A DNA stretch of 64,000 nucleotides from Mugil cephalus. Taxonomy: Eukaryota > Chordata > Actinopteri > Mugiliformes > Mugilidae. Below the pieces are notes generated by a model. That model searched no databases. It was given only the letters and a program-made list of their open reading frames with translations, and had not been told where the DNA came from. The DNA is taken from contig NC_061775.1 of NCBI RefSeq assembly GCF_022458985.1, forward strand, positions 28,984,495 through 29,048,494, read 5' to 3'. Both the position numbers and the translations under genes were made by a program. Below, one piece after another: positions 1 to 64,000 of the stretch (positions are counted from its first letter, which is position 1; every line of letters starts with the position of its first letter).

Positions 1-33
1 CGACATTAAAAGAGTTGTCTCTGAGGAGTTTAC

Positions 34-1007
34 CTTGACCGTCAGCCTGGTGTTGGTGATGAAGGCTTTCCTCTTCAACAGCTCAGCAGCGTCCAGGTTG
101 AACTTCTTGGGGTTGGACTCAACGATGCGTTCACTGACCATTAAGGAACATTTTCAAACACCTGACACATGACACACCTCACACCTCAGCTCTGAAAGGA
201 TATTGATGGTCTCGTCCAGATCCTCCAGATCCCACTCGATAGAGCGCAGGCTGTTCCTCAGCTCATTGGTCGTCCAGTCTACTTCCTCCTTGGAAGCTCC
301 GCCCCCTTCCTGCAGCAGCTCCCTCCATCGGTGGTGGAGGATCTGAGCAGCATTCACGGCCTTCTGCACCTCCCTGGTCACAAATGTACAGACATAACTC
401 CATGTGAACGCTAACCCCAACATCTGGCAACAAGTCAGAGATAGAATAGTTCCCAGCTTTAAAAGGATAGAATGTGCAAAGAATCTGCACAAAGTACAAA
501 TAAATAATAATTCTAAAATCAATGTCAGTGTATCTGAGGAAAAACTGCTAAATGTCTTCAATCCTACTCTCACAGAACAAAGATGAGTCTGATGATAAAC
601 TAATGGAAACAAACCACCACTGTTTAAACACACATTCATTAATTAAAGGTGGCTAACGTTAGCATCCCAGTTAGATATTTATTGATCCACATCGATAAAT
701 TAAAGTGTTACAGCGGTAAGAAAAAAACAGAATGAAAATCCTCATATAAGCAAATATGTTAAAGGTACAAAACATATTTACATAATAGCTCATGTTTAAA
801 ATGGCCAACAAACCCTTACACGCCAGCAATATAAAAACATGCTACTTTTTATTAGCAGCTAAGATTCTGTTTGATTCCTAATGGTTTAAGTTTGAGGTGA
901 TTATTGATCATCAGGACAAAGGCTAACGCTAGCTGGTAACATTAGCCTCGTTAGCATTGACTTAGTTCTGACCCTTTGACAACGAAGAACGGATCTTCCA
1001 TCGACAT
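34..1007 (-). CDS. stx10: Syntaxin-6/10 family t-SNARE, first three coding exons (partial)
   Basis: Joined minus-strand exons fit 973-1007, 185-373 and 34-133. The start gives [12 protein letters not shown], the typical syntaxin-6/10 N-terminus. Exon 2 gives [22 protein letters not shown] and [12 protein letters not shown], the conserved N-terminal helical (Habc-like) domain. Exon 3 gives [19 protein letters not shown] and continues to VK. Phases add up: 35, 189 and 100 bases bring the frame back to phase 0 at a GTAAAC donor, and acceptors are AG. The family acts as a Golgi/endosome target SNARE in trans-Golgi vesicle fusion. The C-terminal SNARE helix and membrane anchor lie beyond the left edge. 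Paralogues stx6 and stx10 are hard to separate from this N-terminal third, so the symbol is tentative. It is divergently paired with elavl1. Confidence 0.85.
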
Positions 1008-1860
1008 GTTGCTGTTTCGGGTTTAGTCCATCACCGCACAGACTCTCGGTTCTGAATCCGTGAGAAAGAACTCAACTTTCTGCGGATTAAACTCGGCCTT
1101 TCTTCATCGGAGCAGCCGCTGTAACGTCACTTTGTTTACATCTAGTTCTTCTTCTTCTTCTTTGGTTTCAGCGGTCTACACGCGTCCCATGCGCATTGCT
1201 GCCCTCTCCTGTTCCCATGGGATTTCTGTTAGTGCTTCATCCTATTATTTTACACTCCACGGGAGTTTATTGTGTTTCTGCTGAATCACTGTATGTTTGT
1301 TGTCCTCTACCCACTGAAGAGCCTTATAAACTGCCAGAATCTTAGCTGTATACTGACATGTGGTCTGATATCCTATAGACAATTCTTTTTTCTCATGGGG
1401 GATTACTTTACTTTTACTTTACTTTTCTGGTTCTGGTTTCTATTTTTGCTGCAAGTCTTTTTCCTCTTCTTATTATTTAAATAGCACATACTCGACCTCA
1501 GGTTCTGTAAAGAGCGCACTGTCACACTGGTGGACACACTGTCTTCTCCAGAATGCCCATTTCCCCTGCATCATCTTTTAGCTTGACTCCAAAATAAACT
1601 TTAATCTTTCTTCCCCAACCCTCAAATTCCCTAACCCTGTCCATTATGACAAATGCTACTTCTTCTATATGCAGACAATGCTCCTTCTTCTAGCATACGC
1701 TTCTTCTTCTTCTGTTACTCATTCAAATAATCATCTAAATTGTGTTGTAATCAGGTTTTTAATAATGTAAATAACATTTTGATCGATCGTGTTTTAATCC
1801 TTTAAATTACGTTTTAATCGATCTAATGGCCGTTTGTCTGTGTAGTTTCTGGATGGGAAC
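1008..1860. promoter_or_regulatory. Intergenic head-to-head promoter region between stx10-like and elavl1
   Basis: About 850 bases separate the syntaxin start codon (minus strand) from the elavl1 leader (plus strand). No open frame here is credible. I see short TTCTTC runs near 1145-1160 and 1685-1712 but no clear TATA box. The divergent layout suggests separate or shared housekeeping-type promoters; this is inference from layout only. Confidence 0.4.
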
Positions 1861-2097
1861 AGTAGGTGGCGCCATCTCGTTGTCCTGCTACAGGAGAAGG
1901 AGAAATATTCTCGCGGTATTTCCCGTGAGTTGGTTTCCTTTGTGCTGTTAGTCTGTCGCTTTTAAACGCGTGTCGGTTTTCACCAGCGAAACTAAACCTG
2001 AAACTAATCCTTTTACCAGCAGCGCGACAGCGGAGAATCTTTGTCGGCTCGTTCGTTACGTGCGTCTTCTTTTGGTCGGCATCACCCACCTTTAGAG
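1860..2097 (+). other. elavl1: elavl1 5' untranslated exon (approximate start)
   Basis: A consensus donor GAG|GTAAGA lies at 2097/2098, upstream of the coding exons and on the same strand. The sequence before it is CpG-rich compared with its surroundings, as expected for a housekeeping leader. The next acceptor on this strand that leads to a start codon is at 2928. The transcription start is not defined by any motif I can see. Confidence 0.45.
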
Positions 2098-2955
2098 GTA
2101 AGAAATATCACGCCCGTTGGCAGCGTTAGTTATTAGCTTCGTTAGCCGTTAGCAGCGTTAGCTCCCGCTGTTAGCCTCCATAGCAGCGTTAGCGTCGTCA
2201 TGAGCTCGGTGCTAACACGCGGCTAATGTTAGCAGGTTTAAGACGATTTTAGCTCTTTATTCTGACTATTTCCCCGTTAGGTGACATTAAGCTCGTCCAT
2301 CCATCTAATCTAATCTAATGTGATCCGGAGTTTTATTCACAAAGTGTCCGAGGTTGATGCTGGAGGCCAAGCAGAGACAGAAAGAAGAGGTTTAATTTAT
2401 ACGCCCGATTAACACATAGATTTAGAATCTAACACGAGAACAGGACGTAACCGATATTTTACGAGGGACTGATCCTGAATTGAAAGAATGGATAGAGCTA
2501 AATATATATATATTTATATTTAAATGCTGAGGGTCTTAGCGGAAGGCTCTGCCCCCATTATCCTGGACCGGATTTCTCCAGGAACCACCAGGAACCACCA
2601 GAAAGACACTAGATGGAACTAGACCTTTAAGGACCTCGAATGAAGCGAAGGAAGAAAGAAAACAGTCCTGGAGTTTATTCATGTTTCAGTAGAACTGGAG
2701 CCAAACTAACTCTGTGATCAGAGAGTGAAGCTCTGGGAGTTTAGAGACAAAGACAACGACGTGTATTTGAATCTAGAAGGAGACAGTTCCAGGTCGTCCT
2801 TTATTTTTTAATTAAAGAGTTTAACTAGCTGATGGATAAATATAGCTGTGTGATTCTGATCAGTACGTGTTCCTCTGTATTTTATTATTATATTAGTATT
2901 ATAATAACACGCAGCTGTTTTGTTCCAGGTGCAGAGAAACTCCTGAGTTGTTTCC

Positions 2956-6812
<3,857 letters not shown>

Positions 6813-7410
6813 AACAGGATTGGAGGGGGCGAGGGGGCGGGGGGGCGGGGTGGGGGGGGTCCAACCATTTAAATGTAGTTTTTCTGTCAGCGAACCGTTT
6901 GAGAAAGTTTTCAGTTTGTGTCTTAGTTTCCTTCCAGCATGTTCACATGTTGTTTCTGTGCATGTTTGATTGAGCTGATTGACAGCTGACTATCACAGTG
7001 GTTACCACGGTAACCTGATTGTTGGATATGAAGACAAAAGGAAATGTAAGTGTGTTCTGATTTTCAATTTAAATGAACCATTTTAGTTCAGTGTAGAGAA
7101 AAACTGCATCTGACATTACTCTTTAAATCCAGTGAATCTGATCAAACTCACATTACTAGAAAATATAAACTGGTTCTTAAACACACTGTTTTCAGCTTTC
7201 TGTACATTTTAACATGTCAGGTGATTGACAGGTCTTTGGGCCAATCAAGCAGCAGGAGGTGGAGCTTGTGGTCAGTTTAACAAAATGCTTTAATTTCCAA
7301 GATTAAAAAGCACCTGACAACAACCTCATGACTCGTACTGTTTTATTTTGTGTTGCTGCTTCGCTGTGATCGACGGATTATTCAACAATAAATCTGTTAA
7401 AGGAAAATCT
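6813..7410 (+). other. elavl1: elavl1 3' untranslated region with poly(A) signal
   Basis: Sequence after the stop is G-rich at first (6824-6860) and then T-rich. An AATAAA hexamer lies at 7387-7392. The end of the transcript is inferred from that hexamer. Confidence 0.6.
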
Positions 7411-7529
7411 TACTGTGGGTTAGTTGTTTTTTTGAATCGTATCGTAGAGTCTGTTGAAGAATACATTTGATTAAAATATTGGGTAAATTTATATAACCTT
7501 AAAAACAACACAAACTGTCTTAAGACTTT

Positions 7530-8720
7530 ACAACAGGGGCGCCCGACCTTTTTAAGTCAGGATCTACTCTAAAAGGTTCTCGTCTGTTGAGATCTGCTAG
7601 TTCGCAGTCATCCATGGTGCCTGCTGGCAGCTTATCAGTGACGTATTCATTTACAATGTACACAAGAAATCAACACATCCAGATGACAATCAGTTGGTTT
7701 TCCCACCTTAGTGTGACCTGGCGCTGGGAGGAGGAAGCTAGTTTCTCATAGTCACTGCAGGAGGAGATGGTTACAAGTCTCAGGCCACAAGGTGGTCATC
7801 ATTGTGGACTTATACTTCGACTTGATGATCTTCATGTGAGCGAAAGCAGCTTCACACAAATAGGTTGATCCAAAAAGTGCTGTCAGGCTGAAGGCACATC
7901 TTCAGAAGTCAGGATCGTTTTGTTCCAGGAGTCTGTGCCGTAATTCCCTTTTGTGCCAGGTGTTGCCCTGGATTTGATCTCTGTGAGAATTTTATTCTCA
8001 ACTGCACAGGTATCCAGATGAAACAGGGATTTTACTTTGGAAGCAATGGAATCCACATCAATATCCTCCCAAAAAGGGAAATGCAGATAACTGGCAACAG
8101 GGTCAATGGATGCAAAGTCAGTAAAACGTCTCACATTCTGACAAGATGCCCTGAACTTGCTCTTCATACCGGACTTCATCAAGCTGTGCAGGGTTTTTGT
8201 CCTGACGCTGAAGTTCCAGATTCAAATCATTGAGCATTTCAGAGATATCGCTCAGGAATCCTAAGTCCAAAGCCTCTGGGAAACCTCCAGCTGTGCATAT
8301 TGCGTGTGCTTTGAAAGCTTCAGGAAATCTTTAATTTCAGGTCACAACTCAGTGAACTTTCCCAAAAGTTGAGCCATGTTACATCTATGTGTTCTGCACC
8401 TGTCTCCAGGTGAGCAGCCTTGTTTGTGGGCTCCTGGTCCGAACAGAGCACATTGTCTTCATAGCAACATCCATCACTTCTTTCATGTTTGAAATCTTCC
8501 CGCGCAATGCTTGCTGATAGATAATACGATGATAATTAAGGATGTCTGGGAAAGATTCACTCTGTTTGCACAATGCAATGAAACCACTAGTGTGTGAAGG
8601 CAGAAAACGTGCAATAAATTTAGTTTTCTTTGTTCATACACCATTTGAATGAAGCACACTAACGTTTTTCTAATTACAGGTACGAACACAAAGGACAAAA
8701 CAACTTTACCTCATCTCATC
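7530..8720 (-). pseudogene. Decayed hAT transposase of the GTF2IRD2/ZBED5/EPM2AIP1-like type
   Basis: The minus strand, in broken frames, has the hallmarks of this hAT group. Near 8470-8520 it reads YHRIIYQQALRGKI, matching the usual FHCIIHQEALCGK block. Near 8060-8250 is a region rich in DLNLELQ-like helices. Near 7800-7880 it reads LFGSTYLCEAAFAHMKIIKS, the C-terminal hAT dimerisation block. Plus-strand sequence at 7534 (CAGGGGCGCCCGACC) resembles a hAT terminal repeat. Stops and frameshifts show it is not functional. Confidence 0.75.
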
Positions 8721-8924
8721 TTCCGTACTGCTTAATCCTGCAAAACAACTTTACTGACAAATAAATGATTTACTGAGCCAGAAGCCTCCCATCGCGCACC
8801 GTGCCACCTTCCAGCCTGTTCCCAACCGTGCTGCTGGTCACAATGAACCAGTCATGCGTTGAACCAGGCCACCGTGCCACGATGCTACTGAGCTGCATTT
8901 GTGCATCACATATTATCTGAACAT

Positions 8925-9170
8925 TTATGGAATGAAAATGTTTCCTGTTGACAAAAAGAAATTCATCCTGTAATGGCGCTTTGATAGCATGTGTGTGCAG
9001 TCAATAGCTCCGATTACATCAGGGAAACCGGCTCTCGCTGCAAATTGCGCTCTAATGTTGACCTGTTGAACAGCATTGTGTGGGAATTTGATGTACCTGG
9101 ATGACATTCTGATGATCCTGTCCCACACAGCTGGCTCGGCTCGGCTCAGGGTTGACTGACACACTCCTGA
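8925..9170 (-). pseudogene. PIF/Harbinger (HARBI1-like) transposase fragment
   Basis: The minus strand encodes AVWDRIIRMSSRYIKFP followed by ARAGFPDVIGAIDCTH. The GAIDCTH block carries the first catalytic Asp of the HARBI1 DDE nuclease. Sequence past it departs from the family. The upstream part of the gene is replaced by a 27-bp minisatellite, so this is a relic. Confidence 0.8.
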
Positions 9171-9315
9171 CCGGTCGGTTGCCTGATACACTCCTGACCG
9201 GTCGGTTGACTGACACACTCCTGACCGGTCGGTTGACTGATACACTCCTGACCGGTCGGTTGCCTGATACACTCCTGACCGGTCGGTTGACTGATACACT
9301 CCTGACCGGTCGGCC
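9150..9315. repeat. 27-bp minisatellite inside the Harbinger relic
   Basis: About six tandem copies of a 27-base unit containing CACTCCTGACCGGTCGGTTG. Units alternate GACTGACACA, GACTGATACA and GCCTGATACA at their start. Because 27 is a multiple of three, frames stay open on both strands and give long spurious ORFs. Confidence 0.92.
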
Positions 9316-9728
9316 AGTTCCCGTTGGAAAGCCCCGGTTGTCAGGAACCCCAGAGTGGTTCAGCATCTGTGTGGGCAGGACAACCCTTGACTCTGCGCTG
9401 TGTTTTGCTCTAGGGTTGCAGCTCTGTGCACAGCTCCAGTAATACTGGCCTCAGTAAACGACAACGACTCGTGAGCCATGTGTTGTCGTTTGCGAGTAGA
9501 TCTTTGTGTTCTCTAAACACTCTCACGCCTAATGTTCTTCTAACAAAGCCAAGGCTGCCACTGTTCAAACCATTTTATTTATCACTTTGCACATGCTTTT
9601 ATATACCCATGGTTGCAAACATGTGCGTGTTAATTGCGCATCAACCTGTCTCTAATATGCACATTGCTCCAGGGACTACTTGATTTCACATTATTGACAG
9701 TTCCTCAGCATCACCTCTTAGTGTCGCC
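9316..9728. other. Intergenic, nothing recognised
   Basis: No supported gene. Open frames are short and lack family motifs. Confidence 0.4.
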
Positions 9729-9952
9729 TGTCGTGGAAATGTTTCTCTCTGCTGCTGGTGAATAAAGAAATAGAGACTTCTGCCGACCGACAATAGTTTT
9801 ATTTCTTTAAAGAAAGGTCAGTCCACAAACGAGTTGTGATTGTGAAGAAAGACCCTGAGCTTCTGGTGAGGTCCACCTTTATGGGGTCTCAGGTGACACC
9901 TCCAGGGGTCTTCAAGGGCCCTGTGATCAATTGTCTGGCCCTGGATGTTACA
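9729..9952 (-). mobile_element. Solo-like LTR, minus orientation
   Basis: On the minus strand it runs from TGTAAC to CACGACA, starting TG and ending CA. It contains AATAAAACTATTGTCGG and GGCAGAAGTCTCTATTTC, and it matches in order and sequence the plus-strand LTR at 27272-27509. No primer-binding site lies beside its 3' end (below 9729), so it is a solo LTR or the 3' LTR of a lost element. Ends are inferred from the comparison of the two copies. Confidence 0.65.
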
Positions 9953-10289
9953 CCTACACAGGAACCAGTACAGTCTCCTTCATTACACATGCAGTCAGGA
10001 TCTAACACTTGAACAGGAGCTAGCACAGTCGCCACTGTTGCTGCTGGCTTTGCATGTGAAGTAAGGTCGATGTCTGTTGTTTTCCCATGTCTGTGCATTT
10101 TCATACCTGTCCTGTGAGGTGGTAGAGACACTGGCAGGTTCAATATACAGAAACAGTGGGTGTTGGGGAAGGAGAGGAGACAAGGAAGTTAAACTTCCAT
10201 TACACGCCAAAGGAACAACAGCTGTGGAAACCGGCGTACGCCAGCCATGATGTTGGAGGAGGCCACCGCACATTTCCACGGTCAAGTCA

Positions 10290-10472
10290 GTGCTGATACA
10301 TTTGAATGTTGACGTACACGTGGGCATACGTCATGTTTCTGGGCGCACGCAACTTTGATATATGCTCCATAGCTTCCCACAGTTCATCTGAACAGGACTT
10401 AAGGAGCCCGGAGTCGACACCATCCGGTCCAGCTGCTCTTCTTGCTTTTATCCTCCTGAGCTCTTTTCCCAC
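10290..10472 (-). pseudogene. LINE reverse-transcriptase fragment
   Basis: The minus strand reads ELRRIKARRAAGPDGVDSGLLKSC, a form of the KAAGPDGV block at the start of LINE reverse transcriptases common in fish. The match stops within 60 residues and the flanks have stops. Confidence 0.7.
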
Positions 10473-10639
10473 CTGGTCTGCTGTGAAGGACAGGGGTGGG
10501 GGTGAGTGACTCCACCCTGGTGTGAAGTGTTATGTGTGGCGAGCCAAAGGGGAGGAGGGTCTAGGCCAGGTGTCTGCACGTGAGGGAGCGGCTTCATTGG
10601 GGGAGGAGGGTGCTTGATCAAACCTATTGACATGTAGGT

Positions 10640-13560
10640 TTAGGTCATTGACCCACTGACCCCTTCAACCTGTGCATGGGGTGTTTTGTAGCCTGAAATG
10701 GTTTCCAGGCTTCTACACCTGCACTTCTTCTGCACGTGGATCAAAACTGAAAAATAGTGATAGTAATGATTCAACCATACCCGGTAAAGGGTATATACTT
10801 TTGTTTTTCTGCTTTTCATCTGTAATGTTTACTGTTAAGGTCTAAAGAACTAACCCACCCATAGAAAAGTTCAAGGTGAGGACTCGTTGATGGCGCTGGA
10901 GACAATCTTGGCTCCAACTCTGTCATTTCTGGTAAAATGAGAAAAATGGCATGCAATATTTAATGTTTTTAACCATTCATGTGTTTGTTTTCCCCACCAG
11001 TGGCTTGTCATGTTTATCTTGAGAAGATGCTGTGCTTCAGTGGAATCATTTGGTGCCCATTAACAATGTAGGGTGTTAAAGAATAAAAATCCAAGTCACT
11101 GATTTCAAGACACAAAGCACAGTCTTTTTTTCGCAGGGGATACTCAGAATGAGAGTCAGCTTTATCTATGTCCATCACAAAATACACCTCTGCAGCATTT
11201 GTAATTAAAACTGGTAGGAGGTGACTTGTTGCCCTCTTTTGGTTTACTTTCATGTCTGCTTTTCTCACCTCAGGTGTGTGGAATGAGCTGCTGATTGCTT
11301 CGCTGGGGCTGGGCTGCCTTCCCACCTGTTTCACATCTCTCGTTATGTTGAACTATACTTAAGGACTCTACACTCTACCATTCTCTGCCAGTTCTTCCAG
11401 TTGCCAGTCCTCCAGCTAACCTCTGGAATCGTATTATATGTGTATTAGACTTTTTGCTCAAGATCTTTTGTTATTAAAACTTCTGTTGAGCCTGAACATC
11501 TGAGTCCTGCGCTTGGGTTCATTCTCTCCCATTTCGCCACGACACAACTCTCCAAACTCCACAGTCTCATCATTATTTGACACAAGGAAATGCCATTTTT
11601 TTTAATATGTGGTTCCTTTGTACTGTATGTCTGTGTTGTTTTCTGAGAAGCCAAACTCGCTCACTGCTTGTTTAATTGTCTCGCTGTAAAGGTTGGGGTG
11701 AAATGTACAGCGGTCTTTGACATGTAGAGGTCGGCTGCTTCCAGGCCCCACGGAAACATAAGCCTGAAACATCTGATGTCTCTCAGACAAAGTAAGTGTA
11801 ACCCCATGAAAAATACAGTTGGGTTTATTATGTGTATTTTATTGTTGGCTTCATATTCATTCATTATATGTGAATTCATTAAGAGAGGTGTGTTTGTGAC
11901 TGTAATTGTTTGAGTAGCCACAAGGGTGCGCTTCATGGAGAGTCAGTACGGAGAATTCATGCATGCTGGGAGCTAGATGTGCTAGTCAAGCGAGATTATT
12001 AACCTTTTATGAGAAGGATATTGTTTTATTTTCATGGGATGAGTTGGATGTTTTTTCTTGAGTTGTTGTGAGAGTTCCAGGAAATTGCTGTGAATTGTTT
12101 TCTTAACCAAGGACTCCGGTGAGTTTCTGGTTACATGCTACGTGCTAACATGCCAGTCGATAAGCACGTTTTCACTCATTATGAATGTTAATATTGAATA
12201 TTGATCCTTCTGATGTTACAAAACAACAGTCAGAGATTGACCGTAAATGTTGCAAAGATGTTTCAGTGAGTTAGTATGAGTTTGAGTTGTAAATGAAATC
12301 AGCCATGTTCAAGGTTGATGAGTTAAACTGTCTGCTAAGGCTTATGATATGAGTTCTTAAAGGGTTTTTCCTGCTTTTCTAATGTGAACACTGTGTTCAG
12401 TTAATTTTTTTGAGATGGTTGAAACATTTCAATTGATAAGAGATGGTAATTTGTGCAACGTGGTTTATGTAATGCTGTAAAAGATTTATTTTGAATTATT
12501 TTGTTTTATAATTCTCATAATACAGTTGCTTATAGGTTACATTTGAGATAAAAAAAAATTAATTCCGTACAGAAATTGATTGATAACTTTGTATTCTGCG
12601 ATGCAGGTTGTTTTTTTTGTTGTTTTTCCTGGACAGTACTAGTATTGACCAAGGGCTCCTGTCTGAGGCGGAGGTGGAGGCTGCACAATCCTCCATCTTC
12701 TTCATCTTTGTGAAGAGTCACGCCTGGATAAGATAAGATCTGAACAACATACCGCACACATACACTATCCGGGTAGCATACATATTAAATAGACATTGAC
12801 AGACATGAAATCGCGATCAATATTCGATTAATTTTCCAGCCCTACACATTAACCTTCCCTCGCTCCTTGAGTCGAACCAGTATTTGGACGACTGCAAAGA
12901 GGAGAAGGTTGGGAAACGATTCAACTTCGTAACGTCAGTCACAAAATAACGTCACATATTCGTGTTTTACTGTTGTTCACTACAATGATAAAATCTGTTT
13001 TTATTGCTTAATCACGGCTTGGTCTAGTTATGTTTGTGAATAAGAAGCTGTTGAAGTCAGTAAACACGATGTCATGTTGGGAAATTTGTGAAATAACCAG
13101 CAGCATGAAGCTACTTGTTTAATAAAAAACTTGAATTTCCTTCTGAGAGTAGATGCTTCAATCCTCTCCATTTTCTTTTTAGCAGCCTATCATCATGAAA
13201 CGGAGCAAGAAGGAAATTATGTCCTTTTTTATTTTTCTTTCTATTTTTCCTCCTGACTGCACATAAAGAGTGAGATGATGAGTGTGATTTAGATAAAGTG
13301 TGATTGTACATTAAGTCTCATGCTGTAATATGCCATAATAAGAATAATAATGGAAATGGCATTATCAATAACAGCAGCAAGAAATCATAGGAGAGGGGCA
13401 GTGGAGGACAGATATATATATAAGGAACACTGTAATACTATAATTCATTAATAAAGATGCTGTCTATATAATACATTAACTATGGAGCTACAGGTATGTT
13501 TTAGGTTAATGATATTGTAGTAAGATGCAAAGACTTGATGTAATGCTATTGATGCTTCTA
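10640..13560. other. Gene-poor interval with uncharacterised repeat-like DNA
   Basis: No gene is supported. Minus-strand frames at 11014-11334 and 11602-11936 are open for 60-106 residues but show no family motif I recognise. About 11340-11530 ends with TGAGTCCTGCGCTTGGGTTC, a form typical of fish retroelement tails. At about 12780-12845 the sequence ends in CGATTAATTTTCCAGCCCTA, which resembles a hAT-type terminal repeat. Confidence 0.35.
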
Positions 13561-13567
13561 GTGGCTC

Positions 13568-13960
13568 TCAGGCATCATGAGGGACTGTTTTGTGAAGAGA
13601 AAATGAGTGGTGACCAAATAGACAGAGATTCTTTGCAAGCTGTTGATTGAAGTCTTCCATTGAGGTTAAGTCGGATAAGAGATTTTTCCAGTGAGTGATG
13701 TTTATGTTGTGTTTGGACTTCCAGTTCATGAGGGTAGTTTTCTTGGCGATGGTTAGGGCCACCAGTAGGAGTTTATTGTTTGGGTTTGTCAGGTTTGTCG
13801 TAGAGGTGTTGCCAAGTAAGCAGAGGGAGGGAGACAGGGGGATATGGCAACCCAAGAAAACAGAAAGTTGTTTGGTGACCTCGCTCCAGAATAGTTTGAC
13901 AGGTCTGCAGTGCAGAATGCGTGAAGGTAAGTGTCGTGTTTATTTTGCATGCAGTTAGTG
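13568..13960 (-). pseudogene. L1-type LINE, C-terminal fragment of the reverse-transcriptase ORF
   Basis: The minus strand carries LLLVALTIAKKTTLMNWKSK and then ITHWKNLLSDL. This is the pattern of the region after the reverse transcriptase in L1/Tx1-like elements, where a leucine-rich helix and A(K/R)..I..NWK precede W..L. It is truncated at both ends. Confidence 0.6.
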
Positions 13961-13969
13961 CAGATTTCG

Positions 13970-14075
13970 GGTTAGCGTTAACCCTAACCCTAACCCCTAA
14001 CCCTAACCTGTAAACCCTAACCCTAACCTGTAAACCCTAACCCCTAACCCTAACCTGTAAACCCTAACCCTATAC
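13970..14075. repeat. Interstitial telomere-like CCCTAA block
   Basis: C-rich strand on plus. Units of CCCTAA are mixed with CCCCTAA, and the variant AACCTGTAAACCCTAA recurs three times. It lies between the L1 fragment and the decayed deaminase exon. Confidence 0.9.
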
Positions 14076-14176
14076 AATAATATAATATAGTTGCACTGGA
14101 CAACGGGCAAAGTGTACAACTCTAAATCAGATTTGATGTGAAGGCACCTACAAACATAACTGTCACTTGTGTTCAA

Positions 14177-14292
14177 ATGACAGGATTCTGCTGGATGTCT
14201 GTGACAATGGCCTTGTTCCTGTTCACTGGAAATGCTTTTACTGCTGTTGACCAGACCCAACTTGCAAACCTTGTATATGAGATCTAGAAAAG
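14177..14292 (+). pseudogene. Decayed signal-peptide exon of a SNAD-like deaminase paralogue
   Basis: The frame from ATG 14177 encodes MTGFCWMSVTMALFLF, a short tail ending in FTA, and then VDQTQLANLVYEI. This aligns without gaps to the first coding exon of the gene at 24471 (MAGLCWMVVTVTVLVS ... VDQNQLKVIVQEI). The codon after EI is TAG where the intact gene has CAG. A donor AG|GTATGT still follows at the matching place. No later exons are found: a hAT-like repeat starts about 50 bases downstream. It reads as a dead duplicate. Confidence 0.75.
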
Positions 14293-14343
14293 GTATGTTA
14301 ATTTCCTCTCCTGCAATTATTAATACAAAGACACATACAAAGT

Positions 14344-15045
14344 AGGGATGCACCGATTCGATATTGAAGAAAATTGTAGATCGGGTATCGGTGACAATGA
14401 GCAAATCCATATCGGCCGATCTACTCAGTCTAACTCTATGCTGTACGCTGTGAGTGACGTCATACGCAAGCACCATGCCGTGCAGAAGCCCACAGTTTTC
14501 AAAATGGAGCGAACGAAAGCATCGGTTATCTGAAGCTATTACACATTAACTCAGCCAACAAACTCCACAGCTACAGTCAATATCTGCAAAGTGAATGGTT
14601 CGAGGGGTGGTACTTAAACGTCAGGATATAATTTGACAAACCTTATGAAGAACTTGCAGAAATTTCATTTATTTTGAAAGTCTACCAACCAAGCTAGTGA
14701 AGCTATTTTTTTTCTCCATTTCAGCTCCTTTATTATTATTTAATATTCATTTTGTTTTACATTGTATTTTGAATCCCTAATTGCACTGACTGAACCAGTT
14801 ACACTTGTTATATTTTTACAGTTAAGAATGTTTTACTGGTGCACAATTATTAAATAAGTAATTCAGTACATTTATAATTGTTTATTTGTTTTTTTTTGTT
14901 TTTTTTTTTAAATAGAAAAGAAAATGTTTAAGTCTGATGTTGCCTTGCACAAAAGAATGATCCCAGTTTTTTCCACACAATGAAACTTATCGTTTGTTCC
15001 CATAATTCCGCGCTGTTTTTCTGTATAGGTATTGGATCGGTATCG
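14344..15045. mobile_element. Possible hAT-like MITE
   Basis: The left end reads TAGGGATGCACCGATTCGAT and continues with TATCGGCCGATC. The right part near 15028-15045 reads GGATCGGTATCGG. Such GCACCGAT/ATCGGT ends are typical of short fish hAT derivatives. The exact right end is not clear and there is no coding capacity. Confidence 0.45.
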
Positions 15046-15439
15046 GCTTTTTTCTGATGTACAGTAACTCCATTATGTTTCCATTCAGTGTAATACATTT
15101 CAGATGTAAATCATAAGAAAAAAGAAAAACGGAAATTGAATTTTTCTGTTGTGAAAATTCTAAAAAAACAAAAATTCTGAGAGAAGCGGAAGGGACCCCT
15201 GTTTTAAACTCACTCATGTGTCCAAAATATTTAGTCTAGCAAGACAAAAAACATACTTAAGTCTTCAGGAAGCTCTTACGACGCCCACGGTCTGCTTGTT
15301 TTTCTGATAGGAGCTACTGTTTTGTCACATTGAGCCCAAATGTGAGACCAGCGAAAAGCGGGAAAATCAGCCTATTTCTCCACGGCTCCGCGCACTTCTG
15401 TCGTCATTGACGACCACTCATAGGCCACAGCTGAGACCA

Positions 15440-15665
15440 ATTCATTAACCCTTGTGTGGTATTCGGGTCAAATTGACCCGTTTCAGATTTTTACAAGAAG
15501 AAAAATGGTAAGTATACTTTTTTTCTACCTGAAAATCAATGGCCTTAGCTTATTTTCTGTGATAAACATGTATATAGAAACAAACAAACAAAAAAAAAAA
15601 TAGAACACATGCTACTATAGCCCACACATTTACATCCTTCATATGGTCTTCGGGTCATTTTAACC
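15440..15665. mobile_element. Possible piggyBac-type MITE
   Basis: TTAACCCTTGTGTGGTATTC followed by GGGTCAAATTGACCCG is the form of fish piggyBac-derived MITE ends, with TTAA as the target site. A second GGGTCATTTTAACCC lies at about 15653. The second terminus is degraded. Confidence 0.4.
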
Positions 15666-16450
15666 CTCATACACAGAGACATCTTTCAAGGTCTAGTAAT
15701 GGAACTGAGGCCATCATCAACACACTTGAGCTTTCTGCAACCTTGACAGTAAAGTTTCTCCGGGTCAGAGCAACGCTGGCGTCTGGTCTGTTGACTGCTG
15801 CTTCTGTGCTGTGGGCTGTGTCCATGTTCCTGTTGTCCTGTTGTTTCCATGCCTCTCCTGTCCTTCGTGCATCTCTGCAGCTCTGCTCGCGCTCATCTGT
15901 TTCCTCACCCACGGACTACTCGCTATGTTAGCCAGCTAGCTATCAGCTGGCTAAACCTCACCACCACTGGATCCATCTGCCTCCCGGCTTTGTGCATGCG
16001 ATCGCTCACCCTGGACTCGGGTGAGTACGTTTGTGTGTTTGTGGTGGTGATTGTGCCAACCTGGTCTGACCCGCTGCGTCCCTCACCGACACCTGTAGCC
16101 CAGTTGTCTGGCTATCCGGCCGGTGTTTTCGGGGGGAGTCTCCACTCCCTGCCAGCGTGTCAGCTGTGGCCTAGCTGTGTGCCGTCATGGCACAGTGGGG
16201 TTTGCCGGCTACACGGGTACAGTCTGGGGCAGCCAACACCACTCGCTTCACCAACGTCTACACCCGGGACACCGCTCCTTCCACACATCGCACTGCCTAC
16301 CAGCCTTTAGCTAATCAGCTACTAGCTACCGCTACCCGGACTACTCTCCACTGCGCCCCCCCACTGACATCCGACTTCCGTCTTTCCATTCCATCTTACC
16401 CAAATCATCACCTTTCCTACCCACACCAAAGGCCACACCCTGGAATAGTC
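15666..16450. other. No supported gene
   Basis: GC-richer DNA with overlapping open frames on plus, none with recognisable motifs. It may be the 5' part of the LINE fragment that follows. Confidence 0.3.
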
Positions 16451-16880
16451 TGCTCCTCCTTCCTACCCATAACCAACCCCCACCCTCTCCCCTTCCCACT
16501 CTCTGATCACCTCTGTATTCTCTTCTCCGCCCCTCTACCCATGCCCCACAACCTCATCAAACACATCATCTCGTACCGCAACATCAAGGCAGTAAACCCA
16601 CTCACGCTCTCCCAGCTCATATCCTCCACCTTTCCCCCTGACTCTGCACCCTCTTCCCCCAACGACTACGCCACCATGCTCAACACCATCCTCTCTGACT
16701 CCCTTGACTCCCTAGCCCCCTGGAAAACTTTCTCTGTCTTATTCATCAACTCTGCCCCCTGGTACACCCCGGAACTCTGCACCATGAAACAAACCGGCCG
16801 CCAACTTGAACATCTCTACAAACGAACCCGCCCGAAGTGTTCCAATCTATGGACACGTAGAAAGTATAAACCACAAGTTG
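16450..16880 (+). pseudogene. LINE ORF2 fragment (endonuclease to reverse-transcriptase linker)
   Basis: The plus strand reads SDHLCILFSAPLP, then YRNIKAVNPLTLSQLI, LDSLAPWKTF and NSAPWYTPEL. These are the SDH box at the end of the AP endonuclease and the linker blocks (YRN.K, SLAP.K, APW.. ..L) of fish CR1/L2-type LINEs. The frame ends with a stop at about 16900 before any reverse-transcriptase core. Confidence 0.65.
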
Positions 16881-16900
16881 CAAAAAGAGGAAAAAATTAA

Positions 16901-18700
16901 ACATGAGCCATGACAAGACATAAAAACAATGGGTAGAAACCAAGAACCGAAGCATTGGGTAAGTTCCTCTTTTGTAGGCTTTTGCAGTGTCATATGCAGC
17001 AAGTTTTGTGAAGTAGGCATAGAACAAGCTGAATACACTGGTTGGCCCAATCTTTGTGAGAAACCATGAGTCATTCACAGTGTTTGGAGTAAATTGCTAT
17101 AATGCATTCCCTTGTGCTGTAACATGGTAATGACAGGCATTACACATAAAAAAAATAAAAATAAATAATTCAAAAAAATTGTAATTGGTAAAGTGGTTGG
17201 GGGGCGTGGGAGGTGTGGGGGGCTGCTCTGGCCTACATTGGCTTGTGCTCGCTTGGTCGGTCTGGGGGTGTTGGTCGTCGCTCGCCATCTGTGCTGGGGT
17301 GTGACTTGCCCCGTGGCTACGGTGGTTCTCTGGTCTTGTCACCCATGCGCCCCACACTGGGGTGGAGGTTCTCGGGCGCTGGGGCTTCTGACCTGACTCA
17401 TATTAAGGGAATGCCCACATGCATGTGTGTTGTCACCTGCCAGCCCATCCTGGATCACATCAAGAAGAATTGATGAGTCCCGGCTATTAAGGGCTGGATT
17501 ATTGCTTTCACTCTATCACTACGTGCCCTATGGCAGACTTCTCTCCTTCCACTGGGACACCCTCACCCCCCTGGACTCTCTCATCTCTCCAGAGATCTAC
17601 ACAGCACCCCCCTGTACCCAGTCATACCTGAGTGAGGTGACTTGGGAAGCACAGAACCCTACACACCACTAGTTCCTACCAGCACCACACGCCTCTCTTC
17701 CTCTGTCCATCCTTCCACATCTTTTCTGTCCTTTGTTCCCCCCCTCTATTCACTGAGGTGTAGCTCTGCCCTCCCTGCCACACAAGGTCACTACACTCAA
17801 TAAAGATCAACAGGACAGTTCTCAGGGAGGCTGGTGATGGTCACACTCACACACTGAAGTAATAAAGCTTTCAGCTGCAAGAATATAACTGCATCAACCT
17901 CATATAATGTTGACACCCTGTGGTGTTCAACTATGCAGACAAATCCAAACCAAAAAAAAAAAGACAAAAAGGAAATGTGAAAAGTAATTTAAAAAATATC
18001 TGGTGTCCAGCTCTTCAAGCTGTAGGACGAGTTATATATCAAAACCTGCGGTTTGATCGGGATCGGTGTGCTATTACTTTTATCAACGAAATATGAATTT
18101 CTTGCGATGTTGCAAAAAAAATGCATTTTTGTTTTTTAAACGTCTACTGCTCAGGCATACTTTCACCTAGAGACTTCATTTAAACTTCATTAAAACAAGC
18201 TATAGACGCTGTAACAACTCACCTTTTCGGGTTGAAGTTACTTACACTCAAGGGGGATCTTTTCAGGACAATTATTTCCCTTTAAGTGAAATGAATACTA
18301 TACAGAAAGTCTAACCCACACTTTGTCCGTAAACCCATAGAAAAAAAACACCAAAATCCGTCATGGATATATGGGGTCCCTCATTTAATTAACAGAAATG
18401 AGGTCTCGTCCAGATGAAAAATAAGCAATAATTTTGTTCCAAAAAAAGCAGGAGAAAAACAAAAATGTGCGATTGATCACCAACTGGTATACCAGACCAA
18501 AAAAGACCAGACAGAGCTGCTTCGCTTTAGAATTAAAGCTGTCCATGCATTACCAAGAGAGATGATGTGACAGTTTAGACTATTTCAGTCACACGTGCAC
18601 ACGTTCAAGCGTCTGAAGCGCTGGCTTTAGTACAATAGTGACACGCACTAATGTGTATAATGTGTGAACACCTACAGTATAACTCGTAGCTAGAAAATTT
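16901..18700. other. Repeat-like gene-poor interval
   Basis: No gene is supported. 17190-17390 is GC-rich with GGTCGG/GTGGGG runs, different in base composition from its neighbours and likely a mobile-element piece. AT-rich DNA follows from 17900. Confidence 0.3.
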
Positions 18701-18734
18701 AATTTTCCCCACTTTGCCACCGGCCCCATGCCCT

Positions 18735-18760
18735 GCTGCTGCTGCTGCTGCTGCTGCTTT
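18735..18760. repeat. CTG trinucleotide run
   Basis: About eight uninterrupted CTG triplets, read as GCTGCTGCTG. Confidence 0.9.
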
Positions 18761-20640
18761 GGTGCACCGGTGTATCTTTGGTTATGCCTCGTGCACATCA
18801 GCACAGCTATACTCGCTCTGGAAGCAACTTTCCCAAAATGTTTCCCCTTTTTGTGCTAGTGTGTGTGTAGTGTTGTCCCCCCCCCGTTGCTTTATGTCTA
18901 GTGTTCAGGTGCTGTTAGGGTTAGGGTTAGAAGTCCTGTCCATTCAAATTCCACTGAGGCTAAAATTGAGGTGACAGTGAGAAACTGGCTGCGGCTAAGC
19001 AGGGACAGGAAGGGTTTGTAGCAAAGGCGAGGCGTGCAAGCATCATAAGCTACTGTCAATAACTTTCTTTTCCCGATTTTATTATTATTTAAATATTATT
19101 TTTTAAATAAATAAAATGAAGTCGTCTGACATTGAACCATCAGTCTCTTTATCTGTGAAACTTAGCTAAGTGTGACAGGATGCTGACGTATAACAGGAAC
19201 TGTACCATTGCTCAGACGCGAAATGGATGAAGAGGCTGTGCTCATTTACGCACACTGGATCATCAGGACCTGACAGTTATTCATTTTCTATGTTCTGCAG
19301 CATATCTACACAGATCAGTTGTTACACATAACCTCAGGTTCATACGGGATTGTTTATAGTAAAGCATAACTTATAGACCAACCCCAAGCCCCATCAGAGC
19401 TGTCAGGATATTTTTATTTTTTAGTGGCTGAAATTATTTTAATTATTCCTTTCACCCTTACTATCATTAATTCTCAATTCAATATCATTCAAAACTTGAG
19501 AGAGAGAGAGAGAGAGAGACAGGTCCATGTCAGCCTACCTTTTGTCAGTTTGATATTTCGTTTTAACCAAAAAAAAAACAAACAAAACAAAAAAAAAACG
19601 TGAAAACTAAAATACCGTGTTTTTCTTTTTCTTTTTAACGTTTTAAACAAAAACCAATAAACAGACTTTTTTTTTTCCATTTTTTTGTTGTTGTCTGAGT
19701 TATTTGTACATTGAGACAAGCGTGCACACAGGTGTCCGCTGCGTTCGCACATGGCATGACCCTTTCATTTTTGGTGTACTCGCAATACGCGTGCCTGTAC
19801 ACATGCATATTTTTCAGTCAGGTGTGTGCGTGTGTGTTTGTGTGTAACTGTAATCACAAAGTTGCCTGTGTGGGTGTGTTGGTGTGTGTGTTGGTGTGTG
19901 TTGTAACATAAATGTGTGGGACACAGGGATCAGCTGTATTAACAGCAGAGACAACTGTGACTCGGGCGTTGCCCCATTGCCCTAATAACATTAATCTCAT
20001 TATGATATGTGTTTGTTGTTTGTTATGTCCTAACCCAGCTAAGGGATACACATGCACTATGCCATCCACTTAATGTGAAAGACAATAATACATCACACCA
20101 GGCCACCTTCTTCGGGGGTTCAGTTCTGATGCGAATGTGTCCATCGTAGGTGTTTCTGGCAGTGGATAGAGGTCGGCATGGACATTGTGACTGGTGTGGA
20201 GCTACTCAGCATCACGCACTGTGAGTTCTGACATATTTTCATTAGACCCAACATTCAGTTTTTCAACCTTTGTTCCCTACACACACCAACAACCACATTT
20301 TCAGTTCACAGCTTTCGTCCCTTGGACAACTTTTTATAAGTGCTACCACTACAGACCATGAACACCCCATAATTTTATAGGTGCTCTGACTCACTACCAC
20401 AATTTGACAGAATTTGAGATCATCAGCATTATTCACTTGAGCAGTGATTATGAATAATTCGATGAAAAGGTGTGTCCAGACTTTTGACTGGTAGTGTATT
20501 AAAAAATACCAGCATTAACAGACTCAGTCAAGTTGTAAGTAAATAACAACCACCAATACTAATAACTACAGTTGGTGAAAAACCAACTGAAGTTAATGAA
20601 AGGTTGAAGTGGTGGAGACTGAATACACATCAATATCATA
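18761..20640. other. Gene-poor interval with simple repeats
   Basis: An AG run lies at 19498-19519 and A-rich tracts lie at 19565-19680. A GT-rich stretch spans about 19820-19900. The phrase GTCCAGACTTTTGACTGGTA near 20473 is a common end of fish Tc1-like/MITE repeats. No coding gene is supported. Confidence 0.35.
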
Positions 20641-20659
20641 AATAATAGTGTTAGACTCC

Positions 20660-21150
20660 AATGGAAAGATCTTAGACTAACTTTATTGTCATTTTGTATG
20701 CACAGGGTGTACACAGAACAAAATTTCATTGCATATGGCTCAGGACAATGTAATAAACAGATAAAATAAAATGAAAATACAGCAGCACTGTAGATGTAAG
20801 GTGCATTGTATCTTAGTGCAAAAAAATGTTTAACAGTGCAAAATATTGGTGCAAAATGACAGTAAAAAATGTTCAGTTATGTACATGTACAGTGTGAAGT
20901 GAAGTCCAGTTAAGGATACAAGGCCAGATAAGAGTTCAACGGTCTGATGGCAAGGAGGGAAAAGCTGTTGCAGAACCTGGTGAGATCTGTTATTAAAAAC
21001 AAGTATTGCACCAAAAATGACATGAGTATGGGTATTACGCTTGAGAAAGCCTCCAGCTGTCTCATACAGGGGGTGAGAGGGGTTGTTCTTAAAGAAGGAC
21101 TGGGAGGTCCGGGGATGCATTTGGGAACTCAAAAGCTAAAAAAAAAATAC
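20660..21150. mobile_element. Fish interspersed repeat, family not resolved
   Basis: It starts CTTTATTGTCATTTTGTATG and includes AGTTCAACGGTCTGATGGCA and GAAAAGCTGTTGCAGAACCT. Sequences of this form recur widely in fish genomes and behave as dispersed repeats. I cannot assign a class from this copy. Confidence 0.45.
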
Positions 21151-21169
21151 AGAACAGAAGTAATATGAG

Positions 21170-22680
21170 GCAGCTAATTTTCAAGCAATTTTTCCAGCGG
21201 ATGATTTAAGTCTGTTCAAGTCTAATTCCTCCATCAGCTGATAAAGAAAGGATGATAAGACACTAGACTGGTCAACTGCACCAGAGGTTATTAGTTTATG
21301 TGGGACAGTGCATATTAATCAACATTGATGTGTTAGTCATCAGTGTAAATGCACCAGTCTTAGCATAGATGGTAATTTTCAGCCTTAGTCCTAAGGCAGC
21401 TACACAACACAAAGAGACTTTAAATCAACATTCATACAAAAGACAATTACAGAACCAGACACAATGTCAACACAAACCAAAAAGAACACAGACGGTATCA
21501 GAACAGACATGGTCCAAGAATCCAGAGAGCATGCATCAGATTAGGAAACTTTTAGGCTACGTGAGTACATGTCTGGTTAGTTTTTAACCAGTGTTTGAGA
21601 TTTTTATTTATTTATTTATTTTTTAAAATAAGTAGTTGTGGCTGTTCCGGGTGGGTGGTGGTAACTTGTTTCAGCTAGGGTTAGTGTTACCGCGTACCTC
21701 TTACAGATAAAACCATTTGGAAAACTTTGTATTGTTGGATTGGACTGAAATGTCCTAAGTTTGTTATAACATTTAGATATTACTGACAGAGAAATAACAA
21801 GAAGTATGAAGTGTGTACTTGTTTGTGGCTTCAGCATGAAATACTGCTGTGGTCCAACAATGAGTTGTGTGAACACAGTTGGACAATGAGTCATTAAGAG
21901 GTGAAGATAAGACGAGGACTTCTGCTTGGTATGTGGCTTTAATACAGGCTGTAAATATCTGCAACTCACAATATGGAGCTGCCTGTTCTCAGCATATGTA
22001 TTCAGGTAAACAATATAGATTAATTACATTCTACTGGGTTCTTATTAGTGACATCATCAGATACTAGACAGTGTCAAGTGGACTTTCATCACAGAATAAA
22101 ATAAGTTGTGTGGTAGAACACATTGGGGATTTGTGTGTTTTTTTCCTTTTTATACTTTACGATGCCAAGATCTGTACTTAGAGTTTATTTTAAGCTGAGG
22201 GTCCAGTGACTTTTGGGCCCATGAAAAATTGAGCTTAGAATGGGCAGTTTAAGGTCATAATTGTTTTAAAATGCTATTGTTCTGGTAAGTAATGAAAATA
22301 AAACAAAAATGTGTCCATGTCCAAAGAAATATGTATCTGACTGTAAATATTTATTTAGTGATTGGTGTAAAACTGACCTTGGAGACATGCAAATTTCCTC
22401 AATGCTTTTAGAGCTAAAGTCATACAAACAAACTAAAATAATGGTTCCTCCTTCTTACTCTTTTGATCATGAAGGCATGTCAAATCATGCAAACTAAGAA
22501 CTGTCAGAGAGGAGTTGACATTAATTCTAAAAGTATTTAAACTGAAAAACTATAATTATTAAGAAACAACAATGCCTCTTACGCTCACTTAAAATACCCA
22601 TGGTTGTAAATATGTTGGCCTGCATAAGTGCTGGCTCATATTTAAATAAGGACATTTACAGGTTTGGACAGGACAGGTTT
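21170..22680. other. Gene-poor interval upstream of the deaminase gene
   Basis: AT-rich DNA without a credible open frame. It has no repeat structure that I can define. Confidence 0.3.
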
Positions 22681-22690
22681 GGCCATGCCC

Positions 22691-22697
22691 TATAAAA
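22691..22697 (+). promoter_or_regulatory. Candidate TATA box of the SNAD-like gene
   Basis: TATAAAA lies about 30 bases before a plausible leader exon (about 22720-22786) that ends in a consensus donor ACAG|GTAAAA. Linking this leader to the coding exons 1.7 kb away is an inference from strand and order. Confidence 0.35.
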
Positions 22698-23231
22698 TGT
22701 CTCTTCCTTGTTATGACATTCACTCTTGCACCAGCTTGCACTGGAAACCGACAATACCTGACAGACATCCTTCTGCAAAAGAACAGGTAAAAGATTTTGT
22801 ATGTAAAATTAGAGCTTAACATGTTCTTTTTTTCTGCATTTCTTAGCAGGGAATGTAAAAAGGAGACAGTGGTTGGATTTTAAAATGTAAACAAATGCCG
22901 AACTGGTAAACATGTTTAAATAAAGGCTTTATAATAGTAGAAAGCGCTACTCTAAATAGCCATCTTGAACATATTTTAAATGTTTTCAGGTAAACTAGAT
23001 ATTATTAAAACACATAACTTTTGTTCCGAGGCTGCAAACACCAATAACACAATAATGACACCTGGAATTTCCCTGCATTTCCCACGACTGTCTCCAGTGT
23101 GTTCGTTGAAAACGCAATCAAAAAGAAACATTTCCAACAACATGGCCAAGGTGTAGTATATCAGGCCTGTTTGAGATGATGTGCATTATTTTATATAAGT
23201 GTTTTCATTATAAATAAAGGAAACTACTTTA

Positions 23232-23470
23232 TATTTACGGTGGGTCCAGGTTCGAGTCCAGCTGGGGCCTTTCTTGGTGGAGTTTGTCCCTGTGTCTGTG
23301 TGGGTTTTCTCTCTGGACTACTCTGGTTTCCTCCCACCTTCAGAGACATGCTCGCTAGGCTGAGTAGTGACTCTAAGTTGACCCTAGGTGTGAGTGTGAA
23401 TGGTTGTTTGTCCCTGTGTTAGCTCTGAAATGATGACCCTAGTGAGGATAAGTGGCAGTATGAGATGAGA
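23232..23470 (+). mobile_element. tRNA-derived SINE, 5'-truncated
   Basis: CAGGTTCGAGTCCAGC contains a good Pol III B box (GGTTCGAGTCC). The body has GACTACTCTGGTTTCCTCCC, GACATGCTCGCTAGG and GTGAGTGTGAATGGTTGT, the usual order in fish tRNA-SINEs of the V-SINE/HE1-like form. The A-box half is missing. It lies in the proposed first intron of the deaminase gene. Confidence 0.7.
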
Positions 23471-24470
23471 TCCTTATATTTATCTCCTCAAATGTGTGAT
23501 TTTATTCACAATATAATACAGTAGTAAACCTTACTGTGTATCTCTAACATGTCTCTTGGTTATTATAATGATCAATTTTCACATGGCATTAAAGTTTTGA
23601 AACAATAAATTCAAAATGGCAGAAGAGTGAGAATAATGGAGAGCGGGATAAGAAAACAAATTGAAAAAGTTATATAGTATCTATTGTGTGAATGTGTGTG
23701 TGCTATGTGAGTGAATGGGTGTGTGACTGTAAAAGCGTTTTGAGTACCAATAGTTAGAAAAGTACTTTATAAAAAGCAAGATCAGATCAAGCGAAATTTG
23801 TTCAAAGCCTTTTTAAAATTTGTCTTTAGGTTAAGTATTAGTGGCATAGAAAGCTGAAAGGGCTCCTAAAAAAAAAACAAAATAATATCACTACATTCAC
23901 ATAATAGTACCTCCTTAGCTTTCCTAACCCTACTGTACTACTGTGGTGCCTCTATATGGCTCCTAACCCTGGTCTTTATTTCCCGATTATTGTCCTTCAT
24001 TAGCTTCTTGTATTCATACAATCAAATTCACTTTCATATTATAAATTCAGATTCTATATTGGTATGCTGTTGGTCCAAACAGCATTGTTCTTTCTCTTTT
24101 TCATGACTTTAATTTCTTCGTTCTCTTCCTCTGTTTCTTTCAGGCTCAATATTCACCCACACAACACAGCACATGATCAGACACAACATATAACCTGACA
24201 TGTTCTGTAGATGTTTGATACCAGCAAGTGATGTGTGCATGTAACATAAGTGTTTGTTTGAAATAAATAAAAATACATTTCCACTAAATTATCTTCCAGT
24301 ACAGAGATTTAGTATAAGGTTCCCTGGTGGTTGGGTTAGATGAATTCTCTCCTATACAGTTGTTGTGGTTTTGGTGGAGCTAAGACAATAAGGGTTAAGG
24401 TTAGAGGTTAGAGTTATACTTCATAGTTATTTAATCCTCCACTCTGATGCTGTTTGTTAGAAACTCTCAG

Positions 24471-26351
24471 ATGGCTGGTCTGTGCTGGATGGTTGTCACC
24501 GTGACTGTGTTGGTCTCCACTGAGATCAGTTCAGCTGTGGACCAGAACCAGCTTAAAGTAATAGTACAGGAAATCCAGAACAGGTGAGTCAACTTTCTGG
24601 TTACATGTCTGATAGTAAAATACTGTATCACAAAGAAACATGAGTAAACTGAGTTGGACTTTTATTTTAAGTAGGGTTATGGATTATTTTTCTAGAGTCT
24701 TTGTATCATCTGCAGTAAATGCTGGTCAGTTTGGGAACCCAGAGGTGTGCTGGCGAAAACCCAAGTAATGAAGTGCAGGGAACATTTTAGCCACAGAGAA
24801 GGAACATAATAAAAGTCCTTCTACGTTGAACTGTGTGCTATATTTAGACTGGCGTGGAATTCATCTTTACTCACACAACATTTTCCAACCTGCACTCTTC
24901 AGAGCCAACACACCACATGGTCAAAGACAGTGAATCGTGTTTTTTTAGTTTTTTAAACCTCTGAAGAGAGAGCTATATAACCATCAGTTCCCCTCTAAAA
25001 ATGCTCTCTGCTAACTGGGTGCAGCAATAACAATATTTAAAATATAGCTTACTGATAAAGAGTATATTATTCAGCCCTTTTAGTACTGAAGAGCAGCTAA
25101 TACTTCCTCTCAAAAGCTGAACTCACTATGCAGAACAAACTGATTCCAATCATCTATTGTATTTACAGCACTTTTCTAAAGTCCAGCCTGTTTTTGGTAA
25201 ATGTATCATCTGTGCATCTTTATTTATTACCTTCTGATCATCCATGCCATCAAATAAAAGTCTCATTTGTATCGTTTCCTTTGGCAGGTATAGACCAAGC
25301 TATGTGGACAAAAATCAAGTTCAGTAAGTAATTAAGTACACTTGCCTAAGGTTACACAATACAAACCATTTCTTTGCAAAATGAAAGACACACTGCTCCA
25401 AAGTTTAAGACAGAGGAGATAACTGGAGAACTTTGCACCACTATTTGACAGAAAAAAATGATACATTATTCAATTTCTTGTGCATCTTTCACACTAACCA
25501 GATAAAGGTACATCTGAAATTATTTGAGGATCAAGATAACTGACAATAACAGATTCCTTAAGAAGTTCTACAGCATATTCATATATTCATATTGATCCCT
25601 AGGTATTTAGAAAGGGACGTAACTTCAGTCCAATTGATATATAGTTTTTAATGGTTAATATTCTTTTTTTTTCTTTAGAAAATTTCCCATGTTCAGTGTG
25701 GCAGTCACCGTCCCGTACAACAATGACCAGAAAACGTATGATATGACAGAAGTCCATGAGGATGGTCAGCAAGTGAGAGACACGATTCTGAAATGCCGTG
25801 TGTACACCAGTAGCAGGGTGGTGGCTGCCACCGTTCTGAGATGGCCTAATGTTCTGAGTCAGTGTCCTGATGAACTTGTGCAATGGCCTCATGTTTTAAG
25901 AAATTGTAAGAAAGGGGTTAAGACATGGGCTGATGTTCAGAAATATTGTCCTGAGGCGGTCCATGAGGGTAGAGCTGATCATGCAGAGTACCGCATCCTA
26001 CAGAACTTCAACTCCTTGATCACAAATCGCAACAGAAATGATTTGTTGGTTTTCTATGTCCGTGCATCCCCATGTCCTAGTAGATGTACAAGACCAGACA
26101 GTCACTGGAACATTCTGACAAGTATAACACAGGTCACAGGCTGGGATAATTATGCTGTTGTTTTCTCTGATATATTCAAACCCCGTGATGGTTCATGGAT
26201 TGCAGAGGAAGAACAACGTGGAGCACTTGAACGGCTTGCGACAGACATTGGTCTAAAAAACATATTCCGTTGTTACGGACAAGGAAGTGCTTTTCAGTGC
26301 ACCAGCTGCTCTGAAAAGGGTTCAGTTAACGAGCAGTGTTACAAACCCTAA
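24471..26351 (+). CDS. Secreted AID/APOBEC-like deaminase-fold protein (probable SNAD family)
   Basis: Exons 24471-24583, 25288-25323 and 25679-26351 join in phase with GT-AG introns to give 273 aa. Residues 1-22 form a signal peptide ending ISSA|VDQ, so the product is probably secreted. The last exon carries H151-A-E153 (HAEYRIL) and SPCPSRC at 180-186. These match the zinc-binding HAE and PC...C motifs of the cytidine-deaminase superfamily; the second has one more residue between the cysteines than the usual PCxxC. A WPNVLSQCP / WPHVLRNC / WADVQKYCP repeat lies at about 105-143, and five further cysteines follow or flank it. From memory, this layout fits teleost secreted deaminases called SNAD. 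Substrate and activity are unknown. A dead copy of the first exon lies at 14177. Confidence 0.8.
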
Positions 26352-26399
26352 CACCTTCCAGTAAAACAAGAAACTTGAAAATGTTTACACAATCAAGTT

Positions 26400-26990
26400 T
26401 AATGCAAATATGGTTTCACACCGCGCTGAGGTCATGTTGGGTTTTTGTCCTGTCTCCATGTTTTGTCTTTTAACTTCCTGTTTTATTTTGAAAAGAAACT
26501 CTCCTCTGCTTTCAGGTCTCTTGCCCTTCCTCTTGTGTTACCAGTGTGATTGTCGTCTCTGATTCCCATTTACTTCCACCTCTTCCCCATTAACTCCATG
26601 TGTTCAAATAGTCTGCATCTCCCTTGTCTAGTGCCAGGGTGTTAGTCTTTGTGTGTTCACCTCAGCCTTACCACAGCCCTGATCAACATTGCTTTTTGAA
26701 TTGTGCCCTGATTCCTCCTTTACTGAATTCTTTTGTTTGTTAGTCTCTCATAGTGATTTTCCTTTGTGTTTGACTTCAGCCTTTTGAGTTTCCTCCCTGT
26801 AGTGGAGTGATTTTTGGTTTTAGCTTTTCTTGAAAGAAGTTTTTGTTTAGCCTTTTTTTCAGAGCCTGTTTATTTTCTTTGTTTTGTATTTTGAACCCGA
26901 GCCGCCTTATTAAAGACTGGTATCAAGAAACCTTAACCCTGCATCTGTGTCCTGAGTCCTTGCTTGGTTGTGATATATGAAACCAGCCAC
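26400..26990 (+). mobile_element. Probable retroelement tail downstream of the deaminase gene
   Basis: Pyrimidine-rich non-coding DNA that ends TTATTAAAGACTGG and then CCTGCATCTGTGTCCTGAGT. This resembles the terminal parts of fish retroelements and the similar tail near 11500. It may also supply the poly(A) signal (ATTAAA, about 26909) of the deaminase gene. Confidence 0.35.
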
Positions 26991-27271
26991 CAGAACAAAA
27001 TAGGGTAACCCTTTACCTGTTACCTTGCTCAAGAATTATATGATTAGCATAATAGCATAATTTCCTCTGTCATATTTTAATGTTTTTGTAAAACAAGATT
27101 TTTTTTAAAAAATTATTTTGTGTAAGTCAAAAACAGCACATTGTAATGGCAAATTCAATTCATTTGTTTTAACCATTTGAGACACCCAACCTCTCTCCTT
27201 TCTAACATAAGGAACCAAATGGTTTTGACTTAACTTGCATCTAAATACAAGACCCTGCAGGACACTCCAGG

Positions 27272-27509
27272 TGTAAAACACACCCAAGGGAATCGGCGCC
27301 GATACCTGCGGCAGACAAAGGGGTGTGAAACGTACCCTGGGGGCTGTCCTCAGGTATAAATGTTTAGGTCTCCCCTTATTTGGGGTCTTTCTTCATCATT
27401 GACTGCTCGCGTGTTGATTGACCTTTTCTTTGCAAAGAAAATAAAACCTTGTCGGCCGGCAGAAGTCTCTATTTCATTCCTCACCAGTAACGGAGAAATT
27501 TCCACGACA
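27272..27509 (+). mobile_element. LTR, plus orientation
   Basis: It runs from TGTAAAAC to CACGACA. It contains GGTATAAATG near 27352 as a TATA box and GAAAATAAAACC near 27438 as a poly(A) signal. It matches the minus-oriented LTR at 9729-9952 and is followed directly by a primer-binding site. No gag, pol or env frame is found after it. Confidence 0.7.
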
Positions 27510-27512
27510 ATT

Positions 27513-27530
27513 TGGTGTCAGAAGTGGGAT
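27513..27530 (+). other. Retroelement primer-binding site
   Basis: TGGTGTCAGAAGTGGGAT starts three bases after the LTR end. Its form is that of a site complementary to the 3' end of a tRNA (leucine type, from memory). It shows that the LTR is a 5' LTR. Confidence 0.65.
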
Positions 27531-27850
27531 CCCTCGAGCGATCTTTTGGGACAGGACACGGACAGTGACAGGCCATCCTGGAAGAAAAACTTTCAGCCTC
27601 CAACCTCAAAATTCTCTTCTGAGAAGGGAGGACTGACCGCAAACGCCCCAGATCGTTGCCGCTGGGATTTCCACGAACATAATTCAGCGAAATTCATCTG
27701 GTGAGCACTGAAATATTGACTATATATATCCTTTCTTTAAAATTTGGGTTTAAATTTGGCTTAACATTTCCATTTCTCACATATTCACAATCGTCCAGGT
27801 CTTTGTTACTTGTTCCTTAAACGAAGTAACCCGTTTTTTTTAACTGTTTT
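27531..27850. other. Remnant retroelement leader, no coding
   Basis: About 320 bases between the primer-binding site and the 3' break point of the minus-strand Penelope-like element. No motif was found. Confidence 0.35.
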
Positions 27851-28965
27851 TTGCCCATTGCCGTACCCTTTATCTGTAAATAAAATTGTTCATTGAACAC
27901 AAAATCGTTTCTCATCAAATTAATTTCCAAGAGCTGTATCAGCTCCTCATCCGGCCGGAGGGGATCGGGGTATTTTGCAAAACATTTTTTTACTGCATCA
28001 ATACCTCTAGCGATATCAATATTTGTATATAAACTGGCCACATCCATAGAAAAAAAGTAAGAATTGGATGGAATCCATAAACCCTTAATAATATCAATAA
28101 AATGATAAGTATCTTTCAAATATGCCGGATGTCTGGTGGAAAGCGGATTAAGGTAAAAATCTAAGTACTCTGCCGTGTAGTACGTTTCACTACCACAGTC
28201 AGATACTATAGGACGTCCAGGGGGCACTTCAAAAGGAACCGTCCAACTATTTGGATCCTTATGAATTTTGGGAAGAGTGTAAAAACGTCGTTCCCTTGGT
28301 TGTATATCCCCTTTTAAATACTTCCTTTGTTTTTCATTGATGAATTTCTTAGTTTTTAAATTCTGTAAAATATTGTCAATTAAAGGGATAGTGTCCATGA
28401 AGATAGGTTGAGCTAATTTTTTATAATAAATCGGATCATTCAATTGTCGTTCTGCCTCTAGTATATATTGTTCTCTATCCAATATGACAACTGTTGCCCC
28501 TTTGTCAGCAGGCTTTATGACAATATGTTTTAAATGTGTCAACTCCCTAAGAGCCTTAACTTCTTCTGTTGACAAATTACATCTCTCCTGGACTGGTCTA
28601 AAATGTATGTCAAATAAATATTTATCCTCCTCCATCAGGTTAAGGACCTCCAATGGAAGCCTTTCCGATGGAGGGGTCCAATGTGAAGGCCCCGTGAACG
28701 GAGGTACGTCCCTATTGTTTGAATCTTTAAAGTAAGTAGCCAATTGTATTCTCCTATGATAATTTTGTAAATCTGATTGAAGCTGGTTTTTCTGATTCTT
28801 ACCTATATCCAGAGATGGGACAAAGGTCAAACCTCGGCTCAGAAGATCCCTCTGTGGTTTTGAGAGCTGAAAGTTCTTAGCCAAAACTAAAACATTTTCC
28901 ACAGAAGAGGACCGAGGTCCCTCAACCCCCTCTGACGTTAGACTTAGAGGGCGGTTAAGTTTAAC
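27850..28965 (-). pseudogene. Penelope-like reverse transcriptase (ORF2), truncated, family 1
   Basis: About 370 codons in the -1 frame of ORF1, without an ATG. Blocks seen in order: KHIVIKPADKGATVVI, RRFYTLPKIHKD, GRPIVSDCGSET, FFSMDVASLYTNID (A motif with its catalytic Asp) and FYLQIKGTAMGK (B motif). The sequence then leaves the family at about 27850, so the YLDD motif and the GIY-YIG endonuclease are absent. The D-x-x-SLYTN and GTAMG signatures are those of Penelope-like elements rather than LINEs or retroviruses. Without the C motif it cannot be active. Confidence 0.9.
28924..28965 (-). promoter_or_regulatory. Candidate -1 ribosomal frameshift signal, family 1
   Basis: On the minus strand the ORF1 codons CTG TTA AAC give the heptamer G TTA AAC (28965-28959). 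Seven bases later comes CCCTCT (28951-28946), a 12-base loop, and AGAGGG (28933-28928). An outer AAC (28956-28954) can pair with GTT (28926-28924). ORF2 is in the -1 frame and its open frame covers this point. Confidence 0.7.
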
Positions 28966-30765
28966 AGGGTTGCCCAATGTTCGAGCATAGCCTGTCCCGT
29001 CTTTTTAGTCCAGTGGACATTATCAAGCTCCGTGTGGAAGTCCTCATCATCAAGTGGAGCAAGAGAGAGTAAATTCCTCTCCATATGTCCATTCAGGACC
29101 CTAAGAGTCTGTTTCTCATCTCTGGACAAAGAAGAAGAAAAATTAATCTGGGGGACCCAGACTTCAGCGTAGGGGAACTTCTTCCTAGCAGCTCTCACTG
29201 CTCCTTGTAGCTGCTTCACAGACGTTTCCTTCGCCTTTTGATTCTTATGGTTAAGTCCAAATGACAAGATGATCTTTTCCACCGTCACATTGGAGGTAGC
29301 CTTGCTCATCAAGGCCTCTGCATGTCGGAAGCTGGCCCCGGGGTAAGCATCAATTTGCAGATCCGGGATGTCATATGGTGGGATTCTAGACAAATTGGAA
29401 TCCCCCACTATCAGCCATTTCCGCGTAACATGAAGACCCCAATCAATCATTTTACGCTCAGAATTGACATGTCGTGTAGGCCTCTGACGTTGTGGTGGGG
29501 TGGGCGTCCCACCCGCTGCTGCTGTCTGGGAACCCCCGTGGTCACTCCCTGGCTGGTGAACTTGGGCCGGGGCCAAGATCTGTGCCCCTGTTTCCTCCTC
29601 GCCCCCTACAGAACTGTCCTGGCTGACCGGAAGCGCCGCACCGGCAGGTTCATCCAGGTGTACCCGCCGTGGGGAGCCGAACAAGTCCTCCAAGTCATCC
29701 AGGTAAGGACTCTGAACTTGTGGAGGTTTGGGAGAAGCCTTCCGTCCGTCGTCTGCCAAATCCAGGAACAGGTCTTCCGTCAAGACCAGCCCTCTTAGTC
29801 TCCTGGCTCCGGGATCCCTCTGTTCCAGGGGTTCCATTTGCGGAGGTTGTGGGACCTGAGGGGGCTCTAATGTGATCAGGGGCTGTGCCACCGGTTGTTG
29901 GGGGGCCTCTGTCAGCGGTGGTTGCGGTAGCGGTGGTTGTGGAGCCTGATCCGCTCCCAGGCTAGTGGCCTCAGTCGTCGTGGCTGGCACCACCGTGGTC
30001 TGTTGCGGCCCTCGGGCTTGCTGATCCGTAGGAACAGGCGGTGGTTGGTTATCACCATCAAGTCTGGCTGTTACTAGGGCCTGTGCATGGTCAATAGCCT
30101 CTTGGGTGATACGCGGCAGGTTCCGTTTGGCCCATCTGACAGCCACTTCAAAAGGCTCCTTCCAATCCCGAACCGAGAGCTCGGCAATCTCCCCCAACAC
30201 CGTGTCAAGGCTCTCTTCATAATGTTCCTGCAGAATAAGCTGGGTATTGTAACCCCAGTTTTCTGCATTCCCCTTAATCATCCCCACCGTCTTATTGGTG
30301 GGAGATGCTGGTCTTATCATCTCCGACAGGACGTCAACCATCTTGGAAATCATCCTGGGTGGCTGCCTCCCAGTCTTGGGTGCCACGTTCTGGAGATGAT
30401 GCACCATTTTGATGACTGCGTGCAGTTTTCTAGTCAGCCGCCGAAATTGTGGGCCCGCTGGCTGTCTCTTGATTCCATCCTCAGACCTGTCCCTTCGCGG
30501 AGAAACAAATCTGCGAGGGGGTCCTCGAAAATCCTGGCGGACCACGTCCGCAAACGATCGGGATTGGGGACCGTAGTATCGGGAGGGTACGGGGTGGAGG
30601 CACTGGCCGGTTAGGGAGAGGGGACCGATCCCATCCCCGTCTGGGCATGGGAGGTGCTCGGGCCATCCACTCCCCCCTCCCGTAGTCCCGAGGCGGCTGG
30701 CGACGCTGTCGGCGGCGTCCGCCGCGCTGGACGAGGGTCCAGCCGTCGTCATAATAGTCACCCAT
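28944..30765 (-). CDS. PLE ORF1, family 1: basic N-terminus plus SGNH-hydrolase-like domain
   Basis: ATG 30765 gives MGDYYDDGWTLVQRGGRRR; the frame shifts by one base near 30590 and then stays open to TAA 28944, so the copy carries one lesion. The N-terminus is rich in Arg, Gly and Pro. A helical segment follows (KLHAVIKMVHHLQNV), then a long Pro/Gln-rich linker. The C-terminal 170 residues have KWLIVGDSNLSRIP (block I, Ser), DAYPGASFRH, ILSFGLNHKN (block III, Asn) and DNVHWT (block V Asp and His). These are the SGNH/GDSL catalytic positions. Its role is unknown; esterase-type ORF1 proteins are known in CR1-type LINEs. It could be an RNA-binding or lipid-acting accessory protein. Confidence 0.8.
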
Positions 30766-30876
30766 AGCTATGGGTGACGTTTTGGATTTCAAAAATGAAT
30801 TAAAACAAATTAAAATATGAATTAAGAAACAAAAAATGAGTTATTTTGTAAAAAAACAATAAACAACTAAAGGAGG

Positions 30877-30932
30877 GTGTGTCTGGGCGACGTTTCGACC
30901 CTTCCTGGGTCTTCCTCAGGCCTACGACACAC
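30877..30932 (-). ncRNA. Hammerhead-ribozyme-like motif, family 1
   Basis: The minus strand has GTGTGTC, then GTA, GGC, the core CTGAGGA, stem II GACCC/GGGTC with loop AGGAA, then GAAA and CGTC, GCC and finally GACACAC. Stem I pairs GGC with GCC at the core and GTGTGTC with GACACAC outside. Cleavage would follow CGTC. Stem III is only the palindrome ACGT, so activity would need a dimer. One extra A sits between CTGAGGA and stem II. It lies about 110 bases upstream of the ORF1 start. Confidence 0.7.
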
Positions 30933-31020
30933 TAAAAACACACTCGGGTCAGGAAGCTGGAAAATGATGTTGCCTCGTCGAGCGTCCGAGCAAGAATGAG
31001 CTTTCGGTGAATTCGCTCGG

Positions 31021-31030
31021 CTTTTATAAA
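31021..31030 (-). promoter_or_regulatory. Candidate TATA box upstream of the family 1 hammerhead
   Basis: TTTATAAAAG on the minus strand lies about 90 bases upstream of the hammerhead motif, in the right direction to drive the element. The plus-strand family has no obvious match at the same place. Confidence 0.35.
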
Positions 31031-31224
31031 CTCTGTTCGCTAATTGTCTTTTCTTGTTTTTAAAGTTTGCCAAATGTAATATCAACTCCTCTCTTGTATT
31101 TTTTAACCCTGTAATCACCTAATCAAATGGATTGTAATGAAATTGAATGAAAGTGACTAAAAATGAATGAAATTAAATAAAATAAAGTAGAATAAGTGAA
31201 ATGTTTTTAATAAATGTTTTTTAC

Positions 31225-31622
31225 AGAAAAAGTGGTTAGGGTTAGGGCCAGGGTAGAATGTGGTTAGGGTTAGGATAAGATAATGGGGTTAGGGCTATAA
31301 TCAAAAGGTGGTTAGGGTTAGGGCCAGGGTAGACTAGGGTTAGGGTTAGGGCAAAACAATAGGGTTAGGGGTATAATTAGGGTTAGGACCAGGGTAGAAT
31401 GTGGTTAGGGTTAGGGCACAATAATGGGGTTAGGGTTATAATCAGAAGGTGGTTAGGGTTAGGGCCAGGTTAGAATGTGGTTAGGGTTAGGGCAAAATAA
31501 TGGGGTTAGGGCTATAATCAAAAGGTGGTTAGGGTTAGGGCCAGGGTAGAATAGGGTTAGGGTTAGGGCAAAACAATAGGGTTAGGGTTAGGGTTAGGGG
31601 TTAGGGTTAGGGTTAGGGGAAA
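31225..31622. repeat. Degenerate telomere-like tract in a higher-order repeat (TTAGGG on plus)
   Basis: GGTTAGGGTTAGGG alternates with spacers such as CCAGGGTAGAATGT, GCAAAATAATGGG and CTATAATCAAAAGGT in blocks of about 110-130 bases. It ends in an uninterrupted (TTAGGG)n of about 50 bases. For the minus-strand PLE this is C-rich on its sense strand and upstream, where the tail of a preceding tandem unit would be. Confidence 0.85.
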
Positions 31623-33500
31623 TTAAACCTTTCTCGATGCCGCACCCTGGGCTGCCAAGTGACTCACCCAGTTTGGGGTAGTGCGGCAAAGGTATGGCAC
31701 GGGCCGACGCATGTCACTCAGGGTCCTTCAACCATATCGTGGTCTGGAAACAGAATCGTGAAGATGAAGCAAGGCACGTGTCCAGGCCACCCCACCACCA
31801 GGTAAGTACAATTTAAAGGTAAGTATGGTTTTAGGTTAGTGTCTATTAATCATCCGGCCACTGGTCAGAGATCCAAGACCCGCGCCCAAGGGGAGAGATA
31901 TATAAGAGAACAGCAAAGTTTAAGTGAGATCCGGGGAACAATCCCAGGCCAGGCCAAGGGCTGCTCCAGGTCGGGCGAGTCCCAGAGTCCCAGCACAACA
32001 AGGAGTCTGAGTCAGGGTAGCCTAAAGTCCTAGCTGCCACCCCCGAGTCCAGGGTCGATTCCACGCTTCCTCCAAGAGCCACCAGGACCAGCCACGACAG
32101 AGCGGTGCCTTCCCGGCACTCAGGGAGTCGGGACAGCTGGAGGAACGGCGACTAGCGTCGTCAACCAGAGTCCCAGAATAGCGAGAAATCAGACCCAGAG
32201 CTCGCTAAGTCCCAACCCAGTAAGTACGGACGAATACCAAATACCGGAAGTGCGTCAAACAGGTAAGTAAGGGTTACATTGGGTCTGAGAAGCAAAAAAT
32301 TGAACCAGTTAGAGTACGACTATACCTAGGTCCCGGTGCATCCAAGGTCTGTTCCCTAAGCAGAACAGAGGATGTGAATTTGGGGGGGTGAAGACTAAAA
32401 AAGAACCCAGATAAATGGGAAAGCCAGATTCCACGTGTGTGGTGCGCAATGGGCTGTGAGTGGTGAGGCTAAGCCTCTTGGAAAATTGGGCCACGATTAA
32501 GGTCCTGCCGCCCTGGACCACCTCCCAGCATGCCATCCTAATGGACCAATCTGGAAGGCCGCATACTTACCGCCCTGACCGACGAAGGCTGGTTGTTAAC
32601 ACCGCTAGGTAGCCCAAGTCCGGTCAGTCAGGGTGAAGCATCTTGGTCCCCGTCACCGGAGCACCACAACACAGGCAATCAATCAAGCAAGCAATTACAA
32701 CAATAGCATGAAACAAAATTCTGGCCTAAAGTCCTAGGAACTCACCCCGGGGATCCGCCGAGGTCCCCAGCGTTCCCCGGAATCAACCAGGGTTCGCCAG
32801 AGCTCCTCAAAGCAAGATCCCCCTATGCTAACCTGATGAGACCCGGCCGAGTTCCTGGCTAGCGCCGAGGAACCCGAGCCAGGACCCCCCAGGTCTCCCC
32901 CCAAGGTCTGGCAAGCCAAAACCAAGGTGAGGAAAACCAAGAGAGCCCCTGGTCCCATCTCCCATGAGACCCGGCTGAGCTCCGGGGCGTCCCCCCAATG
33001 GTAACAAGGATCAGCACCGCCAGGCGTTGCCTACCAAGCACCAAAGGGGTTGGGAGAACCAGAGAGAGCGGTGGCCAGCACCGTCCCTCCGGAGCCCCAG
33101 ACGCCCAGGAACCCGAGCCAGGACCCCCAAGGTATCCCCCCAAGGATTGGCAAGCCAAAACCAAGGTAAGGAAAACCAAGGGAGTCCCTGGTCCCATCAG
33201 CTAACCCACCCAAATAAAAGCTAGTGAATTAAGCTAAAATCCCAAGCAAATTCCTGTGTTCCATACACCGCAAAACCCCAGGAATTGCTCTATGCTATAA
33301 AAAAGCTAAAGTAAGCTAGTTCCCCAGCAAGTTCCTGTGTTCCATACACCGCAAAACCCCAGGAAATGCTCTAGCTATTTTAAAACAAAAGATAAACAGC
33401 AATTTCTGTGTCCCATACACCGCACGACCCCAGAGATTGCTCGTAGTCTTCAGTTAAGAAAAAAGCCAAGGGACTCACCCGTGCAATAGCTTTGATCAAG
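31623..33500. other. Unrecognised repeat-rich, GC-rich tract
   Basis: No gene is supported. 32870-32960 and 33107-33200 are direct repeats (both contain CCAAGG, CTGGCAAGCCAAAACC-like text and TGGTCCCAT). At 33246-33445 a unit of about 80 bases with GTGTYCCATACACCGC occurs three times. Splice-donor-like GGTAAGTA or AGTAAGTA strings recur at about 31801, 31819, 32220 and 32261. Long open frames on both strands follow from the GC-rich composition. Confidence 0.5.
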
Positions 33501-34000
33501 NNNNNNNNNNNNNNNNNNNNNNNNNNNNNNNNNNNNNNNNNNNNNNNNNNNNNNNNNNNNNNNNNNNNNNNNNNNNNNNNNNNNNNNNNNNNNNNNNNNN
33601 NNNNNNNNNNNNNNNNNNNNNNNNNNNNNNNNNNNNNNNNNNNNNNNNNNNNNNNNNNNNNNNNNNNNNNNNNNNNNNNNNNNNNNNNNNNNNNNNNNNN
33701 NNNNNNNNNNNNNNNNNNNNNNNNNNNNNNNNNNNNNNNNNNNNNNNNNNNNNNNNNNNNNNNNNNNNNNNNNNNNNNNNNNNNNNNNNNNNNNNNNNNN
33801 NNNNNNNNNNNNNNNNNNNNNNNNNNNNNNNNNNNNNNNNNNNNNNNNNNNNNNNNNNNNNNNNNNNNNNNNNNNNNNNNNNNNNNNNNNNNNNNNNNNN
33901 NNNNNNNNNNNNNNNNNNNNNNNNNNNNNNNNNNNNNNNNNNNNNNNNNNNNNNNNNNNNNNNNNNNNNNNNNNNNNNNNNNNNNNNNNNNNNNNNNNNN
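33501..34000. other. Assembly gap of exactly 500 N
   Basis: The round length shows a placeholder of unknown true size. It removes the 5' part of the first plus-strand PLE unit, including most of its ORF1. Confidence 1.
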
Positions 34001-34026
34001 CCCCTAGCGGGGGTCGGGTTCCCCTA

Positions 34027-34218
34027 GTGAATTTCTCCCCCGACCTTCCCCAAAGGGGAAAAGGAAAACCCCAAACCTCAAGTGACCACATTGAGAGAAA
34101 TATGGGCTTCATCCCTCTCCTGCCCAATGAAAAGTTTGAGACTGAGGCAGATGATATCCATTGGACGTCAGAGACAGCAATTGAGATGCTGGAACATTGG
34201 AGGTCCTTTTTAAACTAG
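34027..34218 (+). CDS. PLE ORF1 C-terminal end, unit A
   Basis: Only the last 60 residues are left after the gap. They include DDIHWTSETAIEMLEHW, the block V Asp and His of the SGNH-like domain, and end at TAG 34216-34218. Bases 34001-34090 look slightly altered by homopolymer errors. The last sense codons TTT TTA AAC form the frameshift heptamer. Confidence 0.75.
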   Translation: MNFSPDLPQRGKGKPQTSSDHIERNMGFIPLLPNEKFETEADDIHWTSETAIEMLEHWRSFLN

Positions 34219-34250
34219 ACTGCCCTCCAAGTCTCAGAGCGGAGGGGGTC
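34209..34250 (+). promoter_or_regulatory. Candidate -1 ribosomal frameshift signal, family 2 unit A
   Basis: T TTA AAC (34209-34215) is a canonical X XXY YYZ heptamer in the ORF1 frame and is followed at once by TAG. After seven bases, CCCTCC (34223-34228) can pair with GGAGGG (34241-34246) across a 12-base loop. Outer GAC (34218-34220) can pair with GTC (34248-34250). The ORF2 frame is -1 and open through the site, with no ATG. The same signal is intact at 63850-63891, and the heptamer is intact at 48799-48805. Confidence 0.8.
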
Positions 34251-35948
34251 GATAGATCTCAGCCTTTTTTGGCTCAAGACGTGGTGGTGCTGGCAAAAAA
34301 TTTTATATTATCCAGACCACAGCATGACCTTTTGAGGAGGGGACTGACCTTTATCCCCACTCTTGACATAGGCAGGGATCAAAAAGCACAATTAGAGTTT
34401 GATTTGCAATCCTACCATCGAAAAATTAAATTAGCAGCCTACTTCAAGGATTCTGCTAGGGCCGAACCTTCGCCATTCACGTGCACTTCGACTTGGACAC
34501 CTCCATTAGAAAAACTACCATTAGAAATTACGAGTTTAATTCATAAAGATTCTGAAGATCTTAAAAAACATTTCAGACCCATTAGGGAACAACCCAATAT
34601 TTCATGTTTGGAAGTTAAAGCCCTGAGGGAATTGATACACTCTAAACATATCGTAATCAAGCCCGCTGACAAGGGGTCAGCGGTTGTCATCATGAGTAGG
34701 GAACAATACATTTTCGAGGTAGAGAGGCAATTAAAAGATGTTGAATATTATAAAAAGTTGGAAAAACCAATTTACTGGGACACCATTCCTATGATAACAG
34801 AAATCTTGGATAGATTAAAAAAGAAAAAATTCATTAATGCCAAACAAAAGCAATATCTGATGGGCGACTTGCAACCGAGGGCAAGGAGGTTCTATATCCT
34901 CCCCAAGATCCATAAGGACCCGGCTAAATGGACGATTCCAAATGAATTGCCACCCGGGAGACCTATTGTCTCCGACTGTGGGAGCGAGACATACGGTACC
35001 GCAGAATATCTGGACTATTATTTGAATCCATTGTCTCTCCTGCACCCCGCCTATGTCAGAGATACCTACCATTTCATTGAAATTGTGAGGGAACTGAGGA
35101 TCCGCTCAGACTTTTATTTCTTCTCTATGGATGTTTCCAGCCTTTACACTAATATTCCCATTGATGCTGGCATCAATTGTGTCAGAAAGATTTTTGAAAA
35201 ATACCCAGACCCCAACCGCCCAGATGAGGAGCTCTTGCAGCTATTGGAGATTAATTTAACTAGAAATGATTTCATGTTCAATGAGGAATTTTATTTACAA
35301 ATTAAAGGGACGGCGATGGGGAAAAGGTTTGCCCCAGCTTATGCGAATATTTTTATGGCTAACTGGGAGCAGGAAGCCTTCTTAAAATGTCAAAAGAGAC
35401 CAGTACATTATTTGAGATATTTGGATGATATATGGGGCATATGGGCTGGAACATTGCAGGAATTCGAGGAATTTGTGGCGACACTAAACTCTCATGACCC
35501 TTCAATCCAATTGAGCACGGAAGTCAACCAACATTCCATTGATTTTTTAGACACAACGGTTTTTAAAGGTCCAGATTTTGAAAGGACCTTCCAGTTGGAT
35601 GTCAAAGTGTACTTCAAGAGCACTGACACCCATGCTCTACTTCATAAGACAAGTTTTCACCCAAAACACACTTTCAGGGGATTGGTCAAGTCACAGATTC
35701 TTCGATTTCATCGCATATGTACACGAGAAGAAGACTTCAAGGAAGCGGTTGACATATTGTTTCGGGCTTTAAGGGACAGGGGATATTGTAGATCCTTTTT
35801 GAGACGTTGTCTTAAGACATTTCAGGACAATAAGGACAAGGATCATGGAAATTTTGTCCCTTTGATTTCCACATATTTTTCTGGCAGTAAGCATCGCATG
35901 GGAAGTTTAAAAATAATTTTGAGACCGTGTTGGGAAGCTCGGCACTGA
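34213..35948 (+). CDS. Penelope-like reverse transcriptase (ORF2), unit A
   Basis: About 580 residues in one open frame (frame of 34197), starting inside ORF1 without an ATG. Motifs with residues counted from 34197: HIVIKPADKGSAVVI (fingers), RRFYILPKIHKD, GRPIVSDCGSET, MDVSSLYTNIP with Asp312 (A), QIKGTAMG at 369-375 (B), YLRYLDDIWG with YLDD 408-411 (C) and SIDFLDTTVFK (D/E region). This is the Penelope pattern, related to telomerase reverse transcriptase. All catalytic aspartates are present. The frame ends at 35948, and the endonuclease continues in another frame because of a one-base difference near 35894 (CATCGCATGG here, ATCTGCATGG in the units at about 50370 and 60250). Confidence 0.92.
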
Positions 35949-36322
35949 TCCCAGTTTCGAGGGTAATTTCTGCCTTCAGGAGAAACAAAAATCTCTCAGA
36001 TTTTCTTATCAGGGCAAAATTGCCTTCGCTTTCAGTTGAGAGACCACTTAAGTTGGACACGCAGTTTTGCAGATTAAAATTCATAAGGAACATGAAGGAC
36101 AAAACCTTGATTAAGATCACCCAGGCCTTTAGCCCGAGAACAACTAACTGTATTTATGTTCTATTTTGTAATATGTGTGGTGTTAAATATGTTGGAGAAA
36201 CAAAGAATAATCTGTCCACACTCGAAAAGAATCAACACAAGTATAATATTAAAAACAAAAAAGAGATGGACACCCCTTTAGTTAAGCATTTTTGTTGCAC
36301 GGCTTGGACTCCATCAGAGTAG
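35927..36322 (+). CDS. GIY-YIG endonuclease domain of PLE ORF2, unit A
   Basis: The frame carries SAFRRNKNLSDFLIRA, then TNCIYVLFCNMCGVKYVGET and NQHKYNIKNKK. IYV (36152-36160) and KYVG (36185-36196) are the GIY and YIG strands, with the C..C pair that Penelope endonucleases have before the second strand. It normally forms the C-terminus of the same polyprotein as the reverse transcriptase and nicks target DNA for priming. The conserved Arg region reads STLEKN here but STRMN in the units at about 55425 and 60580, so this copy is locally altered. It ends at 36322, just before the C-rich tract. Confidence 0.88.
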   Translation: MLGSSALIPVSRVISAFRRNKNLSDFLIRAKLPSLSVERPLKLDTQFCRLKFIRNMKDKTLIKITQAFSPRTTNCIYVLFCNMCGVKYVGETKNNLSTLEKNQHKYNIKNKKEMDTPLVKHFCCTAWTPSE

Positions 36323-36449
36323 CTGGGCTGCAGAAGGACGCGTCCTGGTCAGACCAGGAACGCAAGAGGAGGGAACGGCGCTGGATTTTTTGGCTGGGCA
36401 CCCTGGAACCAGCTGGACTGAATTCCAGGAGACGGTGATCCGGCCTTAC

Positions 36450-37035
36450 CCTAAATCTGGCCCTAATCCTAATCCCAACCTGGACTCTAACCCTAACCAC
36501 ACCTCTATATTGGCCCTAACCCTAACCATAGTCCCTAACCCTAACCACAGTCCTAATCCGGCCCTAACCCTAACCATTATCCTTAACCCGGCCCTAAACC
36601 TAACCATTCCCCTAATTTGACTCTAACCCCAATCTGATTGTTAACCCTAACCCTAACCATTATTCTTATCCCGGCCCTAAACCTAACCATACCCTCAATT
36701 TAGTCTAGCCCCAACCCGATTTCTAATCCTAACCCTAACCACAGTCCCTAACCCTAACCACAGTCCTAATCCGGCCCTAACCCTAACCATTATCCTTAAC
36801 CCGGCCCTAAACCTAACCCTAACCCTAATTTGACTCTAACCCTAACCCTATTTTTAACCCTAACCCTAACCATCATTGTTTTTCCCGGCCCTAACCCTAA
36901 CCTAACCCTCAATTTAGTCTAACCCTAACCCGATTTCTAATCCTAACCCTAACCATTATTCTTATTCCGGCCCTAACCCTAACCATACCCTCAATTTAGT
37001 CTAACCCTAACCCGATTTCTAATCCTAACCCTAAC
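36450..37035 (+). repeat. Degenerate CCCTAA tail of unit A with internal higher-order repeat
   Basis: CCCTAACCCTAACC alternates with ATTATCCTTAACCCGG, ATAGTCC and CCTCAATTTAGTCTAA spacers. A block of about 90 bases with AACCCGATTTCTAATCCTAA recurs several times. The same spacers in the same order occur in later units, so the tract is copied with the element and is not freshly added telomere. Confidence 0.92.
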
Positions 37036-37337
37036 CATATTCCCTTAATACTTTAAATACATTTAAAAATACATAAATTCATTAAAAACTATCAAACTTA
37101 TTAAAAATAATTGAATTACATTCAAATCATTGATATACAGGGGATTATAGGGTTAAACATTAGGGGGAGGGGTTGTTAACAAAAAGACGATAACAATTTC
37201 GAACTGAAAACTAAATGAACGAAAAACAAACCGAGGTTACAACAGGGGGAAACAAGAGCAGGAGCGTCATTTGCGCTTTGACAGCCGAAGGAGCAACATC
37301 TCCCCGACTGTGCTGAGAGCCGTAGCAGCATTTTACT
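37036..37337 (+). other. AT-rich spacer between the C-rich tail and the hammerhead, unit A
   Basis: Non-coding, well conserved between units (ATTAGGGGGAGGGGTTGTTA, AAGAGCAGGAGCGTCATTTG, GAAGGAGCAACATCTCCCCG). By position it may hold the element promoter, but no clear TATA box is seen. Confidence 0.6.
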
Positions 37338-37393
37338 GTGTGCCGGACCTGAAGAAGGCCTACAACAGGCCGAAACGTCGTCGGACGGCACAC
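37338..37393 (+). ncRNA. Hammerhead-ribozyme-like motif, unit A
   Basis: GTGTGCCG, GAC, core CTGAAGA (37349-37355), stem II GGCCT/AGGCC with loop ACAAC, GAAA (37372-37375), CGTC, GTC, GGA and CGGCACAC (37386-37393). Stem I pairs GAC with GTC next to the core and GTGTGCCG with CGGCACAC outside. Cleavage would follow CGTC at 37379. Stem III is the palindrome ACGT only. It sits between successive units, where Penelope-like elements are known to carry hammerheads. Confidence 0.75.
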
Positions 37394-37690
37394 ATTTTTT
37401 CATTTTTTGGCCAATTCATTTGTTTTTGAAATTAATAAAACATATTAAGCTGATTTTAGTTATTGTAAATTAAAAAACAAGAAAGACAGACACAATTTAA
37501 GTTCATTTTGACAGTTTGTTTTAAAATCAGTATTTAAAAACATTCTCAGTTAAAAAAATCCTTTCCCACTTTTGAGGAAAGCGTTTTTATTTCATTTTAA
37601 AACAAAAGAAATTTAATTTTTCCTTTCCCAATTCGGGAAGGCGCTTTTATTTCATTTTAATAATTTTAAAAACAACAAATTTAAAAAACC
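37394..37690 (+). other. Leader between hammerhead and ORF1 of the next unit
   Basis: AT-rich and non-coding. It includes two near-repeats of a pattern with TCCTTTCCCA, GGAAAGCGTTTTTATTTCAT or GGAAGGCGCTTTTATTTCAT. The same leader of about 300 bases separates hammerhead and ATG at 56517-56824. Confidence 0.7.
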
Positions 37691-40600
37691 CTATAACGGT
37701 ACAGCCCCTAGGGTCCCCACCAAGGACCCGGGGGAACCAGGGTTTGGGGAAAGGGCCCCTCCGGGAGGAACCCCCCCTCCCGGGGGCGTCCCTCCCCTAA
37801 GCCGCGCCCCCCCCTTCCGCAAGGCCCCATCCCTCCAAGCGGCCGGCCCCCCAAGGGGCCCCCCCGTCAAGTCTCAGGAGGGGTCCAAGGTTGGAGCCCG
37901 CCGACCTTATTTGGGGGTGAATTCAACTTTAAGATGCCACCACCCAAATGAAGGCCCCAAAAATTCTGTGGTGGAGGTCATTCCAACATGTCCTCATTTC
38001 CCACCAGGGGTACCCCTTTTTTTTGGATGTAGAAAGGGGCATTACCAACCTCATTCCTACCGAAATTATGGAAGGCCTTAAGGGGTTTTTTAAGCTTTCG
38101 GGGCCCCCATATTGGAAACCCCCTTGAGGTGGGGGTTAGGGGCCGGAAGAAACCCCACACGATGAAATCACCCGCGGAAGCCATGGGCCCAATTGGCACC
38201 GCAAGGGATCCTTGGCCCCCTTGGGCCAACCCCAAAACTACGGTGGCCATGCCTCAACCCGGTTCGGTCCCGGTGACGGAAGACAGGGATCAGGGTCTCC
38301 ACAGGTGGAATCCCTCAATTGGGCCCCACCCGCCTCACTGTGAAAAGGGTTCTTTCAGAGCGGGCAACAGGTCCTTGGGGTTCCAAAAACCAACCCCGGG
38401 CCCCGCCGGGGGCTAGGCCCCGCCGAGCCCCCACCAGAGGGGGCTTTTTACACCATGGGAGGAAAAAGGGGGAGAAACAGGAGGAGAAGGAAGAAGAGAA
38501 AGGGAGGAAACCAGTCCCCGGGAGTGAGGCCAAGCGCCGGGCAGAACTCCCTTTGGACCGGGTCCCTTTGGTTCTTCTCCCCTCCCTGGGCCACATCCAA
38601 ACCCCAACCCAAAAAACCCAAGGGTTGGGAAAAGAAAATTTTTGATTAAAAAGACAAAAATTTTAAAAGAGCCTCAGAATGAAGATTAGAAAAACCGGGG
38701 GCCACCAGAACTTTGGAAAAGGGGCGAAAATTTTGAAAAAATAATTTTGGCATTTAAAAAAAAACAATAAAAAAAAACCCCATGGTTTGCAGGGGGCCCA
38801 TGAATTTTCCCCGGGTCGGGCCCGTGAATTTTCCCCCCCCTTGCCCCGAAGAAAGGCTACCTCCCCCCAATGAAAAATTGGGAAAAATGGGCCCCCTTTC
38901 CGCAGAAAGTTGAATGGGAAAATTCCTTAAAAAAGAGCCCCAAATTTTGAGGTCCTTTTAAAACCGCCCCATTGGGGGGGTGGGCAAAAATTTTTTTGCC
39001 AACCCGGGGGGGGGAATTTATTTCCCCAACTAAAGCTTTAAGGATTTTCCCTAACCAAAGAAAAATAATTAATTTAAATTTTCTGCAACCTACCTCGAAA
39101 ATTAAAGCATTTCACTTTCGACCCCTTAAAACACCTTGATTACGGTTAAAATAAATCTTAGAAAACTAAAACATTAGATTAGGAACAAAAATTTAAATTA
39201 AACAAAATATAAAAACCATAATCGTAATTAAAGCCCCGAAAAGACTACATAGGATCAATTTTGAAAGAGAGGAAAATGTTATATAAAAAAATTTAAAAAT
39301 TTAGGAACCCTTTAAAAAAAATTTGGGAAAATTTAAAAAAAAAAATTTTTAAAAAAAAAAGAAATTTATTTGACAAAAAGAAATTAAGGCCAAACCAAGG
39401 GAATAACCAAAGATTAAACCCCGGAGACCATCCCCCGGGGGGGAACCATTCACGAGACTATATTTACCATGTTTCCGCAACCCCTTGGGAAAAAAATTTC
39501 TTGAAATTGTGAAAACCCTGATTTTATTTCCTGATTCCCAGCTTTAAAATAATTTCCCCCTTTTTCATTTTAAAATTTTAAAATAACCCCCCAAGCTGAT
39601 AATCTTGAAGGGTTTTTAAAAAAATTTTAGATTAGGAATTTTTGAATTAGATGAGGGGAAAAATTTGGCCCGATGAATTTTTTTAACAAGGGAAAATTTT
39701 AAAGGGAAAAGGCCCTTATTTTATGGGGAAAAATATGGGTAATTTGGAAACATGGGAAAATTAAAGGGACATAAATTTATATTAACAAATTGGGAGGGGT
39801 CAACCCAATTCAGATTTTTAAACAACCTTTAAATCCAGATTTTTTAAAATTTCCCGGGATTCAAAGCTTCCAGTAAACCCCTTCTTTTAACAAGTTTCAC
39901 CAAAACCCCTTCCCGGGGATTGTCATTTAATTAACATTTCCGCATTGTAACAAAGAAACTTCACATTACCCTATTGGGTTGGTTCAAAGGGGCAGTTTTA
40001 GATTTTGTAAGTTGGAAAATGGGAAAAATTTGAAATTTTGCCCTTTAGGCCCAAATTTTATTTTTGCTGTCCAAATTTAAAAAAATTAGACCTGTGGGAA
40101 ATTTTCCCCTTTTTTTCCCGGTAATCCTGACATTTAGAATTTTTATTTGAAAAATTTTTTTCCAAACAGTTAATGGGTTTTGAGAAAAAATAAGACACGA
40201 TTTTTAAAACAAACCTTTAATTGAAACCCATTGGGTTTTAATATTTTAAAATTTTTAAAAAAATATTGAAAAAGCAAAAAAAATAAATGACAAAAAAATA
40301 AATGTTTATTAAATTTAGAATTTAAACCCCAAAAAGCCTGGCCCAAAAACCTAGGTAGGGGGCGGAACGCCCGTGAGTTTAGGAAAGGGGGACCGGCTAT
40401 TAAGGGTGGCCAACCTAATTCCCAAGAACCCAACCGGAACTAACCCCCCAAATATCTAACCAAACCCCGAACCACTTTTTTGGCCCCCCAATCCAAACCC
40501 CCTCCTAACCCCCCTAACCTAAACAAAAAAACCCCCAATAAACAACCCAACCTATTTCCCCCCTAAAATCCAACCCTTAACCCCTATCCTATCCCAAACC

Positions 40601-43600
40601 CATTACTACCAACCCTTAACTAACCCAACCCATCTAACCCCAACTTCCCCCCTAACCCAACCAAAATCCTAACCCGGGCCCCCAACCTAACCACCCCTTA
40701 ATACTCTACCCTAAACCCTATTTTAACCCTAACCCTAACACCCTTTTACCCCCCAACCTAACCCCCCTTTTTCTAACCCTAACCCTTTAAACCAAACCCT
40801 AACCTTTTAATCCCCACCAACCTACCCCTTTTCCACCAACCATTTTACAACCAACCTATTCCTTAACTTAACTTATATTCTAAAAAATAAATAAAATAAT
40901 TAAATAAACTTATTTAAAATTATTTAAAAAGGGGAGGGTTTAACAAAAAAATTTTAACAAAAAAAACAAACAAAAAACAGAAAAAACATTCCGGGCCAAG
41001 GCAAACCCCCCCTTGCAGCCGAAGCAACGGCGGCTGAGAACCAAAGCAAAATTGGACCAAACAGGCCAAATTTTTTTGAAATTTAAAATTTAATATTTTT
41101 TGAAATTAAAAAAAGAAAATTAATTATTTTTAAAAAAATTTAAAATTAAAAAATTTTTATTTAAAAATTTTCCTTTTAAAAAATTTTTTCCCTTTAAAAA
41201 GTTTATTTTTTAAAAAAATTTTTTTCCCAAACAAAAAATTTTTAAACCCAACAATTCCCAGGGCGGGGCGGTGAATAACCCGCCTTCGGGGTTTGTGGGC
41301 CCCCCCCCCCAGGGGGGCAACCTCCCTCCCCAGGGGCCCCGTTCCCCCCACCCCCTTGGGTTTCCCCGGGGGCCCCCCCCCAACGCCCCGGGGGCAGGCC
41401 CCCCGCTTTGGGGCTTCAAACCCCCAAGGGGCCCCCCAAAATTTTTGGGGGTCCCCACAAATTGAGGGTTACCCAAATTTTGGTTACCCTACCTTGCCTC
41501 TTTCCGCGGGGTTTTTTGGGAAAGGGCCCACGTTTAACCCCTTTGGGGAAGCTAAGTCCCGAGAATCGACCCCAACATTGATCCCTTGGCCGAATTGGGT
41601 TACCCATCACACGAAAACACGGGGACATTCGATCCCCTTGGCCCGGAGAGCGGTTGGGGCCCACGGTGACCCAATGTTCACACCGATCACCGTGGGGGTT
41701 TCGGGAAAAGTTTTCCCGGGAAATCCCACCCCCTTTCCAAGCCCAAAGGGGGGGGGGAGCGAACCCAAGTCTGGGACTTTACCACGCAGGGGGGGGGAAA
41801 AGGGAGGAAAAAAAAAAGGACGAGGCACTTCCTCGAGGAGAAAGGGGGCAGAGAAAAAGGGCCCGAGCCGTTCTTCCCCGGGGGTTAGGAACACCCCCCA
41901 AAACTCGAGGACCTGAGAAAAGATTCCTTTGGGTTTACAAAATCCATTTTAAAACCCCAATGATCCGGGAATTCCAATGGTCCCCAAAAAATACGGAAAA
42001 ATTTTAAAAATTTTCCTAAGTAAATTTAAAAAATGGCAAGCCGGGAAAATCATTGCAGGGGTTTAAAAATTTTCCCACCCCGGGGGCCCCCAACCCAAAA
42101 AGGCCCCCCCCAAATTGAATTCCCTTTTTTAAAAAATTAACCGAATTCCTTTAAATAGGCCCCTTACGGAAATTGGGGTTTTTAAACGGCCCAAAATTAA
42201 GGGAAATTCCCCTTTTAAGGTACCAAATTTTTGAAAGCAAAATTTTGGAATTCCCCAAAAAAATTCAAAAATTTTGAGACCCCAAATTATTCCCCAAAAT
42301 TAAAAAATTTTTATTTGATTAACCTAAATTAAAACACCTTTAAAAGGAATAAAATTTACTTAAATTTCCCTAAAACACCCAAAAGGGGTTAAAAGTTTAA
42401 AAATCACCAAGGAAACAAAATGTTGATTAAAAAAATTTAGGGAACCTTAAAATGAATAAAAAGAAAACATATAAAACAATATCAAAGGAAAAAAGAAATT
42501 AAAAGAAAACCCAAACGGGCATTCAGAACAGTCTTTAAAATCTAGCCAAATAAAAAATATGCCCGACCCCGGGGGTTGCCCAGAAGGAACGAAATTAAAA
42601 TTTTCCCCGGGAAAGTTTCCCTTAAAAACCCCGAATTTGCAATTTTAAATTTTTTTCCCCCCCCAATACCATTTCAAATTGAGGAATTTAAAATAAATTT
42701 TAAAAAATTTTTTAAAAAAACCAAAATTCCCATTATTCAAAAAAATTTAAAAAAAAAACCCAATAATTTTAAAAAAATAAAAATTTAATAAAAAATTTTT
42801 AAAAAAACCCCCAAATTCCCCCAACCCAAATTTATTTTAAAAACCCAAACCCAAAACCCTTTAAACAAACCCCAAACCCAACCCCCCCAAAATTTCCAAA
42901 CCCAACCCCCCAAAAAGTCAAAACCCCAAAAACCCCCCCCCAAACCAAAAACCCCAGGTCCCAACCCCCAACCCCTTACCCCTTTAAAATTTCCCCAACC
43001 CTTTGGGCAGGTTTTCCCTTTTTTAAAATTTCACGAAGCCCGGGGTTTTTAAAAATTCAGGGGGGTTTACCGGCTTTTGTTAGGAAAAAATTAAAATTTT
43101 TAAAAATTTTTTTTTGAAACCTATGGGAAATTTGGGTTAAGTGGGAAAAATTTTAATTCCCTTAGGAAACAAAATTTATTTTTAAAAGTTTGGGAAATTT
43201 TAAAAAAGTTTATAAATCAAAAATAAAAACTTTAAAAACAGCCTTTCCAAAAGGTCTCTTTAAAAATTTTTAAAGAAAACAAAAACCTGATTTTCGGGGA
43301 AAAAAAAGAAAGGCCGAATTTTGGGAAGAAGGCCAAAAATCCCGGACCTTTCCCCAAAGGGGAAAAATTTTAACCTGGGCCCCGGCTAATTCCTATTTCC
43401 CCTTTAAAAAAACCCCTTTATCCCCAACTTTAAAACCTTAATTTTCCCCAACCAATACCCTTTTTAACCCCAAAACCCTTTTTACCCGGCCAACCAACCC
43501 TAATTTATTCCCTTTTATTTTAATTTTAAACCCTTTAAACCCCACCTTTTACCCCCCCTATAAAAACAAAAACCAACCTTTTTAAACATTTTCCCCTCCT

Positions 43601-46400
43601 AATATTTCCCGGCCTCCTAACCAACCAAAAACCCTTTTTTTCCTAACCCACAATTTTCTAACCCAAAAATAATTTAAACCACCATTAAAAACCAACTTAT
43701 TCCCCTTTTAACCTAAAATTTTAAAAACCCAACCAATTACTAACCCTTTTAAACAAAAACCCCAAAAAAAACAACTATTTTAAAAAACCCAATCTTCGGG
43801 AATAATTCCGGGGAAACCAAAAACCCAACCCCAACAATTTAAAACCCATTAAATTTTTAAAAACCCAAACTTTTTTAAACAAAACCCCTTTTTTAAAACC
43901 CTTTTTCCCCCCAAAACCCCCAAAAAATTCCCAAATTTTTCTTTTCCAATATTTTTTTTAAAAATAAGGTTTATTATTAAACAAACCAAAAATTTTAAAA
44001 ATTTTTTAAAAAAAAATTTAAAATCAAAAAATTTATTTCCTTTAATCAAAAAAATTTTAATTTTAAGGGGCCCTTTTTTAATAAACAAAAACCCTTTAAA
44101 CCCGGGCAAGGCCCATGGTTGGGGGCTCCCCCTTCCCCCACAGGTTTCGGCCGGGGGAAACAATTTCCCAAAAGGGGAGGCCCGAATTCCCGGCCCTCCC
44201 CTTTTTATTTAAAAAAATTTTTTTAATTTTAAAAACAAAGGCCCCAAATTTAAAAATTTTAAAGTAATCCAAAACCCTTTATTGAAAATTTTTTTAAAAG
44301 GGGAAAACCCCCCCAATTTGGAAGGGCCAATTTTTTTAAACAATTAAAAAATGAACCCCGGTCCTTAGGGGCAAAAACGGGAAAACCCCGTTCCTTCCCT
44401 TTAAAGGCCCTTCTGGGGGTGGCCCCCCCAAACCCCCGGGCAGTGGCCAATCCCCTCCGGTGGCAGGGAAAGGGCCCCCCCATTGAACCCCAATGGTCGG
44501 GCCCAACCGGCCTTTAGGCAGGAAACTCATTTCCCGGGTCCCCCAAATGCAAACCCGGCCGCCGGGGCAAGGGGGGTTCAGTCAAGTTTAACCTAAGGGT
44601 TAAACAAACGGAACAAAGGAAAAAAGAGCGAACCCAATTCCCTCTTCCGCCCCTCCAAAAAGAAACCCCCGGGGCCGCAGACCCCCATTTCCTACAAACC
44701 CAAAAAAAGGGGAAAGGGAAAAAGGGAAAAGGGCCCCCCCTTTGGGTTTTTGGGGGGAAAAAGTTCCCCCGGGGATCCCCAATTGGAAAACCTGGGGAAA
44801 TTTAAAAATTAAACCCCAAAAAATTAAACCGGAAAAAAAAAATAAAAAAGGAAAGAAAAACCCCCTAGAGGCCCTCCCTCCTTCCCCCCCCCCAGAAACC
44901 CCCCGGGCCAAAAGGCTTTTTCGCCAAAAAACACCAAACCCAATCCCCGGGCCACCCTAAAGGCCCCCCGATCCCCCCAAACCCCCCCCCCAAAGCCCCC
45001 CAAACCCCAAAAATTTTAACCCAAACCCCCCCAAAAAACAAACCCCCCACCCGAAGCAAAAAGAATTAGGGCCCCCCAAACCCCAAAAAACCCCAACCCA
45101 AACCGGGCCCCCCCCCTTATACCCCCAAAACCCAAAACCCCAAACCCTCCCCCCTTTAAAAAAAATTTCTTCCCCAAATTGCCCCCAAGATCCTCCCCCC
45201 CTTCCCCCGACGCCCCCTTACCCACCCAAAACGGTAACAAAAAGGAATTAAAATTCCCCAAAAACCCAATTTTGGAAAAACCGGATAAAATTTTCCAAAG
45301 GGATGGGTCCCCCCCAAGGTTTCCCCAAAATTTAAAGGGAAAAGGAAAAAAGGGCCCCGGGCATTTTGACCCGAAATGAAAAGGGAAAACATTAAACCCC
45401 CGAAGGGGAAGAAACATTTTAAAAAAAGAACCCAAAAAAAGAAGGCCCCCTTTCCCTTGGACGAAGCCCCCAAAAAAATCCGACCCGCCGGGCCTTTCCC
45501 TTATTTCAATTTCAAAAAAAAAGGTAAATTTTTTAGGAGTTTATTTCCCTTGCCTTTTTAAAAAAAGGGAAAAATTCCCTTGGGAATTAAAAAAGGGGGT
45601 TTTTGAATTTATTGCTTAAAGGAGGAACTTCCAAACAATTTTTCCGGGGAAGACTTAGGGCGGCCTTCCCCAAAAAAAAGGAAAACCCAAAAATCAGATT
45701 GGGAAAATTTTCCCCTCCAAAAAGGGACTTCAGAATTTGACCAACGGTTGGGAAATTTGGGTCCTTTAAGTGCAAAATTAAACAAGGGAAATTTCCTTTT
45801 TGCTTTTCCAAAAATTTTTAGAAAAATTGACCTTTGAACGGATGACCACTTATTTTCGGTTAAGGAAAAATTAGACCGGAAATTTGCTTTCAGGAAACAA
45901 TTGAAAATTTCTTATTAACCCAGAAAATAAAGGTTAAAATTAACCAAAAAAAAAAAAATTTTGTTTAAAAAAAGATTTTCCCAAAACAAAGTTAATTAAA
46001 CCAAAAAGGGACTGCCTTAAAACCTTTTGGGAAAAATAAGGTTAAAAAATTCGAAAACAATTTAATTTTAAAAAGGGGGAAAAAAATTTATGAAAAAAAA
46101 TTTAACCAAAGGCCATTTTCCCCTTCAACCCCTTTGGCCTAAATTGCAAGGGTCCTTCCACCAACGGAAAGCCCATTTTCCATAACCATTCCTTTCCCCC
46201 AAAATAGTCCTCCCAAAAAACACCCTACCTAATCCCCTTATTTCCCCCAACCTATTCCTAACCCAACCCGCCAAATTAATTACCGCCCAACCCCAATCCC
46301 CAAAAAATTTTTTTGAATAATAAATTTTAACCCCCAAATAAAACCTAAAACCCCACCCATTTGAATTTCCTTTTAAAACCCCCCCTAACCAAAACCCCTA
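37691..46400 (+). other. Severely distorted PLE units, probable low-quality gap-fill
   Basis: Homopolymers are inflated throughout (long runs of A, C, G and T), and frames are meaningless. Traces of the unit still appear in order. ORF1-like text lies at 38160-38640 (CAAAACTACGGTGGCCATG, CGGTCCCGGTGACGGAAGAC). CCTAACC-rich tails lie at about 40440-40860, and hammerhead-flank-like text (GCAGCCGAAGCAACGG) near 41030. ORF1-like text returns at about 41300-41920, with C-rich stretches again at about 43400-43760 and 46180-46570. It probably holds two or three collapsed units. No gene call in this interval should be trusted. Confidence 0.7.
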
Positions 46401-46424
46401 TTTTTACCCACCCTAACCTCGTGT

Positions 46425-46575
46425 TATCCGGCCCTAACCCTAACCTAACCCCAATTTAGTCTAACCCTAACCCGATTTCTATCCTAACCCCTAACCATTA
46501 TTCTTTCGGCCCTAACCCTAACCATACCTCATTTAGTCTAACCCTAACCGATTTCAATCTAACCCTAACCATATT
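46425..46575 (+). repeat. C-rich tail of the unit preceding unit C
   Basis: CCGGCCCTAACCCTAACC, CAATTTAGTCTAACCC and CGATTTC spacers match the last part of the unit A tail. Sequence quality recovers here. Confidence 0.85.
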
Positions 46576-46849
46576 CCCTTATACTTTAATACATTAAAAA
46601 TACATAAATTCATTAAAAACTATCAAACATATTAAAAATAATTGAAATTACATTAAATCATTGATAACAGGGGATTATAGGGTTAAACATTAGGGGGAGG
46701 GGTAGTTAACAAAAAGACGATAACAAATTCGACTGAAACTAATGAACGAAACAAACCGATTACACAGGGGAAACAAGAGCAGGACGTCATTTGCGCTTTG
46801 ACAGCCGAAGGAGCAACATCCCCGACTGTGCTGAGCGTACAGCTTTTAT

Positions 46850-46901
46850 GTGTCCGACCTGAAGAAGGCCTACAACAGCCGAACGTCGTCGGACGGCACA
46901 C
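46850..46901 (+). ncRNA. Hammerhead-like motif before unit C (deletion-bearing)
   Basis: It matches the unit A motif, with single-base losses in stem I (GTGTCCG), in stem II and in GAAA (GAA). These losses fit the deletion-rich quality of this stretch. Confidence 0.6.
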
Positions 46902-47192
46902 ATTTTTCATTTTTTGGCCAATTCATTTGTTTTTGAAATTAATAAAACATATTAAGCTGATTTTTAATTGTAAATAAAAAACAAGAAGACAGACACATTT
47001 AAGTTCATTTTGACAGTTTGTTTTAAAATCAGTATTTAAAACTTCTCAGTTAAAAAATTCTTTTCCCACTTTTGAGGGAAGCGTTTTTATTCTTTTAAAC
47101 AAAAGAAATTTAATTTTTCCTTTCCCAATTCGGGAAGGCGTTTTATTTCATTTTAATTCATTTCAACAAAAACAAATATTAAAACACCCATC

Positions 47193-48808
47193 ATGGACGG
47201 ACGGTGGACTGAGTCGCTATGGTAGGAGGCGCCGTCGAACTACGACCTCGCTGGACGGGTTTCGGAGTCCTTGGGTGGATGACAGAGCACCCCTTCCTTT
47301 ACGGGGGAAGGCTCAGATCCCTCCTCTAAGGCAGGCCTCCCAGGGGTTCGCGCTACGCTGGTCCCCAATCCCCGTCATTGCAGCGTCTTCGCCATGGAAC
47401 CAGGGCCCCCATTCAGGTTCTCCACGGATGGGAGTCAGAGTTCGCGACAGCCCGCCGACCCTCAATTTGGGAGGCTGTTCGAAAAATTCATTCTGTGGTG
47501 AGAGGTCCACCACCTACAAAACGTGTCACCAGAAACGGGACACCTGAACCAGAATGATTTAGGATGGTGGAGGTCATGTCCAACATTATTAACCTGCATC
47601 TCCGACCCATACTTTACCTCATTTTGTATGCTAGAAACTGGCTCACCAACTGCCTCATTCTACCCAATGGACGGGAATGCTTAAGTGCTTTTTGGAAGAG
47701 GCTTTCGGGTTCCCACAAGCTGATTGGAAATCCGCCTTCGAGGTGGCGTTAATGGGCCAGAAGGAACTTAAACCGCATCACACAGGATGAAATCGACCAG
47801 CGGAGCCATTCGCATCCACATTGGACACGGCAAATGTTACTCCGTTAGGGCCAAGGCAGTCACAGACCACCAAAACTACGGTGGCACGATGATCGATCAA
47901 CCCGGTTCGTCCGGTGGGGGAAAAGACAGGGGAGTTCAGGGCTCTCCCAGGTGGAATCTCCTCAAGTTGGCCTTTCACAGCCAGACTCACCTCGTGAACA
48001 GAGGGTTATTTCAGAGGCAGGAAACTAAGGCAGTGGTCTGTTGGGGACAATCTCACTGACCCACCTGATGCCATTGGCCCAAAGTCCCGGGGTGAGGCTC
48101 ATCCGACTCAACATCAAGATCTGGAGGCACTTTTTGACGAACTGCATGAGAGAGAAAGGGAGGAGAGAGGCAGAGGAAGAAAAGGAAGAAGAAAGAGGAG
48201 CGCAGGCAGCCAGTTCTCTCCTTGGACGTTGAGGCCAAGCCCGCCCGGTACAAGTACCCTTTGACCGGGATCCCTTTGAGGATTCCTTTGTTCATACCTC
48301 GCCTGGGCACGTTTCAGGGTCAACGACATCCAATACACGGAATCACAGTTGGACTCTGAGATTAGAAAGAAAGTTTATTATTGGGGATTCCAATTTGAGC
48401 AAATACCTGATTTTGATCATGAAGACCTCCAGATAGAGAGTTACCCGGGAGCCATTTCCGACATGAAGGCCTTATGGAAAAAGGTGGCCAAAGAAGACTT
48501 GGTGGCGAAAAGATCATATTGTCATTCGGCATAATAGTAGAGGAACAGTCCAAAGAAACCACATCAAGAGTTTTGCAGGGGGCCATCGAATCGCTAGAGA
48601 AAGTTTCCTGCAGGGGTCTGGTTCCCCTAGTGAATTTCTCCCGACCTTGCCCCAGAGGAGAAGAAAACCTCAAACCCTCAGACCACATGAGAGAATATGG
48701 GCTTATCCCTCTCCTGCCCAATGAAAGTTGAGACTGAGCAGATGATATCCATTGGACGTCAGAGACAGCATTGAGATGCTGGAACATTGGAGGTCCTTTT
48801 TAAACTAA
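47193..48808 (+). pseudogene. PLE ORF1, unit C (frames broken)
   Basis: It starts at ATG 47193 (MDGRWTE-like) and ends at TAA after TTT TTA AAC. The SGNH-like region (about 48360-48800) has GGGGATTCCAATTTGAGC at block I. Many one-base deletions break the frame; their density is like that of the non-coding flanks, so sequencing error is likely. Confidence 0.75.
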
Positions 48809-50768
48809 GCTGCCCTCAATCTCAAGCGGAGGGGTCGAAGAATCTCAGCCTTTTCTTGTCTCAGATTCTGTGTGCTGGCAAAAAATTTTATATTATCCAG
48901 ACACCACATGACCTTTTGAGGGGGGACTGACCTTTATCCCCACTTTGACATAGGCAGGGATCAAAAAGACAATTAAGTTTGATTGCAATCTACATCGAAA
49001 AAAAATTAGCAGCCTACTTCAAGGATTCTGCAGGGCCGAACCTTCGCCATCCAGTGCACTTCGACTTGGACACCTCCATTAAAAAACTACCATTAGAAAT
49101 TACGGTTTAATCATAAAGATTCTGAAGATCTTAAAAAACATTTCAGACCCATAGGGAAAACAACCATATTTCATGTTTGGAAGTTAAGCCTGAGGAATTG
49201 ATCACTCTAACATATCGTAACAAGCCGCTGACAAGGGTCAGCGGTTGTCATCATGAGTAGGAACATACATTTTCGAGGTAGAGAGGCAATTAAAAATGTT
49301 GAATATATATAAAAAGTTGAAAACCAATTACTGGGGACCATTCCTATGAAAACAGAAATCTTGGATAGATTAAAAAGAAAAAATTCATTAATGCCAAACA
49401 AAAGCAATATCTGATGGGCGACTTGCACAGGGCAGGAGGTTCATTCCTCCCCAAGATCCATAAGGACGGCTAATGGACGATTCCAAATGATTGCCACCCG
49501 GAGACTATTTCTCGACTTGGAGCGAGACTTACGGTATACGAAATATTGGATTTATTTGAATCATTGTCTCACCTGCACACGCCTATTCAGAGATACCTAC
49601 CATTTCATTGAAATTGTGAGGGAACATGAGGATCCCTAGACTTTATTTTTCTTATGAGTTTCCAGCTTTACACTAATATTCTCCTTTGATGCTGGCATCA
49701 TTGTTGTCGAAAGATTTTTGAAAAATACCCAGACCCAACGCCCAATGAGGAGTCTGCAGCTATTGGAGATTAATTTAACTAAAATGATTCATGTTCATGA
49801 GGAATTTATTAAATAAAGGGACGCGATGGGGAAAAGGTTTTGCCCAGCTTATGCGAATATTTTATGGCTAACTGGAGCAGGAAGCCTTCTTAAAATGTCA
49901 AAGAGACCAGTACATATTGAGATATTGATGATATATGGGGCATATGGCTGGAACATTGCAGGAATTCGAGGAATTTGTGGCGACACTAAATCTCAGACCT
50001 TCAATCCATTGAGCACGGAAGTCAACCAACATTCCATTGATTTTTTAGACACAACGGTTTTTAAGGTCCAGATTTGAAAGGACCTTCCAGTTGATGTCAA
50101 AGTGTACTTCAAGAGCACTGACACCATGCTCTACTTCATAAGACAAGTTTCACCCAAAACCACACTTTAGGGGATTGGTCAAGTCACAGATTCTTCGATT
50201 CATCGCATTGACAAGAAGAAGACTTCAAGGAGAGCGGTTGACATATTGTTTCGGCTTTAAGGACAGGGATATGTAGATCCTTTGAGACGTTGTCTTAAGA
50301 CATTTCAGGACATAAGGACAAGGATCATGAAATTTGTCCCTTTGATTCCACATATTTTTCTGGCAGTAAGATCTGCATGGGAAGTTTAAAATAATTTTGA
50401 GACCGTGTTGGGAAGTCGCACTGATCCCAGTTTCAGGGTAATTTCGCCTTCAGGAGAACAAAATCTCTCAGATTTTCTATCAGGGCAAATTGCCTTCGCT
50501 TCAGTTGAGAGACCACTTAAGTTGGACACGCAGTTTTGAGATAAAATTCATAAGGAACATAAGGACAAAACCTGATTAAGATCACCCAGGCCTTTAGCCC
50601 GGAGAACAACTAACTGTATTTTGTTCTATTTTTAATATGGTGTTGTTAAATATTGGAGAACAAAGAATAATCTTCACCGAATAATCAACACAGTAATATT
50701 AAAAACAAAAAAGAGATGGACACGCCTTTAGTTAAGCATTTTTGTTGCACGCTGGACTCATAGAGTAC
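48799..50768 (+). pseudogene. PLE ORF2 (reverse transcriptase and GIY-YIG endonuclease), unit C (frames broken)
   Basis: Colinear with unit A ORF2 at DNA level over its whole length, with frequent single-base losses. The C motif region is at about 49920 and the GIY-YIG region at about 50610-50660. The heptamer TTTAAAC is intact at 48799-48805. Near 50370 the sequence ATCTGCATGG joins reverse transcriptase and endonuclease in one frame, unlike unit A. Confidence 0.8.
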
Positions 50769-50879
50769 TGGGCATGCAGAAGGACGCTCCTGGTCAGACA
50801 GAACGCAAGGAGGAACGGCGTGGATTTTTGGCTGGCACCCTGGAACCAGCTGGACTGAATTCCAGAGAGGTATCCGGCT

Positions 50880-51432
50880 TACCTAAATCTGGCCTAATCC
50901 TATCCCAACTGGACTCTAACCTAAACACACCTCTATATTGGCCCTAACCCTAACATAGTCCCTAACCCTAACCCAGTCCTAATCCGGCCCTAACCCTAAC
51001 CATTATCTACCGGGCCCTAAAACCTAACCATTCCCTAATTTGACTCTAACCCCAAATCGATTGTTAACCCAAACCCTAACCTTATTCTTATCCGGCCCTA
51101 AACTAACCATACCTCAATTTAGTCTAGCCCCAACCGTTTCTATCCTAACTAACCACAGTCCCTAACCCAACCACAGTCTAATCCGCCTAACCCTAACATT
51201 ATCTTAAACCGGCCCTAAACTAACCTAACCCTAATTTGACTCTACCCTAACCTATTTTTAACCTAACTATACATATTGTTATCCGGCCCTACCCTAACCT
51301 AACCCTCAATTAGTCTAACCTAACCCGATTTCAATCCTAACCTAACCAAATTCTTATCCGGCCCAACCTACCATCCCTCAATTTAGTCTAACCCATAACC
51401 CGATTTTAACCTAACCCTAACCATATTCCCTT
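50880..51432 (+). repeat. Degenerate CCCTAA tail, unit C
   Basis: Same spacers in the same order as the unit A tail, shortened by scattered deletions. Confidence 0.9.
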
Positions 51433-51700
51433 AATACTTTAAATACATTTAAAATACATAATTCATAAAAACTATCAAACTATATTAAAAATAATTGAAA
51501 TTACATTCAAATCATTGATATCAGGATTATAGGTTAAACATTAGGGGGGGTTGTACAAAAAAGCGATAACAAATTCGACTGAAAACTAATGAACGAAAAA
51601 CAAACCGAGGTCAACAGGGGAAACAAGAGCAGAGCGTCATTTGCGCTTGACAGCGAAGGACGCACTCTCCCGACTGTGCTGAGAGCGAGCAGATTTTACT

Positions 51701-51754
51701 GTGTCCGGACCTGAAGAAGGCCTACAACAGGCCGAACGTCGTCGGACGGCACAC
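51701..51754 (+). ncRNA. Hammerhead-like motif before unit D (deletion-bearing)
   Basis: CTGAAGA core, GGCCT/AGGCC stem II, GAA in place of GAAA, then CGTC and CGGCACAC. Two single-base losses against the unit A motif. Confidence 0.65.
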
Positions 51755-52043
51755 ATTTTTCATTTTTGGCAATCATTGTTTTTGAAATTAATAAAACATA
51801 TTAAGCTGATTTTAGTTATTGTAATTAAAAACAAGAAGACGACACAATTTAAGTTCATTTGACAGTTTTTTTAAAATCAGTATTTTAAAAACATTCTAGT
51901 TAAAAAAATCCTTTCCCATTTGAGGAAAGCGTTTTATTTCATTTTAAAACAAAGAAATTTAATTTTTCCTTCCAATTCGGGAAGGCGCTTTTATTTCATT
52001 TTAATTCATTTCAACAAACAACAAATATTTAAAAAAACCACAT

Positions 52044-53666
52044 CATGGAGGACGGTGGACTGAGGTCTATGGTAGAGGCGCCCTCGAACACCGATCGCTG
52101 GGACCAGGTTTCGGGAAGCCTTCGGTGGATGGACAGAGACCTCCCTTCCCCTAGGGGAAGGGCTCAATCCTCCTCCTAACGGCCGCGCCTCCCCCAGGGG
52201 CTTCGCGCTACGCTGGTCCCAATCCCGCTCATATGCAGCGGTTCTTCGCCAAGGGAACAAGGGCCCCCCCCATTTCAGAGTTCCACGGATGGGGAGTCAG
52301 AGGTTCGGCGACAGCCCGCCGACCCTCAATTTGGGAGGCTGTTCGAAATTCATTCTGTGGTGAAGATGGTCCACCACCTACAAAACGTGTCACAGAACTG
52401 GACACCTGAACCCAGATGATTTCTAGGATGGTGGAGGTATGTCAACATGATTAGACCTGCATCTCGACCCAGCACCTTGGACCTCATTGTTTGTAATGCT
52501 GAAATGGGGCCATACCACTGCCATTTTACCGGAGCATTATGAGGAAGGCCTATGGTGCTTTTGGAAGAGCTTTGGTGTCCCCACAGCAATTGGAGATACC
52601 TTCGAGTGGCGGTTAGATGGCCAAGAAGGAACTTAAACCATCACACAGGATGAAATCGACCACGCGGAAGCATGGTCGCATCCACATTGGACACGGCAAT
52701 GTAGCTCCGGTTAGGGCCCCAGTGCAGTCACAGACCACCAAAACTACGGTTGGCCACGATGACCGATCAACCCGGTTCGTCCCGTGACGGAAGACGGAAG
52801 TTCAGGGCTCTCCACAGGTGAATTCCTCAGTTGGCTTTAACAGCCAGACTCACCTCGTGAACAGGTTACTTTCAGAGGCAGGAAACCTAAGGCAGTGGTC
52901 CTGTCTGGGGACAATCTCATGTACACCTGATGCCATTGGCCCAGAGGAGTCCGGGGGCTGAGGCTCCAGTCGAGACTCCACCATCAAGATCTGGAGCACT
53001 TTTTGAAACTGCATGAGGAGGAGAAAAGGGAGGAGAGAAGGCAGAGGAAGAAAGGAAGAAGAAGAGAGCGCAGGCAGCAAGTTCCTCTCCTTGGACGTTG
53101 AGGCAAGCCCGGCCCGGTTCACAGAAGTACTCCTTCTGACCGGTCCCTTGAGGATCCTTTGTTATAACCTCGCTGGCCACGTTTCAGGTCAACAGACATC
53201 CCAATACCAACGGAAACTCACAGATTGGACTCTGGAGATTAGAAAGAAAAGTTCTCATTATTGGGGATTCCAATTTGAGCAAAATACCTGATTTTGATCA
53301 TGAGACCTCCAGATAAGAGTTACCGGGAGCCATTTCCGACATGGCGGAGGCCCTTATGGAAAAAAAACGGTGGCGCCAGAAACTTGGTGGCGAAAGATCA
53401 TATTGTAATTCGCATAATGTGAGGAACATCAAAGAACCACCATCAAGAGTTCAGGGCCACATAATCCCTAAGAGAAAGTTCCCTAGCGGTCTGGTTCCCA
53501 GGATTCTCCCCGACCTTGCCCCCGAGAAGGAAACCTCCAAACCCAAATCAATTGAAGAATATGGCTTCATCCCTCCTGCCCAATGAAAGTTGGAGCGAGG
53601 CAGATGATATCCATTGGCGTCAGAGACAGCAATTGAGATGCTGGAACATTGGAGTCTTTTAAATGA
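52044..53666 (+). pseudogene. PLE ORF1, unit D (frames broken)
   Basis: Colinear with unit E ORF1, starting at ATG 52044, with many one-base losses. The SGNH-like block I (about 53260) and the DDIHW region (about 53605) are recognisable at DNA level. The heptamer region reads TTTTAAATGA, missing bases. Confidence 0.72.
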
Positions 53667-55510
53667 CTGCCTCAATTCAGACGGAGGGGGCGATAGATCT
53701 CAGCCTTTTTTGGCTCAACTGTGTGCTGGCAAAAATTTTTATTACAGACCACAGATGCTTTTGAGGAGGGGACTGACTTTATCCACCTTGACTAGCGGGA
53801 TCAAAGACAATAGAGTTTATTTGAACTACCATCGAAAAATTAAATTGCAGCCACTTCAAGATTCTGCTAGGCGAACTTCGCCATCCGTGCACTTGACTTG
53901 GACACCTCATTAGAAACTACCATTAGAAATACGAGTTTATTCATAAAGATCTGAAGATCTTAAAAAAACATTCAGACCCTTAGGAACAACCCAATATTTC
54001 AGTTGGAAGTTAAAGCCCTGAGAATTGATACACTCTAACATACGTAATCAAGCCCGCTGACAGGGGTCAGGTTGTCTCATAGTAGGAAAATCTTTAGGTA
54101 GAGAGGCATAAAATGTGAATATTATAAAAAGTTGGAAAACATTTATGGGACACCATTCTATGATAACAGAAATCTTGGAAGATTAAAAAGAAAAATTCAT
54201 AATGCCAAACAAAAGCATACGATGGGCACTTGCAACCGAGGGCAAGGAGGTTATATCTCCCAATCATAAGGCCCGTAAAGACGATTCAAATGAATTGCCA
54301 CCGGGAGACCTATTGTTCCGACTGTGGGAGCGAGACACGGTACGCAGATATCTGACTATTATTATCCATTGTCTCTCCTCACCCGCCATGTCAGAGTACA
54401 CCATTTCATTGAATTGTAGGACTGAGGTCCGCTCGACTTTTATTTTCTTTGGTGTTTCCACCTTTACACTAATATTCCCATGAGCTGGCATCAATTGTGT
54501 CAAAATTTTTGAAAACCAGACCCAACCGCCAGATGAGGAGCTCTTGCAGTATTGGAGATAATTTAACTAGAAATGATTCATGTCAATGAGGAATTTTATT
54601 TACAATTAAGGGCGCGATGGGGAAAAGGTTTGCCCACTATGCGAATATTTTTATGGCAACTGGAGCAGAACTTCTTAAAATGTCAAAAGAGACAGTACTT
54701 ATTTGAGATATTTGGATGATTATGGCATATGGGCTGGAAATTGCGGATTCGAGGAATTTGTGGCGAACTAAACTTCATGACCTTCAATCATTGAGCCGGA
54801 AGTCAACCAACATTCCATTGATTTTTAGACACACGGTTTTAAAGCCATTTTAAAGACCTTCCAGTTGGAGTCAATGTACTTCAGGCACTGACCCCATGCT
54901 CTACTCTAAGACAGTTTTCCCCAAAACACATTTCAGGGATTGGTCAAGTCAAGATTCTTCTTTCATCGCATATGTACACGAGAAGAAGATTCAAGGAAGG
55001 GTTGACATATTGTTTCGTTTAAGGGACGGGGATTGTAGACTTTTTGAGACGTTGTCTTAAGACATTCAGAATAGGACAAGGATGGAAATTTGTCCTTTGA
55101 TTCACATATTTTGGCAGTAGCATCGCATGGGAAGTTTAAAAATAATTTTGAACCGGTTGGGAAGCTCGGCATGATCCAGTTTCGAGGGATTTTGCCTTCA
55201 GGAGAAACAATCTCTCAGATTTTTATCAGGAAAATTGCCTTCTTTCAGTTGAGACCACTTAGTTGGAAGAGTTTTGCAGATTAAAATTCATAGGAACAGA
55301 AGACAAACCTTGATTAAGATCACCAGCCTTTAGCCGGAACAACTAACTGTTTAGTTCATTGTAATATGTGTGGTGTTAAATATGTTGGAGAAACAAAGAA
55401 TATCTGTCCACTCGAATGAACAAACAATATAATATTAAAAACAAAAAGGATGGACACGCCTTTAGTAAGCATTTTTTGTTGCACGGCTTGGACTCCACAG
55501 AGTATGGCTG
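53660..55510 (+). pseudogene. PLE ORF2, unit D (frames broken)
   Basis: Colinear with unit A ORF2 and with the heaviest deletion load of the readable units. The C motif is near 54710, the GIY-YIG region is at about 55345-55400, and STRMN-like text is near 55415. Confidence 0.75.
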
Positions 55511-55619
55511 CAGAGGACGCGTCTGGTCAGCCAGGAACGAAGAGAGGAACGGGCTGGATTTTGGCTGGGCACCTGGAACCAGCTGGACTGAATTCCGGGA
55601 CGGTGATCCGCCTTACTAA

Positions 55620-56165
55620 ATCTGGCCCAATCCTAATCCCAACTGGACTCTAACCCTAACACACTCTATATTGGCCTAACCCTAACCATAGTCCTAACCC
55701 TACCACAGCCATCGCCTAACCCTAACATTTCTAACCCGGCCTAACCTAACCATTCCTAATTTGACTTAACCCATTGATTGTTAACCTACCCTAACCTATT
55801 CTTATCCGGCCTAACCTAACCTACCTCATTTTCTGCCCCACCGATTTCTATCCTAACCTAACCACGTCTAACCCAACCACAGTCCTAATCCGGCCCTAAC
55901 CCTTTAACCATTATCCTTAACCCGGCCCAAAAACCCAACCCTAACCCTAATTTGACTCTAACCCTAAACCCTATTTTTAACCCTAACCCTAACCATCATT
56001 GTTATCCCGGCCCTAACCCTAACCTAACCCTCAATTTAGTCTAACCCTAACCCGATTTCTAATCCTAACCCTAACCATTATTCTTATCCCGGCCCTAACC
56101 CTAACCATACCCTCAATTTAGTCTAACCCTAACCCGATTTCTAATCCTAACCCTAACCATATTCC
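55620..56165 (+). repeat. Degenerate CCCTAA tail, unit D
   Basis: The first part is deletion-rich. From about 55900 the sequence becomes clean and matches the unit A tail almost base for base. Confidence 0.9.
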
Positions 56166-56460
56166 CTTAATACTTTAAATACATTTAAAAATACATAAAT
56201 TCATTAAAAACTATCAAACTATATTAAAAATAATTGAATTACATTCAAATCATTGATATACAGGGGATTATAGGGTTAAACATTAGGGGGAGGGGTTGTT
56301 AACAAAAAGACGATAACAAATTTCGAACTGAAAACTAAATGAACGAAAAACAAACCGAGGTTACAACAGGGGAAACAAGAGCAGGAGCGTCATTTGCGCT
56401 TTGACAGCCGAAGGAGCAACATCTCCCCGACTGTGCTGAGAGCCGTAGCAGCATTTTACT

Positions 56461-56516
56461 GTGTGCCGGACCTGAAGAAGGCCTACAACAGGCCGAAACG
56501 TCGTCGGACGGCACAC
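56461..56516 (+). ncRNA. Hammerhead-like motif before unit E (intact)
   Basis: Identical in length and core to 37338-37393: CTGAAGA, GGCCT/AGGCC, GAAA, CGTC and GTGTGCCG/CGGCACAC. The ORF1 start of unit E is about 310 bases downstream. Confidence 0.75.
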
Positions 56517-56824
56517 ATTATTTGATTTTTTGGCCATTTCATTGATTTTTGATTTAAATACAACATATTAAGCTGATTTTAGTTATTGTAAATTAAAAAA
56601 ACAAGAAAGACAGAAACAATTTAAGTTCATTTTGACAGTTTATTTTAAAATCAGTATTTAAAAACATTCTCAGTTAAAACAATCCTTTCCCACCTTTGAG
56701 GAAAGCGTTTTTATTTTATTTTAAAACAGAAGTCATTTAATTTTTCCTTTCCCAATTCGGGAAGGCGCTTTTATTTCATTTTAATTCATTTCAACAAACA
56801 ACAAATATTTAAAAACACCACATC

Positions 56825-58580
56825 ATGGACGGACGGTGGACTGAGGTCCGCTATGGTAGGAGGCGCCGTCCGAACTACCGACCTCGCTGGGACCAGGGTT
56901 TCGGGAGGTCCTTCGGGTGGATGGACAGAGCACCTCCCTTCCCCTTTACGGGGGGAAGGGCTCAGATCCCTCCTCCTAACCGGCCAGCGCCTCCCCCAGG
57001 GGCTTCGCGCTACGCTGGTCCCCAATCCCGCTCATATGCAGCGGTTCTTCGCCAAGGGAACCAAGGGCCCCCCCGATTTCAGAGTTCTCCACGGGATGGG
57101 GAGTCAGAGGTTCGGCGACAGCCCGCCGACCCTCAATTTGGGAGGCTGGTTCGAAAACTTCATTCTGTGGTGAAGATGGTCCACCACCTACAAAACGTGT
57201 CACCAGAAACTGGGACACCTGAACCCAGAATGATTTCTAGGATGGTGGAGGTCATGTCCAACATGATTAGACCTGCATCTCCGACCCAGCGTACCTTGGA
57301 CCTCATTGTTGGTAATGCTAGAAACTGGGGCCATACCACCTGCCTCATTCTTACCGAGCATTATGAGGAAGGCCTTAAGGTGCTTTTGGAAGAGCTTTCG
57401 GGTCTCCCCACAGCTGATTGGAAATCCGCCTTCGAGGTGGCGGTTAGATGGGCCAGAAGGAACTTAAACCGCATCACACAGGATGAAATCGACCACGCGG
57501 AAGCCATGGTCGCATCCACATTGGACACCGGCAATGTAGCTCCGGTTAGGGCCCCAGTGCAGTCACAGACCACCAAAACTACGGTGGCCACGATGACCGA
57601 TCAACCCGGTTCGGTCCCGGTGACGGAAGACAGGGGAGTTCAGGGCTCTCCACAGGTGGAATCTCCTCAAGTTGGCCTTTCACAGCCAGACTCACCTCGT
57701 GAACAGAGGGTTACTTTCAGAGGCAGGAAACCTAAGGCAGTGGTCCTGTCTGGGGACAATCTCACTGACCCACCTGATGCCATTGGCCCAGAGGAGTCCC
57801 GGGGGGCTGAGGCTCCAGTCCGAGACTCCACACATCAAGATCTGGAGGCACTTTTTGACGAACTGCATGAGGAGGAGAAAAGGGAGGAGAGAAGGCAGGA
57901 GGAAGAAAAGGAAGAAGAAAGAGGAGCGCAGGCAGCCAGTTCCTCTCCTTGGACGTTGAGGCCAAGCCCGGCCCGGGTTCACAGAAGTACTCCTTCTGAC
58001 CGGGATCCCTTTGAGGATTCCTTTGGTTCATATACCTCGCCTGGGCCACGTTTCAGGGTCAACAGACATCCCAATACCCAACGGAAACTCACAGATTGGA
58101 CTCTGGAGATTAGAAAGAAAGTTCTCATTATTGGGGATTCCAATTTGAGCAAAATACCTGATTTTGATCATGAAGACCTCCAGATAGAGAGTTACCCGGG
58201 GAGCCATTTCCGACATGGACAGGCCCTTATGGAAAAAACAAGGGTTTGGCGCCAGAAAGACTTGGTGGTCGAAAAGATCATATTGTCATTCGGCATTAAT
58301 AGTAGAGGAAACAAGTCCAAAGAAACCACCATCAAGATTTTGCAGGGGGCCATCAGATCCGCTAAGAGAAAGTTTCCCTATGCAGGGGTCTGGGTTCCCT
58401 AGTGAAATTTTCTCCCCGACCTTTCCCCAGAGGAGAAGAAACCTCCAACCCTAATGACCACATTTAGAATATGGGCTTCATCCTCTCCTGCCAATGAAAA
58501 GTTTGAACTGAGGCAGTTTTATCCATGGCGTCAGAGACAGCAATTGAATGTGGAACATTGGAGGGCCTTTTTAAAATAGA
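56825..58580 (+). CDS. PLE ORF1 with SGNH-hydrolase-like domain, unit E (best N-terminus)
   Basis: Open for 525 residues from ATG 56825 to 58402. It then shifts frame through a one-base loss at 58395-58400 (GGTTCCCTAGTG, against GGTTCCCCTAGTG in other units). The N-terminus is basic and aromatic (WTEVRYGRRRRPNYRPRW), then Pro-rich, then SRSYAAVLRQG and the helix KLHSVVKMVHHLQNV. A charged EEE/RRE/KEE run precedes the SGNH-like domain: VLIIGDSNLSKIP (Ser439), SYPGSHFRH, ILSFGINSRGN. The final D-x-x-H block is seen in units A and F. Full length is about 590-600 residues. The charged run is probably coiled. Confidence 0.85.
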
Positions 58581-60680
58581 TTGCCCTCCAAGTCTCGAGC
58601 GGAGGGGGTCGATAGATCTCCCCTTTTTTGGCTCAAGACGTTTTGGGGGTGCTGGCAAAAAATTTTATATTATCCAACCACATCTGACTTTTGAGGAGGG
58701 ACTGACCTTTTTTTCCCACTCTTACATAGCAGGATCAAAAAGACAATTAGAGTTTGATTTGCAATCCTACCTCGAAAAATTAAATAAGCCTTCAAGGATT
58801 TGCTAGGCCGAACCTTCGCCTTCACGTGCACTTCGACTTGGACACTCCATTAGAAAACTACCATTAGAATTACAGTTTAAATTTATAAGATTCTGAAATT
58901 TTTTAAAAAAAACATTTCAAGACCCATTAGGGAACAACCCATTTTCATGTTTGGAAGTTAAAGGCCCTGAGGGGAATTGATACACTCTAAACATACGTAA
59001 TCAAGCCCGCTGACAAGGCGTCAGGGGTTGTCATCATGATTAGGACAATACATTTCGAGGGTAGAGAGGGGAATTAAAAGATGTTGAATATTATAAAAAG
59101 GTTGGAAGAAACCAATTTTTCTGGGACAACCATTCTAGGATAACAAAATCTTGGATAGATTTAAAAAAGAAAAAATTCATTTTAAAGCCAAACAAAGCAA
59201 TTCTGATGGGCGACCTTGCAACCGAGGCAAGGAGGTTCTATATCCTCCCCCAAAATCCATAAGAACCGGCTAAATGGACGATTCCAACTGAATTGCACCC
59301 GGGAGACCTATTGTTCCGATGTGGGACGAGAACATAGGTCCCTGAAGAAATCTGACTATTTTTTGAATCCATTGTCTCTCCTGCAACCCCCCCTATTGTC
59401 AGAGAAACCTACCATTTCATTGAAATTGGGGAGGGAACTGAGGATCCGCTAGACTTTATTTCTTCTCTATGGATGTTCCAGCCTTTACACTAATATTCCA
59501 TTGATGCTTGGCATCAAATTTTGTCCAGAAAGATTTTTGGGAAAATAAACCCAGACCCCAACCGCCCAGATAGGAGCTCTTGCAGCTATTGGAGATTAAT
59601 TAACAGAAATATTTCATGTTCAATGAGGAATTTTATTTACAAATTAAGGGACGCATGGGAAAGGTTTGCCCCAGCTTATGCGAATATTTTTATGGCTAAC
59701 TGGGGAGCAGGAAGCCTTCTTAAAATGTCAAAGAGACCAGTACATTTTTTTGAGATTTTTGGATGAAAAATATGGGGCATAGGGCTGGAACATTGCAGGA
59801 ATTCGAGGGAAAATTTTTGGCGTCACTAAACTCTAAAAAAGGACCCTTAATCCAATGACAGGAGTCACCAACAATTCCATTGATTTTTTAGGGGCACAAC
59901 GGTTTATTAAAGGTCCAGATTTTGAAAGGGAACTTCAGTTGGATGTCAAAGTGGGACTTCAAGAGCACTGACAAACCCATGCTCACTTCAAAAAGACAAG
60001 TTTTACACCAAAACCCCAACTTTCATGGGATTGGTTTAAATCACAGGGTTCTTTATCGATTTCATCGCATATGTTCACGAGAGAGATTCAAAAGGAAAGC
60101 GGTTGACATATGTTTCGGGCTTTAAGGACACGGGGATATTGTAGATCCTTTTTAGTCGTTGTCTTAAAGACATTTCAGGGGCAATAAGGACAAGGATCAT
60201 GGAAATTTTGTCCCTTTGATTTCCAACATATTTTTTCTGGCAGTAAGCATCTGCATGGGAAGTTTAAAAATAATTTTGAGACCGTGTTGGGAAGCTCGGC
60301 ACCCGATCCCAGTTTCGAGGGTAATTTCTGCCTTCAGGAGAAACAAAAATCTCTCAGATTTTCTTATCAGGGCAAAATTGCCTTTCGCTTTCAGTTGAGA
60401 GACCACTTAAGTTGGACACGCAGTTTTGCAGATTAAATTCATAAGGAACATGAAGGACAAAACCTTGATTAAGATCACCCAGGCCTTTAGCCCGAGAAAA
60501 AACTAACTGTATTTATGTTCTATTTTGTAATATGTGTGGTGTTAAATATGTTGGAGAAACAAAGAATAATCTGTCCACTCGAATGAATTCAACACAAGGT
60601 ATAATATTAAAAACAAAAAAGAGATGGACACCCTTTAGTTAAGCATTTTTTGTTGCAAAGGCTTGGACTCCATCAGAGTA
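58565..60680 (+). pseudogene. PLE ORF2, unit E (frames broken by insertions)
   Basis: Colinear with unit A ORF2. Here errors are mostly added bases in homopolymers, the opposite of units C and D. The B motif region (about 59640-59690) and the GIY-YIG region (about 60505-60560) are clear. At 60240-60290 (CATCTGCATGG) reverse transcriptase and endonuclease share one frame. The heptamer reads TTTAAAA. Confidence 0.78.
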
Positions 60681-60809
60681 GCTGGGCTGCAGAAGGGCGC
60701 GGTCCTGGTCCCGACCAGAACGCAAGAGGAGGGGGAAAGGCGCTGGATTTTTTGGCTGGGCACCCTGGAACCAGCTGGACTGAATTCCAGGAGACGGGGG
60801 GATCCGGCC

Positions 60810-61410
60810 TTACCCTAAATCTGGCCCTAATCCTAATCCCAACCTGGACTCTAACCCTAACCACACCTCTATATTGGCCCCTAACCCTAACCCTAGTCCC
60901 TAACCCTAACCCAGTCTAATCCGGCCCTAACCCTAAACCATTATCCTTAACCCGGCCCCAAACCTAACCCTTCCCCTAATTTGACTCTAAACCCAATCGA
61001 TTGTTAACCCTAACCCTAACCATTGTTCTTATGCCGGCCCTAAACCTAACCATACCCTCAATTTAGTCTAACCCCAACCCGATTTCTAATCCTAACCCTA
61101 ACCATAGTCCCTAACCCTAACCACAGTCCTAATCCGGCCCTAACCCTAACCATTATCCTTAACCCGGCCCTAAACCTAACCCTAACCCTAATTTGACTCT
61201 AACCCTAACCCTATTTTTTAACCCAAACCCCAACCATCATTGTTTCCCGGCCCTAACCCCAACCTAACCCTCAATTAGTCTAACCCTAACCCGATTTCTA
61301 ATCCTAACCCTAACCATTTATTCTTATCCGGCCCTAACCCTAAAACCCTACCCTCAATTTAGTCTTTAACCCCAACCCGATTTCTAATCCTAAACCCTAA
61401 CCATATTCCC
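60810..61410 (+). repeat. Degenerate CCCTAA tail, unit E
   Basis: Same spacer order as units A and D, about 600 bases, with a few added bases. Confidence 0.92.
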
Positions 61411-61707
61411 TTAATACTTTAAATACATTTAAAATACATACATTCATTAAAAACTATTAAACTACATTAAAAACAAATTGATTACATTCAAATCATTGAT
61501 ATAAAAGGGGATTATAGGGTTAAACATTAGGGGAGGGGGTTTTTAACAAAAAGACGATAACAAATTTTCGAACTGAAAACTAAAATGAACGAAAAAACAA
61601 ACGAGGTTACAACAGGGGAAACAAGAGCAGGAGCGTCATTTGCGCTTTGACAGCCGAAGGAGCAACATCTCCCCGACTGTGCTGAGAGCCGTAGCAGCAT
61701 TTTTACT

Positions 61708-61766
61708 GTGTGCCGGACCTGGAAGAAGGCCTACAACAGGCCGGGAAAAGTCGTCGGACGGCACAC
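61708..61766 (+). ncRNA. Hammerhead-like motif before unit F (insertion-bearing)
   Basis: The core and stems of unit A are present, but with added bases (CTGGAAGA and GGGAAAAG). These fit the insertion-type errors of this stretch. Confidence 0.6.
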
Positions 61767-62077
61767 ATTTTTTTTCATTTTTTGGCCAATTCATTTGTTT
61801 TTGAAATTAATAAAACATATTAAGCTGATTTTAGTTATTGTAAATTAAAAAACAAGAAAGACAGACACAATTTAAGTTCATTTTGACAGTTTGTTTTAAA
61901 ATCAGTATTTAAAAACATTCTCAGTTAAAAACAATCCTTTCCCACTTTTGAGGAAAGCGTTTTTATTTTATTTTAAAACAAAAGTAATTTAATTTTTCCT
62001 TTCCCAATTCGGAAGGCGCTTTTATTTCATTTTAATTCATTTAAACAAACAAAAAAATATTTAAAAACACCACACCA

Positions 62078-63859
62078 ATGGGCGGACGGTGGACTGAGGT
62101 CCGATATGGTAGGAGGCCGCCGTCCGAACTACCGACCTCGCTGGACCAGGGTTTCGGGAGGTCCTTCGGGTGGATTACAGAGCACCTCCCCTTTCCCCCT
62201 TTTCGGGGGGAAGGGCTCAAGATCCCTCTCCTAACCGGCCAGCGCCTCCCCCAGCGGGCTTCGCGCCTACGCTGGTCCCCAATCCCGCTCATATGCAGCG
62301 GTTTTTCGCCAAGGGAACCAAGGGCCCCCCCGATTTTCAGAGTTCTCCACGGGGGATGGGGAGTCAGAGGTTCGGCGACAGCCCGCCGACCCTCAATTTG
62401 GGAGGCTGGTTCGAAAACTTCATTCTGTGGTGAAGATGGTCCACCACCTACAAAACGTGTCACCAGAAACTGGGACACCTGAACCCAGAATGATTTCTAG
62501 GATGGTGGAGGTCATGTCCAACATGATTAGACCTGCATCTCCGACCCAGCGTACCTTGGACCTCATTGTTGGTAATGCCTAGAAACTGGGGCCATACCAC
62601 CTGCCTCATTTTTTACCGAGCATTATGGGAAGGGGCCTTAAGGTGCTTTTGGAAGAGCTTTCGGGTCTCCCCACAGCTGATTGGAAATCCCCTTCGAGGT
62701 GGCGGTTAGATGGGCCAGAAGGAACTTAAACCGCATCACACAGGATGAAATCGACCACGCGGAAGCCAAGGTCGCATCCACATTGGACACCGGCAATGTA
62801 GCTCCGGTTAGGGCCCCCAGTTTCAGTCACAGGACCACCAAAACTACGGTGGCCACGATGACCGATCACCCGGTTCGGTCCCGGGGGGACGGAAGACAGG
62901 GGAGTTCAGGGCTCTCCACAGGGGGAATCTCCTCAAGTTGGCCTTTTACAGCCAGACTCACCTCGTGAACAGAGGGTTACTTTCAGAGGCAGGAAACCTA
63001 AGGCAGTGGTCCTGTCTGGGGACAAACTCACTGACCCCACCTGATGCCATTGGCCCAGAGGAGTCCCGGGGGGCTGAAGGCTCCAGTCCGAGACTCCACA
63101 CATCAAGATCTGGAGGCACTTTTGACGAACTGCATGAGGAGGAGAAAAGGGGGGAAGAAAAAGGCAGGGGGGAAGAAAAGGGAAAAAGAAAGAGGAGCGC
63201 AGGCAGCCAGTTCCTCTCCTTGGACGTTGAGGCCAAGCCCGGCCCGGGTTCACAGAAGTACTCCTTCTGACCGGGATCCCTTTGAGGATTCCTTTGGTTC
63301 ATATACCTCGCCTGGGCCACGTTTCAGGGTCAACAGACATCCCAATACCCAACGGAAACTCACAGATTGGACTCTGGAGATTAGAAAGAAAGTTCTCATT
63401 ATTGGGGATTCCAATTTGAGCAAAATACCTGATTTTGATCATGAAGACCTCCAGATAGAGAGTTACCCGGGGAGCCATTTCCGACATGGACAGGCCCTTA
63501 TGGAAAAAACGGTGGCGCCAGAAGACTTGGTGGTCGAAAAGATCATATTGTCATTCGGCATTAATAGTAGAGGAAACAAGTCCAAAGAAACCACCATCAA
63601 GAGTTTGCAGGGGGCCATCAGATCCGCTAAGAGAAAGTTTCCCTATGCAGGGGTCTGGGTTCCCCTAGTGAATTTCTCCCCCGACCTTGCCCCAGAGGAG
63701 AAGGAAAACCTCCAAACCCTCAATGACCACATTGAGAGAAATATGGGCTTCATCCCTCTCCTGCCCAATGAAAAGTTTGAGACTGAGGCAGATGATATCC
63801 ATTGGACGTCAGAGACAGCAATTGAGATGCTGGAACATTGGAGGTCCTTTTTAAACTAG
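62078..63859 (+). CDS. PLE ORF1, unit F (best C-terminus)
   Basis: The 5' half has insertion-type frame breaks. From about 63180 it is clean and open to TAG 63857-63859. The C-terminal domain shows all SGNH-like blocks in one frame: VLIIGDSNLSK, SYPGSHFRHG, ILSFGINSRGN and ADDIHWTSE. The protein ends EMLEHWRSFLN, and the last codons TTT TTA AAC form the frameshift heptamer. Confidence 0.85.
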
Positions 63860-63891
63860 ACTGCCCTCCAAGTCTCAGAGCGGAGGGGGTC
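63850..63891 (+). promoter_or_regulatory. Candidate -1 ribosomal frameshift signal, unit F
   Basis: T TTA AAC at 63850-63856, TAG next, then CCCTCC (63864-63869) and GGAGGG (63882-63887) with a 12-base loop. Identical to unit A. Confidence 0.8.
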
Positions 63892-64000
63892 GATAGATCT
63901 CAGCCTTTTTTGGGTCAAGACGTGGTGGTGCTGGCAAAAATTTTTATATTATCCAGACCACAGCATGACCTTTTGAGGAGGGGACTGACCTTTATCCCCA
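63854..64000 (+). CDS. PLE ORF2 start, unit F (cut by window edge)
   Basis: The first 48 or so codons in the -1 frame after the heptamer, beginning LDCPPSL. They match unit A except for one T/G change (TTGGGTCAAG). The array continues beyond the window. Confidence 0.75.

Follow-up and report, generated by a model that had tools for sequence, protein, structure and literature searches.

The window analysed here, a 64,000-nt stretch of the Mugil cephalus genome, carries a Penelope-like family on each strand, and in both of them the reverse transcriptase (RT) frame, ORF2, is very likely reached by programmed −1 ribosomal frameshifting at the end of a preceding ORF1. With a probability of roughly 0.87, we read the junction as the −1 frameshift signal of a two-ORF teleost Penelope-like element whose extended product would be an ORF1-RT-endonuclease fusion. 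Among eukaryotic retroelements the Penelope-like class is still poorly understood; membership in it follows from the predicted domain order of ORF2, in which the RT precedes a GIY-YIG endonuclease (EN). What we infer is the mechanism, including that frameshifting occurs, how often it does so, what the stem contributes and how the fusion is used. Most ribosomes would translate ORF1 (a helical domain and an SGNH hydrolase) and terminate a few codons past a slippery heptamer. Some would stall there, with UUA and AAC occupied by tRNA-Leu and tRNA-Asn, re-pair one base upstream on NUU AAA, and enter ORF2. The fusion, carrying both RT and GIY-YIG, would then be made in proportions resembling those of Gag and Gag-Pol. 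The pause would probably be stimulated by a stem that begins about 7 nt downstream of the heptamer, and a G or A as first base of the heptamer would forfeit one of the P-site pairs, as at the arterivirus site GUUAAAC.

The features of both families are collected in Table 1. The family on the plus strand, the second in the window, spans 34.0–37.7 kb, and its ORF1, interrupted by a 500-N gap (33501–34000), ends in TCC TTT TTA AAC TAG. ORF2 is open across this end in the −1 frame, and its first Met comes only after KPADKG, at about residue 170; the frame closes before the GIY-YIG part. The original prediction had described an ATG-less ORF2 overlapping the end of ORF1 in the −1 frame, and a T TTA AAC heptamer followed by a stop, a 7-base spacer and a 6-bp stem with a 12-base loop, and all of these features were recovered. 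The minus-strand family, whose RT is 66% identical in amino acids to that of the plus family, reads CTG TTA AAC TTA ACC GCC CTC TAA at its junction, and its ORF2 is likewise in the −1 frame without an AUG near its start. Here the same prediction stood in part: the −1 phase, UUAAAC, the 7-base spacer (TTAACCG) and the loop length are kept, but the stop follows AAC as the fifth codon rather than directly, and the heptamer, as GTTAAAC, lacks the three identical X bases, a first-base mismatch to X XXY YYZ. Neither window element is intact. The idea that every TTTAAAC carries meaning was rejected: with 41 occurrences in the window (28 on the plus strand and 13 on the minus), the heptamer tells little by itself, and the case rests on phase and conservation.

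Table 1. Junction features, coding regions and flanking motifs in the window and in related loci (window positions unless a locus is named).
Feature	Locus	Position	Strand	Basis or remark
Slippery heptamer U UUA AAC, plus family	window	34209..34215	+	direct reading
Stop codon TAG of plus-family ORF1	window	34216..34218	+	direct reading
Spacer TAGACTG (7 nt), plus family	window	34216-34222	+	
Hairpin, plus family: 6-bp stem, 12-nt loop	window	34223..34246	+	7 nt past heptamer
5' arm CCCTCC, loop, 3' arm GGAGGG	window	34223-34228, 34229-34240, 34241-34246	+	
Outer helix, plus family: GACT with GGTC	window	34218-34221 with 34247-34250	+	
ORF1 3' end (end of SGNH domain), plus family	window	34018..34218	+	after N gap; tblastn 34018-34227
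ORF2, −1 frame, RT part, plus family	window	34185..35948	+	RVT_1 E 3.5e-6
GIY-YIG-like segment of plus-family ORF2	window	36139..36330 (approximate)	+	by eye; other frame in window copy
Slippery heptamer G UUA AAC, minus family	window	28959..28965	-	direct reading
Hairpin CCCTCT/AGAGGG, 12-nt loop, minus family	window	28928..28951	-	z -2.95 in 62 nt
Outer helix, minus family: CTTAACC with GGTTGAG	window	28959-28953 with 28927-28921	-	
ORF1, minus family: helical domain and SGNH hydrolase domain	window	28944..30767	-	
ORF2, −1 frame, minus family	window	27817..29004	-	truncated past RT core; frame closes at 27817
Tandem array, plus-family units of about 5 kb, indel-rich	window	46385..64000	+	self-comparison
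Heptamer TTTAAAC, tandem plus-family copy	window	48799..48805	+	
Heptamer TTTAAAC with hairpin, another tandem plus-family copy	window	63850..63856	+	
Telomere-like tract	window	31227-31626	-	
Telomere-like tracts	window	36440-37045, 46385-46580, 50942-51431, 55633-56167, 60808-61411		
Telomere-like tract after ORF2	L001	about 5400-5750		
Hammerhead-like motifs	window	37349-37376, 56472-56499	+	
Hammerhead-like motif	window	30919-30892	-	
Hammerhead-like motif	L001	about 6.5 kb		
ATG overlapping ORF1 stop (ATGTTAG)	L002	1090-1096		
Element loci in the same genome	C6, C15, C14, C4, C17	29.01-29.05 Mb, 25.358 Mb, 22 kb, 11 kb, 24.347 Mb		

Conservation of the site was found in both reading frames. 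Among 87 relatives of ORF1, 76 have an HW block near their end and 75 extend at least five residues beyond it; Leu-Asn falls exactly at W+4/+5 in 72 of these 75 (the exceptions being P0154 with LD, P0200 with LK and P0201 with GN), and 62 of the 72 end exactly four residues after it. LN is also near-invariant in a 54-row ORF1 alignment, and the three residues before it are variable (2.8, 2.7 and 3.4 bits in the 62 rows, which were chosen for LN). Relatives of ORF2 number 2852 in the protein collection, and among the best 120 of these, 46 start at or before the site and 45 of the 46 have [F/V/I]-Lys there (FK 26, VK 16, IK 3), with P0108 (FR) as the exception. Since LN in one frame and [FVI]K in the other occupy the same bases, the DNA is constrained to NTTAAA(C/T), on conservation read mostly from software-called proteins. 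Relatives of both proteins with a named source are mostly teleost. The first internal Met of the 46 ORF2 proteins is scattered (0-based positions 30–310); 36 of them carry some internal Met before KPADKG, but in that region only one column besides the called start reaches Met in as many as 7 of 28 rows. Judged from these alignments, ORF2 is without a conserved AUG near its start in most families, and the signal is not local to the window but common to many relatives.

The two frames were also compared without selection for either motif, by overlaying all 75 ORF1 tails on all 229 ORF2 starts at 25 offsets in three phases (16,259 to 17,175 pairs each, with the start residue omitted). All 35 fits are in the −1 phase and place [FVI]K over LN, 18 of them at offset 2, 4 at offset 5 and 13 at offset 11, which represent a single −1 register in proteins whose starts were called differently; the other two phases and the other offsets among the 25 gave no fits. 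Those at offset 2 decode to GTTAAAC (8), TTTAAAC (6), TTTAAAY (3) and GTTAAAY (1). Many fits come from close relatives, and the 35 are not independent events. Nine ORF1/ORF2 pairs come from equal-sized contigs and are placed on one contig by equal size alone; in two of them (P0121/P0023 and P0168/P0081) the ORF2 extends as far as the site, and each pair fits at that junction offset alone; the other seven ORF2s start further down.

DNA of further families carries the junction as well. The same genome holds few related families; one of them (C15; loci L014/L022) has TTTAAAC in GAGCTTTTTAAACTCC, with HW-MSF-LN-SAAL-stop, an ORF2 frame open for 754 aa and a broken ORF1, and a decayed copy on C23 (L011) has TTTAAAC in GCTTTAAACTGGTAG. 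The C14 copy (with one extra A) and the C4 copy are decayed. Relatives in DNA were absent from viral contigs, plasmids and phages, and among genome contigs two loci were found. The first, L001, in an Epulopiscium single-cell assembly, contains one unit in which neither frame is interrupted around TTTAAAC, and the beginning of a second unit that has an identical junction and is cut by the end of the stretch. In the second, L002, from an Enterovibrio assembly, ORF1 ends in LDLC and TTTATGTTAG places an AUG across the ORF1 stop, directly preceded by GGATTTA, which we take to be a possible slip site by analogy to the dianthovirus GGAUUUU. Both loci are evidently eukaryotic retrotransposon DNA in bacterial assemblies (single cell, MAG), and L002 may represent a switch from frameshifting to reinitiation. 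Loci L012/L024, L013, L016, L017, L018, L019 and L047 were set aside as decayed or more distant, with no clean junction.

A second search with a distant member as query added 109 ORF2 proteins, and 96 of the resulting 229 could be typed at the site: 74 as FK, 4 as FF, 1 with the overlapping ATG and 17 as other types, among them P0291, which by eye is FF as well. A tree of 61 of the 96 (all typed second-search rows with KPADKG and every third row of the first search) was built with a quick method and rooted at its midpoint. FK rows lie on both sides of this root, and a Phe-Phe-[R/T/V] clade with 99% SH-aLRT (P0285, P0295, P0300, P0306 and P0291) is nested within the tree; its residues are those expected from a putative heptamer made of UUUUUU plus A, C or G. 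A decayed copy in the same genome (L019, positions 1740–1770) has TGGAAGGTTTTTTTTTTAGTT at the end of its ORF1, with an RT remnant in another frame. The L002 protein, P0208, starts at the overlapping ATG and adjoins an FK row within the FK rows. Another 14 rows form a clade whose N-termini are extended and lack the motif, and which probably has its own start. On this midpoint-rooted tree, which makes the direction of heptamer change a matter of interpretation, the simplest reading would be that frameshifting is old in the group, switched its heptamer once and disappeared at least twice. Because one clade would have exchanged UUUAAAC for UUUUUUN and one lineage for an AUG overlapping the stop, we regard it as probable that selection keeps frameshifting itself, and that this branch of vertebrate Penelope-like elements is organized in the manner of Gag and Gag-Pol.

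The hairpin downstream of the heptamer was examined separately. In the plus family (P34), the stem is the minimum-energy fold in segments of 40, 45, 50 and 75 nt and not in those of 60, 62 and 92 nt. Stems also begin 6–7 nt after the heptamer in the minus family (M28), C15 and L001, and in the decayed C4 and C14 copies; C23, also decayed, has only a different, weak stem. The two-sided changes described in the original prediction are present: a C-G pair at the stem top becomes T-A, and a G-C pair of the outer helix becomes A-T. When five families are aligned by their arms, which were chosen for pairing, five of the six pairs change on both sides and none is broken. Aligned by codons instead, L001 and C14 are out of register, and by eye they would break two and three pairs. 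Under synonymous recoding with the protein fixed, a 6-bp stem 5–9 nt downstream arises with probability 0.11 in P34, 0.19 in M28, 0.17 in C15, 0.15 in L001 and 0.02 in C14; for a stem at exactly +7 nt, the values are 0.015 (P34), 0.08 (M28), 0.12 (C15) and 0.085 (L001), and C14 has no stem at exactly that distance in this analysis. These probabilities are not to be multiplied, as the families share ancestry. Minimum free energies compared with a synonymous-type null gave p values of 0.27 (P34), 0.09 (M28), 0.18 (C15) and 0.0003 (L001). Dinucleotide shuffles gave z scores of −0.5 (62 nt) and −1.05 (92 nt) for the plus family, −1.5 for L001, and −2.95 and −2.23 for the minus family.

The 5' arm of the stem is supported by ORF1. 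In all 62 rows that end four residues after LN, the penultimate ORF1 residue is restricted to A (27 rows), T (19), S (14) and P (2), and one of these four residues is found there in each of 26 looser clusters; the residue varies, but the second base of its codon, which is the first base of the stem, is held at C (although S could be AGC). Among 35 proteins whose called start is the UUG within HW, the ORF2 frame has P and G in 35 of 35 and E in 26 of 35, and the codons of the two invariant residues supply the stem with its CC and GG. The claim that covariation marks selection on RNA structure was thin on two sequences and is qualified: two-sided changes at five of six pairs in five families favor it, but the shifted register and the coding constraint explain part of the pattern. 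Aligning more copies left the heptamer conserved, while the hairpin is shifted in two families and different in C23.

From these patterns we consider the hairpin the probable stimulator, with less certainty than we attach to frameshifting, since coding yields such a stem in 11–19% of recodings and two families need a shifted register. If frameshifting is real, the stimulator may instead be a pseudoknot, a longer stem that includes the outer helix, or nothing at all, a sizeable possibility that we nonetheless hold to be less than even. The codon-aware tests are weak in three of the four families, and the outer helices differ among them (GACU/GGUC, CUUAACC/GGUUGAG, CUCCG/CGGAG and CUUC/GAAG), both of which would suit a different stimulator; stems with two-sided changes at 6–7 nt in P34, M28, C15, L001 and C4 speak for the 6-bp hairpin, as do the ORF2 P and G. 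The arm-encoding P....EG pattern points both ways, being absent in several distant FK families, such as P0217, P0229, P0236 and P0256, and retained in the distant families P0292, P0307 and P0309.

Other routes to ORF2 would leave the heptamer incidental. Termination-reinitiation, or a near-cognate start (UUG/CUG) within the overlap, finds a precedent in L002, where the ATG at 1090 overlaps the ORF1 stop at the homologous place and P0208 starts there, and many families have a UUG in the −1 frame (HW being CA-UUG-G). Yet the other families lack a conserved AUG, P0208, by its place beside an FK relative within the FK rows, looks derived, and L002 itself has the possible slip site; moreover, initiation of this kind leaves LN and [FVI]K in both frames unexplained, and we judge it very unlikely. 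It is more improbable still that the motif reflects a constraint on the ORF2 protein (FKL..P....EG), with ORF2 made from a separate mRNA of its own, either spliced or internally initiated. The conservation of P, G and E in the ORF2 frame would agree with such a constraint, but the ORF1 frame is equally constrained over the same bases (LN in 72 of 75), the variation of the penultimate ORF1 residue among A, T, S and P fixes only a base, and FF replaces FK in one clade. Splicing at the junction was rejected on sequence grounds, as we infer from having seen no shared GT..AG. The −1 frameshift proposed originally is the reading that we retain, with the heptamer conserved in both frames, the DNA of further families and the FF clade all pointing to it.

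The proteins on either side of the junction were characterized from predicted structure and domain searches. The model of the minus-family ORF1 (mean pLDDT 70.8) contains a helical domain (residues 106–240) and a C-terminal alpha/beta domain (about 430–601), both at high confidence, with disordered stretches between domains. The best Foldseek match of the C-terminal domain is a PAF acetylhydrolase (E 2.7e-6), and other SGNH hydrolases are also matched. Residues S457, G477, G504, N506, D582 and H585, which we take to be the SGNH catalytic residues, are invariant in 54 ORF1 rows, and Lipase_GDSL_2 is matched in 7 of the 54; the window's own ORF1 has no Pfam match, and the ORF1 alignment had no credible counterpart among PDB sequences (best E 0.079). 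By its modelled fold and invariant residues, ORF1 is an SGNH/GDSL hydrolase. LN lies at the end of the last helix of the model, and because His585 is 18 residues before Asn603, the frameshift would come right after a complete SGNH domain. The RVT_1 match of the window ORF2 scores 27.3 bits, under the Pfam cut-off of 29.6, and GIY-YIG is above its cut-off in two of three ORF2 relatives scanned.

The heptamers correspond to known slip sites: UUUAAAC is used by HTLV and IBV, GUUAAAC by the arterivirus EAV, and UUUUUUA by HIV-1. The junction resembles retroviral, LTR-retrotransposon and coronaviral signals in its X XXY YYZ phase, early stop, spacer of about 7 nt, downstream stem, and placement of a structural ORF before the polymerase; unlike the retroviral and coronaviral signals, it lies in a Penelope-like element, between an SGNH-hydrolase ORF1 and an RT/GIY-YIG ORF2. 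No frameshift element was matched in a search of Rfam. The supposed novelty of the signal holds within the literature searched, where no report of −1 frameshifting in Penelope-like elements stood among the matches listed; subscription journals were mostly outside that literature, and an earlier note may exist. In the available portions of these sources, the frameshifts mentioned are defects (PMC3846280) or, in the sole mention in each, concern LTR elements (PMC5408684, PMC6431247).

Canonical Penelope-like elements (Penelope/Poseidon), as the available part of PMC11167929 describes them, have a single ORF and share with the present elements RT and GIY-YIG in one ORF, tandem units and a hammerhead-like motif; the elements described here differ in a preceding ORF1 joined by a −1 shift. 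An SGNH hydrolase likewise occupies the ORF1 position in the CR1, L2 and RTEX non-LTR elements, according to the available text of PMC3905857 and PMC5408684, although these belong to a different retroelement class and, compared by description only, the ORF1 here adds a helical domain. The Athena/Terminon elements of bdelloid rotifers are similar in combining a Penelope-like RT with a GDSL ORF, hammerhead motifs (here hammerhead-like) and telomeric repeats (here telomere-like), but are called EN-deficient, with GIY-YIG-like ENs only among their accessory ORFs, in the available portions of PMC5408684 and PMC6431247, whereas GIY-YIG is in the RT protein of relatives here. If many Penelope-like elements make a regulated ORF1-RT fusion, then the existence of a particle, the ratios of the proteins and the likeness to Gag-Pol become testable, and gene models that split ORF1 from ORF2, or miss the AUG-less ORF2, would need revision. 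Double-frame conservation also provides a set of natural heptamer variants (UUUAAAC, GUUAAAC, AUUAAAC and the putative UUUUUUN).

Within the tandem array of plus-family units, the copy at 58 kb has TTTAAAA and that at 53 kb has TTTAAAT beside a deletion. Sequencing errors, and not decay, may account for many of the array's frame breaks. The stretch at about 38–46 kb of the window is rich in homopolymer runs. Degenerate telomere-like CCCTAA/TTAGGG tracts are part of the units and lie downstream of ORF2 in the plus family. A hammerhead-like CTGANGA..GAAAC motif occurs four times in the window against 0.9 expected, three of these in element flanks; Rfam gave no hammerhead match in the two stretches searched, even at E 10.

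The best places of the minus-family ORF2 in its own genome (E 2.7e-20 or better) are on C6, C15, C14 and C4, at about 0.2 Mb, about 4 kb, 22 kb and 11 kb from a contig end, respectively. With the distant query P0300, the C17 copy abuts a contig end. This distribution is possibly that of an endonuclease-bearing Penelope-like element with a subtelomeric habit, and a strict form of that reading is weakened by a P0300 match in the interior of C13 (3.3 Mb of 26.8 Mb, E 5.6e-91) and by weaker matches of the same query that are also interior to chromosomes. Elsewhere in the window, positions 3775–4313 form a tandem repeat with self-matches in 58-base steps, and an ORF at 6183–6812 presumably encodes an RNA-binding domain, which by eye resembles the last RRM of an ELAVL protein.
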